Part shown: piece by piece, positions 1 through 47,314 of the stretch
Position numbering within the stretch: the first letter of the stretch is position 1
How the letters are laid out: each line of letters opens with the position of its first letter
Assembly: GCA_018650465.1 (NCBI GenBank)
Contig: JABIFY010000104.1
Span: 70,107-117,420, forward strand
From: Alphaproteobacteria bacterium
GTDB lineage: Bacteria > Pseudomonadota > Alphaproteobacteria > UBA2966
Length of the DNA: 47,314 nucleotides
Reading direction: 5' to 3'
Program-made: the position numbers and the translations under genes
Notes under the pieces: generated by a model
The model's input: only the letters and a program-made list of their open reading frames with translations
Told to the model about the DNA's origin: nothing
Databases searched by the model: none

Positions 1-91
1 GTATTAGTGCAAATAGACTTCAATAAATATCGACACGTTGATCCCTACCGCCTGAACGACTACGCTTTCATCTTATCCGGGGGAGGCGTGA

Positions 92-1501
92 ATGGGCGAG
101 ACGGTATCTATTCCGATATGGCTGGCGGGACTGGTCGTCGTGTTGGCGGCATTGTCGGTACTGGACCGGTTCTTGTTGCCGGGGGCGCGCTGGTTTTTGC
201 GTCGCCGGGTGACGCGGGTTGTCGAGGAAATCAACACCCGGCTTGATCTCAAAATCCAGTCTTTCAAATTAACCCGGCGGGAAGTGCTGATAGATCGTCT
301 GACTTATGATGCCGATGTCATGGCGGCTGTGGAAGAAAAAGCCGCGGCAGAAAATATCCCCCGTGAAATTGTGATGGCGGATGTTGCCCGTTACGCGCGT
401 GAAATCGTGCCCGCCTTTAACGCCTATATCTATTTTCGTGTCGGGGCATGGGCGGCCCGGCGGGTCGCAGAATGGCTCTATCGTGTGCGCCTGGGTCATG
501 CCAATGAAGATGGCCTTGCGTCCGTCGATCCCGAAGCAAGCGTTGTTTTTGTGATGAACCATCGCTCCAACATGGACTATGTGTTGGTGGCTTATCTGGC
601 GGCGTCGCGTACGGCGCTAAGTTATGCCGTGGGGGAGTGGGCCCGTATCTGGCCCCTGCAAACCCTGATCCGGTCGTTGGGGGCCTATTTTGTTCGCCGT
701 AATTCAGGTGATGCCCTTTATCGCCGGGTGTTGGAACGTTATGTGGCCATGGCTACCGCCGCTGGCGTGGTGCAGGCCGTATATCCGGAAGGCGGCCTCA
801 GCAAGGATGGACACTTGCGCCCGCCACGCCTTGGGTTGCTGAATTACATGTTAAAGGCGCTGGAAAAAGATGGCGCAAAGGATGTCGTCTTTGTGCCCGT
901 GGGCATTAATTATGATCGTGTGTTTGAAGACCGCTCGCTGGTTCGCAGCCTGGACAAAGAAGCAGAACGCCGGACCACTGGATTTGCCCTGAAAAAGACA
1001 TTTGGTTTTATCGGGCATAATTTTCGTTTGATGGCGACGGGAAAATGGTACCGATTTGGTTATGCCTGTGTGAATTTTGGTGCACCGGTTTCCGCCCGCG
1101 ACTGGATGGCAAACCACGAAGCCCTGGACGAAGAAGCTCAGCGCGAAAGTATTGAAGAATTAGGGCAGCATTTGATGACGCGCGTTGGCCAGGTCGTGCC
1201 GGTGCTGCCGGTATCGCTGATCGCAACCGTGTTTGCCAATCGCCCGGATGAACGTATTAGCGAGCTGGATTTGAAAGCGGCAGCCTATGCCATCAAGACC
1301 CGGCTGGAAACCCAAGGAACGCAGATCTATGTGCCTCATGCCGATGCAGATTATGCCCTGTCGGTTGGTTTGCGTATGTTGACTTTGCGCCATTTGATCG
1401 AGGAAAAAGACGGGCTTTATTCGATCAAGGATGGCGAATTGCCGTTGATACAATATTACGCCAATGCCATCGCCCACTATTTCGAAACGAGTAACGCGTG
1501 A
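92..1501 (+). CDS. PlsB/PlsC-type acyltransferase (glycerol-3-phosphate acyltransferase-like)
   Basis: Membrane-anchored acyltransferase, probably transferring an acyl group to glycerol-3-phosphate or a lysophospholipid in membrane lipid synthesis. The 469-residue protein has one hydrophobic segment at about residues 7-29 followed by an Arg-rich stretch. The catalytic NHx4D motif of the family is H157-RSNM-D162, and the phosphate-binding block is YPEGG at 231-235. Acceptor specificity cannot be read from the sequence. The ATG follows a strong GGGGGAGG ribosome site at 79-86. Its stop overlaps the GTG start of the hydrolase by four bases (GTGA), so the two genes are translationally coupled. 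It is the only lipid-synthesis gene in a window of lipid-breakdown genes. The 91 bases before it hold no gene that I can see. Confidence 0.82.
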   Translation: MGETVSIPIWLAGLVVVLAALSVLDRFLLPGARWFLRRRVTRVVEEINTRLDLKIQSFKLTRREVLIDRLTYDADVMAAVEEKAAAENIPREIVMADVARYAREIVPAFNAYIYFRVGAWAARRVAEWLYRVRLGHANEDGLASVDPEASVVFVMNHRSNMDYVLVAYLAASRTALSYAVGEWARIWPLQTLIRSLGAYFVRRNSGDALYRRVLERYVAMATAAGVVQAVYPEGGLSKDGHLRPPRLGLLNYMLKALEKDGAKDVVFVPVGINYDRVFEDRSLVRSLDKEAERRTTGFALKKTFGFIGHNFRLMATGKWYRFGYACVNFGAPVSARDWMANHEALDEEAQRESIEELGQHLMTRVGQVVPVLPVSLIATVFANRPDERISELDLKAAAYAIKTRLETQGTQIYVPHADADYALSVGLRMLTLRHLIEEKDGLYSIKDGELPLIQYYANAIAHYFETSNA

Positions 1502-2151
1502 AAGAAACAGTCGTTTTGTTACATGGCCTGGGCCGTAGATCGGCTAGTATGGCCAAATTGAAACGCGACCTGGAAGGCCAGGGGTTTGAGGCTGTCTCCT
1601 GGGGCTATCCCAGCCGTCGACGTCGCCTGGCGGGGCATATCGATGCTCTGCGGTCGTGGCTGACGGAGCAGGCCTTCGATGGGCCGGTGCATTTTGTCGG
1701 CCATTCGCTGGGCGGAATAATTATTCGCGGTGCCTTGGCGACTGACCCGCCGGTGACGGTGGGCCGGATTGTCATGATCGCGGTGCCCAACCAGGGGGCG
1801 GGCATCGTATCGCATTTTGGCAGCTGGCCCTTGTCGCAGCTGTTTTTCGGATTGCCGTTGGAAGACCTCGCTGAAGATTCCCCAGCCCTCAAGGCCCTTG
1901 GTGTGCCGGATGCAGAAATTGGTATCATCGCCGGCGTGCAGCACTTCCACCTGATCAATCCTGTGTCATGGGTCAACCTGTTTCATCGCTCGGGCGAAGA
2001 ACATGATGGCACGGTGGAACTGGCCAATACGCGTTTGGATGAAGCAAAAGACAGTTTGGTCATTGACGCCCACCACACTTTTATTTGTGACGACAAGGAT
2101 GTCATCGACCAGACCGGCCTGTTCCTGCGCCAAGGGGCATTCCGGCATTAG
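1498..2151 (+). CDS. Alpha/beta hydrolase, small lipase-like
   Basis: A 217-residue alpha/beta-hydrolase, likely an esterase or lipase. The oxyanion-type LLHGLG motif lies near the N-terminus (about residues 7-12). The nucleophile elbow is G68-H-S70-L-G-G73. Plausible remaining triad members are D170 (in HDGTVE) and H192 or H193. It has no signal peptide or membrane span, so it is predicted cytoplasmic. The start is GTG, overlapping the stop of the upstream acyltransferase by four bases, which makes a two-gene operon. An acyltransferase coupled to a lipase fold hints at lipid remodelling, but the substrate is unknown. It converges on the minus-strand operon at 2208 with 56 bases between; no clear terminator is visible there. 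Confidence 0.8.
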   Translation: MKETVVLLHGLGRRSASMAKLKRDLEGQGFEAVSWGYPSRRRRLAGHIDALRSWLTEQAFDGPVHFVGHSLGGIIIRGALATDPPVTVGRIVMIAVPNQGAGIVSHFGSWPLSQLFFGLPLEDLAEDSPALKALGVPDAEIGIIAGVQHFHLINPVSWVNLFHRSGEEHDGTVELANTRLDEAKDSLVIDAHHTFICDDKDVIDQTGLFLRQGAFRH

Positions 2152-2207
2152 GGTGAAGCGCATGACGGTGTTTTTAGAACTGTGCCCAGGCGATGGGGCC
2201 GCGAAGC

Positions 2208-2522
2208 CTAATCTTCCAATATCCACTTTGGATTGTTGATCCGCAACCTTTTCATATTGCTGGCCTTGATCCGGTCAAGGGTTTTCTGGTTCTGCCAGGA
2301 AACATTACCCGTGCGCAAATCTGTCGCGAGCTGCGTCATCTCCTCGTTCACAACGCCTGGTTCAGCCTGTTGTTCTCGTCGCAGCATGCCAAGAATGTTC
2401 AGGGCGACGCGGCTGCGAAATTCGCCATAACCCTTCATCTGTGGCGAAACCTCGTCGCGCAGAAAAATCTCCAGGGCTTCCAGCATGTCGTCGGTGGTGA
2501 CGGGCAGGGGATCGTCGCTCAT
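2208..2522 (-). CDS. DUF6285 protein (LvaB-like partner of an APH-type kinase)
   Basis: A 104-residue soluble protein that I recognise as DUF6285-like. Proteins of this size sit beside APH-like kinases; in Pseudomonas putida the small LvaB is needed for the activity of the kinase LvaA on 4-hydroxyacyl-CoA. No catalytic motif is visible; it is mostly predicted helix with an acidic N-terminal half and a basic C-terminal half. It is the last gene of a four-gene operon, and its ATG overlaps the stop of the kinase gene by four bases (2519-2522), consistent with a stoichiometric partner. The family assignment is from memory of sequence pattern and context. Confidence 0.72.
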   Translation of the reverse strand: MSDDPLPVTTDDMLEALEIFLRDEVSPQMKGYGEFRSRVALNILGMLRREQQAEPGVVNEEMTQLATDLRTGNVSWQNQKTLDRIKASNMKRLRINNPKWILED

Positions 2523-3580
2523 GATGTTCCATCTTCTGACAAATTTTCTTCTGACATCTGGCCGTCCCGGCCGTCAATCAATCGTATCAGATCGTAAACG
2601 GGTTCTTCCACCCGCCGGCCCACGACAGCCAATTCGATGCTCTTGTCAGTACCACTGAGATATTTTTGGCCCATCAACAGGCACAAAATTGCCCATTTGA
2701 CGTTACCCAGAACTTCCCAGAAAATCAGATCGTGCAAGGGAAGAACTTCACCACTGACAGCACACCAGTTCGCCAACAGACCTCGTCTGTCGGTCAAGCC
2801 GGATGCGGCAAGGTCTGGTCTTGAAAAGCGCCAGGAACGGACACAGAGCCAAGCCAGGTCTTCAAGCGGGTTGCCCAAATGGGCCAGTTCCCAGTCGATG
2901 ACGGCGTTCAGCCCGTCGTTTGTGATCAAAAAGTTGGACAGGCGGTAATCACCATGTACCAATTTCGCAGGCGCCGGATCCGGCAAATGATCCTTCAGCC
3001 AGGACAGGCCCAGCTCGAGCCCTGGATGGCGAAGGTTCTGCCAGTCGAGTATTTCCTCAAAAAGTTCAATTTGGCTCGCCGCAGTATCTTCAGGCAGGAA
3101 GGCCAGACTGGCGATATCAACGGCATTCAGCTGATAACGAAAAGAGGTGATTTGACCAGGCAGGGCAGCACGGGCAGCCGCAAAATCATCTGCCTTCAGA
3201 ATGCGTGGCGGCAGGGCCTCACCGGCCAGGAAATTCATCACATAACCCAGGCCCAGGCCGTCATCCTCATGCAATTCAAACAAAACCTTGGGCACAGCCA
3301 TATCCGCTGCTTCAAGCACGGCGAGAATGGCCGCTTCATGTTGCCGACCGGGGGCCAGACGTTGGGCAAAATATTCTTCCCGGTTGCTCCTGGCCACCAA
3401 TGGTGGGCGTCTCAGGACCATAGTGTCTGGATCGACAAGTCCCCCATGGGTCACGTCAAAGCGCCAGGATTCGCAACTTGCCCCTGCCGTCAGACGTGTC
3501 AAATTTGCGACCGACGCCGAACTGCCAAAATTCTTTCGAACGGCAGCGTTGAGCAGGGCGTCGATGGCAGTTGCTTCCAT
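2519..3580 (-). CDS. APH-family phosphotransferase (LvaA / ACAD11 N-domain-like kinase)
   Basis: A 353-residue protein-kinase-like phosphotransferase of the aminoglycoside/choline kinase fold. The catalytic loop is H209-G-D211-YRLS-N216 and the metal-binding Asp is D229 in IDWE, followed by the typical HLGNPLEDLAW helix. Family knowledge: the close group comprises the N-terminal domain of human ACAD10/ACAD11 and bacterial LvaA, which phosphorylate the hydroxyl of 4-hydroxyacyl-CoA so that it can be eliminated. The neighbours (small DUF6285 protein, SDR, acyl-CoA dehydrogenase) match that role much better than antibiotic resistance. The gene starts two bases after the SDR stop and overlaps the DUF6285 start. 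The exact hydroxyacyl-CoA substrate is not known. Confidence 0.85.
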   Translation of the reverse strand: MEATAIDALLNAAVRKNFGSSASVANLTRLTAGASCESWRFDVTHGGLVDPDTMVLRRPPLVARSNREEYFAQRLAPGRQHEAAILAVLEAADMAVPKVLFELHEDDGLGLGYVMNFLAGEALPPRILKADDFAAARAALPGQITSFRYQLNAVDIASLAFLPEDTAASQIELFEEILDWQNLRHPGLELGLSWLKDHLPDPAPAKLVHGDYRLSNFLITNDGLNAVIDWELAHLGNPLEDLAWLCVRSWRFSRPDLAASGLTDRRGLLANWCAVSGEVLPLHDLIFWEVLGNVKWAILCLLMGQKYLSGTDKSIELAVVGRRVEEPVYDLIRLIDGRDGQMSEENLSEDGTS

Positions 3581-3582
3581 GA

Positions 3583-4383
3583 TCAGGTCATGACCAGCGC
3601 GAATTTAGGCGCATGGGGATGCGATGACGACAAACCACCATCGACGGCCAGGGCCTGACCATTGACAAAGGCAGCCTTGTCGCTGGCCAGGAACATGACC
3701 GCATTGGCGATATCTTCCGTTGAACCGGCGCGGTGGCTTGGATTCAACTGCCCGATCATTTTTTCATTGTCTTTGTGGCGGGCGTAATCGAACACGGACT
3801 GGGTCATGGATGTTTCCACAAGGCCGGGACAAACAGCATTGACCCGAACCCCGGATCCGGCCAATTCCTGGGCGGCCGTTTTGGCCAGGCTTATAACGGC
3901 TGCTTTCGAGGCCGAATAAGGAATGGGCCCGGCATTGGCGGCCATCCCGGCAATGGACGCCGTCAACACAATGCTGCCGTGGCCCTGCTTCAGCATGACA
4001 GGTCCGGCATATTTGACGGCATAGATGGGGCCAAGAATGTTGACCTCAATTACGCGGGCAATGCCTTCATTGTCGGCTTTGTTCAGGGGCAGGACCGGAC
4101 CGGTGATGCCGGCATTGGCAAAAAATACATCCAGACCGTCAAACTCCTCAAGACATCTTCCCACCAGCGCCTCGACCTGCTCTGGTTTGGAGACGTCAGC
4201 TGACATGGATTGTATGTTTCCGCCTGAATCTGAAATTTGGCGGACTGTTTCTTCAAGTCCTTCGGCGTTAAAATCCGCTGCCATGATTTTGGCCCCGGCC
4301 TGGGCGAATTGCAGGGCAGTCTGGCGACCAATGCCACTGCCTGCACCGGTGATGCAGACGACCTTGTCTTTGAATTCTGTCAC
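3583..4383 (-). CDS. SDR-family NAD(P)-dependent oxidoreductase (LvaD-like position)
   Basis: A 266-residue classical short-chain dehydrogenase. It shows the cofactor motif TGAGSGIG near residues 12-19, NAG near residue 90, and the catalytic Y156-SAS-K160. It would reduce or oxidise a keto/hydroxy acyl-CoA; in the lva pathway the equivalent enzyme reduces a 4-ketoacyl-CoA to the 4-hydroxyacyl-CoA used by the kinase. The start is GTG at 4383, overlapping the stop of the upstream dehydrogenase by four bases and preceded by a GGAAAG ribosome site. Substrate assignment is inferred only from the operon. Confidence 0.83.
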
Positions 4384-5609
4384 TGTTTCTTTCCGTCTTG
4401 TAAAAAGGATTTCATTTCCTGGCGGGCAATTGAATCCAGGTGGACTTCATCCGGGCCATCACCCATGCGAATGGCCCGGTTCCACGACCAGGCGTGGGCG
4501 AGGAACGTATCCTGGCTGACCCCGGCCGCCCCATGAACCTGAATGGCCCGGTCGATGACCTTGCAGGCCATGGACATGGCTGCGACCTTGATCATGGAAA
4601 TTTCCTTGCGCGCCGCCTGGTTGCCAACAGTGTCCATCATGTGGGCCGCATGCAGGGTCAATAATCTGGCTTGATCAATTTCAATGCGCGACAGAGAAAT
4701 ATCGTGGCGCACCATGCCGTGTTGATGCAGGGGTTTGCCAAAGGCCACGCGATTAGCCGCGCGGGCGCACATGATTTCCAGCGCACGTTCGGCGGCCCCG
4801 ATGGCCCGCATGCAATGATGCACCCGGCCCGGCCCCAGACGACCCTGGGCGATTTCAAAGCCACGGCCTTCCCCCAGCAACATGTTTTCCTTAGGTACCC
4901 GGACGTCGTTCAAGCGCAATTCGGAGTGACCGTTCGGGGCATGGTCATAACCAAAGACCGTCAGGTTGCGTACGATTTCCAGACCGGCAGTGTCTTTTGG
5001 GACCAGGATCATGGAATGTTGTTGATGACGTGAAGCTTCAGTTGCCCCAAAGCTGCGGCCCATCAGGATAATGATCTTGCAGCGTTGATCGGCGACGCCT
5101 GAGGTCCACCATTTGCGGCCATTGATGACATAGTCGTCGCCGTCGCGTTTGATCGTCGTGGCGATATTTGTGGCATCAGATGAGGCCACATCCGGTTCCG
5201 TCATGGAAAAAGCGGAGCGGATGTCACCGGCCAACAAAGGCGTCAGCCATTTGTCCTTGTGGGCGTCTGTGCCGTATTGGGCCAGGACTTCCATATTACC
5301 CGTATCGGGGGCCGAACAATTAAAGACTTCAGGGCCGATAAAGGATCGACCCATTTCCTCGCAGATATAAGCATAATCAACATTACTGAGACCGGCACCA
5401 TACTGATCGTCCGGGGAAAACAGGTTCCATAACCCCTCTTCTTTGGCCAGCCCTTTCAGCTCTTCCATTTTGGCTACGGGTTGCCAGCGATCACCACCGG
5501 CTTCCAACAAGCCATCCCATTCTTCTTCCATGGGAAAAACATGATCGGCCATAAAAACCCGGACCCGATCCCTTAAATGTGCTGCGTCTACCGATATTTC
5601 AAATGCCAC
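4380..5609 (-). CDS. Acyl-CoA dehydrogenase, ACAD10/ACAD11 (LvaC)-like
   Basis: A 409-residue flavin acyl-CoA dehydrogenase with the [10 protein letters not shown] flavin/substrate motif and a C-terminal GDGPDEVH block in place of the EGTSE loop of medium-chain dehydrogenases, as in the ACAD10/ACAD11 branch. That branch is thought to act on phosphorylated 4-hydroxyacyl-CoA and lead to a 2-enoyl or 3-hydroxyacyl-CoA. It is the first gene of the four-gene operon with the kinase and its small partner. I chose the GTG at 5609 because an AGGGAGAG ribosome site precedes it; a TTG 24 bases upstream is open but has no ribosome site. Size and order fit LvaC. Confidence 0.85.
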
Positions 5610-5735
5610 GTGTCTCTCCCTGAACCTGCTCAAAAGTCAGGTTTTGTTATTGGTTCTTTGCCCTGGTACTATCCGGCAGGCGTTGAATCGACGCAATATC
5701 AGTTGACCGCTATTTACGCGGGATATATACATAAA

Positions 5736-5764
5736 CGAACAACATTCGCATATTCGTATGAATG
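5736..5764. promoter_or_regulatory. Candidate operator with tandem ATTCGYAT octamers in a divergent promoter gap
   Basis: The gap between the operon running left from 5609 and the one running right from 5825 holds a compact symmetric block: CGAA-caaca-TTCG at 5736-5748, two adjacent octamers ATTCGCAT and ATTCGTAT at 5744-5759, and CATA-ttcg-TATG at 5749-5760. Outer arms CATTC/GAATG span 5743-5764. The IclR encoded at 6609 is the obvious candidate ligand, but that is inference. Confidence 0.45.
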
Positions 5765-5824
5765 AATTTGCGGTGATCTCCTCTTTCGCCTCTTCCGGCG
5801 GCAACAACAGCAGGGACCCAAGTC

Positions 5825-6598
5825 ATGAAAAATCCGATGAGCCTTGAAGGCAACAACATTATTGTTACAGGGGCCGGACAGGGCATTGGCGAAGCGGTCT
5901 CGCGGCTGGTCGTTGATCTGGGCGGGCGCGCTATCCTGGTCGATCTACAAGGGGACAAAATCAACGCCCTGGCCGACGAACTGGGCGCGGACAAGGCCGA
6001 GGCTTATGTGGGGTCTGTGGCCGAGCCTGGCTTTGTGCAAGAAATGGTTAACCAGGCCGTTGCCAAAAATGGCGCTGTGCATGGCCTGGTCAATAATGCG
6101 GGTATCGTGCGCGCCGCCATGGCGCATAAAATGCCCATCGACACCTGGCAGCAGGTTATCGACGTAAATCTATCCGGCGTGTTTTATTGCCTGCAAGCTG
6201 TCGGGCGTCACATGCTGGATCGCTACAAGGATGGTGATACCAGCCCGGCATCCATCGTCAATATTTCCTCAGATGCAGGTCGTCGTGGCACCATCGGCCA
6301 GATCAACTATGGCGCGGCCAAGTCCGGTGTTATGGGGCTGACAATGAGTGCCGCGCGTGAATGGTCCGGCAAGGGTGTGCGCATCAACACCATTTGTTTT
6401 GGCGTGGTGGAAACGGAAATGACCGAAACGATCCGGTCCGACAAGTTCCGCGAGGGCGTTATGGCCCAGGTACCCATGGGGCGTTTTTCTGATCCGGAAG
6501 AAGTCTCACAGCCTGTATGCTTTTTGTTGTCGCAAGCCGCCAGCTATATCACCGGTCAGCATCTGTCGGTGAACGGTGGCTACACCATCGGCGTTTAA
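5825..6598 (+). CDS. SDR-family NAD(P)-dependent oxidoreductase
   Basis: A 257-residue classical short-chain dehydrogenase, FabG-like in shape, with the TGAGQGIG nucleotide-binding motif, NNAG, and an intact Ser plus NYGAAK catalytic signature. It probably oxidises a hydroxyacyl-CoA or an alcohol in the pathway of this operon. It leads a nine-gene rightward operon and lies just downstream of the 5736-5764 symmetric block. The ATG at 5825 follows a GCAGGGA ribosome site; a second in-frame ATG at 5837 is possible. The IclR gene follows with no gap worth mentioning. The substrate is not readable from the sequence. Confidence 0.83.
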   Translation: MKNPMSLEGNNIIVTGAGQGIGEAVSRLVVDLGGRAILVDLQGDKINALADELGADKAEAYVGSVAEPGFVQEMVNQAVAKNGAVHGLVNNAGIVRAAMAHKMPIDTWQQVIDVNLSGVFYCLQAVGRHMLDRYKDGDTSPASIVNISSDAGRRGTIGQINYGAAKSGVMGLTMSAAREWSGKGVRINTICFGVVETEMTETIRSDKFREGVMAQVPMGRFSDPEEVSQPVCFLLSQAASYITGQHLSVNGGYTIGV

Positions 6599-6608
6599 AG
6601 GAAGTCCG

Positions 6609-7400
6609 GTGCCCAAACCTGTCGCCCGTGGTGGACCGCAATCCGTTGGACGTATTCTGACGATTCTGGAATCTCTCGCCAATGTCAGTCATGGGGCAAC
6701 CCTGACAGAACTGTCCGACAGCACGGGTGCGCCGAAAACAAGTCTTGTGGGTTTGCTCGCGGGCCTGACAGAAGAAGGTTGTTTAACGCGGGATGAAGGC
6801 GGGCGCTATTTTCTTGGGTCCCGTTTTTTGTCCCTGGCCATGCGGGCGGTAGCCGGGCGAGAGTTGAGTACCCTGGTGCGGCCCATATTGGTTGATTTGG
6901 TGGCGGCCACCGGCGAGACGGTCGTATTGGGTGCCTTGGCACCGGATGCTGATGAGGCCACTTATCTGGACAAGATCGAAAGCAGTAATCCCATACGCTA
7001 TGCGGTTACAGTGGGTGAGCGGCGGGAACTATATTGCACCGCCGTTGGCAAGTCCCTGCTGGCCTGGTTCGATGAAGATCGCCTGGACGCCTATCTGAAA
7101 GCCACTCAACGAACCCAATTCACAGATCAAACCATTACCGGCACGCGGGAATTGTTGGCTGAGCTGGCGCAAATTCGCCAAGACGGCCTGGCCCGATCCT
7201 ATGGTGAACGCGTCACCGGGGCCTGTGCCATCGCCGCCCCAATCTTTGCCGGAGATGGCGCGGTCGTCGCAACCCTGCTGGTGGCCGGACCGACTGAGCG
7301 CATGCAAGCAAATGCCGCCGCCCACGAAATAAAATTAAGAAAAGCCGCCGACAAGTGCACGCGCCTTGCGGGCGGCACACCTGAAAATCCGGAGAGTTAG
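6609..7400 (+). CDS. IclR-family transcriptional regulator
   Basis: A 263-residue IclR regulator: an N-terminal winged helix-turn-helix at about residues 10-70 (recognition region around GAPKTSLVGLLAGL) and a C-terminal effector-binding domain with YLDKIES and ELYCTAVGKSLLAW signatures. Such proteins sense small acids or aromatic/acyl metabolites. I prefer the GTG at 6609, which has AAAGGAAG five bases upstream, over the ATG at 6576, which lies inside the preceding SDR gene. It is embedded in the operon it presumably controls, between the SDR and the acyl-CoA dehydrogenase, so autoregulation through the 5736-5764 site is likely. Confidence 0.88.
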   Translation: MPKPVARGGPQSVGRILTILESLANVSHGATLTELSDSTGAPKTSLVGLLAGLTEEGCLTRDEGGRYFLGSRFLSLAMRAVAGRELSTLVRPILVDLVAATGETVVLGALAPDADEATYLDKIESSNPIRYAVTVGERRELYCTAVGKSLLAWFDEDRLDAYLKATQRTQFTDQTITGTRELLAELAQIRQDGLARSYGERVTGACAIAAPIFAGDGAVVATLLVAGPTERMQANAAAHEIKLRKAADKCTRLAGGTPENPES

Positions 7401-7404
7401 AAAA

Positions 7405-8565
7405 ATGAGTGTCGATTTCACCCCTGAACAACAGTTGATCCGCGATAGCATTTTGAAACTGTGTGAGCCTTTTGACGATCAATATTGGCTGGACCGGGAT
7501 AATGACGGTGTCTTTCCCCATGAATTCTGCAAGGCCATCGTGGACGAAGGCTTTATGGGCATCGCCATGCCGGAAGAATATGGCGGCAGTGGCCTTGGCA
7601 TAACCGAAGCTGCCACGATGGTTCAGGCCATCACCGAATCAGGTGCGGCCAACGCCGGGTTTGCCGCCATCGCCATCAACATCTTTGGCCTGAACCCGGT
7701 TGTAGTTTTCGGCACAGACGAGCAAAAGCGCCGCTGGTTGCCGCCGATCATAAAGCGTGAAGACGTTGCCTGCTTTGGCGTGACCGAAGCCGACACCGGC
7801 CTTGATACCACGCGTCTGAAAACCCGCGCTGTGTGGGACGGCGAGAACTATGTTGTCACCGGCGAAAAGATGTGGACCTCAACCGCCCAGCAAGCCAACA
7901 AGATTTTACTGATTGCCCGGACCAATCAAGACACCGAAAAGCCCATCGATGGCTTGTCGCTGTTTTATACTGATCTGGATCGTGACTATTGTGATATCCG
8001 GCCCATCGACAAAATGGGTCGCAAATGTGTGGATTCGAACACCGTCATATTCGATGGCCTGAAAATTCCGAAAGAAGATTTAATCGGTGAAGAGGGCATG
8101 GGCTTTCGCTACCTCCTGCATGGCTTGAACGCCGAACGTATTTTGATTTCAGCATCACTTGTCGGAATCGGCCGTCTTGCTTTGGGCAAGGCCGCGAATT
8201 ATGCCCGTGAACGCATCGTCTTTAATCGGCCCATTGGCATGAACCAGGGCATCCAGCATCCCCTGGCAGAATCCTGGGCGGAACTGGAAGCCGTCAATCT
8301 CATGGCCTTTCGGGCAGCAGAACTTTACGACCGCGGCGATGAATGCGGGCGGGAAGCCAATGCGGCCAAGTATCTGGCAGGAGAAGCGACCTTCAAGGCT
8401 TGCACCACAGCGGTGATGACCCATGGCGGCATGGGTTATGCCAAGGAATTTCATGTGGAGCGTTATATGCGCGAATGCATGATCCATCGTCTGGCCCCCA
8501 TCAGCCCGCAATTGATGCTGAGCTATATCGCCGAGCGCGCCCTTGGTCTTCCTAAATCCTACTAA
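7405..8565 (+). CDS. Acyl-CoA dehydrogenase
   Basis: A 386-residue acyl-CoA dehydrogenase: N-terminal helical domain with MPEEYGGSGLG, central beta domain with VTEADTGLDT and WTSTAQQA, and C-terminal helical domain ending LGLPKSY. The EGTSE-type catalytic glutamate is absent from the C-terminus; a helix-G glutamate in NAERILIS may be the base, as in isovaleryl-CoA dehydrogenase. It closely resembles the protein encoded at 39859, down to the last residues. The start at 7405 follows GGAGAG; the longer ORF from 7366 runs into the IclR coding sequence. It probably makes the 2-enoyl-CoA in this operon. Confidence 0.87.
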   Translation: MSVDFTPEQQLIRDSILKLCEPFDDQYWLDRDNDGVFPHEFCKAIVDEGFMGIAMPEEYGGSGLGITEAATMVQAITESGAANAGFAAIAINIFGLNPVVVFGTDEQKRRWLPPIIKREDVACFGVTEADTGLDTTRLKTRAVWDGENYVVTGEKMWTSTAQQANKILLIARTNQDTEKPIDGLSLFYTDLDRDYCDIRPIDKMGRKCVDSNTVIFDGLKIPKEDLIGEEGMGFRYLLHGLNAERILISASLVGIGRLALGKAANYARERIVFNRPIGMNQGIQHPLAESWAELEAVNLMAFRAAELYDRGDECGREANAAKYLAGEATFKACTTAVMTHGGMGYAKEFHVERYMRECMIHRLAPISPQLMLSYIAERALGLPKSY

Positions 8566-8598
8566 CCAAAATCCTACTGACAAAGACAGGCAGATAAA

Positions 8599-9771
8599 AT
8601 GAGCCGAAGTTGCAAAGCGTATATTGCGGGAGTTTTTGAACATCCCACCCGCAAGGCCGTAGACAAAACCATCGCCCAGTTACATGCCGAAGTTGCCATC
8701 GGCGCCCTGAAAGATGCCGGTCTGACCAAGGACGATGTTGATGGCTACTTCTGTGATGGTGCCACCCCTGGCTTGGGTGGCATGTCTATGGCGGAATATA
8801 TGGGCCTGGATATTACCTACACCGACAGTACGGAAACCGGTGGCTCGTCCTATCTGGTACATGTAGGTCACGCCATGACGGCCATTGCCGCAGGCAAATG
8901 CAAGGTGGCGCTGATCACCCTGGCCGGTCGTCCGCGCTCGGAAGGGGTCAAGTCCCTTGCTGCCAAGGATTATGGCGATGATCTGCCTGAGCGTGGCTTT
9001 GAGATACCTTACGCACCGGTGATAACCAATATGTATGGCATGGCGGCCAAACGGCACATGCATGAATTTGGCACGACCAGTGAACAGCTGGCCTGGATCA
9101 AGGTCGCGGCTTCCCATCATGCGCAGTACAATGAAAACGCCGTGTTGCGTGATGTGGTGACGGTTGATGATGTGGTCAATTCGCCGATGATTTCCGATCC
9201 TTTGCATCGTCTGGATTGCTGTGTGATCAGTGACGGCGGCGGGGCACTTGTTGTGGTCAGTCCTGAGATCGCCAAAACTTTGGGCGACCGCTGCGTCAAA
9301 TTGTTGGGCCAGGGCGAAGGCATCAAACACCTGAATAGTGGCCGCATCGATCTGACTTACACAGGTGCCGTCAAGTCCGGCCCCGTTGCCTTTGCCGAGG
9401 CAGGCCTGACACCGGCAGATATGGACTATGTCTCGATCTATGACAGTTTCACCATCACGGTGCTGGAAACCCTGGAGGACCTGGGTTTTTGCGCCAAAGG
9501 GGAAGGCGGCAAATTTGTCGCCGATGGCAATCTGATCTCAGGTACCGGCAAGCTGCCTTTCAACACTGACGGCGGAGGATTGTGTAACAACCACCCCGGC
9601 AATCGCGGCGGCATGACCAAGGTTATCGAAGCTGTGCGACAGTTGCGTGGTGAAGCCCATGCAAAGGTTCAAGTGCCGGATTGCACACTTGCTTTGGCCC
9701 ACGGTACCGGCGGCTCCATTGCCCAACGAACGGGTGCTGCGACAGTTATTATGGGAAGGAACGACGCATGA
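8599..9771 (+). CDS. Thiolase-like protein without the catalytic cysteine (Ltp2/SCPx-type, DUF35 partner)
   Basis: A 390-residue thiolase-fold protein of the lipid-transfer/SCPx group. The region that carries the nucleophilic Cys in true thiolases reads TETGGSSY (78-85), with no Cys. The active-site His of the GHP motif is kept as H332 in CNNHPG, and the second Cys position (CxG) is H368 in HGTGG. Tyrosines Y277 and Y281 lie in the MDYVSIYDSF block. Family knowledge: Cys-less members paired with a DUF35 protein, such as Ltp2 with ChsH2 in steroid side-chain breakdown, are retro-aldolases that release a ketone from a tertiary 3-hydroxyacyl-CoA. The stop overlaps the ATG of the DUF35 gene, so the two are made together. 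Aldolase rather than thiolase activity is inferred. Confidence 0.8.
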   Translation: MSRSCKAYIAGVFEHPTRKAVDKTIAQLHAEVAIGALKDAGLTKDDVDGYFCDGATPGLGGMSMAEYMGLDITYTDSTETGGSSYLVHVGHAMTAIAAGKCKVALITLAGRPRSEGVKSLAAKDYGDDLPERGFEIPYAPVITNMYGMAAKRHMHEFGTTSEQLAWIKVAASHHAQYNENAVLRDVVTVDDVVNSPMISDPLHRLDCCVISDGGGALVVVSPEIAKTLGDRCVKLLGQGEGIKHLNSGRIDLTYTGAVKSGPVAFAEAGLTPADMDYVSIYDSFTITVLETLEDLGFCAKGEGGKFVADGNLISGTGKLPFNTDGGGLCNNHPGNRGGMTKVIEAVRQLRGEAHAKVQVPDCTLALAHGTGGSIAQRTGAATVIMGRNDA

Positions 9772-10163
9772 CAAATCCAGAGCGAGTTTACGCCGATCCC
9801 TCCATCAATATGGAAACTGAAGCCTATTGGGAGGCCACGAAGCAGAACAAGTTATTGTTGAAAAAATGTGACGACTGTGGCGAAACCCACTGGTACCCGC
9901 GGGCCATTTGTCCCCATTGTTCCAGCAGCAATACCTGCTGGTACGAAGGCTCAGGCAAGGGCAAAATCTATTCTTTTTCTGTCATGCGCCGGGTGGAGGT
10001 TCCCTATGTCATGGCCTATGTCACGCTGGATGAAGGCGTCTCTTTGTTAACGAATATCGTGGAGTGCGATTTCGACAACCTGTCCATCGATCAAGATGTT
10101 GAAGTTGTCTTCCGTGCCACACAAGGCGATCAGGCCTTGCCCTTGTTTCGCCCTGTTGCATAA
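9768..10163 (+). CDS. DUF35 / OB-fold Zn-ribbon protein, partner of the thiolase-like protein
   Basis: A 131-residue protein with an N-terminal rubredoxin-like zinc ribbon, C34-x2-C37 and C48-x2-C51, followed by an OB-fold domain (about residues 60-130). DUF35 proteins form obligate complexes with thiolase-fold enzymes and bind acyl-CoA, for example in Ltp2-ChsH2, BbsAB and the archaeal HMG-CoA synthase/thiolase complex. I start the gene at the ATG at 9768, which overlaps the stop of the thiolase-like gene (ATGA), rather than the longer upstream ORF; the ribosome site is the GAAGGAACG before it. Confidence 0.88.
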   Translation: MTNPERVYADPSINMETEAYWEATKQNKLLLKKCDDCGETHWYPRAICPHCSSSNTCWYEGSGKGKIYSFSVMRRVEVPYVMAYVTLDEGVSLLTNIVECDFDNLSIDQDVEVVFRATQGDQALPLFRPVA

Positions 10164-10172
10164 AGGTCCGCT

Positions 10173-11381
10173 ATGACAAAACCCCTTGATGGTGTCAAAG
10201 TTATCGATTTATCGAACATGCTGATGGCCCCTTATGCCACCCAGATTTTGGGTGATATGGGGGCGGACATCATCAAGGTTGAGCCCCCCATTGGCGACCC
10301 CATCCGAGGCATTGGTCCGTACCGTAATCCCGGCATGGGCGCCATTTTCATGAACATCAATCGCAGCAAGCGCAGCATTGTTCTGGACCTGAAAAAACCA
10401 GAGGGCCATGCAGCTATTCTTGAGCTGCTGAAAGATGCCGATATCCTGATCTATAATCGCCGCCCGCAGGTGATGGATCGTCTGGATTTGTCCTATGAAA
10501 AACTGTCGAAGATTAATCCCCGTCTGATCTATGCCGGGCTTTATGGTTATGGCGAAGATGGTCCCTATGCTGGCAAGCCCGCCTTTGATGATTTGATTCA
10601 GGGGGCGGTTGCCATTCCGGCTCTGGGGCAGATGGCCAACGGTCTTGATCCGGTTTATACGCCAACTGCAATCGTCGATCGTGGGGTCGCCCTGTATGCC
10701 GTGGGCCAGATCAATGCGGCACTTTATCATCAGTTGAAGACAGGGCAGGGACAAATCGTCGACACGCCCATGTTTGAAATGATGGCGGGCTTTGTGCTGG
10801 GCGATCATATGGCGGGCTATACTTTTGAGCCACCGCTCGGGCCACCTGGCTACAAACGCATGTTGACGCCAAACCGCAAACCCTATCCCACCAGTGATGG
10901 TTATGTCTGCGTTCTGATTTACACAGATACCCACTGGCGACATTTTTTCAGAGCCTTGGGGCGCGAAGCTGAATTTGATTCCGATCCTCGTTACACCAGC
11001 ATGACGACCCGCGTTGAAAATATTGATACCATTTACAGTGACCTGGCCGACCTGCTGACCAGCCGCACAACTGCTGAATGGCTGACCTTTTTTGATGAGA
11101 CAGATATTCCGGCCATGCCTTTGCATACACCGCAAAGTCTGATTGACGATCCCCATTTGCAGGCCACGGATTTTTTCACCTTCAGCGACCATCCCACTGA
11201 AGGCCGCATTCGCGAAATGGCATCGCCCAGCACCTGGTCTGAAACCCAGCCGGGCTCAACACGTCCCGTGCCCTTGCTGGGTGAGCACAGTGCTGAAATA
11301 CTTCGTGAAGTTGGTTACAGCGATGAGCAAATTTCTGACTTGATGGAGAGCGGTGCGACGGCGGCACCTGCTGCCCAATAA
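10173..11381 (+). CDS. CaiB/BaiF class III CoA-transferase
   Basis: A 402-residue family III CoA-transferase, which moves CoA between a donor acyl-CoA and a carboxylic acid through an aspartyl-anhydride. The catalytic Asp is D169 in AIVDRGVA, at the position expected from formyl-CoA transferase. The N-terminal DMGADIIKVEPP and the NRSKRSIVLDL blocks are typical. It is followed by a CitE-type lyase and a second CaiB gene at 12306, so the two transferases might form a heteromer like SmtA/SmtB of Chloroflexus (malate or citramalate activation); this is inferred. Substrates are unknown. Confidence 0.87.
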   Translation: MTKPLDGVKVIDLSNMLMAPYATQILGDMGADIIKVEPPIGDPIRGIGPYRNPGMGAIFMNINRSKRSIVLDLKKPEGHAAILELLKDADILIYNRRPQVMDRLDLSYEKLSKINPRLIYAGLYGYGEDGPYAGKPAFDDLIQGAVAIPALGQMANGLDPVYTPTAIVDRGVALYAVGQINAALYHQLKTGQGQIVDTPMFEMMAGFVLGDHMAGYTFEPPLGPPGYKRMLTPNRKPYPTSDGYVCVLIYTDTHWRHFFRALGREAEFDSDPRYTSMTTRVENIDTIYSDLADLLTSRTTAEWLTFFDETDIPAMPLHTPQSLIDDPHLQATDFFTFSDHPTEGRIREMASPSTWSETQPGSTRPVPLLGEHSAEILREVGYSDEQISDLMESGATAAPAAQ

Positions 11382-11408
11382 TTTAGACGACATTTTGAGG
11401 AACATGAC

Positions 11409-12305
11409 ATGACTATTATCCGATCCTGGCTATTTGTACCCGGCGACAGTGAACGCAAGCTGGAAAAATCCCGTGAAAATCCGGCAGATGCCCTGATCCT
11501 GGATCTGGAAGACAGCGTCGCCGACGAGCGTCAGGAAATTGCTCGCGAAATGACCTGTGCCTATCTGAAAGACCGGCCGGACCGGTCAAAACAACAGCTC
11601 TGGGTGCGTATCAATCCGCTGGATAATCCTTTGTCTTTGCCCGACCTGGCAGCCGTGATGCCGGGGGCACCGGATGGTATCGTTCTGCCCAAGGTTTATT
11701 CTTCAGAAGAAGTGAACCTGCTGGCCGATTATCTGGATATTCTTGAAGTCAGTCATGGCCTGGAAAAAGGTTCAACCAAAATTCATTGCGTGGCCACAGA
11801 AACGGCGGCCTCCCTGCTGACCTTCCACACCTATCTGGATGGCATTACTGACCGTCTGGTGGCCATGACCTGGGGCGGGGAAGACCTGGCGGCAGCGCTG
11901 GGGGCCAGTGATAACAAACATCCCGTCACCGGCGAATATGATGCGCCCTTTGAATTTGCCCGCACCATGTGCCTGGCCACATCGCGCGCCATCGAGGCCC
12001 AACCCGTGGGCGTCGTCTGGGTCAACTACAAGGACCTGGACGGTCTGGAAGCCGACTGCCTGAAGGATCGCAAGGCCGGTTTCATCGGCAAGATCGCTAT
12101 TCATCCGGCCCAGTCGGAAGTCATCAACCGGGCCTTTACGCCTTCAGCAGAAGACATTGAACACGCCCGCAAGATCATCGAAGTGTTTGAACAAAACCCC
12201 GGTATGGGCACAGTCGGTCTGGACGGCAAGATGTATGACATGCCGCATCTGAAACAGGCACGTAATGTGCTGGACATGATGGCGCAAATCGGGGAATTGA
12301 ACTAG
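11409..12305 (+). CDS. HpcH/HpaI aldolase, CitE/malyl-CoA lyase family
   Basis: A 298-residue TIM-barrel lyase of the CitE/Mcl/CLYBL family, which cleaves or forms beta-hydroxyacyl-CoAs such as malyl-CoA or citramalyl-CoA with Mg2+. Visible landmarks are LFVPGDSERK (about 7-16), LILDLEDSV, the metal-binding MTWGGEDLAAALGA and the IHPAQ block in the C-terminal half. It is a stand-alone lyase; there are no citrate lyase alpha, gamma or accessory genes nearby. Flanked directly by two class III CoA-transferases, it plausibly acts on the CoA thioester they make. Its stop is immediately followed by the ATG of the second CaiB gene. Confidence 0.86.
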   Translation: MTIIRSWLFVPGDSERKLEKSRENPADALILDLEDSVADERQEIAREMTCAYLKDRPDRSKQQLWVRINPLDNPLSLPDLAAVMPGAPDGIVLPKVYSSEEVNLLADYLDILEVSHGLEKGSTKIHCVATETAASLLTFHTYLDGITDRLVAMTWGGEDLAAALGASDNKHPVTGEYDAPFEFARTMCLATSRAIEAQPVGVVWVNYKDLDGLEADCLKDRKAGFIGKIAIHPAQSEVINRAFTPSAEDIEHARKIIEVFEQNPGMGTVGLDGKMYDMPHLKQARNVLDMMAQIGELN

Positions 12306-13514
12306 ATGACTGGTGCACTGGACGGTATCCGGATCATTGATCTGACCACCGTAATTCTTGGCCCCTGGGCCGCACAAATGCTGGGCGACATGGGTGCCGA
12401 TGTGATCAAGGTGGAAACACCCATGGGCGACATGACCCGCTATAATGGTCCCCGTCGCAGCGATGATATGGGGGCCTTTTATTTAGGTGCCAACCGTAAC
12501 AAACGCAGTGTTGTCATCGACCTGACCACCGAAGAAGGCAAGGAAGCCTTGTTCAAGCTGGTGGGGACTGCAGATGTGTTCATGCATAACTTCCGCCCCA
12601 AGGTCTGCAAAAAACTGGGACTGGAATATGAAAAATTTGCCGAGGCCAATCCCGATCTGATCTATTGCGCGGCCTTTGGTTTTAACAGTGAAGGCCCTAT
12701 GGCCGACCGTCCGGCCTATGATGACATCATTCAGGCCGCCAGCGGCATGACTGATTTATTGTCCGTCATCGGTGGTGAGCCGCGCTTTGTGCCGACGATC
12801 ATGGCCGACAAAACATCATCCTTTCATGTGGTGTCGGCGATTATGGCGGGCTTGTTGCATCGTGAACGCGGCGGGACGGGCCAGGCCATCGAAGTTCCCA
12901 TGTTTGAAGGTTTGGTTGATTTTGTCATGGTTGAGCATTTGTTCGGCGAAACATTTGAGCCCCCCATTGGTGATATGGGCTACACCCGTTTGCTCAATAC
13001 ATCACGCCGGCCTTACGCCACAAAAGACGGGTACCTTGCGGTCTTGCCCTACAGCGATCAAAACTGGCAGGACCTGTTTGATGTTGCCGGGCGCGATGAT
13101 CTGAAAACCGATATCCGGTTTTCTGACATTTCGCAGCGCACCAAACACAGCCAGGAAGTCTACGATATCCTGGGCCAGATCGTTGCCACCAAAACATCTG
13201 CCGAATGGCAGTCGGCGCTGGATGCCCGCCATGTGCCGGTCCAGGTGGTGGTCACCAAAGAAGAATTGCTGGATCACGAACAATTAACGGCCACTGGATT
13301 TTGGCAAAAGAAAGAGCACCCGACGGAGGGCACCATGCGCTATCCCTCGCCGCCAGTGCAGTTTTCCAAAACACCGTCGTCGGTGCGCCGCTTGCAGCCA
13401 CGATTGGGCGAACACAGTCGTGAAGTGCTGGCCGAGGCCGGTTATTCCGATGCCGAGATCGATGCCCTGATGGCATCAGGTGTCTCAAAACAGTTTGCCG
13501 GACAGGCAGAGTAA
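12306..13514 (+). CDS. CaiB/BaiF class III CoA-transferase
   Basis: A 402-residue family III CoA-transferase, same length as the one at 10173 but only moderately similar to it. The catalytic Asp is D168 in IMADKTSS. The start codon abuts the stop of the CitE-like lyase with no spacer, so it is translationally coupled. With the earlier CaiB it may form a heteromeric transferase, or each may act on a different acid. The crotonase at 13528 follows after 13 bases. CoA donor and acceptor are not known. Confidence 0.86.
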   Translation: MTGALDGIRIIDLTTVILGPWAAQMLGDMGADVIKVETPMGDMTRYNGPRRSDDMGAFYLGANRNKRSVVIDLTTEEGKEALFKLVGTADVFMHNFRPKVCKKLGLEYEKFAEANPDLIYCAAFGFNSEGPMADRPAYDDIIQAASGMTDLLSVIGGEPRFVPTIMADKTSSFHVVSAIMAGLLHRERGGTGQAIEVPMFEGLVDFVMVEHLFGETFEPPIGDMGYTRLLNTSRRPYATKDGYLAVLPYSDQNWQDLFDVAGRDDLKTDIRFSDISQRTKHSQEVYDILGQIVATKTSAEWQSALDARHVPVQVVVTKEELLDHEQLTATGFWQKKEHPTEGTMRYPSPPVQFSKTPSSVRRLQPRLGEHSREVLAEAGYSDAEIDALMASGVSKQFAGQAE

Positions 13515-13527
13515 GAAAGAAAATATC

Positions 13528-14310
13528 ATGAGCAAGTACGAGTTCATTCTTTTTGACGTTGAGGACCAGGTCGCAACCCTGACCCTGAACCGTCCGGATG
13601 CCCTGAATGCCTTAACCATTGAAATGATGGCCGAGGTTCGGCTTGCCATGGCTGAAATTGAGGCTGACAGCAACATCCGGGCCTTGATCTTTACGTCGGC
13701 CGGACGGGGTTTTTGCTCTGGCCAGGACCTGAAAAACCGGCCCGCCCCAGGGACCGACATCGTCGAACTTTATTGTGATGTCTATCTGGGTGTGTTCAAG
13801 GATATCCAGGCTTGTCGGGTGCCGGTGATTATGGCGGTAAATGGCATTGCCGCAGGTGGTGGATTTTCCCTCGCCCTCAATGGCGACATCATCATGGCGG
13901 CCCGTTCCGCCAAATTCATCCAGGTCTTCAGCCGCATTGGCCTGATCCCTGATCTGGGTTCGACCTGGTTATTGCCGCGCGCCATTGGCCGCACCCGGGC
14001 GCTGAAAATCATGATGACCAACGAGACACTGATGGCAGAAACAGCTCTGGAATGGGGCATGATCACGGATTGTGTTGATGATGATCAGTTAATACCCCAT
14101 GCACGGGAGCTGGCCTTGCGTCTGGCGAAGGGCCCAACCCGGACCCTGGTTGCGACCCGCGCCACGGTCGACGAGGGAAATGACAACGACTTTGCCGCCC
14201 AGTTCCGCCGTGAGCTGGAAGTTAACGGTGTGATGCGGGAAACGTTTGATGGCATAGATGGCGTAAATGCCTTCCTGGAAAAACGACCATCTGCCTTTCG
14301 CGGGGAATAG
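13528..14310 (+). CDS. Enoyl-CoA hydratase/isomerase (PaaG-like crotonase)
   Basis: A 260-residue crotonase with the oxyanion-hole blocks RGFCSGQDL and IAAGGGFSLALNGD. The position of the second catalytic glutamate of hydratases is occupied by D142 in GLIPDLGSTWLLP, a pattern of PaaG-type and delta3-delta2 enoyl-CoA isomerases, so isomerase activity is at least as likely as hydration. The start at 13528 follows AAGAAAG; the longer frame from 13480 lies inside the CaiB gene. It is the last gene of the rightward operon and ends five bases before the convergent MarR gene, with no obvious terminator. Confidence 0.84.
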   Translation: MSKYEFILFDVEDQVATLTLNRPDALNALTIEMMAEVRLAMAEIEADSNIRALIFTSAGRGFCSGQDLKNRPAPGTDIVELYCDVYLGVFKDIQACRVPVIMAVNGIAAGGGFSLALNGDIIMAARSAKFIQVFSRIGLIPDLGSTWLLPRAIGRTRALKIMMTNETLMAETALEWGMITDCVDDDQLIPHARELALRLAKGPTRTLVATRATVDEGNDNDFAAQFRRELEVNGVMRETFDGIDGVNAFLEKRPSAFRGE

Positions 14311-14315
14311 AGGCG

Positions 14316-14780
14316 TTAACCAATTTTTGCTTGATCTTGCGCCATGTCACCCAGTTTGGCGGACAGTTTTGCCTTGGCATTTTTCAGCATGCGGACAAAG
14401 TGTTCGACGTCCTCTTCCGACAGGCCTTCAAAGGCGACGTCATTGACCTGATCAATGCCGTCAAACATCTTCTGGCGAATGCTGCCGACCTTGGATGTCA
14501 GCCAGATGCGTTTGGCCCGTCGGTCCTTTTCGTCGACCCGGCGTTCAACCCAGCCATGGGCTTCCAGGCGATCCACCAGGCCACTGACCGTGACTGTGCC
14601 CACATCCATGCGCTCTGACAATTCGGTCTGGGTCAGGCCGTCAGTGTTGTAAAGATGATTAATCACAAAGGCTTGCACATGGGTCAGGCCGTCATCGGCC
14701 AGCATCTGGTCGAACATAATGCCGCGAAAACGGGCAATATCGTTGAACAACAGCCCATATTTACGTTCCTTGATTTTCAT
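14316..14780 (-). CDS. MarR-family transcriptional regulator
   Basis: A 154-residue winged-helix regulator with the MarR signature: helix-turn-helix around LTQTELSERMDVGTVTVSGLVDRLEAHG split over the central third, then the basic wing DEKDRRAKRIWLT. MarR proteins of this kind in acyl-CoA clusters often respond to acyl-CoA or aromatic thioesters. I start it at the ATG at 14780, preceded by AAGGGG, instead of the TTG at 14798, which lacks a ribosome site. It is the last gene of the leftward TetR/AtuE-like/MarR run, but 135 bases separate it from the crotonase, so it may have its own promoter with the 14789-14802 repeat in its leader. Confidence 0.86.
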   Translation of the reverse strand: MKIKERKYGLLFNDIARFRGIMFDQMLADDGLTHVQAFVINHLYNTDGLTQTELSERMDVGTVTVSGLVDRLEAHGWVERRVDEKDRRAKRIWLTSKVGSIRQKMFDGIDQVNDVAFEGLSEEDVEHFVRMLKNAKAKLSAKLGDMAQDQAKIG

Positions 14781-14788
14781 AGCACCCC

Positions 14789-14802
14789 TTGTTGTCAAAC
14801 AA
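14789..14802. promoter_or_regulatory. Inverted repeat TTGTT-n4-AACAA upstream of marR-like gene
   Basis: Arms TTGTT (14789-14793) and AACAA (14798-14802) lie just upstream of the MarR start, overlapping the likely leader. MarR proteins commonly repress themselves through palindromes of this size and AT content. Only five-base arms are perfect, so this is a candidate only. Confidence 0.35.
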
Positions 14803-14915
14803 TCGACGACGAACCCTTCAGGGAATAATGGTTAATTCCAGAATAATGAGCAAGCGAATTAAATTTTTTGGTTGAAGTTGGACGGAACGAGATGTGGATG
14901 GCCAGTCGTAACTTG

Positions 14916-15722
14916 CTATACCTGCCAGGCCGGTTTGCGTTTCTCGGCGAATGCGGTCTGGCCTTCGAGGCCTTCATCCGACCGGTTCAGTTCGGAAAAA
15001 GTCTGGGCCGAAAATCCGATGACGTCTTCAACAGCAACTGTGCCCACCCGCAACATGATGGCCTTGGTGGCGGCATTGGCCCTGGGGCCGCAGTTCAGAA
15101 TTTTGCCGACAACCTCGTCCAGGATTTTGTCGGCGTCGACGTCCTCGCAAAGATATTGCCCGACGCCATATTCATAAGCCGTTGTGCCATCAAATCGTTC
15201 TGCTGTTAAAGCCAGTTGCCGGGCCCGGGTCAGGCCAAGGCGTTTGACCACATAGGGCGCGATTTGGGCAGGCGCCACGCCCAGGGTGGTTTCCGGCATG
15301 CCCATACGGGCACCTTTCGTCAGGATCGTGATGTCTGTCAGGCAGGCATAACCCATGCCCCCACCAAAGGCTGAGCCTTCGACCATTGATATGGTTGTTT
15401 GCGGCAGGTTTTCAAACTTCAGGAAGGCGAGGCCAGCGGTGCGATTGCGTTCCATAATCGGGTCCTTGCCGCCGCTGGTATCTTCGTCGGCCATGTTACG
15501 CCGCTCCTTGATATCGCCCCCGGCGCAAAAATGTCCGCCCACGCCGCGCACCACAACAACCCGTACATCGTCATTGCCTTCCAGCCAGTTCACAACAGCC
15601 GCAAGTTCCTCACCCATTTGATTGTTAATGGCGTTGCGGCTTTCCGGGCGATTAAAGTTCAGGTTCAAGCGACCACCGTCCAGTTCCAGCAGCAAGAATT
15701 CACATTGGGGTATTTCAGACAT
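14916..15722 (-). CDS. atuE: AtuE-like enoyl-CoA hydratase (isohexenylglutaconyl-CoA hydratase type)
   Basis: A 268-residue crotonase with FCAGGDIKE and GSAFGGGMGYACLTD oxyanion-hole blocks and the loop PETTLGVAPAQIAPYVV, followed by NAATKAIML. From memory this loop and the N-terminal PQCEFLLLE closely match AtuE of Pseudomonas, which hydrates isohexenylglutaconyl-CoA after the geranyl-CoA carboxylase step. A methylglutaconyl-CoA hydratase (LiuC) role is the main alternative. It sits 11 bases after the TetR gene and is divergent from two AtuD-like dehydrogenases. AtuC, AtuF and AtuA homologues at 24556-30033 support the Atu reading. Confidence 0.72.
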   Translation of the reverse strand: MSEIPQCEFLLLELDGGRLNLNFNRPESRNAINNQMGEELAAVVNWLEGNDDVRVVVVRGVGGHFCAGGDIKERRNMADEDTSGGKDPIMERNRTAGLAFLKFENLPQTTISMVEGSAFGGGMGYACLTDITILTKGARMGMPETTLGVAPAQIAPYVVKRLGLTRARQLALTAERFDGTTAYEYGVGQYLCEDVDADKILDEVVGKILNCGPRANAATKAIMLRVGTVAVEDVIGFSAQTFSELNRSDEGLEGQTAFAEKRKPAWQV

Positions 15723-15733
15723 CAGTCTCTCCG

Positions 15734-16396
15734 TTATTTAGAGTTCAGATACAGCCTGAACATTTCCTTGAATTGATCGATTTGGGCGTCGCCGGCGGCG
15801 TCAGCACCGGACATCATTTTGGTCAGCGATAGTCCACGCAAAGCCATCAGCAAAGTGGATCGCCAGACCAGAATGTCTTGATCGCTGCGCGGGCTGTCAG
15901 CAAACATATCCAGCCACATGGCGCTGCGTTTTTCTTCCAACTCTACCAGGGTTTCCCGAATGGCCGTGCCCAGTTCCCGATCCAGGCGGTTGCCCACGGC
16001 CATTTCAACAAAGGCCGTGTAGGTGTTGCTGCCGAAGCCGGTCCAGTATTGATCGACGACCCTGTCGATACGGTCGGGCAGGGGTAGTTTCTTCAACTTG
16101 CCCACATCCATATGTTTGCTCAGGCGGTTGGAAACCTCAAACACCGTGGCTTTCAGTAAATCTTGTGGTGAAGAAAAATGATACTGGATTGCCCCACGGG
16201 TGACACCCGCGGCCTTGGCGACCTCAACGGTTGTCATGTGCGCGGCACCCTTTTTGTGCAACAGCAATATAGTTGCATCGATCAGCCTGGCACGTGTTTC
16301 CGCCCGGCGCTCTTCCTGGGTGCGCCGTTTTTTATGGCCTGCTGGGGACACTCTGGGGGCTTGATTCCTGACTGCATTTTCCGTCCCGGTCGTCAC
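15734..16396 (-). CDS. TetR-family transcriptional regulator
   Basis: A 220-residue TetR/AcrR regulator. After a basic N-terminal extension, the helix-turn-helix lies at about residues 35-80 (TTVEVAKAAGVTRGAIQYHFSS) and the rest is a helical ligand domain. It heads the leftward run with the AtuE-like hydratase and is divergent from the acyl-CoA dehydrogenase array at 16507, with the 14-base palindrome 16439-16452 in the shared promoter. By position it could be the counterpart of AtuR, the TetR repressor of terpene utilisation, but orthology is not shown. An acyl-CoA ligand is likely. Confidence 0.86.
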   Translation of the reverse strand: MTTGTENAVRNQAPRVSPAGHKKRRTQEERRAETRARLIDATILLLHKKGAAHMTTVEVAKAAGVTRGAIQYHFSSPQDLLKATVFEVSNRLSKHMDVGKLKKLPLPDRIDRVVDQYWTGFGSNTYTAFVEMAVGNRLDRELGTAIRETLVELEEKRSAMWLDMFADSPRSDQDILVWRSTLLMALRGLSLTKMMSGADAAGDAQIDQFKEMFRLYLNSK

Positions 16397-16438
16397 GGCG
16401 TTTTCCTGTTCCTGTGATGAAATAATCTATTGATACAT

Positions 16439-16452
16439 TCATTCATGAATGA
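16439..16452. promoter_or_regulatory. Perfect palindrome TCATTCATGAATGA, probable TetR operator
   Basis: A 14-base perfect palindrome in the 110-base gap between the divergent TetR gene and the acyl-CoA dehydrogenase array, about 45 bases from the TetR start. It resembles the TGAATGA..TCATTCA operators of TetR-type fatty-acid regulators such as Bacillus FadR. A further CATTC just to its left partly extends the repeat. Binding by the adjacent TetR is inferred. Confidence 0.6.
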
Positions 16453-16506
16453 TAGTTTTAGCTTGAATTTTTTAAAGACGCAAACTCTAATTGGCCGGAT
16501 GTGCAA

Positions 16507-17652
16507 ATGCTTTTCACCCAGGAACACAATGAAATTGCCGCCAGCTTGAACAAGTTCATCGAGGCCGAAATCAATCCTCACGTGGATGAATGGGAGGAGG
16601 CGGAAGCCTTCCCGGCGCACGAGCTGTTCAAAAAAATGGCAAAGCACGGATTTCTCGGAATCGGTAAACCTGAAGAATATGGTGGCTCTGGTCTGGATTA
16701 TTCCTATGAATCCATGGCCTCGGTGGCATTGGGAAATATCAACTGTGGTGGCGTGGCCATGGCAATCGGTGTGCAGACCAGCATGTCGACCCCCGCCCTG
16801 GCCCGGTTCGGAACTGACGAGTTGTGTCGGGACTATCTGGTGCCTGCCATCGCCGGTGACTCCGTCCGCTGCATCGGTGTGACGGAGGCCGCTGCCGGGT
16901 CGGATGTTGCCAGCCTGAAGACAGCCGCCCGCAAAGACGGCGATGATTATGTAATCGATGGCTCGAAGATGTTCATCACAAACGGTTTGCAAGCTGACTG
17001 GATGTGTTGCCTTTGTAATACCAGTGATGGCCCGGTGCACAAAAACAAATCCCTGATCCTTGTGCCCATGGACAGTCCGGGCATCAGCAAAACCAAAATC
17101 CGCAAGATGGGCATGATGTCGTCCGACACGGCCCAGGTGTTTTTTGATGACGTCCGCGTGCCGCAACGGAATTTGATCGGTGAGGAAAATCTCGGTTTCA
17201 TTCACCAGATGAAACAATTCCAGGAAGAGCGCATGTTTGCGGCTGCCCGGGGGATTGGTGTGATGACACGGGCCATCGAAGAAACTATCGATTATACGCG
17301 CGAGCGAAAAGCCTTTGGCAAATCCATTCTGGATAATCAGGTCGTGCACTTTAAGTTGGCTGAATTGCAAACCGAAGTGGAGGCCTTAAAAGCCTTGCTC
17401 TGGTCAGCTGTTGAAAAATATATCAGCGGCGAAGACGTCACGATGCTGGCTTCCATGGCCAAACTGAAAGTAGGCCGTACCCAGCGCCTGGTGATGGACA
17501 ACTGCCTGCAATATTGGGGCGGACATGGTTATGTCTGGGAAGCTTCGATTTCCCGGCGCTTTCGGGATTATCGCTTGACCTCAATCGGTGGCGGTGCCGA
17601 CGAAGTCATGCTTCAGGTTATATCGAAAATCATGGGTATTTCACCCGCCTAA
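16507..17652 (+). CDS. atuD: AtuD-like acyl-CoA dehydrogenase (citronellyl-CoA dehydrogenase type), copy 1
   Basis: A 381-residue acyl-CoA dehydrogenase: FIEAEINPHVDEWEE near the N-terminus, GVTEAAAGSDVASLK in the flavin site, YTRERKAFGK, and CLQYWGGHGYV near the end. The usual EGTSE catalytic Glu is replaced by GGGADE; a Glu in helix G (FQEERMFAAARG) may serve, as in isovaleryl-CoA dehydrogenase. The pattern matches citronellyl-CoA dehydrogenase AtuD as I remember it. The next gene is a near copy. I chose the ATG at 16507; an in-frame GTG at 16501 is equally poor in ribosome site. It is divergent from the TetR/AtuE-like genes. Confidence 0.72.
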   Translation: MLFTQEHNEIAASLNKFIEAEINPHVDEWEEAEAFPAHELFKKMAKHGFLGIGKPEEYGGSGLDYSYESMASVALGNINCGGVAMAIGVQTSMSTPALARFGTDELCRDYLVPAIAGDSVRCIGVTEAAAGSDVASLKTAARKDGDDYVIDGSKMFITNGLQADWMCCLCNTSDGPVHKNKSLILVPMDSPGISKTKIRKMGMMSSDTAQVFFDDVRVPQRNLIGEENLGFIHQMKQFQEERMFAAARGIGVMTRAIEETIDYTRERKAFGKSILDNQVVHFKLAELQTEVEALKALLWSAVEKYISGEDVTMLASMAKLKVGRTQRLVMDNCLQYWGGHGYVWEASISRRFRDYRLTSIGGGADEVMLQVISKIMGISPA

Positions 17653-17671
17653 CAAATAACGGATATCTCTC

Positions 17672-18826
17672 ATGCAACTGACACCAGAACATATTGAACT
17701 TCAGAACAGCCTCGAAAAATTCATTGATGCGGAAATCAATCCACACGTTGATGAATGGGAAGAACAGGAGATCTATCCGGCCCACGAGCTTTTCAAGAAG
17801 ATGGGCGGTCTCGGGTTTTTGGGGATTGGCAAGCCGGAGGAATTTGGCGGCAGTGGCCTGGACTATTCATACGAAGCCATCGGTGCCTTTGCTTCCGGCC
17901 GCATCACCAGTCTGGGCGTGGCCGCTGCCATTGGGGTGCAAACCAACATGTGCACGCCGGCCCTGACCCGCCATGGCTCGGACGAGCTGCGCAAGGAATT
18001 CCTTGTGCCGACCATTGCAGGTGAATTCGTGGGCTGTGTTGGCGTAACCGAAAGCGGGGCCGGGTCTGACGTGGCCAGCCTGAAAACAACGGCCCGCAAA
18101 GACGGTGATGATTATATCATCAACGGCTCAAAAATGTTTATTACCAACGGCTTACAGGCCGACTGGATGTGTTGTCTGTGCAATACCAGCGACGACGGCA
18201 TCCATAAAAACAAATCCTTGATCATGATCCCCATGGATACACCTGGCATCACCCGACATAAAATCAGGAAGATCGGTTTGATGGCGTCGGACACAGCACA
18301 GATCTTTTTTGATGATGTGCGGGTGCCGCAGCGCAATCGCATCGGCGAAGAAGGCCAGGGCTTTATCTATCAGATGCAGCAATTCCAGGAAGAACGTTTG
18401 TTCATCGCCGCCCGGGGGCCGGCCATGATGGAAGACGTCATTAACCAGACCATTGACTACACGCGAGAACGGAAAGCCTTTGGTAAATCCATCCTCGATA
18501 ATCAGGTCGTGCATTTTCGCCTGGCGGAATTGCAAACCGAAGTCGAAGCCCTGAAGGCTCTGACCTGGGCTGCCATCGAAAAATACATGGCAGGCGAAGA
18601 CGTCACAATGCTGGCGTCTATGGCCAAGCTCAAAACCGGGCGTTTGCAGCGTGAAGTTGCTGACAGCTGCCTGCAATATTGGGGCGGACATGGCTATGTC
18701 TGGGAAGCCTCGGTCTCTCGCCGGTTTCGCGATTTTCGCATTACCTCCATCGGCGGTGGTGCCGACGAAATTATGCTGCAGGTGATTGCCAAATTGATGA
18801 ATATTTCTCCATCGACCAGAAAGTAA
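17672..18826 (+). CDS. atuD: AtuD-like acyl-CoA dehydrogenase, copy 2
   Basis: A 384-residue paralogue of the preceding protein, about three quarters identical by eye over its full length and without gaps in the core; it shares INPHVDEWEE, VTESGAGSDVASLK, YTRERKAFGKSILDNQVVHF split around a conserved core, and GGGADEIMLQVI. Differences cluster in residues about 60-125, which line the acyl pocket in this family, so the copies may prefer different chain lengths or saturation states. It starts 19 bases after copy 1 and ends four bases before the next dehydrogenase, so all are probably one transcript. Confidence 0.72.
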   Translation: MQLTPEHIELQNSLEKFIDAEINPHVDEWEEQEIYPAHELFKKMGGLGFLGIGKPEEFGGSGLDYSYEAIGAFASGRITSLGVAAAIGVQTNMCTPALTRHGSDELRKEFLVPTIAGEFVGCVGVTESGAGSDVASLKTTARKDGDDYIINGSKMFITNGLQADWMCCLCNTSDDGIHKNKSLIMIPMDTPGITRHKIRKIGLMASDTAQIFFDDVRVPQRNRIGEEGQGFIYQMQQFQEERLFIAARGPAMMEDVINQTIDYTRERKAFGKSILDNQVVHFRLAELQTEVEALKALTWAAIEKYMAGEDVTMLASMAKLKTGRLQREVADSCLQYWGGHGYVWEASVSRRFRDFRITSIGGGADEIMLQVIAKLMNISPSTRK

Positions 18827-18830
18827 GTCC

Positions 18831-20042
18831 ATGGATCTGCATGACAGTGCCGCGCACAAGGCCTTTCGTGAAGACGTGCGGGCCTTTCTGACGGAACATG
18901 GTGCGGAGGCCCCGATTGAGACCGCCATGTCCTATCGTTTGTTACCCAAACCCTATTCACTGCAAGTGCGGGCCTGGCAGCAATTGCTGGTCGAGCGGGG
19001 CTATGCCAATCGCACAATCCCGAAAGAATATGGTGGCTTTGGGGCCGAGCCGGACATTCTGAAATCACGCATCATTGCCGATGAATTTTTTGCTGCCGAT
19101 ATTCCGCAAGGTCTGATCAGCCAGGGTATTTCCATGCTGATGCCAACCTTGCTGGAACATGGCACAGAAGAACAAAAGCAGCAGTGGATCAGGCCCACCT
19201 TGCAGGGCGATGTCTTCTGGTGTCAGGGCTATTCCGAACCGGGGGCGGGCTCGGACCTTGCCAGTTTGACCACACACGCCGTGGAAGATGGCGATGATTT
19301 TGTTATCAACGGCCAAAAGATCTGGACTTCATCAGCCCATATCGCCCAGATGATATTTTGCCTCGTGCGCACAGAACCTGAGGCTTCAAAATATGCCGGC
19401 ATAAGTTACCTGATTTTTTCCATGGACACCCCTGGTATTGATGTGCGTCCCCTGCAAACCATGACCGGGCATCCGTCTTTTAATGAAGTCTTCTTCACGG
19501 ACGTGCGCGTGCCCAAAAGCCAGGTTGTTGGTGGTCGGGGAAAGGGTTGGACTGTGGCCAACAGCACCCTGAAACATGAGCGTGGCATGCTGTCGAATGC
19601 CAATGGCTCGCTGGATCGATTGAACCGCATTCAGGCCTTGATGATGCGCGAGACCGTGGCTGGCGAGACCTTGATGCATAACCCGGTCATGTGTGATCGG
19701 TTCATTGCCCTGCAGGCCCGTGTGCAATCTATGCGCCTGCACGAAATGCGACTGATCAGTGCGGCCCAAAAGGGTGAAGGGCCGGGCCTCGGCGACATGG
19801 TATGCAAGTTGTTGGGCTGCGAGCTGAACCACCAGCTGGACGCGTTGGCCATAGATGCCTTTGGCGAACTGGGTGTGTTCTATGACGGCATTCCGTCAAT
19901 GCAAAGCGATGGCATTTGGCAACAACTTTACATGTATGACCTCGGTCTGATCATCGGCGGCGGCACGGCACAAATCCAGAAGAACATCATTGCCGAGCGG
20001 GGCCTTGGCATGCCGCGTGAGCCCAAAGCGGTGCAGGTATAA
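18831..20042 (+). CDS. Acyl-CoA dehydrogenase, large partner of an unequal pair
   Basis: A 403-residue FadE-type acyl-CoA dehydrogenase. The flavin/substrate motif is complete: G133-YSEPGAGS-D142, followed by QKIWTSSAH. The C-terminal motif is IGGGTAQIQKNI, with Gly where medium-chain dehydrogenases have the catalytic Glu. It is directly followed by a shorter, divergent dehydrogenase (20047) whose flavin motif is degenerate. Such adjacent unequal pairs in steroid degraders (ChsE1/E2, ChsE4/E5) form alpha2-beta2 enzymes with two flavins. Substrate unknown; position downstream of the AtuD-like copies suggests a later product of the same branched substrate. Confidence 0.84.
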   Translation: MDLHDSAAHKAFREDVRAFLTEHGAEAPIETAMSYRLLPKPYSLQVRAWQQLLVERGYANRTIPKEYGGFGAEPDILKSRIIADEFFAADIPQGLISQGISMLMPTLLEHGTEEQKQQWIRPTLQGDVFWCQGYSEPGAGSDLASLTTHAVEDGDDFVINGQKIWTSSAHIAQMIFCLVRTEPEASKYAGISYLIFSMDTPGIDVRPLQTMTGHPSFNEVFFTDVRVPKSQVVGGRGKGWTVANSTLKHERGMLSNANGSLDRLNRIQALMMRETVAGETLMHNPVMCDRFIALQARVQSMRLHEMRLISAAQKGEGPGLGDMVCKLLGCELNHQLDALAIDAFGELGVFYDGIPSMQSDGIWQQLYMYDLGLIIGGGTAQIQKNIIAERGLGMPREPKAVQV

Positions 20043-20046
20043 GATC

Positions 20047-21135
20047 ATGGACTTTGCCCTCTCCGAAGAACAGATCATGATCCAGGATAGTTTCCGACGT
20101 ACCCTGGAACGTGTATCCGACACCGATCAAATTCGCGCCATCTCGAATGGCAAACAGGCCCTGGATGCTGATATCTGGCAGGAATTGGTCCAGCTTGGCA
20201 TGGCTGGTTTGCTAATCCCGGAAGCCCATGGCGGCGCAGGCCTTGGATTGCTGGAAGCTGCCGTGGTGGCGGAAGAACTGGGTCGCAGCATGGCACCGGT
20301 GCCCTATGTGGGCACAGCAGTCATGGCCCCATTGGCAATCATGCTGGCGGGGAACGAGGCTCAAAAACAAGCCTGGCTGCCGGGCCTTGCTGGGGGCGAG
20401 CTGCGCTTGGGCGTCGCTGTTTCAGCCGCGGCCAGTGGCACACGTCGTGATGCCACCGTTACCGCACAGGATCAAACCTTAAACGGCAAGGCCATGTTCG
20501 TAATCGATTGTGGTGATGCGGATGCTTATGTCATTGCCGACGATATCGGACAACTGTTCATCATCAAATCAGACGCCGATGGCCTGTCGCAGGAATGCTT
20601 CCCGACCATTGATGGCACGCGATCTGTTGCTCAACTAACGCTGAATAATGTCCACGCGGAAAAGCTGGTCGATGGCGACGAAGACACCTTACAACGCGTT
20701 ATCGATGCCGGGCGTATTATTATGGCGGCGGAAACCTTGGGGGCAGGGGATGCCATGCTGGTCCAGTCGGTTGAATATGCCCTGCAACGCAAACAGTTTG
20801 ACCGCTTGATTGGATCGTTCCAGGCCGTGAAACATATGTGTGCAGAAATGGCCGCCGAGTTACAACCCTGCCGGGGGCTGATCTGGTATGCGGCTTATGC
20901 CTTCGACCATTTGCCTGGGGAGGTGTCGCTAAGTACCGCGCTGGCCAAATCCCATACGGACGAGGTGGGTCGCATGGTGGCGCGCACCGCGACCGAAGTG
21001 CATGGCGGCATGGGTTACACTGATTTGCAGGGCCTGCATTTCTGGTTCAAGCGTATCGGCTTTAACCGGGCCTTTTTAGGTGGGCCGGAGAAGTTGCGGG
21101 CCGAGGCGGCACGGTTGCAAGGGTTTGTGAGTTGA
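20047..21135 (+). CDS. Acyl-CoA dehydrogenase, small degenerate partner subunit
   Basis: A 362-residue acyl-CoA dehydrogenase-fold protein, shorter than its neighbour. The usual TEPxxGSD motif is replaced by VSAAASGTRRDA, and there is no EGTSE-like block near the C-terminus, although the RKQFDRLIGSFQAVKH helix and TEVHGGMGYTD remain. It is therefore more likely the non-flavin or base-supplying subunit of a heteromer with the 18831 product than an independent enzyme. The true start is the ATG at 20047 (MDFALSEEQ), four bases after the previous stop; the longer frame from 19990 overlaps that gene. Last gene of the array, ending just before the 21147 repeat. Confidence 0.8.
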   Translation: MDFALSEEQIMIQDSFRRTLERVSDTDQIRAISNGKQALDADIWQELVQLGMAGLLIPEAHGGAGLGLLEAAVVAEELGRSMAPVPYVGTAVMAPLAIMLAGNEAQKQAWLPGLAGGELRLGVAVSAAASGTRRDATVTAQDQTLNGKAMFVIDCGDADAYVIADDIGQLFIIKSDADGLSQECFPTIDGTRSVAQLTLNNVHAEKLVDGDEDTLQRVIDAGRIIMAAETLGAGDAMLVQSVEYALQRKQFDRLIGSFQAVKHMCAEMAAELQPCRGLIWYAAYAFDHLPGEVSLSTALAKSHTDEVGRMVARTATEVHGGMGYTDLQGLHFWFKRIGFNRAFLGGPEKLRAEAARLQGFVS

Positions 21136-21146
21136 CAAAAAGGTAA

Positions 21147-21239
21147 CGTCACCCCGCACTTGATGCGGGGTCCATGCTTACATCACGAGGGATGCCTTAA
21201 TTTCCCAGGCGTAGACCCCGCATCAAGTGCGGGGTGACG
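21147..21239. repeat. Double-hairpin palindromic element between convergent genes
   Basis: Two 26-base perfect inverted arms at 21147-21172 and 21214-21239 surround a 41-base centre. Each arm is itself a hairpin, CCCCGCA-cttga-TGCGGGG. The whole element fills most of the gap between the stop codons of two convergent genes. Elements with this CCCCGCA/TGCGGGG core are dispersed through many alphaproteobacterial genomes. It may act as a bidirectional transcription stop or mRNA-end stabiliser; there is no T-run, so it is not a classical intrinsic terminator. Confidence 0.85.
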
Positions 21240-21254
21240 AGGTGCTAAATTTCC

Positions 21255-21659
21255 TCACAGCTTCCGCCAACGCAATTCATGCTGATAGGTATTGCCGGAT
21301 TTACTGGTCTCTGGTGCTGTATTAAGACACAGGTCGCCCTCTTTCCAGCTCATGGTGCGCCGCAAGGGGTGCCCGATCCAGTGGGGGAGGGTGGCGAAAA
21401 TAACATCATGCACGACCTCGTCACCGTCGATCTGAAAGGTGCCGCCATAGGCCAGACAAACGTCGGGCGTGGGGTTGGTGGTCGAGGGATTGTCCTTGAA
21501 ATTCTGCATCATCAGGGACGCCGCCATGCGGCCTTCGGCTGAATAAATAATTTGACCGTGGGCATCTTCGCCCATTGGGAACCCGGCGGGCTCACCGTTT
21601 TTCAAAGACGTCCAGTTCACCAGCACCCAGGTGCCCAACACATCACTTACGTTAACCAT
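21255..21659 (-). CDS. Lipocalin-like domain protein
   Basis: A 134-residue soluble protein of the lipocalin-like type: the N-terminal LGTWVLVNW motif, then alternating strand patterns (GQIIYSAEGRMAASL, CLAYGGTFQIDGDEVVHDV) ending in a basic ELRWRKL strand. Family members form a small beta barrel and often sit in catabolic clusters; a ligand-binding or product-handling role is possible, but no activity is established. There is no signal peptide. ATG at 21659 follows GGAGAG and lies 24 bases after the flavoenzyme stop, so it ends that operon. Confidence 0.7.
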   Translation of the reverse strand: MVNVSDVLGTWVLVNWTSLKNGEPAGFPMGEDAHGQIIYSAEGRMAASLMMQNFKDNPSTTNPTPDVCLAYGGTFQIDGDEVVHDVIFATLPHWIGHPLRRTMSWKEGDLCLNTAPETSKSGNTYQHELRWRKL

Positions 21660-21683
21660 TCAATTCTCTCCAAAATCAGATTT

Positions 21684-23747
<2,064 letters not shown>

Positions 23748-24539
23748 TCAAACGCGTCGGGTGCCGACAGCCGGCGGTGTTTCCGGCGGTCCGGCAAAAC
23801 ATTGCGCCACGGCCATCCAGCGCGTTGCGGTTTCACCCGTAACTTTCAGGTCGGTATCGCCGATACCACGACACTGGGTGACAACCTGGCAGAAATCTTC
23901 GGCCTGGCCTGTGATGCAATTGTCGTCTGATGGTTCATTCCATTCCCATATTTCACCCGATGGGGCAAGCAAGCGCACATAAGGCACATCCTCCGGCACC
24001 TCTTCGCCGCGATTGATGAAGGTCCAGCCAAAGGTATTCATGCCCATGATGACAATGTTTTTGATACGGTCGCCGTTTGTACGTTTGACACCCAACAAAT
24101 CGTAGATGGCCTGGGCGTGAGACCAGGTTTCCATTAGCCGGGCGGAAATGCTGGACCGGGCGCTCATGTCGGGACCTGCCCATTTGACACGTTGTTTGGG
24201 ATCAGCGGCGGCAAAGGCGGCAGTTGATTTGGGGTAATAGTCATGCCAGAGATTCAGCAAGGCCCGCCCTTTGACATTGTTCAAAAGCTGGTCTGTGGCT
24301 TCGCGCATGTTCAGACCTTCTTCGCGCAGATCTTTCATGTCGCCATATTCTTTGGCAAACCGGTCGGGGTCCAGCAGCGATAAGTCAGCCAGGTGATTAA
24401 AGATATGCAGGTGGGCCAGGATGTCATTGATTGTCCAGTCCTTGAACAGGGTTTGCCTGCCAAAATCTGTATCATTCAACGGTGCCAGTAATTCGTACAA
24501 GGCATCGCTTTCGTCACCAAAATCATGGGCTTGTTGCAT
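23748..24539 (-). CDS. TIGR03084/DinB-like putative metal-binding protein
   Basis: A 263-residue protein resembling the TIGR03084 group, relatives of mycothiol-dependent maleylpyruvate isomerase with a DinB-like four-helix N-terminal domain. Matching blocks are FKDWTINDILAHLHIFNHLAD and, near residue 145, METWSHAQAIYDLLGV; the histidines are the likely metal ligands. Most relatives I know are actinobacterial and of unproven function, so a thiol-dependent or hydrolytic role is only a guess. I start at the ATG at 24539, after ACAGGAG; the longer frame overlaps the carboxylase gene. It is 16 bases downstream of the biotin carboxylase gene. Confidence 0.68.
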   Translation of the reverse strand: MQQAHDFGDESDALYELLAPLNDTDFGRQTLFKDWTINDILAHLHIFNHLADLSLLDPDRFAKEYGDMKDLREEGLNMREATDQLLNNVKGRALLNLWHDYYPKSTAAFAAADPKQRVKWAGPDMSARSSISARLMETWSHAQAIYDLLGVKRTNGDRIKNIVIMGMNTFGWTFINRGEEVPEDVPYVRLLAPSGEIWEWNEPSDDNCITGQAEDFCQVVTQCRGIGDTDLKVTGETATRWMAVAQCFAGPPETPPAVGTRRV

Positions 24540-24555
24540 GGGGGCTCCTGTCAGG

Positions 24556-26547
24556 TTATTCGGCTTCTTCGATTTCAATCAACAATGTATCAGCGGCGGT
24601 TTGGCTGCCGGGTATGGCATGAACTTCCATCACTGTGCCGTTCACTTCTGACAGAATTTCATGCTGCATCTTCATGGCTTCCAATACGGCAAGCCGATCA
24701 CCGCTTTTGACCGTATCCCCCGATTTTACACAAACCTCCAGCAAGGTACCATGCATGGGGGCCAGAATGCGGCCACTGCCCGCAACCTCTTCCGGCGCAC
24801 CGGCAAAGGCGATGTGATTGCGGAAGCTGGTGGTTTTACCTTCAACCGAGAGCCAGATGTGACCGGGTGTGGGGATGTGGTAATGAACCAGTTGACGACG
24901 GCCATTGATGCGCAGGCGGGCCGTATTGTCACCGGCTTCCAGCAGATCAATGGTCAGAGATGTTTCGCCGGACTGCACCAGATAACAATGCCGGTCTTGC
25001 GGTGTTACTGTCAGATCAAATTCGATCTCACCCCAGGCGAAGACATAGCGTGTGACCAGGCCCTGTCCACTGGACCAGTTCACCAAAGTCGGTGAGACAT
25101 TAACACATTTGACAAAGGCACTTTCGCGTTCCTCGTGATATTGCAAGACCGATGCCATGGCCGATTGCATCAGGTCAGGCGTGGTCGCGGCCAGATCGTC
25201 GTCGGTAAATTCATCGCCGATAAATGCCGTCGTGGCTTCACCCTTGGCGAAGGTTTCCCGGCCCAACACATCAATCAGAAAACCCCGATTGGTCGTCAGG
25301 CCAAACAGCACGGTGTCCTTCAAACCTTCGATCAGGCGATGGCGGGCAACCTCGCGGGTTTCACCCCAGGCCACGACCTTGGCGATCATGGGATCATAAA
25401 AGGGCGAAATATCTTGCCCGGTTTCAATGCCGCTATCAAAACGCAAGCCGTCCCCGGATGACGGCTGCCACAGATCAACAGTACCGGTGCAGGGCAAAAA
25501 ATCCTGGCTGGTGTCTTCCGCATAAAGCCGGACCTCAATGGCATGGCCCTCAAGCTTGATATCCTCCTGGCTCAAGCCTAAGGGATGTCCCTCGGCGACC
25601 TGGATTTGCAGAGCCACCAGATCCAGTCCGGTGATCATTTCCGTGACCGGGTGTTCGACTTGTAAGCGGGTGTTCATTTCCAAAAAATAAAATTCGCCCG
25701 CGTCATCCAGCAAAAATTCAACCGTACCCGCGCCGCGATAATTGATGCTGCCGGCGGCCTCCACGGCGGCGGCCCCCATGCGGGTGCGCAAACCAGGCGT
25801 CATGACCGGGCAGGGGCCTTCTTCAACCACTTTTTGGTGACGACGTTGAACGGAACAATCCCGCTCAAACAGGTGCACGACATTACCATGGGTGTCGGCA
25901 AAAACCTGCACTTCAACATGGCGGGGACGCATGACGGCTTTCTCAAGGATCAGTTCATCCGAGCCAAAAGCATTCAGCGCTTCCGACCGGGCGGAATTCA
26001 GGGCGTCGGGCAAGTCATGTGCGTCGTGCACAAGACGCATACCGCGTCCACCACCACCAGCGGCCGCCTTGACCATGATCGGAAAACCAATGTCATTGGC
26101 AGCTGATATCAGTGTTGCATCCGCCTGGTCGGTGTCTTCATAGCCCGGCACACAAGGCACCTTGGCATCGATCATGCGTCGCTTGGCGGCGGCTTTGTTG
26201 CCCATCAAATCGATGGACTCAGCAGAAGGGCCGATAAACACCAGACCAGCCGCTTCAACGGCGCGGGCAAAGTCTGCATTTTCTGACAAAAAACCATAGC
26301 CCGGATGAATGGCCTCGGCCCCGGTCTCGATTGCTGCGGCCAGTACCCGGTCCATATCCAGATAAGACTGGCCCACAGGGGCGGGTCCTAGCAAGACAGC
26401 ATCATCGGCCATTTGCACATGGGGGGCGTGCTCGTCGGCTTCGGAATAAACCGCGATGGTACGATAGCCTAAGGCCTGGGCCGTGCGCATGACGCGGACG
26501 GCAATTTCACCACGGTTGGCAATTAGAATACTTTTGAATGTGCGCAT
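24556..26547 (-). CDS. atuF: Acyl-CoA carboxylase alpha subunit: biotin carboxylase + BCCP (AtuF-like)
   Basis: A 663-residue biotin-containing subunit. Residues about 1-450 are biotin carboxylase with ATP-grasp (KAAAGGGGRGM, FLEMNTRLQVEHPVTE), and the C-terminal about 75 residues are a biotinyl domain with K626 in EAMKMQ. It carboxylates biotin with ATP and bicarbonate and passes the carboxyl to the partner encoded at 26558. Geranyl-CoA carboxylase (AtuF) and methylcrotonyl-CoA carboxylase (LiuD) share this architecture; AtuA upstream favours the geranyl type. The start is at 26547 (MRTFKSILIANRGE) with TAGGAG upstream; the frame extended to 26664 lies in the beta gene. Ten-base gap to that gene. 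Confidence 0.82.
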   Translation of the reverse strand: MRTFKSILIANRGEIAVRVMRTAQALGYRTIAVYSEADEHAPHVQMADDAVLLGPAPVGQSYLDMDRVLAAAIETGAEAIHPGYGFLSENADFARAVEAAGLVFIGPSAESIDLMGNKAAAKRRMIDAKVPCVPGYEDTDQADATLISAANDIGFPIMVKAAAGGGGRGMRLVHDAHDLPDALNSARSEALNAFGSDELILEKAVMRPRHVEVQVFADTHGNVVHLFERDCSVQRRHQKVVEEGPCPVMTPGLRTRMGAAAVEAAGSINYRGAGTVEFLLDDAGEFYFLEMNTRLQVEHPVTEMITGLDLVALQIQVAEGHPLGLSQEDIKLEGHAIEVRLYAEDTSQDFLPCTGTVDLWQPSSGDGLRFDSGIETGQDISPFYDPMIAKVVAWGETREVARHRLIEGLKDTVLFGLTTNRGFLIDVLGRETFAKGEATTAFIGDEFTDDDLAATTPDLMQSAMASVLQYHEERESAFVKCVNVSPTLVNWSSGQGLVTRYVFAWGEIEFDLTVTPQDRHCYLVQSGETSLTIDLLEAGDNTARLRINGRRQLVHYHIPTPGHIWLSVEGKTTSFRNHIAFAGAPEEVAGSGRILAPMHGTLLEVCVKSGDTVKSGDRLAVLEAMKMQHEILSEVNGTVMEVHAIPGSQTAADTLLIEIEEAE

Positions 26548-26557
26548 GATCTGGCTC

Positions 26558-28180
26558 CTACATCCGTGCCACGCCAAAGGCGTTGGCTTGCAGGGGTCTG
26601 TGTTTGGCTTCCCTGATAGTTTCCAGGGCAAAGCCAATAACCTTGCGGGTATCTCTAGGGTCAATCACGCCCTGATCCAGCAAGCGGCCTGAGGTATAAA
26701 AGGCATCAGCCTGGCTGTCGAAATGATCGATCAACTGTTGCTTTTGGGTTGCCAACGCTGCTTCGTCGATGGGTAGCCCTTTGCGTTCCGCCCCGGCGCG
26801 GGCGACCTGGTCCATGGTGGTGGCGGCTTGTTCCCCGCCCATGACGCCCGTGGTGGCATTGGGCCAGGCAAACAGAAAATCAGGATCATAGGCCAGCCCG
26901 GCCATGCCATAGTTCCCGGCGCCGAAACTGGCCCCGATATAAAACGTAATCTTGGGCACGCGCACATTGGTGATGGCCTGGATCATCTTGGCCCCGTGTT
27001 TGATCATGCCGCCCTGTTCATATTTCTTACCAACCATATAGCCGGTGATGTTGTTCAGCATGATCAGGGGCATATCGGCCTGGTCACAAAGCTGGAAAAA
27101 CTGTGCCGCCTTGGTGGCTTCCGCCGGGTCCATGGGGCCATTGTTGCCAACGACACCAACAGCCTGGCCGAATATCCTGGCCTGCAAACAGGCAATGTTA
27201 ACACCGTAGCGAGGTTTGAAATCTTCAAAGTCTGAGCCATCCACCAGGCGGGCGGCAACTTCGCGCACATCATAAGGTTTGCGATAATCCACCGGCACCA
27301 CGCCAGCGATTTCATCCGGATCATAAAGCGGTTCGATAAAGGCCGGGCGTGCGGGAACTGTACAGCGATCATTCCAGCCAAGACGGCCGATGGTGTCGCG
27401 GGCAACAATCAGGCCATGGGCATCGTCTTCAGCCAGATATTCCACGGTGCCGGTGACAGAGGCATGCATTTCTGATCCGGCCAATTCTTCGTCGTCGGCT
27501 TCTTCGCCGGTGGCGGCTTTGACCAGGGCGGCACCGCCCAAAGACATACGACCGCGCCCCTTGATGCCGATGACATAATCACTCATGCCCGGAAAATAGG
27601 CCCCGCCAGCGGTCGATGGACCATGCAGCACAACAAAAGTGGGGATACCGGCGGCGCTCATTCTGGCGAGACGGGCAAAGGCCCCGCCGCCATGGGCCCA
27701 GGCTTCGACCTGGTATTTCATCAGGTTGGCCCCGGCACTTTCCACCAGGTGCACAAAGGGCAGTTTTTGTAGCAGGGCCATATCCAGACAGCCGCGCAGC
27801 TTTTCGCCTGACTTTTGCGTCATGGCCCCGGCATTGATGCCGCTGTCACTGGCATAGATCATACAGCGCACGCCATTAATAAAGCCGATACCGGAGATGG
27901 CACTTGCACCAGGAATACTTTTTTCGCGGTCGTCCGTATCAACCATATAATTGGCCAGGCCATACAGGTCCAGAAAGGGCAGGCCGGGGTCGAGGATGCG
28001 GGCAACGCGTTCGCGAGGGGTCAGTTGGCCGCGCTCATCAAAGCGGGCCCGGCGACGCTCGGACAATTGTTTGGCCCGGTCTTTCAGGTCATGCAAATCG
28101 TCGACAAGGGCCAGCATATCAGCCCGGTTGGCCGCATATGCGTCAGATGCCGTGTTGGTTTTGGAAACAAAAACCGTCAT
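26558..28180 (-). CDS. atuC: Acyl-CoA carboxylase beta subunit, carboxyltransferase (AtuC-like)
   Basis: A 540-residue carboxyltransferase of the crotonase superfamily with N and C halves: GPSTAGGAYFPGMSD in the N half and IGASFGAGNYGMAG in the C half form the two oxyanion sites. It transfers carboxyl from biotin to the gamma-methyl carbon of a 3-methyl-2-enoyl-CoA. Length fits AtuC (geranyl-CoA) and LiuB (3-methylcrotonyl-CoA) equally; the coupling to AtuA decides for AtuC here. Its ATG overlaps the AtuA stop by one base (TGATG) and follows GGAGA. Confidence 0.82.
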   Translation of the reverse strand: MTVFVSKTNTASDAYAANRADMLALVDDLHDLKDRAKQLSERRRARFDERGQLTPRERVARILDPGLPFLDLYGLANYMVDTDDREKSIPGASAISGIGFINGVRCMIYASDSGINAGAMTQKSGEKLRGCLDMALLQKLPFVHLVESAGANLMKYQVEAWAHGGGAFARLARMSAAGIPTFVVLHGPSTAGGAYFPGMSDYVIGIKGRGRMSLGGAALVKAATGEEADDEELAGSEMHASVTGTVEYLAEDDAHGLIVARDTIGRLGWNDRCTVPARPAFIEPLYDPDEIAGVVPVDYRKPYDVREVAARLVDGSDFEDFKPRYGVNIACLQARIFGQAVGVVGNNGPMDPAEATKAAQFFQLCDQADMPLIMLNNITGYMVGKKYEQGGMIKHGAKMIQAITNVRVPKITFYIGASFGAGNYGMAGLAYDPDFLFAWPNATTGVMGGEQAATTMDQVARAGAERKGLPIDEAALATQKQQLIDHFDSQADAFYTSGRLLDQGVIDPRDTRKVIGFALETIREAKHRPLQANAFGVARM

Positions 28181-30033
28181 CAGAGTTTCTCCGCCAACGT
28201 GATGGGGACTTCAACGGGCTGGTCCAACAACAAGGATGCAAAGCCCTTGCCCTGGGCATCATTGCGCAGGCTGGCGACACCGCCACCACCAAGCGCTTCA
28301 TGCAGTAAAAAGTTAATGGCGTTGGGGGCGGGCATTAAAAAGCGTTCGGTTTTGCCTTGTGTGAAATGGGCAAAACGGTCCGCCACAACGCCCGTTGTCA
28401 GCCCGGCCCAGACAAAGGGAAGATATTCAGGCTTGCGGGCAATCAGGCCGATATTGGCTTTGTCACCCTTGTCACCACTGCGACCCCAAACCAGTTTGAC
28501 CAGGGGCACGGTTGTTGTCTCGCCGCTCAGGTCAGGTGCTGCAGGTTCTGGCGGACGCTCGATCATGCCATCGCTGAAAGTCTTGGTTGCAGCCAGAACA
28601 AACGACGTGACCTGGCCGTCAATCTCGATATTAACTGGCAGCAGGTTCTTGGCGATTAAAAAGGAAAACAGGCGGATCACCGGTGACGGTTTTGATCGCC
28701 CACCCTGGAAGCCGGAACCACTGGGCGGGGTGGCAAGGCCAATGCCGCTGGCTTCACGCAACAAAATGCCAATGGCTTTCTGGTCTTCATGTTTGGCGGC
28801 CAGCTTGACCACAACTTCACGTGAGCCTGACCCCTGGCTGTGGCTGCCATACTGACTCTCTGCCCCAAGTATTTCGATACTGGTTTCGCTGAAGTCACCC
28901 AGGTTCGAACCGCGCAAGGTATTGCGGGCGCGGGCAAGGGTGGCGTCGACATAAACCTGGGCTTTTTTGTCGGCATCAATGCCATAGAGCGTACGCAATA
29001 TGCCGCCGCGAAATCCATCGGCATAGGTTACGCTGACTTTGTAGGTATCAGTGGCGGGATAACCCGTGGCCCCGGAAACACACACCCGGTCTGGCCCTGC
29101 CTGAACAATTTCGACAGTGGAAAAATCACAAACCACGTCGGGCACGATATAGGCTTGCGGGTCACCAATTTCATACAACATCTGTTCGGACACGGTACCG
29201 ACGCTGACCAGCCCGCCAGTATCCTCTGGCTTGCCTAAAACAAAACTACCGTCCGCCGACATATCCGCGATGGGGTAGCCGATGTCGACGATGCCGTCGA
29301 TGCCATCGGCGACGATCTGTTCCCAGTCCGTGAAATTTCCACCCGTGGCTTGCGGGCCGCATTCCAGGATGTGTCCGGCCAGGGTACCGCAAGACAATTT
29401 GTCCCAATCATCCGCCGCCCAGCCAAATTCATGGATACAGGCGCCCAGGGTGACGGCGCTGTCGACACAGCGCCCGGTAATAACGATGTCGGCCCCCAGG
29501 TCCAGGGCTTGTGCAATGGGAAAGGCCCCCAGATAGGCATTGGCGCTGGCCAGTTTCGACGGATCGGGGAAGTCGATGCCGGAATACATTTCGGTTGGTG
29601 CCAGGGTGACCAGGTCTTCTGGTTTGTCGATCAAGTCATCGCCGGTGATTACGGCAACTTTCAGGTTGAGGCCAAGATCGGACACCAGGGCGCGGATTGC
29701 TGCACCGCAAGCCTGAGGGTTTACACCACCTGCATTGGAAATAACTTTCACGCCCTGTTCGGCGATTTGCTTCAGGTTTTTCTTCAGGACAACGGCCACA
29801 AAGTCAGCCGCATATCCGGCATTTGCATCTTTGGCGCGGGCCCGGGCCATGATCGACATGGAGACTTCGGCCAGGTAGTCATAGACCAGATAATCCAGCG
29901 GGCGATTTTCTTGTTTCGCAGCAGCCAACAACTGCGGTGTCGCCATGGCGCTTTCGCCCCAATAACCACAAGCACCCCCAATGGAAATAGTTTTTGAATT
30001 CGTATCCGTATCCGTATCTGTGTTGGGGGACAT
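28180..30033 (-). CDS. atuA: AtuA family protein (DUF1446)
   Basis: A 617-residue protein of the acyclic terpene utilisation AtuA family: a large DUF1446 domain (about residues 17-460, opening with ISIGGACGYWGESAMA) and a C-terminal ferredoxin-like domain (about 510-610, with VWGRSGDKGDKANIGL). AtuA is required for citronellol/geraniol use in Pseudomonas, but its reaction is not established. It heads the atuACF-like operon with its own promoter gap and operator. The first residues carry a DTDTDT run coded by a hexanucleotide repeat. The start at 30033 has a CAGGAT ribosome site; a later start is conceivable because residues 1-16 are not conserved in kind. Confidence 0.83.
   Translation of the reverse strand: MSPNTDTDTDTNSKTISIGGACGYWGESAMATPQLLAAAKQENRPLDYLVYDYLAEVSMSIMARARAKDANAGYAADFVAVVLKKNLKQIAEQGVKVISNAGGVNPQACGAAIRALVSDLGLNLKVAVITGDDLIDKPEDLVTLAPTEMYSGIDFPDPSKLASANAYLGAFPIAQALDLGADIVITGRCVDSAVTLGACIHEFGWAADDWDKLSCGTLAGHILECGPQATGGNFTDWEQIVADGIDGIVDIGYPIADMSADGSFVLGKPEDTGGLVSVGTVSEQMLYEIGDPQAYIVPDVVCDFSTVEIVQAGPDRVCVSGATGYPATDTYKVSVTYADGFRGGILRTLYGIDADKKAQVYVDATLARARNTLRGSNLGDFSETSIEILGAESQYGSHSQGSGSREVVVKLAAKHEDQKAIGILLREASGIGLATPPSGSGFQGGRSKPSPVIRLFSFLIAKNLLPVNIEIDGQVTSFVLAATKTFSDGMIERPPEPAAPDLSGETTTVPLVKLVWGRSGDKGDKANIGLIARKPEYLPFVWAGLTTGVVADRFAHFTQGKTERFLMPAPNAINFLLHEALGGGGVASLRNDAQGKGFASLLLDQPVEVPITLAEKL
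30001..30018. repeat. Hexanucleotide repeat (CGTATC)x3
   Basis: Three perfect CGTATC units within the first codons of the atuA-like gene, encoding Asp-Thr pairs. Unit gain or loss would alter the protein tail length without shifting frame. Confidence 0.7.
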
Positions 30034-30076
30034 GTGAAGAACATCCTGAAATGAAGAGTTTCAATTAAAGGATATG

Positions 30077-30096
30077 ATAGTTAGCTAGCGAACTAT
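30077..30096. promoter_or_regulatory. 20-base operator-like palindrome upstream of atuA-like gene
   Basis: ATAGTT-a-GCTAGC-g-AACTAT is symmetric at 18 of 20 positions, lies 44 bases before the AtuA start, and occupies the 86-base gap after the membrane protein gene. There is no T-run, so it is an operator rather than a terminator. AtuR, the TetR repressor in Pseudomonas, binds inverted repeats in the atuA promoter; the TetR encoded at 15734 or the MarR at 14316 could bind here. Which one is unknown. Confidence 0.65.
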
Positions 30097-30119
30097 ATGT
30101 CCAGCAGAAAACGATCCAT

Positions 30120-31523
30120 TCAGGCGATAATCAACAGATACAGGCTGGCCCCGGCGAATACACACAGGCTGAAGACCCGGTTCCAGACAAGTCCCACCCG
30201 CAAGGGTGAAATATTGATGCAACGACAGACCAGGCGCAAAGCGGCAGCGAAGGGTGAAAAACCAGTAACCAGGGTCCAGCCCATGGTGCAGACAAACAGG
30301 ATGAGATAGGGCGAAATCTCTTGCCCTGGCAGAGTGGCCAGAATATCCACGGCCAAAAGCACAGTGATGATCGGGTTAATTCCCATGGGGGCCAACAAGA
30401 CAATCGTCCAGAAGGTCAGGATCAGGACGGTGCTCTGGCCCAGGTCGTGCAGGGCGATAAAGTTACTCAAGGCCGCGACATCTATTTGCGGCAACAGGAT
30501 GACGCTGAGGAAGGCGGAACTGGCGAGGATGCCAATTTCTGATCGCACATCACTGAAGGCTGGAAAAATCCGGTTCCATAATCTTCGTTGTGTTAGCTGC
30601 AAGGCTCGCAGGCCACCGGCTCTGGCATATTGCAGAACGATCCAGCCCATCCCAAAAACCGGGATGCAGATCAGCAGGGCAGCAATCAGACGCAAGGATG
30701 TGATCTGAGAAATCGTAAAGGCTGTTCCCAGGACAATGATATTCAGTAACAGCAAGGGCAACAGGGCCAGCAAAACCGTTATCAGGCTGCCTGGCGCTTC
30801 CTTGATGGCGGGCCTGGGAAAAGACATTCTGTCTACAAGCCAGCCCAACATAATAAATGTGAAAGCCGTCGTCATGGCATAGGGGGCGGCATCAAACCAG
30901 GATACGTCCGGCAAACCTGTGAGCACGATAATTACTGAAACAGATGTGGGTGCCCACAGGGGAATGGCACAAAAGCCGCGCATCAGGGCCATGGTCATGC
31001 GTTGCAGGCGAATGTCCCGAATGCGTTGCTCAACACCTGTCTGATCTGTGTCGATAGAGCGACGTACCATGGTGCCCAGCAGGTTCAGACTGCCCATGTT
31101 CAGCAGAATACCAAACAGATGGCCACCAAATGTCAGCACGCCATAACGCCTGCCCGGTGGTTGATCGACAATCAGCTTGCCGCATGTGCGAATCATGGGC
31201 GAGGTTTGTGCCGCCGACCGCAGGATATCAAGTGCGGTCACAAAAAAAGCAAAAAATGTGGCCCGTGCAAAGGCTTTTTCAATCAGCTCCAGAGACACCA
31301 GATCAAGGACGGTGAAGGCGGCAAGGGTTGCGATAGCAACAGAAAATGTCAGCCTGGATATGAGCGCCAATCCTGGCCATTCCAGCAGGATGAACAGCGT
31401 TAAGGCGGCTCCTCCAACGGCGGTCGTCCAGCTGCCAGCGCCCAACTCCCGCCCGGCTGAAACCAGGAAGGTAATAATTAGCAAGCTGGAAGTGATCCGG
31501 CGCAAAGGGGAAGGGTGGATCAT
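30120..31523 (-). CDS. Polytopic membrane protein, putative transporter, family not recognised
   Basis: A 467-residue, strongly hydrophobic protein with roughly ten to twelve predicted membrane spans, separated by short basic loops (for example RRSIDTDQTGVEQRIRDIRLQR and RALQLTQRRLWNR split between spans). It has no signal peptide beyond the first span. The general look, with long paired hydrophobic hairpins and small Gly/Pro-rich breaks such as APMGINPIITVL, resembles ion-transporter-superfamily permeases, but I cannot name a family. Its ATG overlaps the stop of the ADP-forming acyl-CoA synthetase by four bases, so it belongs to the CoA-activation operon; import of the acid that the operon activates is the natural guess. 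Confidence 0.7.
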   Translation of the reverse strand: MIHPSPLRRITSSLLIITFLVSAGRELGAGSWTTAVGGAALTLFILLEWPGLALISRLTFSVAIATLAAFTVLDLVSLELIEKAFARATFFAFFVTALDILRSAAQTSPMIRTCGKLIVDQPPGRRYGVLTFGGHLFGILLNMGSLNLLGTMVRRSIDTDQTGVEQRIRDIRLQRMTMALMRGFCAIPLWAPTSVSVIIVLTGLPDVSWFDAAPYAMTTAFTFIMLGWLVDRMSFPRPAIKEAPGSLITVLLALLPLLLLNIIVLGTAFTISQITSLRLIAALLICIPVFGMGWIVLQYARAGGLRALQLTQRRLWNRIFPAFSDVRSEIGILASSAFLSVILLPQIDVAALSNFIALHDLGQSTVLILTFWTIVLLAPMGINPIITVLLAVDILATLPGQEISPYLILFVCTMGWTLVTGFSPFAAALRLVCRCINISPLRVGLVWNRVFSLCVFAGASLYLLIIA

Positions 31524-33622
31524 GCCTTGCGGGCAACAATCAAGGCATCAAGGGCAACCGCACCCTGGCCTTCTTCAAAAACCACAAAGGGATTGATATC
31601 GATACTTTCGATGCTGTCTTTTTCCGCCGCCGCAAACAGGGACAGCTGGCTGAGCGCACTGGCCAGCGCCTGCCGGTCTGCCGGGGCGGCACCGCGCACA
31701 CCATCCAGTATGGCCGAGCCGCGTAATTCATTGATCATCATGTGGGCATCGGCGATATCAAAGGGGGCTTTGCGGAAACTGACATCTTTCAGGACTTCGA
31801 CCAGCACGCCACCCAGACCGACCATGACAATGGGGCCAAAGACCGGATCCTGGCTGGTGCCCATGATGATCTCGACGCCGCCTTCAATCATTGGGGATAC
31901 CAGGATCCCGTCAAATTGCGCGTCTGGATGATGCGTCCGCAGGCGACCCTCCAGGGTGGTGTAAGCGGCAGCAACATCATCGGCACCTGTGACGTTCAGC
32001 AAGACGCCGCCGATCTCTGTTTTGTGCAGTACATCGGGTGAGACGATCTTCATGGCAACCGGTTTATCACCCGCTGCACGTGCGGCTTCCTGAGCGGATG
32101 TTGCCAGGGTTTCCGCCAGGACCGGCAGACCGGCTTGTTGCAGGATTTTTTTGGCACCGGCTTCTGACAGGGGCCCTTCCGGCAATCCCCTGGCGTCGGG
32201 CAATGTCAGCTGTTCGCGACTGGCCAGACGGTCATGGGCTTCAACAAAGCGGATGACAGCTGCAATGGCGGCGACGGCCCGGCTGGCGTCAGGGAAAACC
32301 GGGAAACCCAGTTCTTCATAGGATTTGACTTCGTCTTCATTTGCCAGCAAAGACAGAACGATAAACTGTTCCGGATGTTCCTGGCGCATTTGTTGAATGG
32401 CCGCCAAAAATTTTGCCGCCGAGGTTTTGGTGGAGGCACCGCTGGTGAAGAAGGCAAGGACCGTATCGTATTTACCTTCGACAATCAGGGTTGAAAAGAA
32501 TTGTGGAAGCTTGTCCAGTTCGTTCAGAATCTGGGCGGTGACATCGACAGGATTGCGAGGTGCTGCAAAAGGGATCAGGTCCGTTAACGAAGCTTGAGCT
32601 TTTGCCGGCATGGGGGCCACATCGAGGCCGCAATCTTCGGCAGCATCTGCCATCAGGACCCCCACGCCGCCTGAAATGGTCACCAGACCCAAGCGACGAC
32701 CGGTGGGCTTGCGACCTTTAATGGCGGCATAGGCGATATCCACCAGGTCTTCCGTGGTTACCGCGCGATGCACACCATATTGCCGGAAGATCGCATCAAT
32801 GACGGCGTCCTCACCGGTCAGCGACGCCGTATGAGACGTCGCCGCCAGGGCACCGACTTCAGATCGGCCCACCTTCATGAAGACAACCGGTTTTTCCGCG
32901 GCAGCCGCCGCTTCAAGAGCTTCGATCAGGCGGTCACCATTTTTGATGCCTTCCGAATAAGCCATAATAACTTTTGTTTCCGGATCGTTGGCGCACATCA
33001 AAATGGCATCGGCAACCTGGACGTCACTTTCGTTGCCGGTGGTGATGACATAACGAACCCCCAGGCGCGTCTGGGTCGACAGATAATAAAGGTGCGCCCC
33101 GAAAGCACCGGACTGGGTAATAATCGACAAGCCGCCTTTGATTGGCAATTGCAGGCTGGGCGCACCGGAAAAGGTCGGCAGGAAGTTTTCATGCACATTC
33201 ATCGATCCCAAGCAATTTGGCCCCAGCAAACGAATACCGGTTTCCTTGGAAATTTTCGTGAGTTCTTCCTGAGCTTGTGCGCCTTCTTCACCCATTTCGG
33301 CAAAACCGGCCGACAAGATTATGCAGCCCTTCACGCCTTTAGTGACGCAATCCCTGACAGTTTGCACAACATGCGGTGCGGGTACGGCGATGACGACCGT
33401 ATCAATGTGGCCATCAATATCCAGAATGGATGGCCAGGCCTTCAGGCCCTGAACCGTGTCGCGGGTCGGGTTAACCGGGTAGATATCACCGGTGAATTTA
33501 TGATCAATCAGATAGGCCAGGGGACGACCACCAATACGGCCGGGATTATCCGACGCACCGACAATGGCAACCGATCGCGGTGACAGCATCTGTTCGAGCG
33601 TGGTGATAGATGTGTCGGTCAT
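31520..33622 (-). CDS. ADP-forming acyl-CoA synthetase (acetate--CoA ligase, NDP-forming family)
   Basis: A 700-residue fusion of alpha and beta parts: an N-terminal CoA-binding Rossmann domain (SVAIVGASDNPGRIGG near residue 15), two succinyl-CoA synthetase-like domains with the phosphohistidine H264 in SHTASLTGED, and a C-terminal ATP-grasp domain from about residue 480. It interconverts acid + CoA + ATP with acyl-CoA + ADP + Pi. It is the only ligase-type CoA activator in the window. The start is ATG 33622, after AGGGGGGA. It lies 48 bases after the class I CoA-transferase and is coupled to the membrane protein. Acid specificity is unknown. Confidence 0.85.
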   Translation of the reverse strand: MTDTSITTLEQMLSPRSVAIVGASDNPGRIGGRPLAYLIDHKFTGDIYPVNPTRDTVQGLKAWPSILDIDGHIDTVVIAVPAPHVVQTVRDCVTKGVKGCIILSAGFAEMGEEGAQAQEELTKISKETGIRLLGPNCLGSMNVHENFLPTFSGAPSLQLPIKGGLSIITQSGAFGAHLYYLSTQTRLGVRYVITTGNESDVQVADAILMCANDPETKVIMAYSEGIKNGDRLIEALEAAAAAEKPVVFMKVGRSEVGALAATSHTASLTGEDAVIDAIFRQYGVHRAVTTEDLVDIAYAAIKGRKPTGRRLGLVTISGGVGVLMADAAEDCGLDVAPMPAKAQASLTDLIPFAAPRNPVDVTAQILNELDKLPQFFSTLIVEGKYDTVLAFFTSGASTKTSAAKFLAAIQQMRQEHPEQFIVLSLLANEDEVKSYEELGFPVFPDASRAVAAIAAVIRFVEAHDRLASREQLTLPDARGLPEGPLSEAGAKKILQQAGLPVLAETLATSAQEAARAAGDKPVAMKIVSPDVLHKTEIGGVLLNVTGADDVAAAYTTLEGRLRTHHPDAQFDGILVSPMIEGGVEIIMGTSQDPVFGPIVMVGLGGVLVEVLKDVSFRKAPFDIADAHMMINELRGSAILDGVRGAAPADRQALASALSQLSLFAAAEKDSIESIDINPFVVFEEGQGAVALDALIVARKA

Positions 33623-33670
33623 AATCCCCCCTATTGAAACCAACCTGAAAACCAGATCGCAAGCTGGAAA

Positions 33671-34924
33671 CTAAATATGCGTGGCTAATTCTTCACGGTG
33701 TTCCGGCAAGGCAATATCAATAATGCTTCGGGCCCGGTCTTCAAGTGTTTTGCCGCGTAAATCAGCAATGCCGTATTCAGTGATTACCATATCCACATCC
33801 GTGCGAGCCGTGGTCACGAACGGGCCGCCCAGCTTTGCGGTTATTCGACTGCCACCGGATTTTCCCAACGAGGCTGGCATGGCAATCATGGAAATACCCT
33901 TGGCGGCTGTGGTGGCAGCGTGCATGAAATCGACCTGGCCGCCAATGGCCCCAAGGTAGCGATCCCCCACCTGTTCCGCATTAACCTGGCCATAAATATC
34001 GACTTCCAAAGCTGAATTCATGGCCACCAGATTGTCAATTTGCGACAGGGTTGCCGGGCCATGGGTCGTCGATGACGGGTGCATTTGAAAATCTGCGTTC
34101 AGGTGCAAAAAGTCTTTCAGGCGCGGTCCGGCAATGGCGATGGCCCCCACACTGATCCCGGTATGCACGGCCTTGCGGGCATTGGTAATGACACCATTTT
34201 CCACCAGATCAATGATTTCGTCTGTGATCAAACCGGAATGCAGGCCCAGATCCTTGTGTCCGCCCAAAGCGTTCAGAATGGCCGCCGGGATTGCGCCGAC
34301 ACCGTATTGCAGGGTCGCTCCATCTTCGATAACGCTGGCCACCAGGGCTGCGATCTTAAGATCGACGTCGCCTGGTTCCGGCACCTGTACACCTGGGGGT
34401 TGCCGGTCGGATCGGATGGCGAAGTCAATTTTATCTTCGTCCAGCGGCGCATCCATATGGGTCCAGGGTACATGGGCATTAATTTCGGCAATGACTAAAC
34501 GGGCCTGGTTGATGGCGTTCTTCATATAGTCATTGCAATAGCCTAAGCTGTGGCTGCCGTCGGGACCTGGTTCGCTGATCTGCACAAAGGCAACATCAAC
34601 GGGCAGACGACCGCTGTCGATCAAATTGGGCACAGACGAATAATGGCAAGGCACCAGTTTCAGCACACCCGCCGCTGCCAGTTTTACACTGGTGCCAAGT
34701 GCGCCATAACTTGTCAGGGAAATAAAGTCTGTATGTTCCGGCAGTAATGTGGGAGTCAGGGCGAGGCCGACAAAGGCGTTAACCTTGCCGATACTGGCCC
34801 GCTGGGCGATCAACAGATCAATCAGGTCCAATGGTTCCGCCGAGGCCTGCCCCCAAATGATGGCATCTCCAGGGCGAATGTGATCAGCCAGGTTCAGGTT
34901 TCGGGCGTCAATAATCTTGATCAT
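33671..34924 (-). CDS. Class I CoA-transferase / acetyl-CoA hydrolase family (Cat1/4-hydroxybutyrate type)
   Basis: A 417-residue member of the acetyl-CoA hydrolase/transferase family with both halves: N-terminal domain to about 190 and C-terminal domain carrying LQYGVGAIPAAIL, ALEVDIYGQVNAEQVG and the GGSRITAKL loop. These enzymes use a Glu-CoA thioester, and in 4-hydroxybutyrate CoA-transferase that Glu follows a GIH-S/T motif. Here the motif reads L-H229-S-G231, so the Glu appears to be replaced by Gly. The start overlaps the CaiB stop by four bases. Function may be altered, or another residue may serve; substrate unknown. Confidence 0.8.
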   Translation of the reverse strand: MIKIIDARNLNLADHIRPGDAIIWGQASAEPLDLIDLLIAQRASIGKVNAFVGLALTPTLLPEHTDFISLTSYGALGTSVKLAAAGVLKLVPCHYSSVPNLIDSGRLPVDVAFVQISEPGPDGSHSLGYCNDYMKNAINQARLVIAEINAHVPWTHMDAPLDEDKIDFAIRSDRQPPGVQVPEPGDVDLKIAALVASVIEDGATLQYGVGAIPAAILNALGGHKDLGLHSGLITDEIIDLVENGVITNARKAVHTGISVGAIAIAGPRLKDFLHLNADFQMHPSSTTHGPATLSQIDNLVAMNSALEVDIYGQVNAEQVGDRYLGAIGGQVDFMHAATTAAKGISMIAMPASLGKSGGSRITAKLGGPFVTTARTDVDMVITEYGIADLRGKTLEDRARSIIDIALPEHREELATHI

Positions 34925-36093
34925 GTCTCGGGTACCTCAACAATTGACCGGGCCGCAAAGTCAGAAATTTGATCAGCGGAGTATCCAAGTTTGTCCAGGA
35001 TGCGGGCGGCGTCAATGCTTCGGGCCGGGGCGGTCGTTTGTTTTGAGGTCACATGCTGGCCACTGGCAATGACGGGAAAGGGCATAACAGTTGTTTCACC
35101 ACTTTTCATATGCATGGCGCGATGCAGGGCATGTTCACTGGTGACGGTTTCCTGATTGGTCACACAGATCGTTGCGGGCACGTCGGCCGGGTCCAAAAAT
35201 TCAATCCAGTGGGCCGCCGGTTTTGAGGCAAACAAATCATCCAGCAAGGCCATCAGGCGGTCGGCATTCACCAACCTGCCTTCTTCCGAGGCGAAATCAT
35301 CGTGCCCGAATTCTGGCTGGATATCTTTTGTCACGCGGACAAAGTTATCCCAGAATTTGACTTCAACAATGGTCAAGGCGATTTGGCGACCATCGCCGCA
35401 GGTAAACAGATCGTTGGCCGGATAAAGGTGATTATTTTCCTCGGCAGATGTCTCGAACCCGAAACGGATGGCGCTGGAATAGAGGACCGATTCATAAAGG
35501 CTGATATCCAGCACAGCACCTTTTTCATCTGGCTTGCGTGCATGCATGGCGGCGAGGATAGATATGGCGGCAAACGATCCGCCAGCGATGTCAGCGACAG
35601 GCAAGGACGAGCGGCTGGGTGCCTGGCGTAGCTGACCTTTTTGGGCCAGCCCACCACCCATGGCGATGTAGGCCAGGTCGTGTCCGGCCTTGGTGCTGAT
35701 GGGGCCGGTTTGGCCAAAACCGGAAAGCGAACAATAGATCAGGGCCGGGTTGATGGCCTGTAATTGATCAGGTCCAATACCCAGGCGGTCGGCAACACCT
35801 GGACGGAAACCTTCGATGGCCACGTCGCCATATTCAGCAAGGCGTTTGATGATATCTTTGGCGTCCGGTGCCTTCAGATCAACCACGATACTGGACTTGT
35901 TGCGGTTGGACCCTTCGAACAAAAAACTTTTCATGTGGCGGGCATAATCGCCGCCAGGGGGCTCAACTTTGATCACTTCTGCCCCCAGATCCGCCATGAT
36001 CAACGTTGCCAATGGTCCCGGCAACAACATGGAAAAATCTATTATTTTCAAACCCTTGAGTGGCTGCCAGCCATCGTTTCGAGTGTCATTCAC
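34921..36093 (-). CDS. CaiB/BaiF class III CoA-transferase
   Basis: A 390-residue family III CoA-transferase with DLGAEVIKVEPPGGD near the N-terminus and the catalytic Asp in LPVADIAGGS. I prefer the GTG at 36093: it has an AAGGGCGGA ribosome site, and it places the Asp at position 168, as in the other two CaiB proteins of this window (168 and 169). The ATG at 36147 lacks a ribosome site. It is the first gene of the leftward CoA-activation operon and is divergent from the MaoC gene at 36304, with the 16-base palindrome between. It is a third, distinct CaiB type here. Confidence 0.86.
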   Translation of the reverse strand: MNDTRNDGWQPLKGLKIIDFSMLLPGPLATLIMADLGAEVIKVEPPGGDYARHMKSFLFEGSNRNKSSIVVDLKAPDAKDIIKRLAEYGDVAIEGFRPGVADRLGIGPDQLQAINPALIYCSLSGFGQTGPISTKAGHDLAYIAMGGGLAQKGQLRQAPSRSSLPVADIAGGSFAAISILAAMHARKPDEKGAVLDISLYESVLYSSAIRFGFETSAEENNHLYPANDLFTCGDGRQIALTIVEVKFWDNFVRVTKDIQPEFGHDDFASEEGRLVNADRLMALLDDLFASKPAAHWIEFLDPADVPATICVTNQETVTSEHALHRAMHMKSGETTVMPFPVIASGQHVTSKQTTAPARSIDAARILDKLGYSADQISDFAARSIVEVPET

Positions 36094-36169
36094 AGTGCTG
36101 GTTCCGCCCTTAAAATATTTATCTGACCAAGCGATCAAAGCACACATTGACGTGCCGAAAGACGCTCGA

Positions 36170-36185
36170 TATTATTCGAATAATA
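36170..36185. promoter_or_regulatory. 16-base perfect palindrome in the CaiB/MaoC divergent promoter
   Basis: TATTATTCGAATAATA is a perfect palindrome in the 210-base gap between divergent operons, 77 bases before the CaiB GTG and 119 before the MaoC ATG. It contains TTCGAATAAT, which recurs exactly at 45457-45466 before the IclR gene and at 37442-37451 before an acyl-CoA dehydrogenase gene. Probable operator for a shared regulator, with the IclR at 45512 the best candidate. Confidence 0.6.
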
Positions 36186-36303
36186 GAACTTTATACGGAA
36201 ATACGCAAACATCTGTGTTTCAAATTCTGACAAGAATGTTCAGGACCGCAGATATTTTGCCTAAAAGTCAAACAATTAAAGAAGAGAATTAAGGGGAAGT
36301 ACA

Positions 36304-36759
36304 ATGTCAGGTCTCTGGTTTGAAGAATTCAAGGAAGGCATGGTTTTTGACCACGCCATTACCCGCACGATTACCGAAGCGGATAACATGTGGTTTTGTA
36401 ATGCCACATATAATACCCAGCCCCTTCACATCGATTTTCACTGGGCTGCCGAGAATTCGGAATTTGGCAAACCCCTGGTGAACTCGGTTTTTACGCTGGG
36501 TCTGATGATTGGTGTATCCGTGACGGATACAACGCTTGGGACCACTGTCGGCAACCTCGCCATGACAGATATGAATTTCCCAAGGCCTGTCTATCACGGG
36601 GATTCCATTCATTCGCGCACGACAATTCTGGAAACCCGCGAAAGCAAGTCGCGTCCGACAAATGGCATCGTTGTCTTTTATCACGAAGCCTTTAATCAGA
36701 ATGATGAACTGGTGGCCAACTGCAAACGTACCGGCCTGATGAAAAAGCGTCCGGCATAG
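36304..36759 (+). CDS. MaoC-family hydratase
   Basis: A 151-residue single hot-dog-fold protein with the hydratase motif N37-TQPLH42-ID44 and the central helix region FGKPLVNSVFTLGLMIG. MaoC hydratases add water to 2-enoyl-CoAs, often (R)-specific or acting on mesaconyl- and methyl-branched CoAs. It leads the long rightward operon of block H, after a strong AAGGGGAAG ribosome site, and is divergent from CaiB. A C-terminal NCKRTGLMKKRP tail is typical of acyl dehydratases of this type. Substrate not readable. Confidence 0.82.
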   Translation: MSGLWFEEFKEGMVFDHAITRTITEADNMWFCNATYNTQPLHIDFHWAAENSEFGKPLVNSVFTLGLMIGVSVTDTTLGTTVGNLAMTDMNFPRPVYHGDSIHSRTTILETRESKSRPTNGIVVFYHEAFNQNDELVANCKRTGLMKKRPA

Positions 36760-36775
36760 AAGGTTGGTGACCAAA

Positions 36776-37450
36776 ATGGATGTTGCACAAGCCATTAAAT
36801 CCCGGCAATCCTGTCGCCAGTTCAGTGACAAACCTGTCTCACTGGAGTTGGTGCGGAAAGTTTTGGAAACCGCACGCTGGTCGCCATCTGGCAGCAACGT
36901 TCAGCCCTGGCATATTGATGTGATGACGGGCGGTGTGTTGCAGGGGCTGGTTGACCGGGTAATGGCCCAGGATCATCTGTTTCCCTTTGGCGAAGGCACA
37001 GAATACCCGATCCATCCGCCCAAGATGAAAGAGCCTTACATGACGCGGCGCACTGAATGCGCTGCGGACATGTATGCCTCTGTCAATATTACCCGCGAAG
37101 ACCGGGATGCCCGAATCGGTCAATATGCCAAGAACCTGGAATTCTTCGGCGCGCCGGTGGGCTTCATGTTTTCTATTGATCGGACCATGGGCCAGGGGCA
37201 TTGGGCGGACATGGGCATGTTGTTGCAAACCATCATGCTGGTGGCGCGCTCGGAAGGGCTGCACACTTGCCCGCAGCAAGTCTGGGCCATGTGGCACAAG
37301 ACGGTGACCGAATATCTGAAGATCCCCGACAGTCGCATGATCTTTTGCGGCATGGGTCTTGGGTACATGGATGAAAAGCACCCTATCAATAACTGGCGCA
37401 CAACCCGCCAGGAAATCGACGATTTTACTTCCTTCTCAGGGTTCGAATAA
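36776..37450 (+). CDS. Nitroreductase-family flavoprotein
   Basis: A 224-residue FMN-dependent NAD(P)H oxidoreductase. The N-terminal SRQSCRQF and ARWSPSGSNVQPW motifs bind FMN, and the C-terminal FCGMGLGYMDE is typical. Native substrates may be quinones, enones or unsaturated acyl compounds. I take the ATG at 36776; GTG at 36767 and TTG at 36764 are in-frame alternatives, with AGAAGG at 36758-36763 the only ribosome site. Its last codons create a TTCGAATAAT copy (37442-37451). Its place between MaoC and three acyl-CoA dehydrogenases suggests an enone reduction or flavin role, which is inference. Confidence 0.82.
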   Translation: MDVAQAIKSRQSCRQFSDKPVSLELVRKVLETARWSPSGSNVQPWHIDVMTGGVLQGLVDRVMAQDHLFPFGEGTEYPIHPPKMKEPYMTRRTECAADMYASVNITREDRDARIGQYAKNLEFFGAPVGFMFSIDRTMGQGHWADMGMLLQTIMLVARSEGLHTCPQQVWAMWHKTVTEYLKIPDSRMIFCGMGLGYMDEKHPINNWRTTRQEIDDFTSFSGFE

Positions 37451-37484
37451 TCGATCCTAAATTTAATAACATCGGTGACGAAAT

Positions 37485-38681
37485 ATGGATTTATCTTTCA
37501 GCGAAGAAGACCTTGCTTTTCAACAGGAGGTGCGCAGCTTTCTGACAGAAAACCTGCCTGCGGACATCAAGGACCGTTCGGACCGGGGCCTGCACATAAC
37601 CCGCGAGCATATGATCCTGTGGCAGAAAAAGCTGGCCGCGAAAGGCTGGATTGCGCCGAACTGGCCACAAGAACATGGTGGTCCTGGCTGGTCCCTGAGC
37701 AAGAAGTTTATCTATAATTCCGAATATGCCTTGTCCGGTGCACCCGGTGTCAGCCCCTTTGGTGTGAGCATGGTCGGGCCGGTGATCTACACCTTCGGCA
37801 GCGACGAGCAAAAAGCCAAATACCTGCCAGATATCCTTAATACGGATGCTTTGTGGTGCCAGGGATATTCCGAACCTGGATCAGGATCGGATCTCGCGTC
37901 CCTCAAAACCCGCGCGGTGCGAGATGGCGATGATTATGTCATCAACGGCCAGAAAATCTGGACCAGCTGGGCCCATCTTGCCGACATGATGTTCTGTCTG
38001 GTGCGCACAAATACGGAAGTGAAAAATCAGGAAGGTATTTCCTTTGTCCTGATTCCCATGGACAGCCCGGGTATTACGGTGCGCCCGATTATTGGTATTG
38101 ATCTGGAACACAGTCTGAACGAAGTCTTTTTTGATGATGTGCGGGTGCCCATCGCCAATCGTGTTGGCGAGGAAGACAAGGGCTGGACCTATGCCAAGTT
38201 CCTGCTGGGCAACGAGCGTAATCTGGTGGCCCGTGTCGCGCGCTCAAAATATCAGCTCACGCGCCTGATCGAGATAGCCGGCAAAGAAATCGCCTATGGC
38301 GGGTGCTTGCTGGATGACCCGGATTTCAAGCGCAAGATTGCCAAACTGGAAATCGATCTGATGGCGCTGGAATATTCCGAACTGAGATATTTGTCCCAGG
38401 ACATGGCCGGTCGCAAGCTGACGGCGGAACCTTCCATGCTGAAAATCAAGGGAGCTGAAATTGCCCAGACCCTGAAGGGTTTGCTGGTTGAAGCCCTTGG
38501 TATTTACGGCACGCCTTATGAGACGGACGTCGAGACAGCAGCGCGCAACGACGGCCCTATCGGGCCAGATCATGCCCACGGCAATCAAGCCGATAATCTC
38601 TATCAACGGGCGGCCACAATCTATGGCGGCTCGAACGAGGTTCAACGCAACATTGTCGCCAAAATGATGCTTGGCCTATAG
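37485..38681 (+). CDS. Acyl-CoA dehydrogenase, large partner of a second unequal pair
   Basis: A 398-residue FadE-type acyl-CoA dehydrogenase with a full flavin/substrate motif G127-YSEPGSGS-D136, QKIWTSWAHLADMM and the C-terminal IYGGSNEVQRNI, where Gly stands in the catalytic Glu position. It is like the 18831 protein in type, and it too is followed at once by a shorter dehydrogenase with a broken motif (38692, 10 bases later). This suggests an alpha2-beta2 heteromer for bulky or branched acyl-CoAs. The ribosome site is weak (GGTGA). Confidence 0.84.
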   Translation: MDLSFSEEDLAFQQEVRSFLTENLPADIKDRSDRGLHITREHMILWQKKLAAKGWIAPNWPQEHGGPGWSLSKKFIYNSEYALSGAPGVSPFGVSMVGPVIYTFGSDEQKAKYLPDILNTDALWCQGYSEPGSGSDLASLKTRAVRDGDDYVINGQKIWTSWAHLADMMFCLVRTNTEVKNQEGISFVLIPMDSPGITVRPIIGIDLEHSLNEVFFDDVRVPIANRVGEEDKGWTYAKFLLGNERNLVARVARSKYQLTRLIEIAGKEIAYGGCLLDDPDFKRKIAKLEIDLMALEYSELRYLSQDMAGRKLTAEPSMLKIKGAEIAQTLKGLLVEALGIYGTPYETDVETAARNDGPIGPDHAHGNQADNLYQRAATIYGGSNEVQRNIVAKMMLGL

Positions 38682-38691
38682 GAGCCGATTG

Positions 38692-39834
38692 ATGGATTTT
38701 GAACTCTCAAGTGAACAAACGCTGCTGAAAGATTCCGTGGACCGGTTCGTAAAAGATAATTATGAGCTCGCGGCCCGGCGTGCCCTGGTGGCCAGTGACT
38801 TAGGTTTTTCCAAAGACAATTGGGATTTATTTGCCGAAATGGGTTGGCTGGGCCTGCCTTTTTCCGAAGAAAGCGGTGGTTATGGTGGCTCCAATGTGGA
38901 CGTCTCCATCCTGATGGAAAGCTTCGGCGAGGGCCTGGTGGTGGAACCCTATATGGCTACTGTTCTGTTGGGCGGTCGCCTTGTGGAAATGGCAGGCACT
39001 GCCGATCAAAAAGAAACTATTCTGGCGGCCGTAATCGAAGGCAAGATGCAGCTGGCCTTTGGTTATTCTGAACCGCAATCACGCTTTGACCTGTTTGATG
39101 TGACCACGACTGCGACGGCCTCTGGCGATGGTTATGTGCTCAACGGTCACAAGGGCCTGGTCTATCATGCTGGCAGTGCAGACAAGATTATTGTCACCGC
39201 ACGGTCCCCAGGGGGTCAGCGGGACAAGGCGGGCATATCTTTGTTCATTGTGGATGCAAACACTAAAGGTTTGAGTCTGAAGAGCTACCGCACCCTGGAT
39301 GGGCAACGGGCCAGCGAAGTCATTCTTGATGGTGTTGAAGTTGGCAGAGACGCCATGCTGGGCGCTGAAGGTCAGGCGTTCCCCATCGTCGAAAAGGTCA
39401 CAGACCTGGCCATTGGCGCTGCCAGTGCAGAGGCCGTGGGTGCCATGCGCCGGGTCAATCAAATGACCATCGAATACGTCAAAACCCGCCAGCAGTTCGG
39501 GTCACCCATTGGCTCGAACCAGGTCATCAAGCACCGCCTGGCCGATATGCTGATCGAAGAAGAGCAGTCCAAAGCCATGTCTGATATGGCCGCCATGCGG
39601 GCAGATATGGCCAAAGAAACCAGAAGCGATGATCAAGTGCAAACAGCGTCTGCCACCAAGGCCCGCATAGGTGAAGCAGCCAAATTTGTGGGTGAGCAGG
39701 GCATCCAGTTACATGGTGGTATCGGCATGACGGATGAATATGCCATCGGCCATTATTACAAGCGACTGCAAACCATCGACAAGCTGTTTGGCAATGTTGA
39801 TTACCATCTTCGTCGTTTTTCCGACGCCCGCTAA
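38692..39834 (+). CDS. Acyl-CoA dehydrogenase, partner subunit with altered flavin motif
   Basis: A 380-residue acyl-CoA dehydrogenase-fold protein. The motif corresponding to TEPxxGSD reads G124-YSEPQSRF-D133, lacking the Gly-Ser that contact flavin phosphates, and the C-terminus has MTDEYAIGHYYKRL instead of an EGTSE or GGS-EVQ block. It is best seen as the second subunit of a heteromer with the 37485 product. True start ATG 38692 after TAGGAG; the longer frame overlaps the previous gene. It resembles the 20047 protein in role though not closely in sequence. Confidence 0.82.
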   Translation: MDFELSSEQTLLKDSVDRFVKDNYELAARRALVASDLGFSKDNWDLFAEMGWLGLPFSEESGGYGGSNVDVSILMESFGEGLVVEPYMATVLLGGRLVEMAGTADQKETILAAVIEGKMQLAFGYSEPQSRFDLFDVTTTATASGDGYVLNGHKGLVYHAGSADKIIVTARSPGGQRDKAGISLFIVDANTKGLSLKSYRTLDGQRASEVILDGVEVGRDAMLGAEGQAFPIVEKVTDLAIGAASAEAVGAMRRVNQMTIEYVKTRQQFGSPIGSNQVIKHRLADMLIEEEQSKAMSDMAAMRADMAKETRSDDQVQTASATKARIGEAAKFVGEQGIQLHGGIGMTDEYAIGHYYKRLQTIDKLFGNVDYHLRRFSDAR

Positions 39835-39858
39835 ACGGCCTTAAAGGCAGGACCCCCT

Positions 39859-41022
39859 ATGGAACGAGTTTTAACCGAGAATCTCCGTGTCGTGCGCGAA
39901 GGCGTGCAGGCGGTGTGTAATAACTTTGGCGATGATTACTGGCTGGCACGTGATACCGACGGCGTCTTCCCCCATGAATTTCACGGGGCCATGGCCGAGG
40001 CTGGCTGGCTGGGCATCACCATGCCGGAAGAATTTGGCGGTGCGGGCCTGGGTGTTGCTGAAGCCGCTGTGATGATGAACACGGTCGCCGCTTGCGGGGC
40101 TATGACCGCGGCATCGTCGATCCACATCAACATGTTTGGCCCGCACCCTATTTTGATCTTTGGCACGGAAGAACAGAAACAGAAACATATCCCGCCGCTG
40201 GTGCGGGGTGACGCCAAGGTATCTTTCGGGGTGACCGAACCAAATGTGGGTCTGGACACGACCAACATCACCACTTTTGCCAAAAAGGTGGACGGTGGGT
40301 ACATCGTCGACGGTCGCAAGATCTGGAATTCAACGGCCCAACAAGCAACAAAGATCATGTTGTTGGCCCGCACGCAAAAACGAGAAGAGAACAAAGACCC
40401 GACCAAGGGCATCAGTATTTTTTATACGGACTTTGACCGGGAAAAAATTGAAGTCCAGCTGATCCACAAGATGGGTCGCAAGGCTGTCGACAGTAACATG
40501 ATCTTTTTCGACAACCTGTTTATCCCGGACGAAGACCTGATCGGCGAAGAAGGCATGGGCTTTCGTTACATCCTGCATGCCATGAACCCGGAACGGGTAC
40601 TGGTCGGGGCCGAAGGTGTGGGTATTGGCCAGGACGCCCTGCAAAGGGCCTCGAAATACGCCCTGGAGCGGGAAGTTTTTGGTCGGCCTATTGGCATGAA
40701 CCAGGGTATCCAGCATCCCCTGGCGGAAAACTGGATGGAACTGGAAGCGGCCTGGCTGATGTGTCTGAAGGGCGCTGAATTATTCGATAATGAACAGCCC
40801 TGTGGCGCAGAAGCCAATGCCGCCAAGTTTTTGGGGGCGAAGGCCGGATATAACGCTGCCATGCAAGCTGTCATGACCCATGGCGGTATGGGTTATGCCA
40901 AGGAATATCATGTGGAACGCTTGATGCGGGAAGTCATGATCACGCGCATAGCACCCGTATCCGAACAACTGATTGCCTCGTTCATTGCCGAGCGTGTGCT
41001 TGGTTTGCCCAAATCTTACTAG
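39859..41022 (+). CDS. Acyl-CoA dehydrogenase (paralogue of the 7405 enzyme)
   Basis: A 387-residue acyl-CoA dehydrogenase with MPEEFGGAGLG, GVTEPNVGLDTTNI, WNSTAQQATK, GMGFRYILHAMNPERVL and the C-terminal LGLPKSY. It is clearly paralogous to the enzyme at 7405, sharing these blocks, the same ending and similar length; a helix-G Glu in NPERVLV may be the base. The two copies sit in different operons, so the region may process two related branched or unsaturated acyl-CoAs. ATG 39859 after AAAGGCAGGA. Confidence 0.87.
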   Translation: MERVLTENLRVVREGVQAVCNNFGDDYWLARDTDGVFPHEFHGAMAEAGWLGITMPEEFGGAGLGVAEAAVMMNTVAACGAMTAASSIHINMFGPHPILIFGTEEQKQKHIPPLVRGDAKVSFGVTEPNVGLDTTNITTFAKKVDGGYIVDGRKIWNSTAQQATKIMLLARTQKREENKDPTKGISIFYTDFDREKIEVQLIHKMGRKAVDSNMIFFDNLFIPDEDLIGEEGMGFRYILHAMNPERVLVGAEGVGIGQDALQRASKYALEREVFGRPIGMNQGIQHPLAENWMELEAAWLMCLKGAELFDNEQPCGAEANAAKFLGAKAGYNAAMQAVMTHGGMGYAKEYHVERLMREVMITRIAPVSEQLIASFIAERVLGLPKSY

Positions 41023-41053
41023 ATATCAAAAACCTTATTAGAGAGCCTGACAA

Positions 41054-41911
41054 ATGAATGTCGAAGAAACCCTTGGGTTTGAAATTGCCGATGCAGACCG
41101 GTCCTATACCGAACGGGATACGATCCTGTATGCCCTGGGTGTCAATCTGGGGCTGGACCCAAGTGACGAAGGTGACCTGAAGTTTTTGTTTGAACAGGAC
41201 CTGACGGCCTTGCCAGGATTTTCCAATGTGTTGGCTCATCCCGGCTTTTGGTTACAGGATCCGAAGCTGGATATTGACTGGGTCAAGGTTCTGCACGCCG
41301 AACAGTTTGTCACCATGTCGCGGCCACTGGCGGCTTCCGGTACGGTGCGGGCCAGCTATCGTGTGATGGGGATCACTGACAAGGGCGACGGGCGCGGTGC
41401 CATTCTCTATTACGAAAAAACCTTGCGGGACGTGGATTCAAATGACGAAATATGCCGCGTTGTTACTGGTGTGTTCTGTCGCGGTGATGGTGGCTGTGGG
41501 GATCATGGCGAAGTGCCGGACCCCCTGACCTCAGTTCCGGATGGAGAGGCGGATATCGTTGTGCGCAGCGTCGTCGACAAACGTGCGGCCCTGATCTATC
41601 GCCTTAGTGGTGACTACAACCCCATTCATATTTCACCCGCCATTGCCGCCAAGGCAGGTTATGACCGCCCGATTTTGCACGGTCTTTGCACCATGGGCGT
41701 CGCCGGTCATGTGCTGTTGCAGGAAATGGCCGGTGGTGATCCGGCGAAATTCGGGGGCTATGCCTGTCGCTTTAGTCGTCCGGTCTTTCCGGGGGATACC
41801 TTGCGCACAGAAATCTGGAACCGGGACGGCGGGGCCAGTTTCCGCGTCATCGCTGAAGACCGGGATGAAGTTGTCCTGGACCGTGGTTCTGCCAGCCTGA
41901 TGGGCAACTGA
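41054..41911 (+). CDS. MaoC/hydratase-2-type enoyl-CoA hydratase
   Basis: A 285-residue double hot-dog protein of the hydratase 2 group, producing (3R)-hydroxyacyl-CoA. The catalytic motif D187-YN189PI-H192 followed by GYDRPILHGLCTMG is that of peroxisomal MFE-2 hydratase. The N-terminal half (residues about 1-150) is a degenerate hot dog that shapes the acyl pocket. Directly downstream is an MFE-2-type (3R)-hydroxyacyl-CoA dehydrogenase, so together they reproduce MFE-2 as separate proteins. Start ATG 41054, GAGAG upstream. Confidence 0.85.
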   Translation: MNVEETLGFEIADADRSYTERDTILYALGVNLGLDPSDEGDLKFLFEQDLTALPGFSNVLAHPGFWLQDPKLDIDWVKVLHAEQFVTMSRPLAASGTVRASYRVMGITDKGDGRGAILYYEKTLRDVDSNDEICRVVTGVFCRGDGGCGDHGEVPDPLTSVPDGEADIVVRSVVDKRAALIYRLSGDYNPIHISPAIAAKAGYDRPILHGLCTMGVAGHVLLQEMAGGDPAKFGGYACRFSRPVFPGDTLRTEIWNRDGGASFRVIAEDRDEVVLDRGSASLMGN

Positions 41912-41949
41912 AAACAATTCGACAGACGTGAGACATAAGGGGAAATATT

Positions 41950-42870
41950 GTGGGTGTTCTTGAAGGCAAAGTTGTTATCGTAACCGGGGCTGGCCGGGGG
42001 GTCGGTAAATATATCGCGCTGGAAGCCGCCCGTGAGGGGGCCAAGGTTGTGGTCAATGACCTGGGCGTTGGTGTGCATGATCTTGAAGTCGAAGATGCCG
42101 TTGTGGGTCCGGCGGAAGAAGTGGCGCAGGAAATCCGTGATGCCGGAGGCGAGGCTGTTGCCGACACACATTCCATTGCCGACTGGGATGACGCCCATCG
42201 TATCGTTGAAAATGCCATGGACACATTTGGTGGCTTGCATGGCGTGGTGAACAATGCCGGTATCCTGCGCGACAAGATCTTCCACAAGATGACAAAAGAT
42301 GACTTCGAATCCGTAGTTCAGGTCCATTTGAACGGATATTTTTACGTTTCCCGTGCGGCGGCGGATATCTTTCGCAAGGAAATGTCCGGCACCTTCGTTC
42401 ATATGACATCCACGTCTGGTGTTGTCGGTAATGTGGGCCAGGCGAACTACGCCGCAGCCAAGCTGGGCATTGTCGGTTTGTCAAAATCCATCGCCCTGGA
42501 TATGGAGCGCTATCGTGTGCGCTCAAACTGTATCGCCCCCTGGGCTTTCACGCGTATGACGGACAGCATTCCCAAAGATAATCCTTTGTATCAGGAACGC
42601 ATGGCCAAGATCAAAAAGCTGGGGGCGGATCGCGTGGCTCCGCTGGCTGTGGCTTTGCTCAGCGATCAGTCGGAAGCGGTTAACGCACAAATTTTGGGTG
42701 CCCGCTCGAACGAGCTTTATCTCTTTAATCAATCGCGCCCTGTGCGCACCATGCATACGGCTGAAGGCTGGACGCCAACGTCAATTCTGGAAACTGCCTT
42801 TCCGGCTATGTCGTCAAATCTCACGCCGCTGGAAACGTCGCCGTCCTATTTCAACTGGGAACCGGTTTAG
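41950..42870 (+). CDS. MFE-2-type SDR, probable (3R)-hydroxyacyl-CoA dehydrogenase
   Basis: A 306-residue SDR resembling the dehydrogenase domain of peroxisomal multifunctional enzyme 2 (HSD17B4). It shows VTGAGRGVGKYIA, the characteristic VVNDLGV strand end, NNAGILRDK, and the Ser-Tyr-Lys set in STSGVVGN...NYAAAK. The C-terminal about 60 residues extend beyond the normal SDR length, as in this group. It would oxidise the product of the hydratase encoded just upstream. GTG start at 41950 with AAGGGGAA upstream. Confidence 0.83.
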   Translation: MGVLEGKVVIVTGAGRGVGKYIALEAAREGAKVVVNDLGVGVHDLEVEDAVVGPAEEVAQEIRDAGGEAVADTHSIADWDDAHRIVENAMDTFGGLHGVVNNAGILRDKIFHKMTKDDFESVVQVHLNGYFYVSRAAADIFRKEMSGTFVHMTSTSGVVGNVGQANYAAAKLGIVGLSKSIALDMERYRVRSNCIAPWAFTRMTDSIPKDNPLYQERMAKIKKLGADRVAPLAVALLSDQSEAVNAQILGARSNELYLFNQSRPVRTMHTAEGWTPTSILETAFPAMSSNLTPLETSPSYFNWEPV

Positions 42871-42885
42871 ATCGGGGATGCCAAT

Positions 42886-43668
42886 ATGACTGATCTAGTC
42901 CTGCATGAAGTTCGCGACCAGGCGATGTGGATTACCATCAACCGCCCGGGCCGTCGCAACGCCTTGAACGAAGATGTCGGCGACGGGATTATCGCAGGTA
43001 TTCTTGCCGCTGAAGCGGATGAGCTGGTGCGCGCCATTGTCATCACTGGTGCAGGCGACAAAGCCTTCTGCGCGGGCGGTGATCTGAAACCATCGGCGGA
43101 TGGCTCCCCTTTTGACATTGACGTCGAACACCCCGAAAATTTTATCGTTGAGCTGTTCAAGGTCATGCGTGACTGCCCCTTGCCAACCATTGCCCGGATC
43201 AATGGTCATGCCCTTGCGGGTGGGCTGGGTCTGGCCTGTGCCTGCGACATGGCCGTGGCCGACCCTGACGCTTTGTTTGGTGCACCGGAAAGCAAGATCG
43301 GTTTGTATCCGATGATGATCATGCCCTTGCTGCAGCGGGTTTTGCCGCGTCGCAAGTTGATGGAACTGTGTCTTACCGGCGAGATGTTTTCAGCCGCCGA
43401 CGCCCTGGACATGGATCTGGTGAATTATGTGGCTGAACCCGGCAAGCTGGATGAAAAACTGGACTGGTTGCTGGCCCGCACGATCAACAAATCCCTGACC
43501 GCCATTCGCCTTGGCAAGATGCTGTTCCGCACCATCGAAGACCAAACCCAGGAAGCTGCCCATGCCTATGCCCAGCTGATGGTCCAGAACATGGCCCAAA
43601 CCGACGATGCCATCGAAGGCTTTGCTGCTTTCAATGAAAAACGCAAACCAGACTGGAAAGGCCGTTAG
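42886..43668 (+). CDS. Enoyl-CoA hydratase/isomerase
   Basis: A 260-residue crotonase with FCAGGDLKPS and INGHALAGGLGLACACDMA oxyanion-hole blocks and APESKIGLYPMM at the second catalytic loop. The first Glu position in the hydratase pair appears replaced by Ala/Gly residues, and the second loop lacks the Glu or Asp of standard hydratases, so a hydrolase, lyase or isomerase role is possible. C-terminal FNEKRKPDWKG is typical of crotonases. It starts 15 bases after the SDR, with GGGGA before the ATG. Substrate unknown. Confidence 0.82.
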   Translation: MTDLVLHEVRDQAMWITINRPGRRNALNEDVGDGIIAGILAAEADELVRAIVITGAGDKAFCAGGDLKPSADGSPFDIDVEHPENFIVELFKVMRDCPLPTIARINGHALAGGLGLACACDMAVADPDALFGAPESKIGLYPMMIMPLLQRVLPRRKLMELCLTGEMFSAADALDMDLVNYVAEPGKLDEKLDWLLARTINKSLTAIRLGKMLFRTIEDQTQEAAHAYAQLMVQNMAQTDDAIEGFAAFNEKRKPDWKGR

Positions 43669-43735
43669 GTCACCAATCGGAATTTAAACGAATCTGAACG
43701 TCGCGCTTACGCGATCCCAACCCGGAGACAACAAC

Positions 43736-44533
43736 ATGACTGATCACCTGCTCGTCACAAAAGAAGATGGCGTCGCCACCATGACCATGAACCGACCCAA
43801 GGCCCGCAATGCCTTGTCCATGGATATGCGCCTGGCCATGTTTGAAGCCGTTGACGATATTGAACATGACAAGTCGATCCGCTGCGTTGTCTTGCGCGGG
43901 GCCGGAGGGCATTTTATGGCCGGTGGCGACATCAAAAATTTCAATGAATATCTGGAGATGGAACCCATTGAGCGCCGCACATCTTTTGAGCGCCGGGTGC
44001 ACAGCCTGCACGCCATGATGTTCGCCCTCAAGCGTATGGAAAAGCCGGTCATTGCCAGTGTTGAAGGGGCAGCGGCCGGGGCAGGTATATCCTTCATGAC
44101 AGCCTGCGATCTGGCCATCGGCGCGGACACGTCCTATTACAAATTTTCTTATGTGGGTATCGGGGCCAGCCCGGACGGGTCCGGGTCCTATCACTTGCCG
44201 CGCATTGTTGGCGTGCGCAAAGCCCTGGAAATCGCCATGCTGGGTGACACGTTCGATGCAGCCGAAGCCCATCGCCTGGGATTGTTGAACTGGATGGTGC
44301 CGGAAGCCGACATCGAGGCTGAAACAAACAAACTGGCCCAACGCCTGGCGAACGGACCAACACAATCATACGCCAGCATCAAGCGTTTGATGTATGCCTC
44401 CCATGCCAACTCCTATGCCCAACAATTAAACCTGGAGGCCGAAGGCTTTGGCATTTGTGCCGCTACTGATGACTGGGCCGAAGGCGTGACAGCTTTTCTT
44501 GAAAAGCGTGCTCCCGTCTTCAAAGGTAAATAG
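43736..44533 (+). CDS. Enoyl-CoA hydratase/isomerase (PaaG-like)
   Basis: A 265-residue crotonase: HFMAGGDIKNF and EGAAAGAGISFMTACDLA oxyanion blocks, and GIGASPDGSGSYHLPR, where the Asp occupies the second acidic position as in PaaG-type isomerases. So a double-bond isomerase role, needed for chains with awkward unsaturation, is plausible. It is 67 bases from the previous gene, with CCGGAGA before the ATG. The gene end, including the stop, is partly duplicated in tandem (44518-44551). Confidence 0.83.
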   Translation: MTDHLLVTKEDGVATMTMNRPKARNALSMDMRLAMFEAVDDIEHDKSIRCVVLRGAGGHFMAGGDIKNFNEYLEMEPIERRTSFERRVHSLHAMMFALKRMEKPVIASVEGAAAGAGISFMTACDLAIGADTSYYKFSYVGIGASPDGSGSYHLPRIVGVRKALEIAMLGDTFDAAEAHRLGLLNWMVPEADIEAETNKLAQRLANGPTQSYASIKRLMYASHANSYAQQLNLEAEGFGICAATDDWAEGVTAFLEKRAPVFKGK

Positions 44534-44551
44534 GCTTCAAAGGTAAACAGG
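44518..44551. repeat. 17-base tandem duplication over the crotonase stop codon
   Basis: CTTCAAAGGTAAATAGG (44518-44534) is followed at once by CTTCAAAGGTAAACAGG (44535-44551), one mismatch. It spans the last codons and stop of the preceding gene and reaches to ten bases before the next ribosome site. It looks like a recent replication-slippage event. Confidence 0.9.
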
Positions 44552-44563
44552 CAGGATCAGGTG

Positions 44564-45370
44564 ATGAATACGACGTTCGACTTTTCCGGTAAAAACGTGC
44601 TTGTCTCCGGCGGCACCAATGGCATCAATCTTGGCGTGGCCCAATGTTATGCCCGGGCCGGGGCAAATGTTTTTGTCTTCTCCCGCGATCAGGAGAAAGT
44701 AGATTCTGCAATTGAGTTGCTGAAAAAAGAAGGCGGCCAGGGTGGCCAGGTCGCAGGCTGCACGACGGATGTGCGCGATCATGATCTGGTCAAGGCAGCC
44801 TTTCAACAGTGCGTTGATCTGTGGGGCGACCTGGATGTTGTTGTCTCAGGTGCGGCCGGAAACTTTCCGGCCTATGGCAAGGATTTGTCATCCAATGGTT
44901 TCCGGGCCGTGATGGAAATTGATTTGCTGGGTACACACCATGTGCTGACGGCGGCCTATCCCCATCTGAAAAAGCCGGGCGGGTCCGTGATCAATATTAC
45001 CGCGCCGCAATCCTGGGTGCCGCTGGTGGGCCAGGTGCATGTTTGTGCCGCCAAGGCCGGCGTCGATCAGATCATGCGCACCCTGGCCCTGGAATGGGGG
45101 GGCGTGGGAATTCGGGTGAATTCGGTCTCACCTGGACCGATTGCCAATTCAGGCGGCATTGATCGTTTGTATAAAACAAAAGAACAACTGGACGCCAAAA
45201 TCGCTTCCGTGCCCATGGGGCGTCTGGGGACGTGGGAAGATATTGGTAATATGTGCATGTTTTTGGGCTCCGATCTGGCCACATATGTCACAGGTGCCCT
45301 GATTTCGGTGGATGGCGGCAATAGTCTGGATATGGATGCGCGCCGACTGGACGACGTTTTGACCGGTTAG
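44564..45370 (+). CDS. SDR-type 2,4-dienoyl-CoA reductase (DECR2-like)
   Basis: A 268-residue SDR in which the YxxxK catalytic Tyr is missing: the segment reads QVHVCAAKAGVD with K164 kept and V160 at the Tyr position. This QVH-x3-AK-A pattern, SGAAGNFPA and the NSVSPGPIANSGG block match mammalian peroxisomal 2,4-dienoyl-CoA reductase DECR2, which reduces dienoyl-CoA to 3-enoyl-CoA with NADPH. With PaaG-like isomerases upstream it would clear double bonds from polyunsaturated or isoprenoid chains. ATG 44564 is preferred to the GTG at 44561; GCAGGATCAG precedes. Last gene of block H. Confidence 0.82.
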   Translation: MNTTFDFSGKNVLVSGGTNGINLGVAQCYARAGANVFVFSRDQEKVDSAIELLKKEGGQGGQVAGCTTDVRDHDLVKAAFQQCVDLWGDLDVVVSGAAGNFPAYGKDLSSNGFRAVMEIDLLGTHHVLTAAYPHLKKPGGSVINITAPQSWVPLVGQVHVCAAKAGVDQIMRTLALEWGGVGIRVNSVSPGPIANSGGIDRLYKTKEQLDAKIASVPMGRLGTWEDIGNMCMFLGSDLATYVTGALISVDGGNSLDMDARRLDDVLTG

Positions 45371-45456
45371 AGTTATTTCCGGGAATAAATGCGTTTGTAG
45401 AAGGTGATTTTAGAAGCATTCAACGTTTGACATTCAGGGCCTGATTGCTAGAATGT

Positions 45457-45471
45457 TTCGAATAATTGGAA
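45457..45471. promoter_or_regulatory. Inverted repeat TTCgAATaATTgGAA upstream of IclR gene
   Basis: A 15-base odd palindrome with one mismatched pair, 41 bases before the IclR GTG, flanked by direct repeats of GAATGT (45451, 45469). It shares the exact 10-mer TTCGAATAAT with the palindrome at 36170-36185. The rest of the gap from 45371 holds a weak TTATT/AATAA hairpin at 45373-45388 and nothing else clear. Likely autoregulatory site. Confidence 0.5.
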
Positions 45472-45511
45472 TGTGTACGTAAATGCGAACAAATAAGCAG
45501 GCTTTCAATTG

Positions 45512-46300
45512 GTGAATACAGCGACACGGACAGACGGCCCCATGGTTCTACCCCGAGCATTTGCCTTGTTGCGATTGCTGGCGGAAGAGCCTGTGGGACT
45601 TAATCTGTCCTCTGTTGCCGTGAATCTGGATGTACCAAAAAGTTCTTTGTCTGCCACGCTTAAGGCTTTGACCGAGCAAGGTTTCCTAAGCAGAACCGGA
45701 TCGATGTACACCCTGGGATCAGAATCCTATTCTCTGGCATCTGTCATTCTGGCCGGTCGTACGATCCGACAGATTTCGCGACCCCACCTTGAAGAAGCCA
45801 TGGCCGACAGCGGCGAAACTGTCTTATTGGCCGTGCTCGAACCCGATGGGCTGCATTTCACTTATATCGATTCTGTTGAATCACCTGAATCCGTACGCTA
45901 TTCGGTTGCCATCGGCACGCGACGGCCCTTATACGCCACATCTTGCGGTCGCCTGTTCCTGGCACATCAAACCGAAACCATGAGACAGGCCTATTATAAG
46001 GCCGTTGATATGCGTGAGGTGACAGACAAAACAATCACCAAACCCGAGGCGCTGGAAAAGCGACTTGCCCAAATTCGCGACGCCGGCATATCTGTCACCT
46101 TAGGTGACTATTCTGTCGATGTTGCCGGTTTCGCCACACCTATTTTCAATTCGGATGGCAAGATGATTGCGGCCCTGGCGATCGGGGTGCCTGTGTCCAG
46201 GGGTGTGCGGGAAGAAGCCCGCTTCCGCGAAGTCGCCATCCAGTCCGCCCGGTCTATTTCAAATGTCTTTGGCTATACGGAGGACCCAACAGCGCATTAG
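45512..46300 (+). CDS. IclR-family transcriptional regulator
   Basis: A 262-residue IclR regulator: N-terminal winged helix (about 10-70; VNLDVPKSSLSATLKALTEQG around the recognition helix) and effector domain with LHFTYIDSVES, RRPLYATSCGRLFLA and GFATPIFN. It is only distantly similar to the IclR at 6609. I choose GTG 45512, about ten bases after AGCAGG; a TTG directly before it is open. It sits between the long block H operon and a TRAP binding-protein gene and may control either; the 45457 repeat supports autoregulation and a link to 36170. Confidence 0.86.
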   Translation: MNTATRTDGPMVLPRAFALLRLLAEEPVGLNLSSVAVNLDVPKSSLSATLKALTEQGFLSRTGSMYTLGSESYSLASVILAGRTIRQISRPHLEEAMADSGETVLLAVLEPDGLHFTYIDSVESPESVRYSVAIGTRRPLYATSCGRLFLAHQTETMRQAYYKAVDMREVTDKTITKPEALEKRLAQIRDAGISVTLGDYSVDVAGFATPIFNSDGKMIAALAIGVPVSRGVREEARFREVAIQSARSISNVFGYTEDPTAH

Positions 46301-46390
46301 GGCAACTTCTTTTTGCCACAATGTCAGCAAAAAATGTTCCAGCGAAACAAAGACAGTTTAATTTCAAAAATAAGTTCGACAAACAAGTCG

Positions 46391-46425
46391 ACGTTCCATC
46401 GAGACTTCACGTTCCATCGAGACTT
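46391..46425. repeat. 18-base tandem repeat in the leader of the TRAP gene
   Basis: ACGTTCCATCGAGACTT occurs at 46391-46407 and again, identically, at 46409-46425, a period of 18. It lies about 50 bases before the binding-protein ATG, in a 173-base gap with no other gene. It may be a repeated regulator site or a slippage duplication. A GTTCGAC/GTCGAC pair flanks it on the left. Confidence 0.85.
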
Positions 46426-46473
46426 TAAAGTAACCACTAACTCACGACTGACGATTAACAGGGAGAAAAAAAT

Positions 46474-47289
46474 ATGAAACATATCAACTTTGGCAGTATG
46501 GCTCTTGCTGCCGGTGTCTTGTCGATGGCTCTGGCCGCGCCCGTTCAGGCGGCCCAGGTGTTGACCTTTACTGACAACAGCCCCAACCGCGGAACCCGTG
46601 CTGAAAGCATGGGATGGTTTGCGGACGAAGTAGCCAAGCGCACAAATGGTGAGCTGAAAATCGAATTTCACTGGGGCGGTGCCCTGCTGAAAGCCAAGGC
46701 AGCGGCCAAAGGCATCGGTGCCGGTGCTGCGGATATGGGCACGATTATCGGTGTCTATAACCCCAAACTTCACCCGGCATATTTGCTGACTGACCTGCCG
46801 ACCGAATATTCGGATCACTGGGTCGGAACGCGGGCTGTTTATGAAATGGCCACAACAAACGCGGCTCTGAAAGCCGAGTTTGACAAACTGAACCTGCACT
46901 ATGTTTCAAACTTCACGACCACCCAGATCCAGTTGATCTGTAAGGGCAAGCCAATTAAGTCCATTGCCGATATTCAGGGCATCAAGGTTCGTGGCGTGGG
47001 TGTTTATGGCAAGGTCTTCAAGGACATTGGCGCAACACCTGTACGGATTTCGGCTTATAAGGCCTATTCGGGCCTGGATACCGGCCTGATCAACTGTGCC
47101 CAGGTTTATGCTTACTTCATTCCCGCAACCAAAATGTATGAAGTGGCAAAAGAAGTCACTGTTCTGGATTGGGGCGCATTGATGAGCCTTGGTTATGTCA
47201 TGAACAAGGATGTGTGGGAAAGCCTGTCACCTGCTCATCAGAAGGTCATCAATGAACTTGGCTCTGAGTATATCGAAAAAAATGCCTAA
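46474..47289 (+). CDS. TRAP transporter solute-binding protein, DctP type (probably truncated)
   Basis: A periplasmic binding protein for organic acids in TRAP uptake. A Sec signal peptide spans residues 1 to about 27 (cleavage after VQA). The DctP fold is clear: the ligand-clamping Arg in IKVRGVGVYG, then YKAYSGLDTGLINC. Length is 271 residues, against about 320-340 for the family, because a TAA stops it at 47287. The same frame stays open to the window end and reads on as EIGKGNSK, helix-like and fitting the family, so the TAA may be a nonsense change or a sequence error. AGGGAG precedes the ATG. The DctQ/DctM membrane genes would lie beyond the window. Confidence 0.8.
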   Translation: MKHINFGSMALAAGVLSMALAAPVQAAQVLTFTDNSPNRGTRAESMGWFADEVAKRTNGELKIEFHWGGALLKAKAAAKGIGAGAADMGTIIGVYNPKLHPAYLLTDLPTEYSDHWVGTRAVYEMATTNAALKAEFDKLNLHYVSNFTTTQIQLICKGKPIKSIADIQGIKVRGVGVYGKVFKDIGATPVRISAYKAYSGLDTGLINCAQVYAYFIPATKMYEVAKEVTVLDWGALMSLGYVMNKDVWESLSPAHQKVINELGSEYIEKNA

Positions 47290-47314
47290 GAAATTGGCAA
47301 AGGCAACAGCAAGG

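Follow-up and report, generated by a model that had tools for sequence, protein, structure and literature searches.

The gene pair examined here raises the question of which reaction is catalyzed by a thiolase-fold protein that has lost the thiolase nucleophile and is encoded next to a DUF35 protein. In the window, that is, the whole 47,314-nucleotide stretch of DNA analyzed, the thiolase-fold protein (390 aa), probably the large subunit of a retro-aldolase, is encoded at 8599..9771 (+), and the DUF35 protein (131 aa), composed of a zf-ChsH2 zinc ribbon and an OB_ChsH2_C domain, at 9768..10163 (+), with the stop of the former and the start of the latter sharing the 4 bases ATGA. The coordinates, frames, open reading frames, and stop/start overlap given by an earlier sequence-only reading of this DNA were borne out, as were the four zinc-ribbon cysteines (C34/C37/C48/C51) of the DUF35 protein. 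In the NCBIfam profile search, the thiolase-like protein was a clear member of NF006010 (PRK08142), scoring 687.3 bits against a cut-off of 462, whereas the BbsAB equivalog models remained below their cut-offs (140.9 versus 750 bits for BbsB and 34.1 versus 250 bits for BbsA). The label of NF006010 is 'thiolase domain-containing protein', without a stated function, and database names of proteins in the clade include 'thiolase', 'acetyl-CoA acetyltransferase', and 'lipid-transfer protein'. The DUF35 protein scored above the cut-off for both Pfam domains, zf-ChsH2 and OB_ChsH2_C (53.1 and 62.4 bits), and its nearest PDB chain is ChsH2(DUF35) of the Ltp2 complex (6ok1_B); it is a probable obligate partner subunit of the thiolase-like protein. 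A second thiolase/DUF35 pair in the same genome (G000:C60, about 16234-17616; L002, L146) keeps the Cys and an HDAF motif and provides a natural internal control.

The nucleophilic Cys with which the active-site helix of thiolases begins is replaced by Gly82, as anticipated from the TETGGSSY segment, which occupies residues 78-85. This assignment is supported by HMM alignments, in which the nucleophilic Cys of the archaeal thiolase 7yvy aligns with Gly82, and by the AlphaFold model, in which residue 82 starts the helix 82-97. The description of the protein as 'Cys-less' holds for the active-site position but not for the whole protein, which contains eight cysteines. His332 and His368 are located where they had been placed, the former being the retained His of the thiolase GHP motif (NNHP; conserved in 80/80 orthologues). 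In contrast, the occurrence of His368 at the position of the second thiolase Cys was rejected as a sign of lost thiolase function, because BbsB and several relatives bearing the nucleophilic Cys also have His there. As judged from the alignments, the residue that best separates the Gly/Tyr group from thiolases is Tyr281 of the IYDSF motif, which the sequence-only reading did not mention; it stands at the catalytic-water position, where thiolases have His (HDxF) or Asn (NEAF).

HMM alignment to 6ok1 and 9myr placed Tyr281 at the position of the catalytic base in the two thiolase-fold enzymes proven to be retro-aldolases (Tyr294 in Ltp2 and Tyr302 in Sal), Ser283 at Ltp2 His296 and Sal Cys304, and His332 at Ltp2 Tyr344 and Sal Gln352. 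In TcLtp2, Tyr294 of the YDHF motif is the base, His296 forms the oxyanion hole, and Tyr344 is the general acid; in CtSal, the catalytic residues are Tyr302 and Cys304 of YDCY, the equivalent of Tyr344 is Gln352, the thiolase nucleophile is replaced by Gly, and the C304S and C304H variants are inactive (PMC12329534). The window protein has both features of the Ltp2/Sal aldolase clade, namely a Gly in place of the nucleophile and the catalytic Tyr of the YDxF/Y motif. Three residues before His332, Cys329 is retained in all 80 orthologues as part of a C[NS]NHP motif and is replaced by Ser or another residue in the sister groups; a family-specific role of this residue is possible.

Conservation of these residues was assessed across Alpha-, Beta-, and Gammaproteobacteria in a set of 80 orthologous loci with 69-93% identity in the thiolase-like protein. 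The YDSF and NHP motifs were retained in every orthologue, leaving Tyr281, Ser283, and His332 all constant, and a DUF35 gene was located directly downstream in 79/80 loci, with all four zinc-binding cysteines present in 67 of those. Both the motif retention and the DUF35 adjacency are far beyond chance. In 12 loci, the DUF35 protein lacks the full four-Cys pattern and its thiolase-like partner is unchanged.

Among 145 related proteins, Gly82 and Tyr281 occurred together in 113 and Cys and His in 32, with no mixed cases, although these sequences are not independent observations, since we infer a single event for the change from Cys/His to Gly/Tyr. The two sets were split at 100/100 support in an unrooted tree of 56 proteins, and the same split was obtained in the tree with 145 rows. 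When the tree was rooted with canonical thiolases, the Gly/Tyr proteins formed one clade (SH-aLRT 100), in which the first lineage to diverge is that of Ltp2, followed by Sal, and in which the window family holds a nested position next to the 4u4e group. The phylogeny called for by the sequence-only reading therefore places the window protein with Ltp2 and Sal, apart from the Cys-bearing thiolases, and the predicted retro-aldolase function rests on this nesting among proven aldolases. Three loci, each from a different genome, contain two different Gly/Tyr thiolase-like genes in tandem, which suggests a heterodimeric version.

Within the Gly/Tyr proteins, position 332 was His in 92/92 sequences with Ala, Ser, or Asn at position 283 and non-His (Tyr or Gln) in 8/21 sequences with Cys or His at 283 (Fisher p 4e-7), an association that is only a hint because it reduces to one or two phylogenetically independent contrasts. 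It hints at a rule by which the general acid would be Cys at 283 (Sal), Tyr at 332 (Ltp2), or His at 332 (the window family).

The AlphaFold2 model of the thiolase-like protein had a mean pLDDT of 83.5 and a pTM of 0.87, with pLDDT below 50 in the loop 325-334 that carries His332. Its top Foldseek matches were 4u4e, Sal, and Ltp2. Structural similarity as proof of an aldolase was nevertheless rejected, and the fold alone cannot decide the function, because the VIA-align Z-scores of aldolases and thiolases are tied within 2 units (Sal 47.9, 4u4e 46.7, archaeal thiolase 46.2, and Ltp2 46.0).

The pair is embedded in a run of genes on the same strand. Upstream are an SDR dehydrogenase/reductase (5825..6598, +), which is conserved at the operon head and may act as a 3-hydroxyacyl-CoA dehydrogenase or in handling the carbonyl product, an IclR-family regulator (6576..7400, +), and the acyl-CoA dehydrogenase ACAD1 (7366..8565, +; listed from 7366, with a start near 7399 likelier), which is expected to make 2-enoyl-CoA upstream of hydration. 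Downstream are the family III CoA transferase CaiB1 (10173..11381, +), a CitE-like C-C lyase (11409..12305, +), a second family III CoA transferase, CaiB2 (12306..13514, +), and an enoyl-CoA hydratase/isomerase family protein (13480..14310, +; likely start about 13528); ACAD1, CaiB1, the CitE-like lyase, and the hydratase/isomerase are conserved neighbors. The whole run, from the SDR to the enoyl-CoA hydratase, is present in the window and in one further locus (L037). As far as the contigs reach, it is found in part, with some genes missing, in five loci of Sneathiella and its relatives, mostly with a MaoC gene beside citE. In a genome with an 82% identical thiolase-like gene, a shorter core consists of the SDR, acyl-CoA dehydrogenase, thiolase-like, DUF35, MaoC, and CitE genes.

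The nearest solved relatives of the CitE-like lyase are Yersinia pestis 3qll and human CLYBL, and its best NCBIfam model is RipC (itaconate degradation), which it matches below the cut-off; CaiB2 is nearest to human succinate--hydroxymethylglutarate CoA-transferase. The MaoC hydratase of the window (36304..36759, +) matches the Pfam domain MC_hydratase (mesaconyl-CoA hydratase), and a relative about 60% identical to it sits in the operon beside citE in Sneathiella and other relatives. These nearest relatives of CitE, CaiB2, and MaoC suggest that the window operon handles C5 dicarboxyl-CoA esters. With its acyl-CoA dehydrogenase, CoA transferases, lyase, and hydratase, the operon looks catabolic. 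A second catabolic cluster in the window (36304-45370, +) comprises this MaoC gene, three acyl-CoA dehydrogenases, an MFE-2-type hydratase, SDRs, and crotonases. The operon and this cluster may serve one pathway, since in locus L040 the thiolase-like operon is directly preceded by genes homologous to the three acyl-CoA dehydrogenase genes and one crotonase gene of the cluster.

Distant orthologues occur in other contexts. Two acyl-CoA dehydrogenases accompany the thiolase-like gene in five loci, four of which also contain a MaoC hydratase; this latter combination is that of the Ltp2 operon and speaks for the retro-aldolase. The neighbors of a distant orthologue in Parvibaculum are a P450 and an acyl-CoA ligase. 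In Porticoccaceae and other Gammaproteobacteria (four loci), a lone pair directly follows purA and other genes of housekeeping type. In view of these varied contexts, the module is reused, and the substrate in the window therefore cannot be read off the family.

The sequence-only reading had considered a terpene or branched-chain setting. A cluster resembling those for acyclic terpene utilization is present on the opposite strand (24556-30033, -) and encodes a biotin carboxylase, a carboxyltransferase (26558-28180, -), and AtuA (28180-30033, -). The carboxyltransferase is geranyl-CoA-carboxylase-like, with a match to 5ikl at E 1e-161 versus 1e-133 for MCC, Gly at the GCC selectivity position, and no MCC insertion. 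The geranyl-CoA-carboxylase-like enzyme and AtuA lie 14-20 kb from the thiolase-like/DUF35 pair, a proximity that is physical only. Strong AtuA matches were missing in 5/18 tested genomes with the thiolase-like gene, and tblastn found no AtuA beside this gene in 19-kb loci outside the window's genus; in those loci, the geranyl-CoA-carboxylase-like enzyme was likewise not seen near the pair. Because of this patchy co-occurrence, we did not adopt the terpene cluster as the setting of the pair. The genes conserved with the pair in the operon encode CoA transferases, CitE, and MaoC rather than terpene enzymes.

The linkage of Gly82 with Tyr281, the common clade with Ltp2 and Sal, the motifs retained in all 80 orthologues, and the nearly invariant DUF35 gene make a retro-aldolase the best reading. 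We consider it probable that the pair is a DUF35-dependent enzyme on the thiolase fold that cleaves a 3-hydroxyacyl-CoA to a carbonyl compound and a shorter acyl-CoA. The main counter-evidence is the conserved SDR at the operon head; this enzyme, like an MFE-2-type SDR found next to some of the distant orthologues, would be consistent with a route through a 3-ketoacyl-CoA. In that case, the pair would cleave a 3-ketoacyl-CoA in the thiolase (Claisen) manner but with no intermediate bound covalently to Cys, as part of a bbs-like beta-oxidation with the SDR as 3-hydroxyacyl-CoA dehydrogenase. The retained His332 and a gene content resembling the bbs toluene operon, with CaiB transferases, acyl-CoA dehydrogenase, hydratase, SDR, DUF35, and thiolase (bbs roles, PMC10818641), speak for such a route. 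However, all sampled Cys-bearing relatives have His at the Tyr281 position, no mixed pattern was found among the 145 proteins, and BbsB itself has HDAF. In addition, the window protein lies within the Ltp2/Sal clade, and thiolytic cleavage is excluded by the authors for Sal (PMC12329534), and the genome encodes a distinct Cys/His-type thiolase that is paired with a DUF35 protein of its own (on C60). Taken together, Claisen-type cleavage appears improbable.

Still less probable is another reaction on the same fold and residues, either acyl-CoA decarboxylation or the aldol (condensing) direction. The Cys-lacking relative TbSLP slowly decarboxylates malonyl-CoA, but Sal does not (PMC12329534), and the catabolic look of the operon also speaks against this reading, even though aldol reactions are reversible in principle. 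A catalytically dead thiolase-like subunit with a role in carrying acyl-CoA or as a scaffold is very unlikely: the loss of the nucleophile and the name 'lipid-transfer protein' of some relatives would agree with it, but Tyr281, Ser283, and His332 are constant across orthologues as little as 69% identical, and the same clade contains proven enzymes.

For the retro-aldolase, we propose that the neighboring acyl-CoA dehydrogenase and a hydratase would supply the 3-hydroxyacyl-CoA substrate, which would be cleaved directly to an aldehyde or ketone and a shorter acyl-CoA without oxidation of the 3-hydroxy group and without free CoA. By homology to Ltp2 and Sal, Tyr281 would take the proton of the 3-OH group, the C2-C3 bond would break, and the carbonyl compound would leave, the DUF35 protein completing the substrate channel. 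The residue pattern further suggests that the acyl-CoA enolate may be protonated by His332 at the Ltp2 Tyr344 position. Ser283 alone is unlikely to be the acid, since the inactive C304S and C304H variants indicate that Ser cannot replace Cys304 of Sal. The released acyl-CoA could be, as a guess, a C4-C5 dicarboxyl-CoA of the succinyl-, itaconyl-, or mesaconyl-CoA type that would pass to the CoA transferases, MaoC, and CitE.

The predicted set of a Tyr base and a His acid is probably a new combination of catalytic residues in thiolase-fold retro-aldolases; the papers searched contained nothing relevant to PRK08142, PRK06158, or the YDSF motif and no description of the YDSF variant. More speculatively, the window family, together with the YDSF/YDAF group that is its sister, may constitute a large unrecognized class of retro-aldolases outside steroid metabolism, with a Tyr base and a GHP-derived His acid. 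As part of this tentative proposal, a substituted dicarboxylic acid would be broken down in the window operon to an aldehyde or ketone and a dicarboxyl-CoA (itaconyl, mesaconyl, or succinyl type), which would supply MaoC and the citramalyl-CoA-lyase-like CitE.

For the window protein and a large set of its relatives, retro-aldol cleavage of carbon chains is the probable reaction. If the members of the clade are retro-aldolases, their beta-oxidation-like pathways bypass both the oxidation of the 3-hydroxy group and thiolysis, with aldehydes or ketones as products, and many automatic pathway reconstructions in Proteobacteria would be wrong at that step. The change in thiolase-fold chemistry would then have involved one replacement of Cys/His by Gly/Tyr, followed by three choices of acid (Tyr, Cys, or His), and the window family offers a direct test of how it occurred.

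Among the characterized systems, the benzoylsuccinyl-CoA thiolase BbsAB (7pxp) resembles the window pair in combining a thiolase with a DUF35 protein in an operon with CaiB-type CoA transferases, a dehydrogenase, and a hydratase. This operon likeness is real, but closeness to BbsAB was rejected because the catalytic residues differ, BbsB being a true thiolase with HDAF and the window protein having YDSF. The steroid C3 side-chain aldolase TcLtp2-ChsH2(DUF35) (6ok1) shares with the pair the fold, a DUF35 protein with a C4 zinc ribbon, the Gly, and the Tyr of YDxF, although the thiolase-like proteins are only 33-34% identical, YDHF corresponds to YDSF, and no steroid gene context was found around the window pair. 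The Ltp2-ChsH2 design proposed by the sequence-only reading accordingly stands with respect to the clade, the Gly at the nucleophile position, the predicted Tyr base, and the DUF35 partner, but not with respect to Tyr344 and His296, which are replaced by His332 and Ser283. The bile-acid C5 side-chain aldolase CtSal-Shy(DUF35) (9myr), whose substrate is a secondary alcohol and whose product is an aldehyde (PMC12329534), likewise has the common fold, a DUF35 partner, the Gly, the Tyr302 base, and a place in the clade. Given this activity of Sal, the tertiary 3-hydroxyacyl-CoA substrate and ketone product put forward by the sequence-only reading are only one possible case for the window pair. Sal differs in its acid Cys304 (YDCY), which corresponds to Ser283, and in Gln352 at the position of His332; furthermore, the DUF35 domain of Shy has a C3H1 zinc finger and is fused to a MaoC hydratase, whereas that of the window is of the C4 type and a separate protein. 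The window pair belongs to the known family NF006010 and follows the Ltp2/Sal design with a different putative acid residue. The closest solved structure by sequence is 4u4e from Sphaerobacter thermophilus (E 1e-89, 43-46% identity), a protein titled only 'putative thiolase' that belongs to the sister group of the window family and carries the same GGSS / YDSF / HP set.
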